From an uncultured Bacteroidia bacterium (GTDB lineage Bacteria; Bacteroidota; Bacteroidia; Bacteroidales; Prolixibacteraceae), in NCBI GenBank assembly GCA_903918045.1, contig CAIXCY010000005.1, forward strand, positions 1 through 33,283: a stretch of 33,283 nt of DNA, in the 5' to 3' direction. Every line of letters starts with the position of its first letter. Position 1 is the stretch's first letter. The translations under genes and the position numbers were made by a program. The notes beneath the pieces are model-generated. The model had not been told where the DNA came from and did not search any database. It saw nothing but the letters and a program-made list of their open reading frames with translations. This document shows positions 1-33,283 of the stretch, one piece after another.

Positions 1-40
1 CAATTATTTAATGTAATGATATTATGAATAGTTTTTTATC

Positions 41-48
41 TATATTTG
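41..48 (+). promoter_or_regulatory. Bacteroidota -7 box for the AraC-type regulator
   Basis: The octamer TATATTTG is a perfect match to the Bacteroidota -7 consensus TAnnTTTG. Transcription would start near base 54, leaving a leader of about 38 nt before the ATG at 92. No clear TTG -33 element is seen at the usual distance. Confidence 0.5.
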
Positions 49-91
49 CATAATATTGCGTATTCTGATTAATAGATCTTATTGGAATTAT

Positions 92-958
92 ATGAACAAG
101 CGTATTATTTGTGAAATTACACCCCTTTCGGAGGATGATTTTTTTATTGTATTGAACCATTACAATGCGAAGTTTGACTTCCCGGTCCATTTTCATCCTG
201 AATTTGAGCTTAATATGGTCATCAATTCGCGTGGGAAAAGAATTATCGGCGATTCAATCCAGGAATACGATAATCTGGATCTGGTTCTGATAGGTCCAAA
301 TACGCCCCATGCCTGGACCAGTTCATCTGAAACAGATAATGCGCAGGTGGTTACAATTCAATTCCATAATGATTTCCTGGGTGAAAAAATACTTGGTCGT
401 AAACTTATGCTGCCCATACGTGAACTGCTCGAAAAGGCAGGAAGGGGGGTCCTCTTCTCTCAGGAGACAACTGGAAATTTAAAGGAAAGGATCATGAAAC
501 TTTCAGAAAATCAGGATTTTGATTCATTACTTGATTTCCTCTCAATCCTCTACGATCTCTCCAAAAGCCGAAACCAGAAAGTCCTCGCAACTCCCTCCTA
601 CGTTGGCCATTTTAATGCCACTAAAAGCCGCCGGATTGAAAGTGTAAACGAATATATTCAGCTTAATATTCGCCAAAACATTAAAATCAAAGAGGTAGCT
701 GACCTGGTCAATATGTCCGAAACGGCATTCAGCCATTTCTTTAAAAAGAGGACACAGCGCTCATTTTCAGATTATATCGCCGACATGAAGGTTGGATATG
801 CAGCCCGACAGTTGGTCGAAACAGAAAAAAATATCTCTGAGATTTGCTATGATTGCGGGTTCAATAACATTTCAAATTTCAACCGGATTTTTAAAAAGAA
901 ATTAGCGGTAACCCCCCGTGATTTCAGATCTCAGCAGCTAATGATCACAAAGCATTGA
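92..958 (+). CDS. AraC-family transcriptional regulator with N-terminal cupin domain
   Basis: This is a cytoplasmic DNA-binding regulator. The first ~110 residues have cupin-like features, including the HFHPEFELN segment and the PNTPHAW turn, which usually form a ligand-sensing beta-barrel. The C-terminal ~100 residues are a double helix-turn-helix AraC domain: IKIKEVADLVNMSETAFSHF is the first helix-turn-helix and ISEICYDCGFNNISNFNRIF the second, followed by the family-typical TPRDFR. The frame extends upstream to a TTG at 56, but that codon lies about at the predicted transcription start, so the ATG at 92 is preferred (288 residues). Regulators with this layout often control sugar catabolism. 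It could serve the hydrolase cluster to the right, but nothing in the sequence links them directly. Confidence 0.9.
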   Translation: MNKRIICEITPLSEDDFFIVLNHYNAKFDFPVHFHPEFELNMVINSRGKRIIGDSIQEYDNLDLVLIGPNTPHAWTSSSETDNAQVVTIQFHNDFLGEKILGRKLMLPIRELLEKAGRGVLFSQETTGNLKERIMKLSENQDFDSLLDFLSILYDLSKSRNQKVLATPSYVGHFNATKSRRIESVNEYIQLNIRQNIKIKEVADLVNMSETAFSHFFKKRTQRSFSDYIADMKVGYAARQLVETEKNISEICYDCGFNNISNFNRIFKKKLAVTPRDFRSQQLMITKH

Positions 959-1016
959 GTATTAAACTCTAATTAAGTTTCCCCTGATTTTTTAACAAAT
1001 TCGATTAGTATTCGCA

Positions 1017-1047
1017 TTGATTAATTCACTAAAAATGCTTATATTTG
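1017..1047 (+). promoter_or_regulatory. Predicted promoter of the AAA ATPase gene
   Basis: A -33-like TTG at 1017-1019 is followed after 20 bp by TATATTTG at 1040-1047, a perfect Bacteroidota -7 box. A second -7-like box, TAGCTTTG, is at 1078-1085, close to one repeat unit downstream. Both overlap the 33-bp repeat array, so a protein binding the repeats would directly compete with RNA polymerase. Confidence 0.55.
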
Positions 1048-1092
1048 CCTTGATTAATTCACTAATTTCATTGATTTTAGCTTTGATTAATT
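1017..1092 (+). repeat. 33-bp tandem repeats with shared core TTGATTAATTCACTAA
   Basis: The 16-bp core TTGATTAATTCACTAA occurs identically at 1017-1032 and 1050-1065. A third, shortened copy (TTGATTAATT) starts at 1083, so the copies are exactly 33 bp apart. A degenerate half-site (TTCGATTAGTATTC) lies at about 999-1012. The array fills the space just upstream of the ATPase gene and overlaps its predicted promoter, which suggests either an operator array or a duplicated promoter. Confidence 0.75.
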
Positions 1093-1113
1093 TCTGTAAA
1101 CCTAAATAAAAAG

Positions 1114-2421
1114 ATGAAAAGAGCTGTTTTTCAGTCGTTAATAGAGTGGAAGCAAAGCAAGTTTCATAAGGTATTATTATTAAGGGGCGCCAGACAGGTA
1201 GGGAAGACTTTTATTGCAAGAGAACTTGGCAAAACCTTCACCTATTTTCTGGAGGTGAATTTTGAGAGAAATTCGGATATTCATCTGTTTTTTGAGCAGA
1301 ATTTTGACCCCGAAAGAATCTGTACCAATCTCTCTGTATATTTTGGCCAGCCTGTAATTGAAGGACAAACACTCCTGTTCTTTGATGAAATCCAGGCGTG
1401 TCCGAAGGCAATACAAGCACTTCGGTTTTTTTACGAATCAAAGCCAAATCTACATGTTATTGCTGCCGGCTCTTTATTGGAATTTGCACTGGCCGATTTA
1501 CCTTCGTTCGGAGTAGGCAGAATTCGCTCCCTGTTTATGTATCCGATGTCTTTCGATGAATTTTTGTCTGCCATAGACCAGGAAATGCTCATCACATTAA
1601 AAAAGCAAGCTTCACCACAACAGCCATTAAATTTGGCCTTTCACAATAAATTGACAGAATATCTAAAAATATTTCTCCTTTTAGGTGGAATGCCGGAGGT
1701 CATCAACAGCTATATTAACAACAGTACGAATATCAATTTGGCGCAAAAAGTATTAACCGACATTACAATATCGCTATGGGATGATTTTGTTAAATACAAA
1801 AAACGTTCACCCGTATTCCGGCTCAGGGAAGTATTTGACTCAACAATTAGACAAGCAGGCGGAAAATATATTTACTCCAAGGCCGGCGAATCATTGAATA
1901 TAGCACAGGCGAAGGAGGCACTGGATTTACTTGAAATGGCCGGTCTGGTTTATAAGATTTATCACTCTTCCGGACAAGGATTGCCGATCGGTAGTCACAT
2001 GAATCATAAAATATTCAAGGTATTGTTTCTGGATACTGGTCTGCTTCAACAGAATTCTGGATTGAAATTATCTGAAATATTAGTAGCCAAAAACACCGAA
2101 ATGCTAAATAAAGGCCGGATAGCTGAGATATTTGCAGGACTTGAAATGATAAAATACGAAATACCGGAGATTAGACCACAGCTCTATTATTGGCACCGTG
2201 AAAAGCGGGGAAGTAGTGCAGAGGTCGATTATTTAATTGAATATAAGGGCGATATAGTCCCTATTGAAGTAAAAAGTGGCATTACTGGTAAGATGCAAAG
2301 TATGCATCAATTCCTTTCAGAAAAAAATAGGGCAAAAGGTATTAGACTTTCAATGGAAAATTTTGCATCCTTCGATAAGATTGAAGTGATTCCTCTTTAT
2401 GCAATTTCAAATTTATTTTGA
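1114..2421 (+). CDS. AAA ATPase with C-terminal DUF4143-type domain
   Basis: The N-terminal ~170 residues are a P-loop ATPase: Walker A is GARQVGKT (25-32) and Walker B is LLFFDE ending at D91-E92, with an AAGSLL sensor-like segment following. The C-terminal part matches the DUF4143 type, which contains a degenerate PD-(D/E)XK-like element; here this is AEVDYLIEYKGDIVPIEVKS, with the E..D..EVK pattern intact. The family is widespread, often carried in variable parts of genomes; its biological role is poorly understood. The length (435 aa) is normal and the gene looks intact. It is preceded by the repeat-rich promoter at 1017-1092. Its last 9 bases overlap the 3' end of the convergent gene at 2413-4284, so no terminator separates them. 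Confidence 0.88.
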   Translation: MKRAVFQSLIEWKQSKFHKVLLLRGARQVGKTFIARELGKTFTYFLEVNFERNSDIHLFFEQNFDPERICTNLSVYFGQPVIEGQTLLFFDEIQACPKAIQALRFFYESKPNLHVIAAGSLLEFALADLPSFGVGRIRSLFMYPMSFDEFLSAIDQEMLITLKKQASPQQPLNLAFHNKLTEYLKIFLLLGGMPEVINSYINNSTNINLAQKVLTDITISLWDDFVKYKKRSPVFRLREVFDSTIRQAGGKYIYSKAGESLNIAQAKEALDLLEMAGLVYKIYHSSGQGLPIGSHMNHKIFKVLFLDTGLLQQNSGLKLSEILVAKNTEMLNKGRIAEIFAGLEMIKYEIPEIRPQLYYWHREKRGSSAEVDYLIEYKGDIVPIEVKSGITGKMQSMHQFLSEKNRAKGIRLSMENFASFDKIEVIPLYAISNLF

Positions 2422-4284
2422 AATCGCACTGAAATCATCAATATAAAACCCCGCATTAAAAACAGGCTCATCGGCGCCAGGAAGCGGTGGAGCATCCTCC
2501 TGATTTGGGGTGGTGCGGTTGGGCAGATTACGATAAGGCCCCGTTCTGAAAGAGATCCTCTCTACCGATTTCACCGCTTCTGCGAGCTGCGCATTTTGCA
2601 TCAACAGCTTCCCATCAATTGAAACTGAATAACTCCCAAACAATTGTGCATCAACCGAGATCTTAAGGGTATACCATTGATCCTGTTTATATCCTTGTAA
2701 GATTACCAACTTATTTCCATCAACAGTCTGAATATTACCCTCTGAAGTAAAACTGATCCGAACCGGACGGTTTCCAAACCGGTCGCAAATATCTATATCC
2801 AGCATTCCACCATTGATCTGTTTTGGCAACACTCTAACTGCTATTTCGCACTTTTTTGTCTCTTCAAATACCCGGATAGCGCGAGCATAATCAAACGGAT
2901 CCTTATCCTCCAATAACAGACTTTTATTCGCAGATGAAGGGAAATTGGCAACCCCGACAGGCGCCCACTTCGGGGAATAAATATTCCAGTTGGTCACTGC
3001 GCCCCCCGTTTCTAAATTGTTGAAATTATCGTTCACCTCTCCTTTGACGCTATATTGTATTGGAACCGGGATTCTACTGATCCACATATCCTCTTTGTTC
3101 ATACTGTAAGCCAGCCACATATCATTGCCGGGAGGGTTGCCGTTCCCCTCAATAATTCCGCGCATGTAACAGGGGCCAAAATCCTTCCACCGTCCCATAA
3201 AGCGGCGGGGTGGCACCTCCCCCATCACCAAGAGCATATTGTCATAAATTATCCCGTCATCGCTCGTTGTGACAATTAACGGATAGCGGTATTCATCCAG
3301 CTCGATTGGATTGTAGCACAGGGCAAACCGGCCATCTTTGGTCGCTTGTCCCCACATCTTGCCGCCGGGCATCTCAAGGGTAGGCGATTTAACCGGCTTA
3401 CTGAAATGTACCCCATCGTCAGACAAGGCGCAGAGGGAGCGTTTCCACAGACCAACGACTTTCCCGTCTTTCCGGTGATAATAATTAAATGCTTCACCCG
3501 CTTCGGTTATCGAATAAAACCCGTCGAGACCATGATCCTCATCCCACCACTGCATTGTTTTGAGTTTATCGGCAAGTAAGAATTTACAGGCATCTACAAA
3601 TCCCTTATCACCCGATTTGGTATAAAATGGATAACTTGTATTCGATTCATTCCAGTCTGCATGACTTGTGTAGCGGATAAAATAGATCGGGCCAAAGGTG
3701 CCGTCCTTGAAAGCCTCCCTGACGACCCTGCCGATGCCACCCTTTTCAAACGGGTCCTCCGTGTGTCCATAAAATGCCAGCACCAGTAATCGTCCATCCG
3801 GAGCTACATAAAATCCCATCCTTTGGTGCATCATGTATCCGGTGTATCCTTCGGGAATTTTTACACCCGGAGGGGGATTGTACGGAGGAAAAACAACCTG
3901 CGGTTTTAGCCAGTTACGACCGTCGGATGATGTTGTGATAAGCGTCTGTCCCGGAGCAATGTGTTCATCAGCAGGATTACTCAGATATTGCTGGTAAAAG
4001 CGATTGTTCCAGTAACAAAGGTTGGCAGCATGATTATAGGTCCAACCATAATCGTCGGCCAATTCAGGATGGGAGCGGTTTGCCCTCATCGTCTGACGGC
4101 TCTCTGTGCCGATTGCATATCGAAGCCGACCTTCGTGCACATTTGGATCGATTGAAACACCTCCAACATACCGGATTGGTTCATTAATGCTGCCGGTCTG
4201 GGCCCCTCCCGGAAGAGAAATCCCGGCGAATAACAGGAATAATGAAAATCGGGTAATTTTTAAAATCTTGAAATAGAGCTTCAT
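2413..4284 (-). CDS. Secreted beta-propeller-like (BNR/sialidase-type) protein with C-terminal jelly-roll-like domain
   Basis: A signal peptide is evident: two basic residues, a FSLFLLFAGISL core and a GGAQ cleavage region. The next ~400 residues carry repeating blade-like motifs such as TTSSDGRNW, ALSDDGVHFSKP and TTSDDGIIYD, which resemble the Asp-box/BNR motifs of five- to seven-bladed propellers in sialidases and several polysaccharide lyases and hydrolases. Residues ~440-623, with the closing FYIDDFSA, look like a LamG/concanavalin-type sandwich. The catalytic family cannot be assigned by eye: exo-sialidase-like hydrolase, propeller polysaccharide lyase or GH145-like enzyme are all possible. 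The start ATG is well supported by the signal peptide. The gene has its own predicted promoter and a structured leader. Confidence 0.7.
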   Translation of the reverse strand: MKLYFKILKITRFSLFLLFAGISLPGGAQTGSINEPIRYVGGVSIDPNVHEGRLRYAIGTESRQTMRANRSHPELADDYGWTYNHAANLCYWNNRFYQQYLSNPADEHIAPGQTLITTSSDGRNWLKPQVVFPPYNPPPGVKIPEGYTGYMMHQRMGFYVAPDGRLLVLAFYGHTEDPFEKGGIGRVVREAFKDGTFGPIYFIRYTSHADWNESNTSYPFYTKSGDKGFVDACKFLLADKLKTMQWWDEDHGLDGFYSITEAGEAFNYYHRKDGKVVGLWKRSLCALSDDGVHFSKPVKSPTLEMPGGKMWGQATKDGRFALCYNPIELDEYRYPLIVTTSDDGIIYDNMLLVMGEVPPRRFMGRWKDFGPCYMRGIIEGNGNPPGNDMWLAYSMNKEDMWISRIPVPIQYSVKGEVNDNFNNLETGGAVTNWNIYSPKWAPVGVANFPSSANKSLLLEDKDPFDYARAIRVFEETKKCEIAVRVLPKQINGGMLDIDICDRFGNRPVRISFTSEGNIQTVDGNKLVILQGYKQDQWYTLKISVDAQLFGSYSVSIDGKLLMQNAQLAEAVKSVERISFRTGPYRNLPNRTTPNQEDAPPLPGADEPVFNAGFYIDDFSAISK

Positions 4285-4324
4285 GCCTGGATTAGTTTTT
4301 AATCAGTTTTTATTGCCCGGGAGT

Positions 4325-4369
4325 AGTGCGCGGGTGACTCTTCAGGTCCTGGACAGACACCCGCGCACT
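4325..4369 (-). promoter_or_regulatory. GC-rich hairpin in the 5' leader of the propeller gene
   Basis: A perfect 12-bp inverted repeat, AGTGCGCGGGTG at 4325-4336 and CACCCGCGCACT at 4358-4369, encloses a 21-nt loop that itself contains the small palindrome CAGGtCCTG (4343-4351). It is much more GC-rich than its surroundings. It lies 40 bases upstream of the start codon at 4284 and downstream of the predicted transcription start near 4422, so it would be in the mRNA leader. No T-run follows on the minus strand, so it is not a standard terminator. Confidence 0.6.
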
Positions 4370-4427
4370 CAATTCGGAAGCGTTATCATCCTCCCCATTT
4401 TGAATTGGTATAAAAATCAAATATACA

Positions 4428-4460
4428 ATACTGCTATCATTTTGCACTACAACTAATCAA
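4428..4460 (-). promoter_or_regulatory. Predicted minus-strand promoter for the propeller gene
   Basis: On the minus strand, TATATTTG (complement of 4428-4435) is a perfect Bacteroidota -7 box, and a TTG (complement of 4458-4460) lies 22 bp upstream as a -33-like element. The resulting leader would be about 138 nt. Confidence 0.5.
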
Positions 4461-4646
4461 TAAAAAGCTTTTAAATCCTAAATTACTACCCGTATTGGGG
4501 GGTAACATTTCGTTTCAAGATCCAATTAATACAAAAACAAGAATACCAGGAACTTTATGGTACAAAAGTTGTTACTGATTTTGTCGTTAAAACTATTTTA
4601 AAATCTGAGAATTCACTTAACAAGTTTAAAATTAAATCAAACCAGC

Positions 4647-5609
4647 ATGAAGAAGACAAATAATCGTTTAGTAATTGCAATATCTTTTGCATTAGTTGTA
4701 CTCTTTGGATGTACAAAGTCTGTGGATCTTAATAGCTCGGGTAATATTCCCCAGACTGGAAATTTATCTGCATTTGTGACACATCAATATGGTGTTATTC
4801 CGATGACTCCCGAGATGTTTATTAATATCCCGGTCTATTCGAAAGACAATTTCCCGGACAAACTGAATCTGAAGTCCTTACCCATTAGTGTAACCCTATC
4901 AAATCCTGCAATTCGCGATCAGGGACAGATCGGTTCATGTACTGCATTTTGCGGTGTTGAGGCCGATGAAATTCTCTATTATTACAAAACCGGAAACTGG
5001 CCCAGTATTCTAAGCCCTGCTTTTATCTATTATTGCGAACGGGTTCTTATCAATAAGCAGACGATTAGTACTGATGCAGGAGCGTACATGGTGAATATTC
5101 CTCAGGCGCTTCAAAAATATGGAGCTTGTCTTGAGACCTCCTATGCATACCCAGGCAGCAATACCTCAACAGCCTATAAAACGGCTCCTTCCCCGGCAGC
5201 ATTCACAGAAGGATTATCTTACGTTATTGGTCAAAACCCTGCTAATTATGCGATGGTTACTTCCGGTGACACTGCTGCAGTTAAAAATCTCTTGCGAAAT
5301 AATACTCCTGTGATGATGGGATTTAATGTATATGATACCAGATCTTATACTCTTTTTGAAGGATTAAACACGACCTCCTACACTTACAGCCCTTTAACAA
5401 AAACTGGTTCTCTGGTATCAGGAGCAAAACTCCTCGGCGGTCATGCTGTTCCAATAATCGGATATGATGAAACCAGACAGGCTTTCCTTTGCCAAAATTC
5501 GTGGGGGACCGCCTGGGGGAATCATGGATTCTTTTATATCCCTTATTCAGTTTTTAGAAGTACCAAGATTGTTCCAACGGGAAATGTCTATTATGCCACG
5601 CTGAATTAA
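4647..5609 (+). CDS. Papain-family (C1) cysteine peptidase lipoprotein
   Basis: This is a surface or periplasmic lipoprotein with a peptidase C1A fold. The N-terminus MKKTNNRLVIAISFALVVLF ends in a lipobox with Cys22 as the lipidated residue. The catalytic set is visible: oxyanion Gln92 and nucleophile Cys98 in RDQGQIGSCTAF, His266 in GGHAVPIIGYD, and Asn284 in CQNSWGTAWG. The spacing Gln to Cys (six residues) matches papain. No long propeptide is present between the lipid anchor and the catalytic domain (about 60 residues), so maturation may be minimal. The gene stands alone, divergent from the propeller gene and ended by a strong terminator at 5628-5663. It probably cleaves extracytoplasmic protein; the substrate is unknown. 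Confidence 0.88.
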   Translation: MKKTNNRLVIAISFALVVLFGCTKSVDLNSSGNIPQTGNLSAFVTHQYGVIPMTPEMFINIPVYSKDNFPDKLNLKSLPISVTLSNPAIRDQGQIGSCTAFCGVEADEILYYYKTGNWPSILSPAFIYYCERVLINKQTISTDAGAYMVNIPQALQKYGACLETSYAYPGSNTSTAYKTAPSPAAFTEGLSYVIGQNPANYAMVTSGDTAAVKNLLRNNTPVMMGFNVYDTRSYTLFEGLNTTSYTYSPLTKTGSLVSGAKLLGGHAVPIIGYDETRQAFLCQNSWGTAWGNHGFFYIPYSVFRSTKIVPTGNVYYATLN

Positions 5610-5627
5610 TGTCAACCAGTACAATGG

Positions 5628-5663
5628 AAAGGCCGTCTCAATTGGATTTGGGACGGCCTTTTT
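5628..5663 (+). terminator. Rho-independent terminator of the C1 peptidase gene
   Basis: The arms AAAGGCCGTC (5628-5637) and GACGGCCTTT (5652-5661) pair perfectly. Four more pairs, one of them a T-G wobble, extend the stem inward to a six-base loop at 5642-5647. The stem ends in TTTTT followed by CGTTTTT. The A-run on the left arm would let it act in the other direction on the convergent gene ending at 5706. Confidence 0.9.
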
Positions 5664-5705
5664 CGTTTTTGTCAGATCTGCGTTTTATGCGAATTCTGAA
5701 AAATT

Positions 5706-6242
5706 CTATTTTCCGGGTTTCTCACCAACAAACTGCTCTTCCTTATTTTTAAACAGCACATTAAAAGTGGTCAGACTCCCGTAAATCCGGGTGATATATT
5801 GCTCTAGATCAACCTTTTCCTCATCTGTAAGATTACTTGCATTGATTCGCTGCTCCATCACCCTAACCCTGTCGCGGACCATTACAATCTTATGAAAAAA
5901 GGTTTCAATAGGGATCTCCTTCTCCTTGAGTGATTTGTCTCCGGGATAGAGGACCATTCGGCCACCTGTCCATTTCTGTCCAAGTGGAACAGTTTCCTGG
6001 ATGTCGCTGAACCGGCGAAGCACGCGGGTAAGGCTCTTTTCGATCTTTTCATAGGTTGCCAGATCAGTTGGGGTCTCTACCTCTTCAATAATCTCGAGCC
6101 CCTGATAATCACGCATAATCTGTTTAACGCCAAAATCAATAAATCCGATTTCATAAGCATCAGAGCGTATCTGAACAATTACCCCCTTACCCATTTGGGG
6201 ATGTTTGACCCGCGAGCCAACACCAAGTATCTTTTCTGACAT
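5706..6242 (-). CDS. Conserved cytoplasmic protein with N-terminal SH3/CarD-like module
   Basis: This 178-residue protein has no signal peptide. The first ~55 residues (VGSRVKHPQMGKGVIVQI followed by YEIGFIDFGVKQIM) have the alternating short strands of a small SH3-like barrel, the pattern also seen in CarD-type RNA-polymerase-binding domains and in the C-terminal tail of UvrD-like helicases. The remainder is helical and charged, with a possible coiled-coil stretch around residues 120-165. I do not recognise a named gene. A role in nucleic-acid or polymerase binding is possible but only inferred from the fold-like pattern. A perfect -7 box lies 29 bases upstream of the start. Confidence 0.75.
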   Translation of the reverse strand: MSEKILGVGSRVKHPQMGKGVIVQIRSDAYEIGFIDFGVKQIMRDYQGLEIIEEVETPTDLATYEKIEKSLTRVLRRFSDIQETVPLGQKWTGGRMVLYPGDKSLKEKEIPIETFFHKIVMVRDRVRVMEQRINASNLTDEEKVDLEQYITRIYGSLTTFNVLFKNKEEQFVGEKPGK

Positions 6243-6270
6243 AATCTGTAATCTTAAATAGTTCTGAATA

Positions 6271-6278
6271 CAAATATA
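6271..6278 (-). promoter_or_regulatory. -7 box for the SH3/CarD-like gene
   Basis: The complement reads TATATTTG, a perfect Bacteroidota -7 consensus, giving a leader of roughly 20 nt before the start at 6242. No clear -33 TTG is present. Confidence 0.45.
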
Positions 6279-6464
6279 TATTTTCTTTCCCTGCTGAATA
6301 CCTTTTTCGGCGGGGAAAAACTAAGCTACATGGATAATATAGCCACTGGCAGCTGTCAGCTAGCTAACGTCGCAGGGAATAACGCTTCACACTTTAACTT
6401 TATCGTGATAATACCAAAAATAAGCCAGCTATAAGTGGCAGTAAGTCTGCTATAAGATTTGAAA

Positions 6465-7649
6465 TCAGCAATATTTTTTAATCGCTTCTGCAGCTAATTC
6501 CAATCCCAGTTCTGCGGCTTTTTCAAAATCAAGAGCAGCTTCATGTTGCTGACCCAGATCGAGCCTGGCCAGGCCACGGTAGTAATAAGCTTCAGCCTCA
6601 TCAGGTTTTAATTCAATGGCAGTGGAGTAATCGGCAACAGCACCACCATAGAGCTTAAGATTACATTTTGCACTGCCTCTGTGGTTATAAATCTGCGGAT
6701 AACCGGGGTCCAGCTCAATCACTTTGGTATAATCGGCAATTGCCCCCCTGAAGTCTTCGAGTGCATTCTTTGCAAAACCACGGCTGAACCATGAAAACGA
6801 ATCTGCCGGATCGACAGAAATCGCAAGGGTATAATCAGCCACTGCTCCATTAAAATCCTCAAGGTTGCATTTAGCATTCGCCCTTAGATTATAAATCAGC
6901 GTATACTTTGGATTCAGGTTCAGGACATTTGAATAATCCGAGATCGCCCCACTATAATCGCGTAGTGCATATTTCGAAATGCCCCTGTTATACCAGGCTG
7001 TAACATCCTGTGGATTCAACCGGATTGCCATTGTGAGATCGGCTATTGCTCCGCTAAAATCGCTCATCCCCTTTTTTGCCAACCCCCGGCTGCAATAGGA
7101 CATCGCATCGTAGGGCTCCAGCGAAATGGCTTTGGAGTAATCGGCAATTGCTCCCTTAAAGTTTTTCATCAGGTAATTACTGACGCCGCGGTTATAATAA
7201 GCTTCAATATGTAAGGGATCAATGGTAATGGCAGCCGCGTAATCGTCTATTGCACCTCTGAAATCCTCAATCGTATTCCGTGCATAACCTCTGTTATATA
7301 GCGCAGTGGCATCCTCCGGATCATTGGCAATTGCCGCTGAATAATCGGAGATTGCACCCCGATAATCGTGAAGTGCATTTCTGGCGTTACCCCTGTTATT
7401 GTAGATCATGTGATATTCCGGATCAATCACCAAGGCCTGATCATAATCCGCAATAGCCCCCTCATACTCCTCCAGGTTATATTTTGCATTTCCCCTGTTG
7501 TACCAGAGTTCCGCATTTGCAGGGTTAAGGGTTATTGCTTTCGTATATTCTGCCACCGCACCGGTGTAATCCTCAAGGATAAACATCCCGTTACCGAGCT
7601 CATTGTAATCAATTTTATCAATATCCTGCTTTGACTCCATATCCATCAT
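6465..7649 (-). CDS. Tetratricopeptide repeat protein (about 11 TPRs)
   Basis: Nearly the whole 394-residue protein is built from 34-residue TPR units, each with the pattern WYNRG.AK..L.DY.GAI.DY..AI.L.P. I count eleven units, the first partly degenerate, closing with a helix of the AAELGLELAAEAIKKY type. There is no signal peptide or membrane segment, so it is probably a cytoplasmic scaffold for protein-protein contacts. Units 7-8 and 9-10 match each other as 68-residue pairs, which points to duplication of a two-repeat block. Three Met codons lie at the start (7649, 7646, 7640); any could initiate. No catalytic domain is attached, so the function is unknown. Confidence 0.88.
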   Translation of the reverse strand: MMDMESKQDIDKIDYNELGNGMFILEDYTGAVAEYTKAITLNPANAELWYNRGNAKYNLEEYEGAIADYDQALVIDPEYHMIYNNRGNARNALHDYRGAISDYSAAIANDPEDATALYNRGYARNTIEDFRGAIDDYAAAITIDPLHIEAYYNRGVSNYLMKNFKGAIADYSKAISLEPYDAMSYCSRGLAKKGMSDFSGAIADLTMAIRLNPQDVTAWYNRGISKYALRDYSGAISDYSNVLNLNPKYTLIYNLRANAKCNLEDFNGAVADYTLAISVDPADSFSWFSRGFAKNALEDFRGAIADYTKVIELDPGYPQIYNHRGSAKCNLKLYGGAVADYSTAIELKPDEAEAYYYRGLARLDLGQQHEAALDFEKAAELGLELAAEAIKKYC

Positions 7650-7847
7650 TTATAATATTCGGTGAAGTTATACACCCTTTCCATACAATTACAATAACCA
7701 CCGGTAAAAGGTTTAAGCATCAAAGTTTCCGGATGAAATACTTTGATTTTTAATCAATTTATGGTATTATTGAAAGATCAAATTAAAGATGTCACGGGCT
7801 GTCATCCAGCACGACCATGTAAGAATTATCACCTAATAATCAATTAA

Positions 7848-8888
7848 ATGAAAACTATTTTTACCTATTTTGGAATTGTTTTGGCTTCATTATCAATCAT
7901 TTCGTGCAATGTTAAGCCAAAGGTTGAGCCGGTTCAAAAGACGGAGGTTAGCGAATTTCTCGGTCAATGGACCATTGATATTAACGGAGGCTCTGTCGGT
8001 TGGCTTGAAGTGCGTCAGGAAAAAGATTATCTGGATGCCGATCTGCTCTGGGGCGGAGGAAGCGTTGTCCCTGTAGCCAGCGTTTTTATGACAGATAAAT
8101 ACCTGATCGTAACCCGTACAGACAATGTTGTCAGAACAAAGGATGCAAACAATACTCCGGTTCGGACTCAAATATTGACCAATTGGCTGGAAGTCCAAAA
8201 GAATGGTGACAAAATTGCGGGTTATCTTCTTCATCCGAAAAAGGATGGCAAAGGGATTGATTCCACCGCTTTTTCAGGAACAAAATTGCCTGCACCACCA
8301 CCTGCACCTGACCTGACTAAGGTCAAATTCGGAGCTCCTGTCAACCTTTTTAATGGCAAGGATCTAACAGGCTGGAGATTGATCAATGATAAGCAAAAGA
8401 ATGGTTTCTTTGTCAAGGATGGCGTATTGACCAATGATCCTGCCCAGATTGAAGGAGCCCCTCATGTAAGCTATGGTAATTTACGTACAGATCAGGAATT
8501 TGAAGATTTTAATCTGAAACTTGAAGTTAATGTGCCTGAAGGTTCCAATAGTGGCGTTTACCTGCGCGGTATGTATGAAGTACAGGTTATTGACTCCTAC
8601 GGGAAAGCGCTCGATCCCCACAATATGGGGGCTGTTTATAGCCGGATTACACCTACTTCAGCTGCTGAAAAGCCTGCAGGATCCTGGCAAACAATGGACA
8701 TTACCCTTTGTAACCGCCATGCAACGGTTATTCTGAATGGCGTTAAGATTATTGATAATCAACCTATCTACGGCCCGACAGGTGGTGCGATGAAATCGGA
8801 TGTCTTTACACCAGGTCCAATCTATCTACAGGGAGACCATGGAAAGGTTTATTATAAAAATCTTGTTTTAACGCCGATTCTAAAATAA
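7848..8888 (+). CDS. 3-keto-disaccharide hydrolase-like (DUF1080) lipoprotein
   Basis: The N-terminus MKTIFTYFGIVLASLSIISC is a lipoprotein signal with Cys20 as the lipidated residue. Residues ~37-135 form an N-terminal beta-rich module (FLGQWTIDINGGSVGWLEV). Residues ~160-346 are a DUF1080 domain, opening with the typical VNLFNGKDLTGWR and containing FEDFNLKLEVNVPEGSNSGVYLRG, a jelly-roll fold related to concanavalin-like lectins. Some DUF1080 proteins hydrolyse 3-keto-glycosides, and others may only bind carbohydrate. It is transcribed toward the GH92 genes and separated from them by a long bidirectional hairpin. The absence of a 3-dehydrogenase gene nearby means the keto-sugar pathway cannot be confirmed here. 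Confidence 0.87.
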   Translation: MKTIFTYFGIVLASLSIISCNVKPKVEPVQKTEVSEFLGQWTIDINGGSVGWLEVRQEKDYLDADLLWGGGSVVPVASVFMTDKYLIVTRTDNVVRTKDANNTPVRTQILTNWLEVQKNGDKIAGYLLHPKKDGKGIDSTAFSGTKLPAPPPAPDLTKVKFGAPVNLFNGKDLTGWRLINDKQKNGFFVKDGVLTNDPAQIEGAPHVSYGNLRTDQEFEDFNLKLEVNVPEGSNSGVYLRGMYEVQVIDSYGKALDPHNMGAVYSRITPTSAAEKPAGSWQTMDITLCNRHATVILNGVKIIDNQPIYGPTGGAMKSDVFTPGPIYLQGDHGKVYYKNLVLTPILK

Positions 8889-8892
8889 TACA

Positions 8893-8952
8893 AAACCCAT
8901 CTACACTAAGAAAAGCCTCGGAAATGAGGCTTTTCTTAGTGTAGATGGGTTT
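8893..8952. terminator. Bidirectional terminator with a perfect 27-bp stem
   Basis: Bases 8893-8919 and 8926-8952 are exact reverse complements, with the six-base loop GGAAAT (8920-8925). The inner portion AAGAAAAGCCTC/GAGGCTTTTCTT already resembles a bidirectional terminator. The outer 15 bp continue the pairing without a mismatch. It sits between the convergent DUF1080 and GH92 genes, which fits two-way termination, but the stem is roughly twice the usual length. Confidence 0.85.
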
Positions 8953-9001
8953 CACTTTACACTGCAAATGCGTTAATTTGCAATTTTTGGAAGACGAAGG
9001 T

Positions 9002-11380
9002 TTATTCTCCGCTCATTGATGGTGGAGCATCGCGGGGTTTGCTGCCCCATTTTTTGTTTGGCATAGGTCCCATATTGAAGGTAAGAATACCTCCGGCCGT
9101 GATTTCCTCATGGGAAAGCCAGGCTTTATTCATCGGCTTACCATTCAGGGTAGCGGACTGAATATATTTATTCTCGTGGGAGTTATCGTTGGTATGGATC
9201 ATAAAGATTTTACCGTTTCCGAGGTTGATTGTAACATTTCCAAACAATGGACTCCCAATGGCATAGTTTGGGCTCCCCGGAGTGACTGAATAAAAACCCA
9301 TTGCGCTCAATACGTACCAGGATGAGAGCGACCCCATATCCTCTTCGCCACATATACCACCCGGTCCGGCGCGATAAAGTTCGTCACAGACCTGTCTCAC
9401 CCTTAGTTGCGTCTTCCAGGGCTGACCAGCATAATCATAGAGATAAGCCACATGATGGGAGGGCTGATTTCCCTGCACATACTGACCGATCGTCCCAACC
9501 ACTCCGTCATATTTGGGCGGAGTAATATTGGGTGACATCTCAAAAAAAGTATCCAGCTTTGCAATAAATGGTTTATTTCCTCCGAAAAGGTTAATCAGTC
9601 CCTTTATGTCATGCTGAACCGCCCAGATATACTGCCAGGCTGTTGATTCGGTATAATGACGGTTCGGCCGTTCGCCGAGTAAAAGCGGGTCGAAGTATTT
9701 ATACCAGAAGTGGTCCCCCATCTTCACAATTTCCTGTTTTCGCCCGTTTAAGGGCTCAAGCCACGAACCATCCGCACTTTTGGGGCGCATAAAATGGGAT
9801 TGTGGATCCCACAGATTCTGATAGTTATGTGCCCGTTTCATAAATAAAACATAATCATCGTTATGACCAAGTTCTTTGGCCAGCTGAGCGATACACCAAT
9901 CGTCATAAGCCAGCTCCAGGGTGTTTGGGACAGATTCCGTCACCTTATCATACGGAGCGTACCCAAGCGCGATATACTCAGCAAGACCCGACCTTCCTGC
10001 ATAGGATGGGATTGGAAATCTGGGATTTTCGAGCGCCTTTGTCCGCATCGCCTGGTATAGAAAGTTAACATCAAAATCGTGATAACCCTTCATCCAGGCA
10101 TCAACGATTATCGGTATAAGATGGTCACCCACCATCGCCTCCCCAAAAATATTGAGAAAGTGCTGTGCTGGCAGCCATCCGTAATCCCTGGTTTTTGCAA
10201 CAATCGACTTTAAGAAATCATTTACGTGGTCAGGGGCTATTAAAGTTAGCAGCGGGTGTTGAGAACGGTAGGTATCCCAGCAGGAAAAAGATCCGTAGAA
10301 ATCAAAGCCATTAGCCAGATGCACTTTCTTATCTGAACCAAAGTATTGTCCATCAACATCCTGCGAAATATATTGCCCAACCAGTGAATGGTACATGGCA
10401 GAATAGAAGATCTCCTTCTGATCATTGGTCGCGCCATCAATTTTAATCCTTGATAACTCCTTTTCCCAGATCCTCCGGGCATTATCCCTGACTTTTTCAA
10501 AATCCCAGTCAGGGATCTCAGCCGCTAAATTTTTGCGTGCCCCTTCAATGCTAGTATAGGAGATCCCAACTTTTACCAATATTTGCTCATGGTCATCCGT
10601 TTTGTAGGTAACAAATGCGCCGATGCTTCTCCCCGATTCGCCGTTTTTGTAGGGCCAGATACTGCCACCCGATTCCGGAGTTTTTATATCATTATCGAAT
10701 GTACCATAATAGACAAAAGGCTTGCTAAATTTGGCGACAAAATAGATTTTTCCCAAACCCGCACTTTTAGATCCTTCGATCCTGTTGTTATTCAGGATCT
10801 TTAACTCGGCAAAATCGGTAGCAGAACTATCAGAAATCTGATGTCCCAGATCCAGGATAATCCGTGAATTAATCCCTTTTGGAAACGTATATCGATGAAA
10901 ACCTGCTCTTTGGGTGGTGGTTAACTCAACTTTTACATTGTAGTCCTGCAACAATACAGCATAGTAACCGGGTGTGGCAACCTCATCGGCATGACTGAAC
11001 CTGGACCGGTACCCCTGGCCTGGTTGGTCGGCAGACCCGGGTATGGTCTTCAGCTTATCTCCAACTGCAGGCATCAGCAAGATTTCACCACCATTACTCA
11101 TCCCAACTCCGCTCCAATGGGTATGACTGAAGCCCATAATGGAGTTTCCGTTGTAATTATACCCCGAACAGAAATCCCACCCCTCGGTATCCAGGTCGGG
11201 ACTCAAATGCACCATTGCAAATGGAAGTGCCGGTCCGGGAAACATATGGCCGAAGAACTGAGTGCCGAGGAATGGATTTACATGATCGACTGGGTTTTCA
11301 GACTGAGCATATAGGAAGGATTGGGACCCAATCCCCAAAATAAGAGAAAGGGACAAAAATGTCAGTATGGGTAACTTCAC
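9002..11380 (-). CDS. GH92 family alpha-mannosidase, paralogue A
   Basis: A secreted or periplasmic 792-residue protein with a signal peptide ending near YAQS. GH92 hallmarks appear in order: VNPFLGT, MVHLSPD, SHTHWSGVGM, CWDTYRSQHP (from residue 367), ESTAWQYIW with Glu578 as a candidate acid, GNQPSHHVAYLYDYAGQPWK with Gln639, and EEDMGSLSSWYVLSAMGFY with Asp681. Family members are calcium-dependent, inverting exo-alpha-mannosidases with differing linkage preferences. The C-terminal GSKPRDAPPSMSGE tail is shared in form with the neighbouring paralogue. It is the last gene of the apparent five-gene operon, 22 bp after paralogue B, and its 3' end faces the long terminator. Linkage specificity cannot be read from the sequence. 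Confidence 0.93.
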   Translation of the reverse strand: MKLPILTFLSLSLILGIGSQSFLYAQSENPVDHVNPFLGTQFFGHMFPGPALPFAMVHLSPDLDTEGWDFCSGYNYNGNSIMGFSHTHWSGVGMSNGGEILLMPAVGDKLKTIPGSADQPGQGYRSRFSHADEVATPGYYAVLLQDYNVKVELTTTQRAGFHRYTFPKGINSRIILDLGHQISDSSATDFAELKILNNNRIEGSKSAGLGKIYFVAKFSKPFVYYGTFDNDIKTPESGGSIWPYKNGESGRSIGAFVTYKTDDHEQILVKVGISYTSIEGARKNLAAEIPDWDFEKVRDNARRIWEKELSRIKIDGATNDQKEIFYSAMYHSLVGQYISQDVDGQYFGSDKKVHLANGFDFYGSFSCWDTYRSQHPLLTLIAPDHVNDFLKSIVAKTRDYGWLPAQHFLNIFGEAMVGDHLIPIIVDAWMKGYHDFDVNFLYQAMRTKALENPRFPIPSYAGRSGLAEYIALGYAPYDKVTESVPNTLELAYDDWCIAQLAKELGHNDDYVLFMKRAHNYQNLWDPQSHFMRPKSADGSWLEPLNGRKQEIVKMGDHFWYKYFDPLLLGERPNRHYTESTAWQYIWAVQHDIKGLINLFGGNKPFIAKLDTFFEMSPNITPPKYDGVVGTIGQYVQGNQPSHHVAYLYDYAGQPWKTQLRVRQVCDELYRAGPGGICGEEDMGSLSSWYVLSAMGFYSVTPGSPNYAIGSPLFGNVTINLGNGKIFMIHTNDNSHENKYIQSATLNGKPMNKAWLSHEEITAGGILTFNMGPMPNKKWGSKPRDAPPSMSGE

Positions 11381-11402
11381 AATCGCTTATTTTAATGTTT
11401 CA

Positions 11403-13778
11403 CTATTTACTCATCGATGGTGGTGCATCTTCCGGCCGGGAACCCCATTTCCTGTTAGGCTCGGGTCCCATTTCGAAACTTATGATTCCACCGTCTGTTA
11501 TCTCCTTCTGCGAAAGCCAGGTTTTATTCAATGGTTTTCCGTTCAGCGTAGCCGACTGGATATATTTGTTTTCATGTGAGTTGTTATTGGCTTCAATTGT
11601 AAAGGTCTTCCCATTGCCAAGATCAATTACAGCATGTCCAAACAGCGGGCTGCCGATCGCATAAAAGGGAGCTCCGGGAGTTACTGCATAAATGCCCATA
11701 GAACTTAACACATACCATGATGAGAGTGAACCCATATCTTCGTTTCCACATATGCCGCCGGGACCGCTGCGATAAAGTTCTTCAGTGACCTCTCGTGCCC
11801 TTTGCTGTGTCTTCCATGGCTCACCCGCAAAATCGTAAAGGTAAGCGACATGGTGAGATGGCTGGTTTCCATGCACGTATTGCCCGATCGTTCCAACAAC
11901 ACCCACATATTTTGGAGGAGTGATATTGGGGCTCATCTCAAAGAAAGTGTCCAATTTTGCAACAAACTGTTTATTTCCGCCAAACAGGTTTATCAACCCT
12001 TTCACATCATGCTGAACTGACCAGATGTATTGCCAGGCATTCGATTCGGTGTAATGACGATTCGGACGTTTACCGACGAGGAGGGGATCAAAATATTTAT
12101 AATAAGTGTGGTCACCCGCTCTGGCAATCTCCTGTTCGCGACCATTAAGCGGCTCAAGCCAGGAACCGTCAGTCATTTTGGGGCGCATAAATTTAGATAC
12201 AGGCTCCCATAGGTTTTGATAGTTATGGGCCCTTTTCATAAACAGCTCATAATCTTTAGTTTTTCCCAGTTCTTTGGCGAGCTGAGCGATACACCAGTCG
12301 TCATAAGCCAGTTCCATCGTATTGGGCACCGACTCAGTAACTTTATCGACGGGGGTATACCCAAGTTCCATATAATATTTGAGTCCTGATCTTCCTGCAT
12401 AGTGGGGAACAGGCAATTTGGGCTCCTCCAGCGCCTTTTTGCGCATTGCTTCATACAGGAAATTCACATCAAAATCACGAAATCCTTTTACATAGGCATC
12501 CACAATGATCGGAATCAGGTGGTCGCCAACCATCGCTTCGCCAAAAAGATTGAGAAAATGCTGTGCCGGAAGCCAGCCATAATCCCTGGTTGCCGCGGCT
12601 ATTGACTTAATAAAATCGTTCACATGCTCTGGGGCTGTTAGAGTCAGAAGGGGGTGCTGAGAGCGGTAGGTATCCCAGCAGGAGAACGATCCGTACATAT
12701 CGTATCCCTTTGTCTCATGAACTTTCTTGTCAGCCCCTCTGTATTTTCCATCCACATCCTGCGAAATATACTGAGCCAGAAAGGAGTGGTACAATGCTGA
12801 ATAAAAGATCTCTTTCTGATCATCGGTAGCCCCGTCAATTTTTATTCTGGACAACTCCTTCTCCCATATTTCACGTCCCTCATTTCTGATTCGGTCGAAA
12901 TCCCAGTGAGGAATCTCAGTTTTAAGATTTTTCCGTGCCCCTTCAACACTGGTATAAGATATCCCGACCTTGATCAGAATCTGTTCATTCTCATTTGTTT
13001 TATAGGATACAAAAGCCCCGATGTTCCTTCCGGCCTCTCCGTTTTTGTAGGGCCAGAGGCTCCCTCCTGACTCAGGGGTTTTCAGGTCGTTATCAAAGGT
13101 TCCATAATAGGTAAAGGGGCGGCTGAATTCGGCTACGAAATAGACGTTTCCCAGACTCGTACTCTTTGACCCTTCGATGCGGTTATTGTTGATTATTTTC
13201 AAATCGGATAACTCTTCGGAGGTATTATTTCCGATCTGATGACCCAGATCCAGGATAACCCGTGCACTTTCCGACTTTGGGAAGGTATAACGATGAAATC
13301 CGGCCCTTTGCGTTGAGGTTAACTCAACTCTCACATTACAATCCTTCAGCAATACCGAATAGTATCCCGGAGAGGCCGACTCACTGGAGTGGTCAAAATG
13401 GGAACGATACCCCTCCTCAGGATGTTCCGGAGATCCGGGAATTGTTTTTAGTTTATATCCGACAGTTGGCATCAGGAGCACCTCTCCGCCATTGACCATT
13501 CCAACACCGCTCCAGTGCGTGTGACTGAAACCCATAATTGTATTGTCGGAATAGATATATCCGGCACAATAGGTCCATCCCTGGGTATTCATATCCGGAC
13601 TAAGGTGAACCATGGCATAAGGGCGCGACACCCCGGGAAAAGTATGGCCAAAAAAGTCAGTCCCAAGGAACGGGTTAACATGGGTAACCGGGCTGTCGGT
13701 TTGAGCCTCCGCAAAGCTTTTAAATCCTGGTCCCAGCAGGAAAAAAAGTGATAATAAACTAAATATGAAGTGATTCAT
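11403..13778 (-). CDS. GH92 family alpha-mannosidase, paralogue B
   Basis: A 791-residue GH92 protein, co-linear with paralogue A from end to end and roughly three-quarters identical by eye in the central catalytic region, so the pair arose by tandem duplication. The signal peptide runs to about FAEAQT. It carries the same motif series, including SHTHWSGVGM, CWDTYRSQHP, ESNAWQYIW, GNQPSHHVAYLYDFAGEPWK (Gln639, same position as in A) and NEDMGSLSSWYVLSSMG. Differences cluster near the ligand-facing loops, for example GYDMYGSFS versus GFDFYGSFS and QYFGSDK versus KYRGADK. It follows the ceramidase-like gene by 22 bp. Confidence 0.93.
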   Translation of the reverse strand: MNHFIFSLLSLFFLLGPGFKSFAEAQTDSPVTHVNPFLGTDFFGHTFPGVSRPYAMVHLSPDMNTQGWTYCAGYIYSDNTIMGFSHTHWSGVGMVNGGEVLLMPTVGYKLKTIPGSPEHPEEGYRSHFDHSSESASPGYYSVLLKDCNVRVELTSTQRAGFHRYTFPKSESARVILDLGHQIGNNTSEELSDLKIINNNRIEGSKSTSLGNVYFVAEFSRPFTYYGTFDNDLKTPESGGSLWPYKNGEAGRNIGAFVSYKTNENEQILIKVGISYTSVEGARKNLKTEIPHWDFDRIRNEGREIWEKELSRIKIDGATDDQKEIFYSALYHSFLAQYISQDVDGKYRGADKKVHETKGYDMYGSFSCWDTYRSQHPLLTLTAPEHVNDFIKSIAAATRDYGWLPAQHFLNLFGEAMVGDHLIPIIVDAYVKGFRDFDVNFLYEAMRKKALEEPKLPVPHYAGRSGLKYYMELGYTPVDKVTESVPNTMELAYDDWCIAQLAKELGKTKDYELFMKRAHNYQNLWEPVSKFMRPKMTDGSWLEPLNGREQEIARAGDHTYYKYFDPLLVGKRPNRHYTESNAWQYIWSVQHDVKGLINLFGGNKQFVAKLDTFFEMSPNITPPKYVGVVGTIGQYVHGNQPSHHVAYLYDFAGEPWKTQQRAREVTEELYRSGPGGICGNEDMGSLSSWYVLSSMGIYAVTPGAPFYAIGSPLFGHAVIDLGNGKTFTIEANNNSHENKYIQSATLNGKPLNKTWLSQKEITDGGIISFEMGPEPNRKWGSRPEDAPPSMSK

Positions 13779-13800
13779 AATGACAAAGCTGATTTAACTA

Positions 13801-15081
13801 TTATTTCGTCGGTGCGGGACTTTCATTGATAAACCTTATCGCCTCCTCTTCGTATATACAACCTGTCATTTCGCCGAGCGATGTATGAGAGATGTAGTTA
13901 TAACGTTCGAAACCGCCAAAATCCTCTTTCGTAAGCATATAACCGAATGCGTCATTAGTCAGGCCAAAAAGAAATGGCTGGGTGCTGTTCATTTTTCTTT
14001 TCACGTAAAACCCAATGTTTGGGAGCGCTTCACCCGGGACTGTCACAACCTGTGCCTTACCAATATTCAAAAGGTTTAGCCTTGTTGAGACTTTGGAGAA
14101 ATCGCTATTCCTTGTCCGTGCCTCTGCCGCGAGCGGTGAATGCTGAAATACGTAACGCAATTTTTCGGAATCAATTGGAAAGGTAATCACTTTTGAGGCG
14201 CAATAAATTTCGGGATTTTGCTGTACTTCAGCGGGGTCGATAATCCGTAAGGCCTCGTCTGCCAGTAAATTGCCAATGCGAATACACTCATTCCAGTCGT
14301 TGGCCTCCTTGCCATTTTCACGTCGGGTATCGGCAGTAACCATTCCCCCTTGTGCGCTGTTCATGAAGATTGCCATCCCTCCTACCTTCGATTCAATCCG
14401 GTCGTAAAGCGGTCCGCATAAATCGGGGCTGATTAATTTGCCCCCGGTCCCAAGAATCTCAGGATGAATGGCATAATTGACAAGTGTTGCAATCGGCTTT
14501 CCACTATTCTTTCCCGAAGTGGCGATAGCCTGAATAATTCCGCAACGCGGATCGTATAGTTTATCTGCATAATAGTTATACGCAATCTTACCTTTTGCCT
14601 CACCTACTGCAGTCCGAAGTGATGCAGGTTCCAGTTTTGAAACAGCTTCATCGACCGCTTCTGCAATTTTTTTCACACACATATCCAGGTATTTTAAGTC
14701 GGCTCCGGTATTCCCTTTTTCATCTGTAAAACCGTATGCATCGGGACAGCTGTGTGCATGAGTAGCTCCAATAAGGACATTTTCGGGTGCAATACCCTTG
14801 ATCAGTTTTCGGGAACGGTCACCCAGGTAGGCTGGCCATCCGATATTATCGACACTGACGATCGCAAATCGGGTTGCCCCTTTTTCAAGGACAAAAGCAC
14901 GAACGGTGAGCTCCCCTTTTATACCTATCGGCATTTCAGGAGTTCCCATTCCACCCGATATAGGAATTAACTCTTTGGGTGTAATATTTCTCATGGCAGC
15001 TCCCGCCTTAAAGCTTTGTGCATTGACATTTGACAAGCAACATAAGAGTATGAATACTAATGTTGTAATTTTCATCTTCAT
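13801..15081 (-). CDS. Neutral/alkaline ceramidase-family protein, secreted, catalytic serine region altered
   Basis: The protein has a cleavable signal peptide (cut near NAQS) and the fold-defining motifs of the neutral ceramidase N-terminal domain. Likely zinc ligands are conserved: His108 and His110 in ATHAHS, His206 in VNYAIHPE, Glu351 in VPGEALP and Tyr381 in DAFGYML. In known ceramidases the nucleophilic Ser lies in a GDVSPN-type motif; here the aligned segment is AQGGMVTAD (243-251), with no Ser. At 426 residues it lacks the C-terminal Ig-like domain of full-length ceramidases (about 650 aa). It may be a metal-dependent amidase or esterase with another substrate. The next gene in the operon starts 22 bp downstream. 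Initiation at the second Met (15075) is also possible. Confidence 0.82.
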   Translation of the reverse strand: MKMKITTLVFILLCCLSNVNAQSFKAGAAMRNITPKELIPISGGMGTPEMPIGIKGELTVRAFVLEKGATRFAIVSVDNIGWPAYLGDRSRKLIKGIAPENVLIGATHAHSCPDAYGFTDEKGNTGADLKYLDMCVKKIAEAVDEAVSKLEPASLRTAVGEAKGKIAYNYYADKLYDPRCGIIQAIATSGKNSGKPIATLVNYAIHPEILGTGGKLISPDLCGPLYDRIESKVGGMAIFMNSAQGGMVTADTRRENGKEANDWNECIRIGNLLADEALRIIDPAEVQQNPEIYCASKVITFPIDSEKLRYVFQHSPLAAEARTRNSDFSKVSTRLNLLNIGKAQVVTVPGEALPNIGFYVKRKMNSTQPFLFGLTNDAFGYMLTKEDFGGFERYNYISHTSLGEMTGCIYEEEAIRFINESPAPTK

Positions 15082-15108
15082 AATGGAATGTTTTAAAAAT
15101 TGTAGTTA

Positions 15109-16410
15109 TTAATAAATGTAAATCGGGTTTGAATAGAGCCAGGGGATAAGTTTACCTTGCAATTTAAGATGTATTTCGATGCGGTAGGCCCCTTTTTCAA
15201 GTACCTTATTCGATGAAATCTGATAGCAATTCTCAGAGGAAACCGCAATTGTCTTGCCATCATGAATCAACCGGAATTGTCCGGGCAATGGTGATTCTGC
15301 ACGGAGCATTTTTACCTGATCAATCCGGACGGAGTCCCCAAGAATAGCGCAAACACTGTCGTTCCTGTTCAACCCAAAATATTGAAATCCTTTTGCGTCA
15401 GCCAGCGTTTTAAAGGCGGTAAAAAGATGCCCCTTTTTCAGGTTATCTGCCAGTGAATGTGTGGTCAGTGAATCTGCAACAACATAATTTGTGATGTAAT
15501 TAAAGCCGGTTTCATAAGTATCAATCAGAAATTTGAATACCCAGCCGCTTTTGTCTGGTTTTTCAAAAAGCCATTTGTTCCAGAATTTCACCTCCATGGT
15601 ATCGAGTACGTGGTTGTTGTTTCCCACCCACAGAATCCTCCCATCCTGTAAATATCTGGCCCGGATATTCTGATTCTCATGCGAATCAACAGCCGAAAAC
15701 CCAACTATTTTCCTGATCTTATTCAATGAATCCCAGCGGGACAGAATGGTGGTCTGCTCGTTAAAAAACTCACGCAGCGCCCAATGCCTGTATCTGTTCC
15801 CGTTGATGATGATGTTGAAAAGGATAGGGACAGGCGACTGATCCCTTGTATCCGTATGGAAATTATAGATCTCCATACCCTGGTAAAATGGGTTGGCCCA
15901 GTTGTGAGGTTCTTCAGTATGAGCATAAAAGATAATTCCCCCCTTCGAAACAATATTCCGGGCAACACTATCTTTGTCTGCCTTCCAGTCGATTATAGCC
16001 GGTTGAAGAGGCCAGCAATCGAATCCCTGTTTTTCAGTTCCCGGTTCGATCAGAACCCCGTCGTGCATGCCGCGATATCCCTTGGGCAAGGTATCTATAT
16101 CGCCATGAGGATGGTCGGTAAGAAAGATGAAATCGATCCCGTCTTTTTTTGCTGCCGGAATGATATCATCCAATGTCCCTCTGCTATCATGCGATAAATA
16201 ACTATGAACATGAAGGACTCCTCTGTATGTATTTAGTTTGGTTTGTGAAAGAACCTCACGTCGAAATTTTTGAAGATCTCTTACCTCGCGGTCATAGCTG
16301 GGATAAGTAACCCAATAATGCCAGATGCCTGGAGTAAATGTTATCAATAATAAAAGAACGAGGAATCCGGATAGCAGTAAAAGAAGCCGTTTAATTATCT
16401 TTTTTAACAT
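15109..16410 (-). CDS. Membrane-anchored PHP-domain phosphoesterase (CehA/McbA type)
   Basis: The N-terminus is a single membrane helix (LLLLLSGFLVLLLLITF) with no clear cleavage site, so the catalytic part is probably tethered to the periplasmic face of the inner membrane. PHP metal-binding motifs are seen in order: His67-x-His69 in LHVHSYLSHDSRGT, Asp99-His100 in FLTDHP, His164 in FYAHTEE, and Asp242-x-His244 in VDSHEN. The C-terminal ~130 residues are a beta-rich domain without recognised motifs. PHP proteins of this type hydrolyse phosphoester, carbamate or related bonds using a bi- or trinuclear metal site. It lies between two ceramidase-family genes with spacers of 27 and 21 bp, strongly suggesting a shared pathway. 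Confidence 0.82.
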   Translation of the reverse strand: MLKKIIKRLLLLLSGFLVLLLLITFTPGIWHYWVTYPSYDREVRDLQKFRREVLSQTKLNTYRGVLHVHSYLSHDSRGTLDDIIPAAKKDGIDFIFLTDHPHGDIDTLPKGYRGMHDGVLIEPGTEKQGFDCWPLQPAIIDWKADKDSVARNIVSKGGIIFYAHTEEPHNWANPFYQGMEIYNFHTDTRDQSPVPILFNIIINGNRYRHWALREFFNEQTTILSRWDSLNKIRKIVGFSAVDSHENQNIRARYLQDGRILWVGNNNHVLDTMEVKFWNKWLFEKPDKSGWVFKFLIDTYETGFNYITNYVVADSLTTHSLADNLKKGHLFTAFKTLADAKGFQYFGLNRNDSVCAILGDSVRIDQVKMLRAESPLPGQFRLIHDGKTIAVSSENCYQISSNKVLEKGAYRIEIHLKLQGKLIPWLYSNPIYIY

Positions 16411-16431
16411 GTATAGGGGATATTCTCAATT

Positions 16432-17820
16432 TTAATTTTTTGTAACAATATCGGTTAGGTGGCGGATAAGCTCTACTGTATATTCTCCCATATTAGGTCC
16501 GAACCAACCCATAATCTTGGGTTCGTAGGCATCGAGATAGAAATAGCGCCCTGGGATAATATAGCCTACGTAACTGCCGTTAAAGCTAGAAACATTGGCG
16601 CTAAAACCCTTTACAGCCAAGCTGTTTTTTATCTGAAGTGCGTACTCTCCACTAAAATCACTGGGTGTAGTTATCCAGATCAGGTTTCCGATTCGTACCG
16701 TTTGGAGGTAGACATTCTGAGGAATTGGCATCAGTTTTTCACTAATCCTTGAGATAAGGTTTAGCCTTGTCGTTAATCGGATGTTATAGGTGGGTAAGGC
16801 TATCTTTAACGTCAGTGATGATAAGGTTATCTTATCCTGCAATACCGTCTTGGGCAGATAAACCAGCAGACTGTCGGCCAACGATTCCCCGATTAATTTT
16901 GGTTTATCGAATCCTTTTCCTTCTCCTGAAGGGCTCTGACTCCCTACGGATCCGGCACAAAAGATAGCGATATCAGCAACTTTGTTCTCAATTTTACGCT
17001 CCCAATAGCCCGGATAATCGGCGCTAAACTCCATGTTCTCATCTCCAAGAGTTGTAGCATGTGCAGAGAATGAGCCGACTATAGCCTTTCTGCCGCCATG
17101 CTGCTCAATTGAAATGTAACTGAAATCACTGTTTTTTGTCCCTGATTCACCGATCAGCCGGTTTCTGGTATAGGTGGAGGCATCAAAGCTACCGGTCCCA
17201 ATGCTGGCAGGACGCAGATCTGCAATTGCTGTTATTACAGCCTTTGAAATTTGAATAACAAGCCATTTGGAGATATTTTTATTCTCTTTACCTGCAAACT
17301 GTTCCCCGATAAATCCAGGTCCCCATCCACCCACACTTGAGTGGCTATGAGATGCCGAGTAAAAAACCTGCGACCGTTTAATCCCTTTTTGAGCTAGTAG
17401 TATTGTCACCTCATCGATTATATTTGGCGGCATGATCAATAAGTCGGCACCAACAATAACCACAACCTGATTATTTACTTTCAAGGCGGCCGCCTTTACA
17501 AAGATGCTGTCATGAACCCCCGTTGCTCCTTTCCCTTTTCGTGCGCCAAAACCGGCCAGGGGAACCTCTTTGAATTTTCCTTCAAGATATTGATCCTCAA
17601 AATTATTTAATCCTGGAGTAATGCTTATTTTCGCAAACCCTGCACTCAAAGAGTCATAATCGCTTTTGCAATCACGCTTTAAACTATCGACTCGTACCTG
17701 AGTTCTTCTGTAATAATCTCTTTTAAAATAGGGAGTGCTATCCACCGATGTGGTGACCATGAGAAGAATCACAATTAATATTAGCAGGATAGCTCCCAGA
17801 ATAAATCCAAATCGTTTCAT
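16432..17820 (-). CDS. Neutral/alkaline ceramidase-family protein, membrane-anchored
   Basis: A 462-residue protein with an N-terminal membrane anchor (ILGAILLILIVILLMV) rather than a cleavable signal. Ceramidase-like motifs are His158 and His160 in ASHSHS, His254 in SFSAHATTLG, and the serine segment VGSQSPSGE, in which Ser296-Pro aligns with the Ser-Pro of the ceramidase GDVSPN motif. The zinc-binding Glu of the PGE motif is replaced by TPSDF (Asp388), while the NGSYVGYI segment keeps the distal Tyr region. It therefore keeps the nucleophile but has a modified metal site, the opposite of the paralogue at 13801. The C-terminal Ig-like domain is absent. It is the first gene of the five-gene block. 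Confidence 0.82.
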   Translation of the reverse strand: MKRFGFILGAILLILIVILLMVTTSVDSTPYFKRDYYRRTQVRVDSLKRDCKSDYDSLSAGFAKISITPGLNNFEDQYLEGKFKEVPLAGFGARKGKGATGVHDSIFVKAAALKVNNQVVVIVGADLLIMPPNIIDEVTILLAQKGIKRSQVFYSASHSHSSVGGWGPGFIGEQFAGKENKNISKWLVIQISKAVITAIADLRPASIGTGSFDASTYTRNRLIGESGTKNSDFSYISIEQHGGRKAIVGSFSAHATTLGDENMEFSADYPGYWERKIENKVADIAIFCAGSVGSQSPSGEGKGFDKPKLIGESLADSLLVYLPKTVLQDKITLSSLTLKIALPTYNIRLTTRLNLISRISEKLMPIPQNVYLQTVRIGNLIWITTPSDFSGEYALQIKNSLAVKGFSANVSSFNGSYVGYIIPGRYFYLDAYEPKIMGWFGPNMGEYTVELIRHLTDIVTKN

Positions 17821-18277
17821 AATTGTTTTTTTAGGTCAAAGACTGACAGTTAGTGCAATAATACAATAGAAAGCAAAACTAAACACGTGGAATTTTATTC
17901 ATTATCCATTTTATATTAACAAAAACATATTAATTTCAATTTTGTTATGCAAATTTAAAATCAGGCAAGTAGGGAGGTAGATCTCTTTTGTCCTGTGTGG
18001 GGTTCTTCCCATTGACCGGTCAGGGATTTTATGGCAAAGGAAAAAATGAATAGCTTGTCGAACTGGCAAAAACGATTTCCTAAAAACCGGTATATTGCAG
18101 AATGCCTGGCAATGTCTATTTACTTGTTATAAGAGTTTAGAACAGGGACATGATCATGGCCGCATTACTGCCTCAGACCGAAAGATCAGGAATGAGGAGG
18201 TAAAATAGAGATCGGATTGGAGCGGAAGAGTGTCTTTTCAGGACATAAAATGTCACCCTCTCACTACCCTGAAACTT
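17821..18277. other. 457-bp gap with possible transposase remnants; probable operon boundary
   Basis: This gap upstream of the ceramidase/PHP/GH92 block probably holds its promoter. Two minus-strand TAnnTTTG-like boxes lie at 17874-17881 (TAGTTTTG) and 17950-17957 (TAAATTTG), neither with a good -33 element. A 33-codon plus-strand frame at 18031-18132 encodes NSLSNWQKRFPKNRYIAECL. The adjacent, frame-shifted segment through about 18200 reads YKSLEQGHDHGRITASDRKI, recalling the HGR motif of ISAs1-type transposases. Both are too short and degenerate to call genes. A small inverted repeat, GACATaaaATGTC, is at 18242-18254. Confidence 0.35.
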
Positions 18278-19414
18278 TTAAACCTTAAGAAATGTCCCTT
18301 TTTTATACATATAGTACAGAATTACGTACTCTATACCTAACCTTCCGACCGACTTAAACGACAAATAATAATTGCCCATAAATTGTTCGAGACCAAAGAA
18401 GATTTTATGCGAAATGGCTGCAAAATCGATAAAATGAACCCCCATATAAATCGCAATGCTGTTCATGCCGATCACCTTAAGCCAGAAGGCCCACCGCTGG
18501 TAACCTTTCACATCGATGATAAAATAAAATGCAGCCATCAGCATGAAGCTAAGACCCGAAGAAAACAGCACAAAGGTGGGGTTCCAGATTGGTTTAATGA
18601 TCGGAAACCAGATGCTTAGCACTTGTCCGGTGATAATCAGCGCCAGCCCGGTGACGAATAAGGTAACCGTTTTACGGATCATCGGATTTTCGCAAGTCAA
18701 CCACCGAAATTTAAGTGTTTGAGCGCGCAGGATTGTGCTTGCAAAAACGCCGCTCATCACCGTTGCGACAAAACCCAGCGATCCCAGGAACCAGGTGTAG
18801 GGTGCCGGTGCGTCATCGAAACGACCGAAGACCAGTTGCTCGACATATTTTGCGATGTTCGATTCTCTGGTCAGTATCCCCGCTTCATGACCCGGAACAG
18901 CAATAAATTGTAAAATGGCCCAATAGGTAATTAACAATGCGGCAGTTATTCCAAGTTGATATTTAAGGTTTAACCGGCTATAGATGATCACGCTAAAGAG
19001 ATAGCCAATCGCAATCGACTGCAGCGTATCGTGAATAATAAACATCTTTGAAAGATCAAAGGTGAGCAAATTGCATTGTGAGATCATACCTAAGATGAAT
19101 AATATCCCAGCCCGTTTTGCTGAATGGAGGTAAATATTTTTTGTTGATTCCCCCGATGCAAGTCGTTTGCTCAGCGAAAAAGGGATTGACATGCCCACCA
19201 TAAACAGAAACAGCGGCATGATCAGATCGTAAAAATGAAACCCTTCCCACTGCTGGTGCTCCATCTGTATCGCCAGGGTATTGAAAAACGGGAGATTGCT
19301 CGCCTTTGCAAGATCCTCAATGACATGACTGCCCCCGATGATCCACAGCATATCGAACCCGCGAAGGGCATCCAACGACATTAATCGGGTGGGTTTTATA
19401 AATTGATTTTCCAT
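18278..19414 (-). CDS. HGSNAT-like transmembrane acyltransferase (DUF5009 type)
   Basis: A polytopic inner-membrane protein of 378 residues with about ten hydrophobic segments. The opening RLMSLDALRGFDMLWIIGG and the following HQQWEGFHFYDLIMPLFLFM match the heparan-alpha-glucosaminide N-acetyltransferase (HGSNAT) family. His53 aligns with the histidine thought to carry the acetyl group across the membrane in the human enzyme. Bacterial relatives presumably acylate amino sugars or other glycans in the periplasm, but most are untested. The gene lies 62 bp downstream of an SGNH esterase gene, so one gene product could add acyl groups while the other removes them. The intervening spacer holds a dispersed-type palindrome. 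Confidence 0.88.
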   Translation of the reverse strand: MENQFIKPTRLMSLDALRGFDMLWIIGGSHVIEDLAKASNLPFFNTLAIQMEHQQWEGFHFYDLIMPLFLFMVGMSIPFSLSKRLASGESTKNIYLHSAKRAGILFILGMISQCNLLTFDLSKMFIIHDTLQSIAIGYLFSVIIYSRLNLKYQLGITAALLITYWAILQFIAVPGHEAGILTRESNIAKYVEQLVFGRFDDAPAPYTWFLGSLGFVATVMSGVFASTILRAQTLKFRWLTCENPMIRKTVTLFVTGLALIITGQVLSIWFPIIKPIWNPTFVLFSSGLSFMLMAAFYFIIDVKGYQRWAFWLKVIGMNSIAIYMGVHFIDFAAISHKIFFGLEQFMGNYYLSFKSVGRLGIEYVILYYMYKKGTFLKV

Positions 19415-19442
19415 TGTTACAATTTAATTTGGTTTGGGGGAT

Positions 19443-19474
19443 TTGTAGAGACGCTGCATGCAACGTCTCTACAA
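19443..19474. repeat. 32-bp near-perfect palindrome (dispersed-repeat type)
   Basis: TTGTAGAGACG (19443-19453) and CGTCTCTACAA (19464-19474) are exact inverted arms, and the central CTGCATGCAA continues the symmetry with a single mismatch (C19454 against A19463). Similar GTAGAGACG...CGTCTCTAC palindromes are scattered through many bacterial genomes as small, apparently mobilised repeats. It occupies most of the spacer between the SGNH esterase and acyltransferase genes, where its RNA would fold into a strong hairpin and could partly terminate or stabilise the upstream transcript. Confidence 0.8.
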
Positions 19475-19476
19475 CA

Positions 19477-20619
19477 TTATTGTAAAATTTTCCGGATTAT
19501 TTTTTCATACGCATCGGCATAGGCCCGCATACCGTAATCTGTAGGATGAATACCGTCAACCATCCCATCCATAGGCATATTGATCTCTTCGCAGGTAAGG
19601 TAGAAAATATTTCGAACACCCTCTTTCTGAAGTTGTTCGAATGCCTTTTTTGAGGCAATATTGGCCCTGATATAATCGTCATATTTCTTTTTATTGACCA
19701 TTCCGTCGGTATATCCCACATGATCAACGATCAGGATTGGAGCCTGGTGAAGCGTCCGGATCTGTCGAACGGCTTCAATGGTAGCTTTTTCAATTTCGGG
19801 AGAGGGTCGTGAAACAAGGTTAGGTAAGCAATCCAGGATAAAAAGTGTTGCATCGATCTCATTAATGAAATTCAGCACCTCTTTTTCGAGCATTCCGTTT
19901 CCGGAAAATCCAAGGTTGATAAGGGGATAGGGGAGCTCGCGGTTCAGCATTCCGGTCCAGGCCATTCCGGGACGCGAAGCACATCCACCCTGAGCGATAG
20001 AGGTACCATAAACAACGATTGGTTTTTCAACCGATGGCATTACCCACGAAAGTTCTGCTACCTTTGGTACCCCGATCTCCATCCATTTCACATGGTTATA
20101 GAGTGGCAGAAACAGCTGGTATTCCCTTCCCTGAGATCCCGCCGGATAGGAATCGAGATTGCTGAATTTGTATTTTATCGTGTCTCCAAAGGAATATCCT
20201 CCTGCACTCCATACTGCTTTCCCGTGCTCATCTGTGGTATAGAGATCAAGACCACTCACACCCGTTGAGGTCATATGCGGAAAAGAAATGCCTCCTGAAA
20301 CCTGGTATGCGACTTTGATCTCAGAGGCATTTGATCTGAAGCGAACCGTTATTCCGGCACAATTTTCGGAGAGTCCCCACACATCCTTACGAACCTTCTC
20401 CTTCGCGCGCAGCGGGAGACGCCCATAGGTCCCTTTTAACTCTTCGTTCCAGCCAACACCTTGCAATATCAGAGATTGTTGTTTTTGAAGATCGTACCAG
20501 TTCAGGTCGTCTTTTACGGAGGTAACAACAGGTTTTGGAAAGGAGAGTTCAGGTTTTTGCTCAGCGGCAGCAAATAGTGAAATATAGGTAAATGTGAGGA
20601 GTAATGCGGTAATTTTCAT
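19477..20619 (-). CDS. SGNH/GDSL-family esterase, secreted
   Basis: A 380-residue exported protein with signal peptide (ALLLTFTYISLFAAA). Residues ~40-190 form a beta-sandwich-like N-terminal module. The catalytic domain follows, with block I VYGTSIAQGG (Ser207), block II Gly in NLGFSGNGM, an Asn-bearing block in DCLPNLV, and block V DGIHPTDYG (Asp355, His358). This two-domain layout is typical of carbohydrate esterases that remove acetyl or other acyl groups from glycans. The acyl group and glycan are unknown. A -7 box is predicted at 20679-20686, so the gene may begin its own transcript. Confidence 0.86.
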   Translation of the reverse strand: MKITALLLTFTYISLFAAAEQKPELSFPKPVVTSVKDDLNWYDLQKQQSLILQGVGWNEELKGTYGRLPLRAKEKVRKDVWGLSENCAGITVRFRSNASEIKVAYQVSGGISFPHMTSTGVSGLDLYTTDEHGKAVWSAGGYSFGDTIKYKFSNLDSYPAGSQGREYQLFLPLYNHVKWMEIGVPKVAELSWVMPSVEKPIVVYGTSIAQGGCASRPGMAWTGMLNRELPYPLINLGFSGNGMLEKEVLNFINEIDATLFILDCLPNLVSRPSPEIEKATIEAVRQIRTLHQAPILIVDHVGYTDGMVNKKKYDDYIRANIASKKAFEQLQKEGVRNIFYLTCEEINMPMDGMVDGIHPTDYGMRAYADAYEKIIRKILQ

Positions 20620-20678
20620 CGTTAGGATTTATTACAAATGTTGATCATTCATATTTCGTACCTGACGGCACGTGGGTT

Positions 20679-20686
20679 CAAATGTA
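20679..20686 (-). promoter_or_regulatory. -7-like box upstream of the SGNH esterase
   Basis: The complement reads TACATTTG, a match to TAnnTTTG, in the 79-bp spacer before the esterase gene. It would give a leader of about 53 nt. There is no TTG at the -33 position, so support is limited. Confidence 0.35.
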
Positions 20687-20698
20687 AATTGTTTTTAA

Positions 20699-22987
20699 TC
20701 ATTTATATGGCCCGATCTTTTCAAACGGAATAGTATGCCAAGGAACAAGATAACCTTTGTAATCAGCCGGAATAGCAGGATGTTCTTCCGCCTTAATCAG
20801 CTCATTATTTATAACCTCAAACTGCCTGGATTTTCGCAGGATGAAGGTCTCCGCATTAATCACCAGATTGTCCGATGCAAAATTGATGTCTGGATTGGTA
20901 AGCAGATTTTTTATTGCAGGATACCTGTTTTGCCAGAATTTACTCTGCCAGTCGGTTGTGTGGATCGCTTTATACATCGGGTGTTCAGGACTGTTTATGG
21001 CCTCCTGCCACCGCTTATCACCCCAGGCAGACTGGCTGATTGCCGCATGGCAATCGGCAAAGATATTTCCCTCGATGAAGTTATCCTTTCCGCCGTGAAT
21101 CTGAATCCCGCCGAAGTGATTATTTGAGGAGCGCAGGAAGAGGTTTTCGTAGATACTGAACCCGCTTATGGCGTCATCAAGCCTGACCCCTGCTGCCATG
21201 TGCAGATTCGGGATACCAATATCGTGAAAGAAGTTCCACCGAATAATATTTCCGCGTAGCAAAGGATTTCCCCAGACATCGATAGCGCCCTGGTCATCCG
21301 ATTCGATAACGCATTTGGTAAATTCATTGAGTTCAACGAGCATGTCATTCCCTTCGAGGCGGATCCCACTGCTGGGAATATTGGCAAAGAGACAGTGGCG
21401 CACCTGTATTCCGTCGCCCTCAAGTACGATAGCCGGAGTATAGGTTCGGTCAATTCTCGAAAGATTGCTGATTTTACAGTTTTCGATGATGCTGTGAGAA
21501 CTAACAAGCTTGAGTTTGTCGCCGGAGCTGATATCGATTCCGCCACGTCCCATACTTTCGATGGTGCATGAATGAACCAGGTGGTTATTACCTCCGGCTA
21601 TTTTTAAACCGAGACCTGAAGTATTGGAAACAGAGCAATTTGCTACAGTGAGATGACTGCAATTCGTAAAAATCATCCCGTCGCCACGGATATACTGGAA
21701 ATCAAGTCCTTTGATGCATAGATAGTTGCAATTTTCGGCAAGTAAAGCAGGACCTCTCAGGCTTAAGATCATTTTTGATGGCTGCATATCGGTCAGAGGA
21801 AGGTACCAGATCTTTCCTTCTGTGACTGAGATGCACCATTCTCCCGGATTATCAAGCTCTGAAAGGGCATTTACAACATGCCATTTGCTCTTGCCAAAGC
21901 CGTAGTTATTCGTTGGAGGTTGAAGTTCTATGGTCGAATCGGCAGGTGAGATCCCCTTCATTTTCTCATAGGCATCAGCCCAGGAGTAGAGCCAATATCC
22001 ATGCAGCCAGACATCCCGATCTTTTGCCCAACTCCGTGGCCGCTCACTCTTGAAATCCTTCAACGCAATGGTGGTATCCCGGTCATTTGGCCACCGGGAC
22101 AAAAGTTGAGGCTGACTATCGTTGAATAATTCAGGGATCGGAAACGTGATGAATGTCGCAGCACCACCGGCTGAGCGTTTGCTTGAAAACCCTCCAAAGA
22201 CCAGGCTGTCGATCCCGTCGATGTTATTTGACTTGAAATCGGCCACCCACACTTTTAATTTTGAACTTTCCGGAAGACGTGCAACAGTCTCTGCATTTGT
22301 CTCCCGCTGCCAGTTATTCAGAACCTGACCGCCATTGAGGATAATATGTTTATCGGTCGAAGAGGATCTAATCACCAATGGGTGCTCTTTTGTTCCTGAA
22401 TTTTCTGCATTGAAGCGGATAGGCTCGGACAGGTTAATCGAATCATCTTCAAGAATTATCTGGATGGTTCCGGCGGGAAGATCTCCCTTCTTCAGGATCG
22501 GAGGAACAGCATCAAGCGCCTGCTTCAGCGTTGAATAGACGATCTTTTTTGAATCCTTTTTATCTCTGATTTTAGGAACTGTTGATACAAAAATTGAAGC
22601 GACAGGTTTTGTGCCGGCAGGGATGATGGTATGGCCTTTCGGATTTAAACCATTGAGTTTTTGTTCGAGTTCTTCAATAATAAGGCGGTGGTGGTCCGGA
22701 AGAACGGGTAGTGACTTTGCCTTGATTAACGTTGCCCTGCAATTTTTAATCTGTTTTGCCTCAAACTGCGCTTTGGCAAGACGCAGATAAATCAACGATT
22801 GCCACGCTTCAGAGATTGTGTCTTTGGCAATAACCAATTTGTACTGGTCGATAGCCTGTAACAGATGGTTGGTTTTCCAGTATTTGTCAGCCTTGACAAG
22901 GTCCTTTTCCAATGCCGAAGTTTGCGCATTGACGTTCGGAGAATTGCAGAGGACAATGAGGCAGAATAAGATGATTATGCTTTTCAT
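20699..22987 (-). CDS. Secreted right-handed parallel beta-helix protein, possibly GH141-like
   Basis: The 762-residue protein has a signal peptide cut near NAQT. Residues ~25-112 are helical and TPR-like (YWKTNHLLQAIDQYKLVIAK). From about 145 onward it becomes a beta-helix: an opening module (IQIILEDDSINLSEPIRF, then HIILNGGQVLNNW) and later stacked coils such as LCIKGLDFQYIRGDG, LTVANCSVSNTSGLGLKI and GIQVRHCLFANIPSSGIRL. The PELFNDSQPQLLSRWPND segment recalls GH141-type enzymes, where it precedes the substrate groove, but catalytic residues cannot be assigned by eye. Other beta-helix hydrolases and lyases remain possible. The N-terminal helical extension is unusual for the family. It lies 105 bp downstream of the GH2 array. 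Confidence 0.8.
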   Translation of the reverse strand: MKSIIILFCLIVLCNSPNVNAQTSALEKDLVKADKYWKTNHLLQAIDQYKLVIAKDTISEAWQSLIYLRLAKAQFEAKQIKNCRATLIKAKSLPVLPDHHRLIIEELEQKLNGLNPKGHTIIPAGTKPVASIFVSTVPKIRDKKDSKKIVYSTLKQALDAVPPILKKGDLPAGTIQIILEDDSINLSEPIRFNAENSGTKEHPLVIRSSSTDKHIILNGGQVLNNWQRETNAETVARLPESSKLKVWVADFKSNNIDGIDSLVFGGFSSKRSAGGAATFITFPIPELFNDSQPQLLSRWPNDRDTTIALKDFKSERPRSWAKDRDVWLHGYWLYSWADAYEKMKGISPADSTIELQPPTNNYGFGKSKWHVVNALSELDNPGEWCISVTEGKIWYLPLTDMQPSKMILSLRGPALLAENCNYLCIKGLDFQYIRGDGMIFTNCSHLTVANCSVSNTSGLGLKIAGGNNHLVHSCTIESMGRGGIDISSGDKLKLVSSHSIIENCKISNLSRIDRTYTPAIVLEGDGIQVRHCLFANIPSSGIRLEGNDMLVELNEFTKCVIESDDQGAIDVWGNPLLRGNIIRWNFFHDIGIPNLHMAAGVRLDDAISGFSIYENLFLRSSNNHFGGIQIHGGKDNFIEGNIFADCHAAISQSAWGDKRWQEAINSPEHPMYKAIHTTDWQSKFWQNRYPAIKNLLTNPDINFASDNLVINAETFILRKSRQFEVINNELIKAEEHPAIPADYKGYLVPWHTIPFEKIGPYK

Positions 22988-23092
22988 AAGTTTTAATAGT
23001 TTTAGTCAAGGCTATATCCGGAATTCTCAATTGCTATTTGTCGTTACAAACGACATTCCATTTTTCCCTCGTTGCAAACAAGGGGGAGCTCT
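22988..23092 (-). repeat. Two hairpins sharing a GTTTGyAACGA core in the GH2/beta-helix spacer
   Basis: On the minus strand two small hairpins follow the GH2 stop codon. One pairs bases 23077-23084 with 23066-23073 (eight pairs including one U-G wobble, 3-nt loop). The other pairs 23049-23055 with 23039-23045 (seven pairs, 3-nt loop). Each contains GTTTG[C/T]AACGA, so they look like two diverged copies of one unit. Neither is followed by a T-run, so they are not typical terminators. Confidence 0.5.
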
Positions 23093-25471
23093 TTACTGGC
23101 ACGATAATGTGATTTTCTCATCTGCCAGTCCCAACGAAGTCGCTTTTAAAGTGACGTTTCCTTTTTTGCCTGAGCTCTGAATAATCGCCTGGCACATTCC
23201 GCTGAAAGCCCTCCGCTCATGCCCTTTGGCAGGTTCCAGGCTCATCGCATTCCCATTTCCAACTCCCACGATTTTACCCTCACCCTCGATCTCAAAGTGG
23301 ACAAGGTTATCAGCTTCGGGAACCAATGTTCCGAGTTCATCTGTTATTTTTACTGTGATATAAGAGAGATCTGTACCGTCAGCGTGAATGGCAGATCTGT
23401 CTGCCGAAAGCTCCATTTTTACGGGATCTGCGGCTGTTTTAACCACATCTTTAGCCACAAGTTTGCCGTTAATATAACCTTCGGCCCTAAGGATGCCTTT
23501 CGTAAAGGGGACTTTCCAGCGCAGGGATAGTTTTTTAGTGCTTGAAAAATTTCTGTCTTCCAATGGTTTGTCATTAAGGTAAAGCCTCACCTCATCACAA
23601 TTGGTATAGGCTACAACATCAATTGGCTCTCCTGCCTTCCAGTTCCAATGGGGGAGCAGATGTACCATTGGTTCCTTTGTCCACTGACTTTTATAAAAAT
23701 AGAACGCATCTTTAGGAAAACCACATAGATCAAAGATGCCGAAATAGCTGCTTACAGCCTGTTTTTCGTATGGCGCAGGTTCTCCCATATAGTCGAACCC
23801 GGTCCAGATAAACATCCCCGACATAGATGGTCGTTCCTTTACTGCCTGCCACGCCTCTTCGTGGGTTGTTCCTCCGCCGGCATCATCAAAAGCCGAGGTC
23901 TGACAATCCTTGAACGTTTTTGTCAGCGAGTCGAGGGTGAAATGGTAAACGCCGCGGCTGTCAAATTGTGAGGTTGTCTCACTCGCGATGTAGAGCCAGT
24001 CGGGGTGGTTTTTCTTAAATTCATCATACGCGTCAATGGTGTAGTTAAATCCAACGACATCTACGGCAGCGGTCATCCCTTTCTTTTCAGCCTCCCTCGA
24101 AAAGTTGAAGGCAGAGGTTGTGAAGCGGGTTTTATCGTATTTTTTGATCAGCCCAACGAGCTCTCTTGCAATGTCGCCTCCTGTGGTGCTTCCTGGAAAC
24201 CATTGTTCTTTGATCTCATTTCCGATACTCCAGAGTATTACAGATGGATGATTCCTGTCGCGAAGCACCATGTCGGTGATCTCCCGTTCATGCCAATCCT
24301 TAAAATAATTCTGAAACCCGAATGGGGCTGCATCCTTGCCGATGTACCAACAGTCGAACGTCTCGTCCATAACCAGAAACCCCATTTTGTCACACAATTC
24401 CAAAAGCTCGGGTGCCATCAGGTTATGACTGCAGCGGATCGCATTGCAGCCCATTGTTTTCAGGAGTTCGAGTTGCCGCTGCAACGCTCTGTCATTGAGG
24501 GCTGAACCCAGACTTCCAAGGTCATGGTGATTACATACGCCTAAGATCTTAGTGTTCTTCCCATTCAAAAAGAATCCGCTGTCGGCTCGGAAAGCCAGTG
24601 TACGTATTCCAAAATTTGTATTATACCTATCTTTTAATATTTTGCCCTGATAAATGGAGGTGACCAGTTTATACCGATTTGGGTTCTCCACATCCCACAA
24701 ATTAGGAGAGGTAACCTTTAATGTTGTGTTTAGAACAAGTTTAGAGTCGGGTATAGCTTTTCCCGATTGAGTCTGGACGGCAACTTCTTTTCCGGTATTA
24801 TCAACTATTGAGGATACGATCCTGAGATTCACAAGCTCTTTAGTGTCGTTTGCAATTGTTGTTGCAATATCCACCGTCGCTTCGCGGCTTGTGATTTTGG
24901 GTGTTGTAACAAAAGTTCCCCATTGGCTTACATAAACCGGTGAAGTGGTAACCAGCCACACATGCCGGTAGATTCCTGCACCCGTGTACCAGCGCGAATC
25001 TGGCTGTTTGGAGTTGTCTACCTTGACTGCGACCACATTCTCTCCTTCCTGAATGAAGGGGGTCATATCATACTGAAACGTGGCATAGCCGTAAGGTCTG
25101 GTTCCAAGTGGGTGTCCGTTGATGTAGACCGTACTGTTTTTATAGGCGCCATCAAGAACGATGAACTCTTTTATATCAGTTACGTTGTCCAGAATGAATT
25201 TTTTCCGATACCAGCCAATGCCACCTGGTAATAAACCACCCTGATGTCCTGAGGGATTATCCGGACGAAAGCTCCCTTCAATACTCCAGTCGTGCGGAAG
25301 GTTCAGGTTGCGCCATTTCTGGTCATTGAAATTTGACACTTCAGCATGAGGGATGTCTCCCAGATGGAATTTCCAGCCGGCATCGAAATTCTCACGACCT
25401 GCGGGTTGGGCAAATAGCCGTGGGGTTAGGAAACAGGATAGAAATAGCAGGGTTAATAGGGTAGTTTTCAT
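23093..25471 (-). CDS. GH2 family glycosidase (beta-galactosidase type), paralogue A
   Basis: A secreted GH2 enzyme, about 792 residues from the ATG at 25471. An upstream in-frame start at 25498 is only a TTG; the ATG is preceded closely by AAGGA and opens a clean signal peptide (TLLTLLFLSCFLTPRLFAQ). Domains follow the GH2 order: sugar-binding jelly roll (HDWSIEGSF, GGIGWYRKKF), an Ig-like domain, a TIM barrel, then C-terminal beta domains of the DUF4982 type. Counting from the TTG, the acid/base is Glu428 in SIGNEI and the nucleophile Glu507 in IASETTSQF. Such enzymes usually release beta-galactose, but related ones act on beta-mannose or beta-glucuronate. It is the most downstream of three tandem paralogues. 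Confidence 0.92.
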   Translation of the reverse strand: MKTTLLTLLFLSCFLTPRLFAQPAGRENFDAGWKFHLGDIPHAEVSNFNDQKWRNLNLPHDWSIEGSFRPDNPSGHQGGLLPGGIGWYRKKFILDNVTDIKEFIVLDGAYKNSTVYINGHPLGTRPYGYATFQYDMTPFIQEGENVVAVKVDNSKQPDSRWYTGAGIYRHVWLVTTSPVYVSQWGTFVTTPKITSREATVDIATTIANDTKELVNLRIVSSIVDNTGKEVAVQTQSGKAIPDSKLVLNTTLKVTSPNLWDVENPNRYKLVTSIYQGKILKDRYNTNFGIRTLAFRADSGFFLNGKNTKILGVCNHHDLGSLGSALNDRALQRQLELLKTMGCNAIRCSHNLMAPELLELCDKMGFLVMDETFDCWYIGKDAAPFGFQNYFKDWHEREITDMVLRDRNHPSVILWSIGNEIKEQWFPGSTTGGDIARELVGLIKKYDKTRFTTSAFNFSREAEKKGMTAAVDVVGFNYTIDAYDEFKKNHPDWLYIASETTSQFDSRGVYHFTLDSLTKTFKDCQTSAFDDAGGGTTHEEAWQAVKERPSMSGMFIWTGFDYMGEPAPYEKQAVSSYFGIFDLCGFPKDAFYFYKSQWTKEPMVHLLPHWNWKAGEPIDVVAYTNCDEVRLYLNDKPLEDRNFSSTKKLSLRWKVPFTKGILRAEGYINGKLVAKDVVKTAADPVKMELSADRSAIHADGTDLSYITVKITDELGTLVPEADNLVHFEIEGEGKIVGVGNGNAMSLEPAKGHERRAFSGMCQAIIQSSGKKGNVTLKATSLGLADEKITLSCQ

Positions 25472-25550
25472 TCCTTGTATTTTGGGTTTTGAAAGCAATT
25501 GGAAATGTATATTTTGAATTTATATTGTTTTTTTGTAAAATGTGATGTTA

Positions 25551-25558
25551 TATCTTTG
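25551..25558 (+). promoter_or_regulatory. Plus-strand -7 box inside the GH2 A/B spacer
   Basis: TATCTTTG followed by CG is a perfect Bacteroidota -7 motif on the plus strand, with TTG triplets at 25525-25527 and 25533-25535. No plus-strand gene follows, because GH2 paralogue B runs the other way from 25650. A short hairpin, GCCCttcGGG, then TTTCTTT lies about 70 bases downstream (25625-25641). Together they could define a short antisense or leader RNA. Confidence 0.35.
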
Positions 25559-25649
25559 CGATTACTTAGGTCACCACTTCGCGGGTTCTTTGCCTTTTGA
25601 TTGATTCATTCTATAATCATGTCAGCCCTTCGGGTTTCTTTCCGGATTG

Positions 25650-28109
25650 TTAATCCAACTTACTTGTAATTTCTATTTTTTCATCCGGAAATCCCAAAGA
25701 AGAAGCTTTCAAAATGATTTTTCCTTGTTTATGTGTGCTGCGGATAACGACCTGGCACATCCCACTGAAGGCACTTCGCTCTTTCCCTTTTGCAGATTCA
25801 AGGCAGATCGGATTCCCGTTTGCAACCCCAACAATTTCACCTTCACCCTCAATCTCGAAATGAACAAGATTATCGGCATTGGGAACGAGGGTTCCTTTAT
25901 TGTCTTTAATTTTAATCGTAATGTATGAGAGATCCAGACCATCCGAATGAATGGTTGAGCGATCGGCAGTGAGTTCGATTTTCGAAGGATCACCTGCCGT
26001 TTTAACAATATCAGTAAGGATTAGTTTGCCGTTTTTATAACCTTCCGCACGAAGGGTGCCCGGTGTAAATGGAACTTTCCAGTCGAGTGATAATTTTTGT
26101 CCTTCACCCAGATCGATCGGCGTATCCCACTGATTGGTTTTATATTGAAATTTAGTGCCTGCAAATGCCTGCTGACCAATGAGCTTATCATTTAAGTAAA
26201 GCTTTACCTCATCACAGTTGGTATAGGCAATCACATCGATCATTTGTCCGCTTTTCCAGTTCCAGTGAGGAAGCAAATGAAGCACCGGTTCAGTCGTCCA
26301 TTGGCTTTTATAAAAGTAGAAAACATCCTTAGGAAATCCGCAGAGGTCTATAACGCCAAAACTGGAGGAGATGCAGGGGTATGGATAGATCGGCTCACCG
26401 TAATAATCAAAACCTGACCAGACAAACATACCCGCAACATAAGGTGTTTCCTTGACTGCCCTCCAGGTGGTTTGGGTAATCATGGTTGCAGGACGGTCGT
26501 AGTAAGTACCGCGATTATCGAATGAAGAGCAATGCATATCTGGTGTAGGCCCCATTGCCGAATCTGCGGGGAAATGATAAATGCCCCGGTCACTTAATGA
26601 AGAAGCTGTCTCACTGGCAATAAAAAAACCGTTCGGATGTTTGGCCTTCTCTTCGGGATACCTTTCGACAGTATAATTAATGCCGATAACATCGACTTTA
26701 TCAGACATAAAGGTGGTGTCAGCACGCCAGACACCTGCAAACGCGCAGGTTGTAAAACGGCTTTTGTCGTATCTTTTAATGATTCCGTCGAGCTCTCTGG
26801 CAATTGCAGCACCACCGTATTTGGTATGGTTTTTTTCAGGAATTTCATTTCCGATACTCCATAGGAAAATGGAGGGGTGATTACGGTCCCGAATTACCAT
26901 ATCCGATAAGTCACGTTCATGCCACTCCTTGAAGTAGATATGGTAATCGTATTTCATCTTCTCGAGATACCAGACATCGAAAGCCTCATCCATAACCACA
27001 AAACCCATCTTGTCACACAGATCGAGCAGGTCGGGTGAAGGTGGATTATGACTCGTACGGATCGCATTGCAGCCCATGCTTTTAAGAATCTCAAGCTGAC
27101 GTTCGAGGGCACGGGTGTTTAATGCTGTCCCCAGACAACCTAAGTCGTGATGCTGGCAAACCCCTAAAACCTTCACACACTTCCCGTTCAGAAAGAAACC
27201 ACTGTCGGATCTGAAGGCAATCGTACGGATACCGAATGTTGTGTAATAAGTATCCCTGAGTTCTTTACCTTCATAAATTTCAGATGCAAGGCGATATAAA
27301 TCAGGATGTTCAATGCTCCATAGTTGAGGAGCGTTTACTTTTATTTGTGAGTTTATCTTTAGCTGTGAATTCGGTTCAATTTTTGCAGTTTGAACCTGGC
27401 TCGCAATTTTTTTGCCGTTCCCATCCAAAACAGAGGAAACAATTCGGATCGTTGTTTTTTCCCTCTTTTCGTTGGTGATGCTTGTTTCTACCTGAACCAG
27501 TGCTTCTTTTGGCGATACTTTTGGTGTCGTCACATAAGTTCCCCACTGACTCACATGGACCGGTGAAGTGGTCGTAATCCAGACATGCCGGTAGATCCCG
27601 GATCCTGAATACCAGCGGGTATTGGGCTGTAACGAGTTATCTACCTTAACTGCGATTAAATTTTCACCTTCAGTCAGAAAAGGGGTTAGGTCATATTGGA
27701 AAGTGGAATATCCCATCGGGCGGTTGCCCAGTTTATGGCCGTTGATCCAAACTGTACTGTTTTGGTAAACACCATCAAACAGAATAAACCGGCGTTTGTT
27801 TTGAATATCCGAAATCAGGAAATTTTTTCTGTACCAGCCAATTCCGCCTGGTAAGTTTGCATCTGCACCGTTTCCCGGATTTTCGGGTTCGAAGCTTCCT
27901 TCGATACTCCAGTCGTGAGGCAGATCGAGGCTTCTCCAGTTCTGATCAGCGAAGGTTGTTGTTTCCGCACCGGATATATCGCCCAGGTGGAACTTCCAGC
28001 CGGTATCAAAATTTTCTCTTCCGGCAGGTTGTGCGGACACATAGGGAGTTAAAAATCCGGTTAAAAGGAAGATGATTATTAGTGATTTTCCCATTTTGAA
28101 ATTAAACAT
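25650..28109 (-). CDS. GH2 family glycosidase (beta-galactosidase type), paralogue B
   Basis: The longest of the three paralogues (819 residues), with a signal peptide ending near VSAQ; a second ATG at 28094 is an equally good start. The GH2 layout is complete, with acid/base Glu422 in SIGNEI and nucleophile Glu500 in IASETASSL. It differs from A and C in the C-terminal part: about 20 extra residues, including FQYKTNQWDTPIDLGEG, are inserted between the LYLNDKLIG strand and the LSLDWKVPF strand (around 26100-26160). The nucleophile loop also reads SLSDRGIY rather than SQFxSRGVY. Both changes could alter substrate recognition. A 151-bp spacer separates it from paralogue A. Confidence 0.92.
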   Translation of the reverse strand: MFNFKMGKSLIIIFLLTGFLTPYVSAQPAGRENFDTGWKFHLGDISGAETTTFADQNWRSLDLPHDWSIEGSFEPENPGNGADANLPGGIGWYRKNFLISDIQNKRRFILFDGVYQNSTVWINGHKLGNRPMGYSTFQYDLTPFLTEGENLIAVKVDNSLQPNTRWYSGSGIYRHVWITTTSPVHVSQWGTYVTTPKVSPKEALVQVETSITNEKREKTTIRIVSSVLDGNGKKIASQVQTAKIEPNSQLKINSQIKVNAPQLWSIEHPDLYRLASEIYEGKELRDTYYTTFGIRTIAFRSDSGFFLNGKCVKVLGVCQHHDLGCLGTALNTRALERQLEILKSMGCNAIRTSHNPPSPDLLDLCDKMGFVVMDEAFDVWYLEKMKYDYHIYFKEWHERDLSDMVIRDRNHPSIFLWSIGNEIPEKNHTKYGGAAIARELDGIIKRYDKSRFTTCAFAGVWRADTTFMSDKVDVIGINYTVERYPEEKAKHPNGFFIASETASSLSDRGIYHFPADSAMGPTPDMHCSSFDNRGTYYDRPATMITQTTWRAVKETPYVAGMFVWSGFDYYGEPIYPYPCISSSFGVIDLCGFPKDVFYFYKSQWTTEPVLHLLPHWNWKSGQMIDVIAYTNCDEVKLYLNDKLIGQQAFAGTKFQYKTNQWDTPIDLGEGQKLSLDWKVPFTPGTLRAEGYKNGKLILTDIVKTAGDPSKIELTADRSTIHSDGLDLSYITIKIKDNKGTLVPNADNLVHFEIEGEGEIVGVANGNPICLESAKGKERSAFSGMCQVVIRSTHKQGKIILKASSLGFPDEKIEITSKLD

Positions 28110-28203
28110 GAATTGTAATTAATTTATTTTTAAGCTTTTATAAACATATCGGGTGTATTTCAAAAGTGAAAAAGTTTAACCGCAGAGAACCGCAAAGTAT
28201 TAA

Positions 28204-30591
28204 TCAATGACATAATATCGTTATTTTCTCCTCTGCCAATCCTAACGAGGATGCTTTTAGAATGATGGTCCCCTTTTTATTGGAGCTCCTTACAATTGCC
28301 AGACACATCCCGCTAAATGCCCTTCGTTGCTTCCCTTTATTCGGCTCAAGGCTTATTGGATTTCCGTTTCCGACACCTGCGATTTCGCCTTCACCCTCGG
28401 TATCAAAATAGATCAGATTATCTGCATTGGGTACCATCACCCCTTTCGCATCTTTCATTTTAACTGTAATGAACGACAGGTCCCTCCCGTCTGCATCGAT
28501 AGTGGTCCGGTCAGCGGTTAATTCAATCTTACTCACATCGCCAGCACTCTTTACCTCATCTTTTGCAACAAGGACTCCGTTTTTAAATCCTTCAGCCCTC
28601 AGTGTGCCGGGCATAAATGGAATTCGCTTCCAGCTTAGGGAAAGGTTATCGTTGTCTGCCATTTTTCGCGTGCCAATGAATTGATCGTTGAGGTATAATC
28701 GAACTTCGTCACAATTGGTGTAAGCTACAACATCCACCGTATCCTTTGGGGTCCATGACCAATGCGGAAGAATATGGAGTACGTTTTTTTTCGTCCATTT
28801 GCTTTGGTAAAAGTAGTAGATGTCTTTGGGGAATCCACACAGATCAATGATCCCAAAGTAGGAACTAACTGCAGGATAAGGATAAGGCGCCGGTTCTCCG
28901 AGGTAATCGAATCCGGTCCACACAAACATGCCGGCAAAGAAGGGACGGTCACGGTTCATTTTCCATGAGTTCTGGTGTGTTCGCCCACCTCCGTTATCGT
29001 ATGCTGAGCTTTGCAAGTCGCTCCAGTTTCCAACTGTTTTATCAAGTGGTCCGTGATATACACCCCGGCTGCTGAATTGAGAGGTTGTTTCGCTTGCAAT
29101 AAAACGCATATCGGGATGTAGCTTCTTATTGGAGTCATAGGTGCTATAACTGTAGTTAATTCCAATAATATCGAGTGCCGGAACGATGCTGTTTTTGCCA
29201 AGATCGTCGGCAAGTTCATGTAAACCGCAGGTCACAAAACGGGTGTTATCGAGTTTTTTAATGATGGAGGTGAGCTTTTTTGCCAAAGGAATAATCGTCG
29301 AATCGCTCTCCTGTGGGATTTCATTTCCGATGCTCCACAGGATTATTGAAGGGTGATTCCTGTCGCGCTTCACGAGGTCGGATAGCTCCCTTTCGTGCCA
29401 TTCGTTGAACCAGATGCTAAAGTCATATTGGCTTTTACCTTTGGTCCAGCAATCGAACGCCTCGTCCATGACCAGAAAACCCATCTTATCACAGAGGTCG
29501 AGCACTTCCGGCGCCGGCTGATTATGACTTGTTCGGATTGCATTGCATCCCATCTCTTTCAAAATTTCAAGTTGTCGCTCAGCTGCGCGAAGATTAAATG
29601 CTGCTCCCAGACTTCCAAGGTCGTGATGCATACAAACCCCCAGTATTTTAGTATGCTTTCCGTTTATATAAAACCCGCTGTCGGCTGAAAAGGCGATTGA
29701 ACGGATTCCGAATGTTGTCGTGTAGCTATCCTTGATCTGACCTTCCTCAATGACTTTGCTTACAAGCTGATAAAGATTTGGATTTTCGATATCCCAAAGT
29801 TGAGGGTTTGAAACTTTGAGGTTGGTTTTAAACGTGAAATTTGAATTTGCAGCTACCTTTTCTAACTGCGTCTGACACACCACTTCATTTCCTGCATTGT
29901 CGATGACTGATGTAACCAACTTTACCTTCACCAAAGTATTGGTCTCATTGGAGATGCTCGTTGAAGTCTGAACGGAGGCCTCTTTTTTCGAAATCTTAGG
30001 AGTGCTCACTGTGGTTCCCCATTGACCGACATGGACAGGCGAGGTTGTCGTCATCCAGACATGCCGGTATATTCCTGAACCTGAGTACCAGCGCGAGTTT
30101 GGCTGGAGCGAGTTGTCAACCCTGACTGCCATTGTATTTTCACCTTCTGCGAGGTAAGGACTCAGCTCATATTGAAAGGTGGCATATCCGTTTGGACGGT
30201 TCCCAAGGTAATATCCATTGAGCCAAACCTTACTGTTCATATAAACCCCATCAAAGGTTATGAAATGTCTTTGTCTTTTTACATTGGAAACTGAGAATGT
30301 TTTCCGGTACCATCCGATTCCTCCAGGCAAAGATGCCCCTCCGTTTGTGGCCGGATTATCGGGTTTGAAATTACCCTCGATACTCCAGTCATGAGGGAGA
30401 TCGAGGGTCCGCCAATCGCCATCTGCAAAGCCAGACTTTTCGGCTTCAGGCAAATCGCCCAAATGAAATTTCCATCCTGCATCAAAATTTTCCCTTCCGG
30501 AAGGTTGTGCTGAAAGCTGAATGCCTGAAAATAAAATCAGGGCAGCAAACGGGATCAGATACAAATTCCTCATTTTTAAAAATCTGCCCAT
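28204..30591 (-). CDS. GH2 family glycosidase (beta-galactosidase type), paralogue C
   Basis: First of the GH2 triplet in transcription order, 795 residues. The ATG at 30573 (residue 7) gives a tidier signal peptide (LIPFAALILFSGIQLSAQ), and 30591 is only 2 bp past the stop of the preceding amidohydrolase gene, indicating translational coupling in either case. GH2 motifs are complete: HDWSIEGNF, GGIGWYRKTF, acid/base Glu424 in SIGNEI, nucleophile Glu501 in IASETTSQF, and the C-terminal GEGEIAGVGNGNPISLEP shared by all three. It resembles paralogue A more than B in the nucleophile loop. The 94-bp spacer to paralogue B has no terminator. Confidence 0.92.
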   Translation of the reverse strand: MGRFLKMRNLYLIPFAALILFSGIQLSAQPSGRENFDAGWKFHLGDLPEAEKSGFADGDWRTLDLPHDWSIEGNFKPDNPATNGGASLPGGIGWYRKTFSVSNVKRQRHFITFDGVYMNSKVWLNGYYLGNRPNGYATFQYELSPYLAEGENTMAVRVDNSLQPNSRWYSGSGIYRHVWMTTTSPVHVGQWGTTVSTPKISKKEASVQTSTSISNETNTLVKVKLVTSVIDNAGNEVVCQTQLEKVAANSNFTFKTNLKVSNPQLWDIENPNLYQLVSKVIEEGQIKDSYTTTFGIRSIAFSADSGFYINGKHTKILGVCMHHDLGSLGAAFNLRAAERQLEILKEMGCNAIRTSHNQPAPEVLDLCDKMGFLVMDEAFDCWTKGKSQYDFSIWFNEWHERELSDLVKRDRNHPSIILWSIGNEIPQESDSTIIPLAKKLTSIIKKLDNTRFVTCGLHELADDLGKNSIVPALDIIGINYSYSTYDSNKKLHPDMRFIASETTSQFSSRGVYHGPLDKTVGNWSDLQSSAYDNGGGRTHQNSWKMNRDRPFFAGMFVWTGFDYLGEPAPYPYPAVSSYFGIIDLCGFPKDIYYFYQSKWTKKNVLHILPHWSWTPKDTVDVVAYTNCDEVRLYLNDQFIGTRKMADNDNLSLSWKRIPFMPGTLRAEGFKNGVLVAKDEVKSAGDVSKIELTADRTTIDADGRDLSFITVKMKDAKGVMVPNADNLIYFDTEGEGEIAGVGNGNPISLEPNKGKQRRAFSGMCLAIVRSSNKKGTIILKASSLGLAEEKITILCH

Positions 30592-30593
30592 TT

Positions 30594-31952
30594 TTATTTT
30601 TTATCAAGATTAAGAATCCGGATGGCATTGTCATGAAGGATCATTTGTGCAATTTTTAATGCTTCATCTTCACTAAAATAACCATCCCTAACCTTTTCGG
30701 TGAGCACTTTAGTCACGACCTGCCTGGCAAACAAAAGATGACCATAGATATTCTCCACATTCCTGAAGTCGCCCCCAAAGGCCATGATTTTACTTGCAGG
30801 AACCGTTTCGAGCCATTCGTGTAAATACCGCTCACTGTAGGATGGGGAGATGATATAAAGCCAGCACATGTCGATGTACACATTTCTGAATCCTTTGGCA
30901 ACTGCAGCAAGTTCACCCCCGAAAGGATACCCTCCGTGGAAAAGGATAAACTTCACATCCCGGTATTTCAGAAAAAGATTCGTAAGGTGTGTCGGATTGG
31001 AATTGTCGATATAATTTCCATCGCCGGCCTGAAGTCCGGTATGAAATTGCACCGGCGTATTTGTAGCTCTGCATAGATCTAATATCCTGTGAACCATATA
31101 ATCCTGTAACGGTTTTATCTCGCTGCCATTATATTTGAGAACACTTCCCCCAGGCAAAGCCATGATCTTACGAAAGACTTCGTCAGCTTTTTCCTTCGTA
31201 ACGTCATCGAAAAAGAGATCTCTTTCGTAGGCAACGCCAATTTTTACGGCTACATTATTATGATCCAGAGCCTTACGGAATGCTGTTCCCAAAGCTGTTA
31301 CGAAATCGTCAAGCGAATGAATAGGAGTATTCAAATCTCTGGCTATGGTTGCAATTTTTTTTGCAGAAACGGCAAATATAAACTCCCCAAAACGTTTCAC
31401 ATGTTTAAACTTGGCAGGATTTGCCAGCATACTGTTATCTTCGTCAACAAGTACATAATCGATGCCACATTTTTTATTGAGCACCTGATCATACCAGTCT
31501 GACTGATACGATTTTTTAATCTTTGCTGATAATTCTTCGACTGTTTTTTCGTTTAAATCTTTGGCACCAAAAAGTTTATCCGCCGTAAGCAATGCCGCAC
31601 GACAGTAAGCTGTATTGGATGTCGCTTCCCAGTATGGTTTCAGGATATTCCATTTTTCCATTACCGTCAGGGAGTCGGTAAGTAACTTATTGAATGTTTG
31701 TTTGGGCATCCCTGCCGACCGGATATCGTCGTAGGCATAATGTTGCAGCAGTAACATGAAATCGAGCTTACCAGGAGAAATCCAGGCTGACTGATCTTCA
31801 AGATGTTCATGGGTATCGACCACCCTCATATTGGAAATATACGTTTTGATACGTTGCTCGTAACCGGATTGAGGAAGCGGTTTGATTTGAACTTGTGCGT
31901 GGGTACCAAAATAAAGGCTGGCAGCCAATAAAGACACAATCGTTCTTTTCAT
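30594..31952 (-). CDS. Exported amidohydrolase-superfamily protein
   Basis: A 452-residue protein with a short signal peptide (SLLAASLYFGTHAQ). The metal site of an amidohydrolase TIM barrel is visible: His48-x-His50 in VVDTHEHLED, a later His in VQFHTGLQAGDG, a further His in ILFHGGYPFGGE, and Asp in MAFGGDFRN. The pattern and length resemble the amidohydrolase-2 group, which includes decarboxylases, lactonases and relatives of uronate isomerase. Uronate isomerases are cytoplasmic, so an exported relative is more likely to be a lactonase or hydrolase for a sugar acid or similar. It follows the unknown secreted protein gene by 21 bp and is tightly followed by GH2 C, placing it in the glycan-degrading operon. 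Confidence 0.83.
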   Translation of the reverse strand: MKRTIVSLLAASLYFGTHAQVQIKPLPQSGYEQRIKTYISNMRVVDTHEHLEDQSAWISPGKLDFMLLLQHYAYDDIRSAGMPKQTFNKLLTDSLTVMEKWNILKPYWEATSNTAYCRAALLTADKLFGAKDLNEKTVEELSAKIKKSYQSDWYDQVLNKKCGIDYVLVDEDNSMLANPAKFKHVKRFGEFIFAVSAKKIATIARDLNTPIHSLDDFVTALGTAFRKALDHNNVAVKIGVAYERDLFFDDVTKEKADEVFRKIMALPGGSVLKYNGSEIKPLQDYMVHRILDLCRATNTPVQFHTGLQAGDGNYIDNSNPTHLTNLFLKYRDVKFILFHGGYPFGGELAAVAKGFRNVYIDMCWLYIISPSYSERYLHEWLETVPASKIMAFGGDFRNVENIYGHLLFARQVVTKVLTEKVRDGYFSEDEALKIAQMILHDNAIRILNLDKK

Positions 31953-31973
31953 AGGTATTAAAATTTGGATTTT

Positions 31974-32930
31974 TTATTTCAGACTATAAACTGTACTTCT
32001 GATCTCTGCCAGCGTACCAATAATCACATAATAATCATATTCGTAGACACAATTCTTCGTCAGCATTGCTTGTTTAACCGGCGCAATATAGGAAGTTGAA
32101 CCATCAGACGCTTCTCCGTTTGGAGATCCGGCCATGCCGGCAAGGAATTTATCACATTTCGGATTATAAATTCCCATTCCCCATAGATTATTATCGACAA
32201 ATGCCATCCAATGTTCTGATACGGTTGGGTAAATCCCCCAGAATCCACTGGATAGGTTGACAACCTTCGGATAGTCCAACGGTGCATTTGTGAACGGAGC
32301 AGAGCCAAGATAGGTGTAGAGGTTTTTAAGCGCCGAAATTGGGTAAACCGCAGGTAATTCCTGATCGTTAAGGATACTGTCGCCATAAATCTTATCCGTA
32401 CGATGGCAGGTGAGCTTGTTGTGAACTTTCAAAACCGAACCAACCAGGGTTGTCCATTGCTCTATCTCAGCTTCGGCAGGTTTATTGCTCATATCCCACT
32501 GCATGGGGATACATTTTACATAGAGCTCCATGCCGGTTTTTTTAAAGTCCAGGATCTGAGCACGGTTGCGGTTGTAATCTCCAACCTGAATGGGGTTCCA
32601 GCTCCAGGGTGACCAGGCTGGTGATTGTCCTTCAGCCTGTCGATTGACACTCTTTCCGGCATAATAAGACTGCTGGATATATCTCCCTTCATCGGCAATA
32701 TTGACCACACTTCGCAATGATCCTGCCTTGGAGAGGTAGGAGATCGCACCGCCCCGGGTCAAATCGAGCTTCAGGGTCAGGATCCCATTGCTTATTGTTG
32801 AGGCGCTGTCTTTATCAGCAACGACAGGAACCACAGGAACTACCGGTATTACAGGGGTGACTGCTACCTGACTCTTTGCACAATTTGCCATAACAAGGGC
32901 CGTCAATACGAAACTGAGGATTTTTTTCAT
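31974..32930 (-). CDS. Unknown exported protein with Pro-Val linker; first gene of the cluster
   Basis: The ATG at 32930 opens MKKILSFVLTALVMANCAKSQ; a TTG start at 32957 would overlap the predicted -7 box and is rejected. Cys17 could be lipidated, though Asn at -1 is atypical; cleavage after AKS is the alternative. A repetitive linker (PVIPVVPVVPVV) leads to a ~270-residue beta-rich domain beginning NGILTLKLDLTRGGAISYLS and continuing GRYIQQSYYAG. This opening resembles glycan-active beta-sandwich proteins with a broad sheet (galactose mutarotase-like), but I do not recognise a family or catalytic residues. Its position at the head of the hydrolase operon suggests a carbohydrate-related job. 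Confidence 0.75.
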   Translation of the reverse strand: MKKILSFVLTALVMANCAKSQVAVTPVIPVVPVVPVVADKDSASTISNGILTLKLDLTRGGAISYLSKAGSLRSVVNIADEGRYIQQSYYAGKSVNRQAEGQSPAWSPWSWNPIQVGDYNRNRAQILDFKKTGMELYVKCIPMQWDMSNKPAEAEIEQWTTLVGSVLKVHNKLTCHRTDKIYGDSILNDQELPAVYPISALKNLYTYLGSAPFTNAPLDYPKVVNLSSGFWGIYPTVSEHWMAFVDNNLWGMGIYNPKCDKFLAGMAGSPNGEASDGSTSYIAPVKQAMLTKNCVYEYDYYVIIGTLAEIRSTVYSLK

Positions 32931-32953
32931 CGCTTGTAGTTGGTTTTCGTAGT

Positions 32954-32961
32954 GCAAGATA
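32954..32961 (-). promoter_or_regulatory. Weak -7-like box for the minus-strand hydrolase cluster
   Basis: The complement reads TATCTTGC, one base short of the common TATCTTTGC form of the Bacteroidota -7 box. It would start transcription about 18 nt before the ATG at 32930. No -33 TTG is apparent. Confidence 0.25.
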
Positions 32962-33075
32962 GCAACATTGAGCCTAAAAAAACTTAGCTTTTATTCGCAT
33001 TAAGTGATAGTAAATTAGCGGGGTCAGGTTAGATCCGGTGTTCTTTTTTGATGTTTTTTCTGTGCTTACTTCGGT

Positions 33076-33283
33076 TTAAGATCTTGCGAATGATATTAGT
33101 TGTTCGTAATTATTTTTATCTGCCTCTCTTAAAGCTTTTAAATAGGTCATTCTTTTATGAAGATTTTTTGCAAATTTTTCGGTTAATATTTCCATTGGTT
33201 TAAATGATCGTGCAAGGACCCAATGGATAGTATCTTCAATATTTTGTTGCTCAAACTCATCCAATTCTGAACGTGTAGCAATA
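33076..33283 (-). pseudogene. Relic of a mobile mystery protein B (Fic-type) gene lacking its catalytic core; runs off the window edge
   Basis: The minus-strand frame is open to the window end, so its 5' part is missing. The first segment, IATRSELDEFEQQNIEDT through ILTEKFAKNLHKRM, matches my knowledge of the N-terminal half of mobile mystery protein B, a Fic-domain protein. It then passes directly into TYLKALREADKNNYEQLI and SFARS, which matches the extreme C-terminus of that family. The expected ~110 residues between, including the HPFxxGNGR Fic motif, are absent. This implies an in-frame internal deletion near base 33148 and loss of AMP-transferase activity. The fused frame has no stop, so a short product could still be made. 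Confidence 0.65.

Follow-up and report, generated by a model that had tools for sequence, protein, structure and literature searches.

The described systems closest to this locus are the neutral/alkaline ceramidases (PF04734; structures 2zws, 2zxc and 4wgk), the CehA/McbA-type metallohydrolases together with BVU_3505 (3e38), the GH92 alpha-mannosidases (7zgm, 6f8z and 2wvx), and the polysaccharide utilisation loci of Bacteroidota. Neutral ceramidases bind zinc through two His, a Glu and a Tyr, and plant mannosylated inositol-phosphoceramides (GIPCs) carry Man or GlcN(Ac). CehA is described as an esterase-type carbamate hydrolase, and the namesakes of the CehA/McbA family hydrolyse carbamate esters, according to passages of PMC8292978. 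The window analysed here is a whole contig of 33,283 bases from an uncultured Bacteroidia bacterium, and the original prediction was that five of its genes form an operon for dismantling a glycolipid such as GIPC. We find that relatives carry the first three of these genes, CerA, PHP and CerB, as a module without the two alpha-mannosidase genes.

As had been claimed, the five genes are intact minus-strand open reading frames separated by short gaps, of 21, 27, 22 and 22 bp. They encode CerA (16432..17820; 462 aa), a predicted neutral-ceramidase-fold hydrolase with an N-terminal membrane anchor; a putative PHP-fold metallohydrolase with an N-terminal membrane helix and a C-terminal beta-sandwich (15109..16410; 433 aa); CerB (13801..15081; 426 aa), a second ceramidase-family protein with a putative signal peptide; GH92a (11403..13778; 791 aa), of the alpha-mannosidase family; and GH92b (9002..11380; 792 aa, GTG start), a paralogue 76% identical to GH92a. 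A terminator-like hairpin (8899..8946, minus strand) lies just 3' of GH92b and stands out by its stem of 20 pairs, in a scan where terminator-like sites were not in excess overall (7 found, 9.2 expected); being symmetric, it may serve both strands. It is plausible that the five genes constitute one transcription unit. Simple hydropathy and reading by eye, without a trained predictor, support the claim that the first two products are tethered to the membrane: CerA and PHP each begin with a strong, apparently uncleaved hydrophobic stretch, and CerB, GH92a and GH92b with one that resembles a signal peptide.

The order of the five genes is not conserved: of the 15 loci with CerB whose sequence continues for 2.5 kb or more past it, none has GH92 directly after CerB. 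By the criterion set with the original prediction, this refutes the five-gene order but spares the three-gene core. What stands of the proposed conservation is the ceramidase-fold/PHP core. CerA, PHP and CerB occur in the same 13 of 18 genomes, PHP adjoins CerA in 24 of the 39 loci with room for it, and CerB adjoins PHP in 16 of 22 such loci and is missing after PHP in the other 6. The 15 loci in which PHP is not next to CerA, mostly in records titled Cytophagaceae or Spirosoma, indicate that CerA can work without PHP. A weaker link to GH92 remains, in that an element upstream of CerA, described below, also heads two GH92 loci, and one relative (L007) encodes a different GH92 (~35% identical) further downstream in the same direction.

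By the limits of nucleotide homology, the CerA-PHP-CerB module meets the GH92 locus in the 22-bp spacer at 13779..13800 (minus strand). Homology to relatives of the module ends between 13789 and 13862 in 16 of the 18 listed loci, and homology to relatives of the GH92 locus ends mostly between 13666 and 13748; the GH92 orthologues of relatives reside in another conserved locus. Such a junction could be an assembly error that joined a GH92 contig end to CerB, as the arrangement is found in one genome only, the window is the entire contig, and the assembly comprises 281 contigs with an estimated contamination of 3.99%. The join, however, sits within a spacer with intact genes on both sides, and a phosphatase gene that stands ahead of GH92a in relatives is missing from this genome, which is 98.8% complete (the best match there is 28% identical). 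That loss fits a real deletion or rearrangement; we consider an assembly error improbable.

CerA and CerB belong by fold and Pfam score to the PF04734 catalytic-domain family, with Ceramidase_alk scores of 47.7 bits for CerA and 33.8 bits (2e-8) for CerB, the latter just above the cut-off of 32.1. Models indicate that CerA has the neutral-ceramidase fold. Alignment to 2zws locates the zinc-ligand residues of the family, which are conserved and predict metal sites, with the Glu of 2zws replaced by Asp388 in CerA. CerB residues H108, H110, H206, E351 and Y381 are invariant in 16 of 16 sequences, and S296 of CerA, the candidate SPN-motif Ser, is present in 23 of 25; by eye, CerB has no Ser where 2zws has its SPN Ser in the alignment, and its match to 2zws is weak (E 0.015). 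A strong hydrophobic start was found by hydropathy in 37 of 40 CerA-family ORFs, the three exceptions being a different protein and two fragments at contig ends, and 12 of the 40 have a lipobox-like motif. The Cer proteins nonetheless differ from the described ceramidases: they are about 18% identical to them and 426-519 aa long, whereas the sequences of the structures have 646 and 688, CerA and CerC (a third ceramidase-like protein, encoded elsewhere in the genome) have a predicted membrane anchor, and the gene partners are different. The C-terminal domain of neutral ceramidases is absent, CerA ending at the equivalent of residue 489 of 2zws and CerB having only 426 aa. We know of no activity for any close relative.

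The PHP protein scores 25.5 bits against PF02811, just below the gathering cut-off of 26.4, and its sole NCBIfam match, CehA/McbA (NF038032), reaches 38.2 bits against a cut-off of 80. Its assignment to the PHP superfamily draws further on invariant metal motifs and on a modelled PHP fold. With CehA/McbA-type enzymes and BVU_3505 it has in common a predicted PHP barrel, C-terminal beta-sandwich and conserved metal motifs; it differs in these sub-cut-off scores and in its added membrane helix.

The GH92 proteins contain both Pfam domains of the family, their catalytic domains scoring 599 and 587 bits (9.1e-180 for GH92a). GH92a aligns over nearly its full length with 7zgm, 6f8z and 2wvx and retains the Glu aligned with theirs and, near the C-terminal half, the Glu-Asp pair, which we take to be catalytic; what sets the two proteins apart from known GH92 alpha-mannosidases is their position behind CerB. 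If the locus dismantled GIPC or a similar glycosphingolipid, GH92 would cut mannose, PHP the phosphodiester and the ceramidase-like enzymes the amide. The ceramidase fold and retained metal-site residues of CerA, membrane anchors suited to an amphiphile, the PF04185 phosphoesterase-family proteins that adjoin CerC, and the element shared with two GH92-locus heads are in keeping with this. Yet GH92 is no conserved operon member, PHP is a candidate phosphodiesterase only, and CerA is just 17-18% identical to the Pseudomonas aeruginosa ceramidase, whereas PMC5561996 reports 33.5% identity to the latter for a predicted ceramidase from another member of the Bacteroidota. GIPC also leaves the recurrent amino-sugar N-acyl genes unexplained, and we regard it as a distinctly unlikely substrate.

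Upstream of CerA, across a gap of 457 bp, lies a gene for a NagX-like transmembrane acyltransferase (18278..19414, minus strand; NF046061, 215.8 bits, under the cut-off of 480), and beyond it one for an SGNH/GDSL esterase (19477..20619, minus strand; PF14606, 5.1e-61). The NagX-like gene also adjoins CerA in four relatives (L009, L010, L011 and L013) and is two genes off in a fifth (L006). Neighbour families in relatives were assigned from a single representative apiece; around the core they include hydrolases of acyl and phosphoester type, which supports the original interpretation. A BD-FAE esterase, CerC and a PF04185 phosphoesterase-family protein make up an arm that is encoded close to CerA in relatives and, in this genome, on contig C4. 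The flank fetched for the 25 PHP loci includes CerC in 9 of them, and CerC occurs in 12 of the 13 module genomes and in 2 genomes without the module. YdjC is encoded immediately upstream of CerA in L022, L036 and L041; L025 encodes a BNR_2-YdjC fusion, and L041 also PIG-L. On contig C16, another ceramidase-family gene is followed by an HGSNAT-type gene.

Such neighbours could point to lipid A/LPS or a related N-acyl-glucosamine glycolipid, from which ceramidase-fold enzymes would take N-acyl chains, esterases O-acyl chains and phosphoesterases phosphates, the free glucosamine being cleaved or re-acetylated. The recurrent NagX-like gene, the pair on contig C16, the YdjC and PIG-L deacetylase-type genes, and the presence of the CerA element at the head of an operon for a ROK kinase and an exo-beta-D-glucosaminidase-type GH2 all agree with this idea, as does a review-type remark in PMC9436119 that groups neutral ceramidase with LpxC for similar active sites. 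Amino-sugar genes may, however, be common in such genomes, and this substrate is deduced from neighbour genes only; we think it unlikely. Many neighbours are in fact ordinary glycan genes (GH78, GH28, GH31 and GH127), and the ceramidase-fold proteins might instead be N- or O-deacetylases of a plain acylated polysaccharide, with no lipid involved. SusC/SusD, GH78, GH2, GH31, GH127, BD-FAE and SGNH neighbours would suit this, as would the small number of acyl-CoA dehydrogenase matches (2-4 in the 13 module genomes, 1-3 in 5 others), from which fatty-acid use draws little support. Against it, anchored CerA, PHP, CerC and BD-FAE would be unexpected for a soluble oligosaccharide, and there would be redundancy among as many as three ceramidase-fold enzymes; we consider it rather unlikely.

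The element in question is a conserved 29-bp stretch about 72 bp upstream of CerA (17892..17920, minus strand), likely a promoter or regulator site; a second conserved non-coding block, TTTCTATTGTATTATTGCA (17854..17872, minus strand), lies between it and CerA. Five sites with at most 3 mismatches occur in this genome, ~72 to 306 bp upstream of a correctly oriented gene, and head CerA, an exo-glucosaminidase-like GH2/ROK operon, two SusC/SusD operons and a PKD-SusC-SusD-PhoPQ operon. Two of the 4 readable GH92-locus heads have the element; at the leading SusC of the other two (G006 and G013) it is absent even with 5 mismatches allowed.

We tentatively favour the reading that CerA-PHP-CerB is a conserved periplasmic deacylation module for an imported N-acylated glycoconjugate, which the mannosidases joined by rearrangement. 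The module probably strips acyl groups from a glycolipid-like molecule. In the order of steps we infer, an amphiphilic N-acylated (amino-sugar or sphingoid) glycoconjugate would be imported by SusC/SusD-type transporters under the shared promoter element; CerA and PHP, held on the membrane by their anchors, and CerB, exported and free, would then act on it. CerA and CerB, as zinc amidase-type enzymes of the neutral-ceramidase family, would remove N-acyl (or O-acyl) groups and PHP an ester or phosphate group. Their partners, from elsewhere in the genome, would be esterases, the third ceramidase-like enzyme and phosphoesterase-family proteins. A rearrangement in this genome would have set the two GH92 genes, whose products may trim alpha-mannose, behind the module, and they would thus be transcribed from its promoter. 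If true, this offers a genetic handle on N-acylated glycolipid use by environmental Bacteroidota and a working role for ceramidase-fold proteins too distant for the ceramidase label. It would also show that one promoter element can unite a pathway even where its genes lie dispersed and are rearranged from one species to another, and warns that a tight five-gene run in a single genome can reflect the recent joining of two units.

A broader possibility, which we rate as rather unlikely, is that the 29-bp element marks a dispersed regulon for uptake and dismantling of an N-acylated and phosphorylated glycolipid that resembles lipid A or a glycosphingolipid, carried out by the PHP hydrolase, esterases, glycosidases and as many as three ceramidase-fold amidases, of which two would be membrane-anchored. 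Such a regulon would be to a glycolipid what polysaccharide utilisation loci are to polysaccharides. As in those loci, a promoter-type element is common to CerA and SusC/SusD operons, and a SusC/SusD pair accompanies the module or CerA in 9 of 41 loci (L017, L018, L024, L025, L033, L034, L035, L039 and L041). Unlike them, this contig shows no SusC/SusD in the Pfam and/or NCBIfam comparison of 20 window proteins and no TonB-plug match (contig C5), and amidase- and esterase-type families are abundant.

The five minus-strand genes, in transcription order CerA, PHP, CerB, GH92a and GH92b, are all intact and closely spaced (spacers of 21, 27, 22 and 22 bp), as originally described. Pfam places CerA and CerB in Ceramidase_alk and the last two genes in GH92. 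The PHP-fold metallohydrolase scores slightly below the Pfam cut-off, and its CehA/McbA match is below the NCBIfam threshold. GH92b is followed at 8899-8946 by a terminator-like hairpin whose stem has 20 pairs; terminator-like sites as a class showed no excess.

The GH92 genes and the CerA-PHP-CerB module are two units, not one. We searched a single genome of each species for exact CerA peptide patterns, which yielded 41 loci, all from Bacteroidota according to their record titles and all containing CerA by construction. Counting only loci with room, and taking matches less than 400 bp apart as adjacent, we found that PHP adjoins CerA in 24 of 39 and CerB adjoins PHP in 16 of 22. The original suggestion to look for this five-gene order in other Bacteroidota gave a negative result: GH92 lies directly 3' of CerB in 0 of 15 loci. 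A different GH92, about 35% identical, sits 3' of a GH78 in the same direction in locus L007. Of 18 genomes from the genus, 13 encode CerA, and exactly these 13 also encode PHP and CerB. Close orthologues of GH92a (≥79% identity) occur in 14, 12 of which also carry the module; G001 and G012 have GH92a without the module, and G003 has the module but no close GH92a.

In relatives, GH92a sits behind large proteins, with GH92b adjacent in some and SusC/SusD at the head of several loci. Three such proteins of about 750 aa lie on the minus strand of L103 (7589-9904, 12462-14696 and 14967-17219), with no Pfam match at 0.001; three of the four searched (L103, L101) lacked a Pfam match, and the fourth of this loose cluster gave a weak propeller match. 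Similar proteins occur in other GH92a loci. A purple-acid-phosphatase-type gene is near GH92a in 9 of 13 fetched relative loci, and several keep the window's KDH/TPR neighbours. The window also encodes a BT_1020-type beta-propeller with a sialidase-like CBM (2413-4284), whose orthologues in three relatives (L111, L112, L113) map close to the GH92 locus.

Nucleotide homology to module relatives ends at the end of CerB or slightly inside it (for most, within 13789-13862); that to GH92 loci breaks off 30-110 bp inside the start of GH92a. The GH92-locus phosphatase is absent from the source genome, which is 98.8% complete (best match 28% identity). Because of these breakpoints and this absence, a real rearrangement is more likely than an assembly error as the origin of the five-gene arrangement.

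Since flanks reached at most 10 kb, neighbour counts for CerA are minima; each family was identified from a single representative or a few. SusC and SusD accompany CerA in at least 9 of the 41 loci, a PhoPQ-related protein in at least 9, a BD-FAE esterase in at least 12, and a beta-propeller protein in at least 7 (its orthologues in the source genome carry a PF04185 phosphoesterase domain); GH78 lies 3' of CerB in at least 6. CerC, a third ceramidase-family protein of about 520 aa, makes up an arm with the BD-FAE esterase and the beta-propeller protein and is near CerA in at least 10 loci, nine of which belong to the 25 bearing PHP. It is found in 14 of the 18 genus genomes (12 of 13 with the module, 2 of 5 without), and in G003, G006, G011 and G013 it is convergent with CerB at a distance of about 8 kb. 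In the source genome it shares contig C4 (L114, L115, L167) with two genes each for BD-FAE and phosphoesterase-family proteins, as well as with several GH92 genes.

YdjC sugar-deacetylase-type genes stand immediately 5' of CerA in L022, L036 and L041, the last ending in a PIG-L gene, and a BNR_2 (sialidase-type)-YdjC deacetylase fusion (L025:1372-3579) lies upstream of SusC-SusD-CerA-PHP. A NagX-like transmembrane acyltransferase adjoins CerA in the window, L009, L010, L011 and L013 and is two genes off in L006. A further ceramidase-family gene of the source genome (contig C16; L116:9140-11465) is preceded by two Gfo/Idh/MocA oxidoreductases and directly followed by an HGSNAT/NagX-type acyltransferase. 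Upstream of the esterase SGNH and NagX, three GH2 enzymes and one beta-helix protein are encoded in the window (20699-30591); comparable GH2/beta-helix/SGNH/NagX runs, with gaps, also precede CerA in several loci of the same genus. A fatty-acid-hydroxylase-family gene, Pfam-checked in L045 only, lies 5' of CerA in records from Cytophagaceae or Spirosoma, directly in L030 and L032 and several genes away in L045.

The 457-bp region 5' of CerA contains a block recognisable in all eight aligned loci, strongest in five and weaker in L009, L010 and L013. Its 29-bp element, GTTAAWATNNRATGNATANTGAATAAAAT (17892-17920, minus strand), has 31 sites at ≤3 mismatches in 14 of the 18 genus genomes, one to five each; the reversed control gave none in all 18, and the null for the relative loci also gave none. 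Sites occur in all 13 module genomes and, of the five others, in G012 only; nine of the 13 (G000, G003, G006, G009, G010, G011, G013, G015, G017) have one 5' of CerA. We traced the source genome's sites and selected relative sites to genes, measuring as far as the first potential start codon. The five in the source genome lie about 72 bp 5' of CerA, 187 bp 5' of a GH2 that carries a domain of exo-beta-D-glucosaminidase type and is accompanied by a ROK kinase, 121 and 123 bp upstream of two SusC/SusD operons, and 306 bp upstream of a PKD-SusC-SusD-PhoPQ run; a sixth, at 5 mismatches, precedes a further SusC. Three consecutive SusC/SusD pairs of the source genome (L168, contig C30:1-17618) each have the element about 120 bp 5' of SusC, at 2, 3 and 5 mismatches. 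The source genome gives 63 TonB-plug matches, which makes the element selective. At ≤3 mismatches no copy falls within 20699-30591. In relatives it lies 203 bp 5' of PKD-SusC-SusD-PhoPQ-CerA in L034 and 5' of a PKD gene in L017. Of four readable GH92a loci, the leading SusC has it in G004 (3 mismatches) and G017 (4) and lacks it at ≤5 mismatches in G006 and G013; in G016 it heads a neighbouring SusC operon. A weak site inside CerA in L038 is probably chance.

The first two products had been proposed to be membrane-tethered, and this agrees with what we found using simple hydropathy, with cleavage sites judged by eye. Strong hydrophobic starts occur in 37 of 40 CerA ORFs (the exceptions being two contig-end fragments and one different ceramidase-like protein), 25 of 25 PHP, 10 of 10 CerC and 13 of 13 BD-FAE. 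By eye, the last three families lack a cleavage site, though the lipobox pattern is matched by three of the 13 BD-FAE proteins. A lipobox-like motif, LISC in 11 cases, is present in 12 of 40 CerA ORFs, from records titled Cytophagaceae, Cytophagales or Spirosoma. From these hydrophobic-start and lipobox counts, predicted tethering of CerA and PHP seems to be a kept feature, perhaps reached by two routes. CerB, GH92a/b, GH78 and the PhoPQ-related proteins have cleavable-looking starts, and the GH92 of L007 has an anchored-looking one.

The best-supported reading is that the module would deacylate an imported N-acylated glycoconjugate on the membrane side, GH92 being a secondary attachment. As to the substrate, the amino-sugar neighbour genes speak for a glucosamine-bearing glycolipid and the large number of glycosidases for a decorated glycan; the ceramidase fold taken alone would favour a sphingolipid. 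None of the hits listed in literature searches described such a locus. Neutral ceramidase is grouped with LpxC and other zinc enzymes on the basis of similar active sites (PMC9436119). A ceramidase predicted in Tenacibaculum maritimum is reported to share 33.5% identity with the enzyme of P. aeruginosa (PMC5561996), a far closer match than CerA shows.
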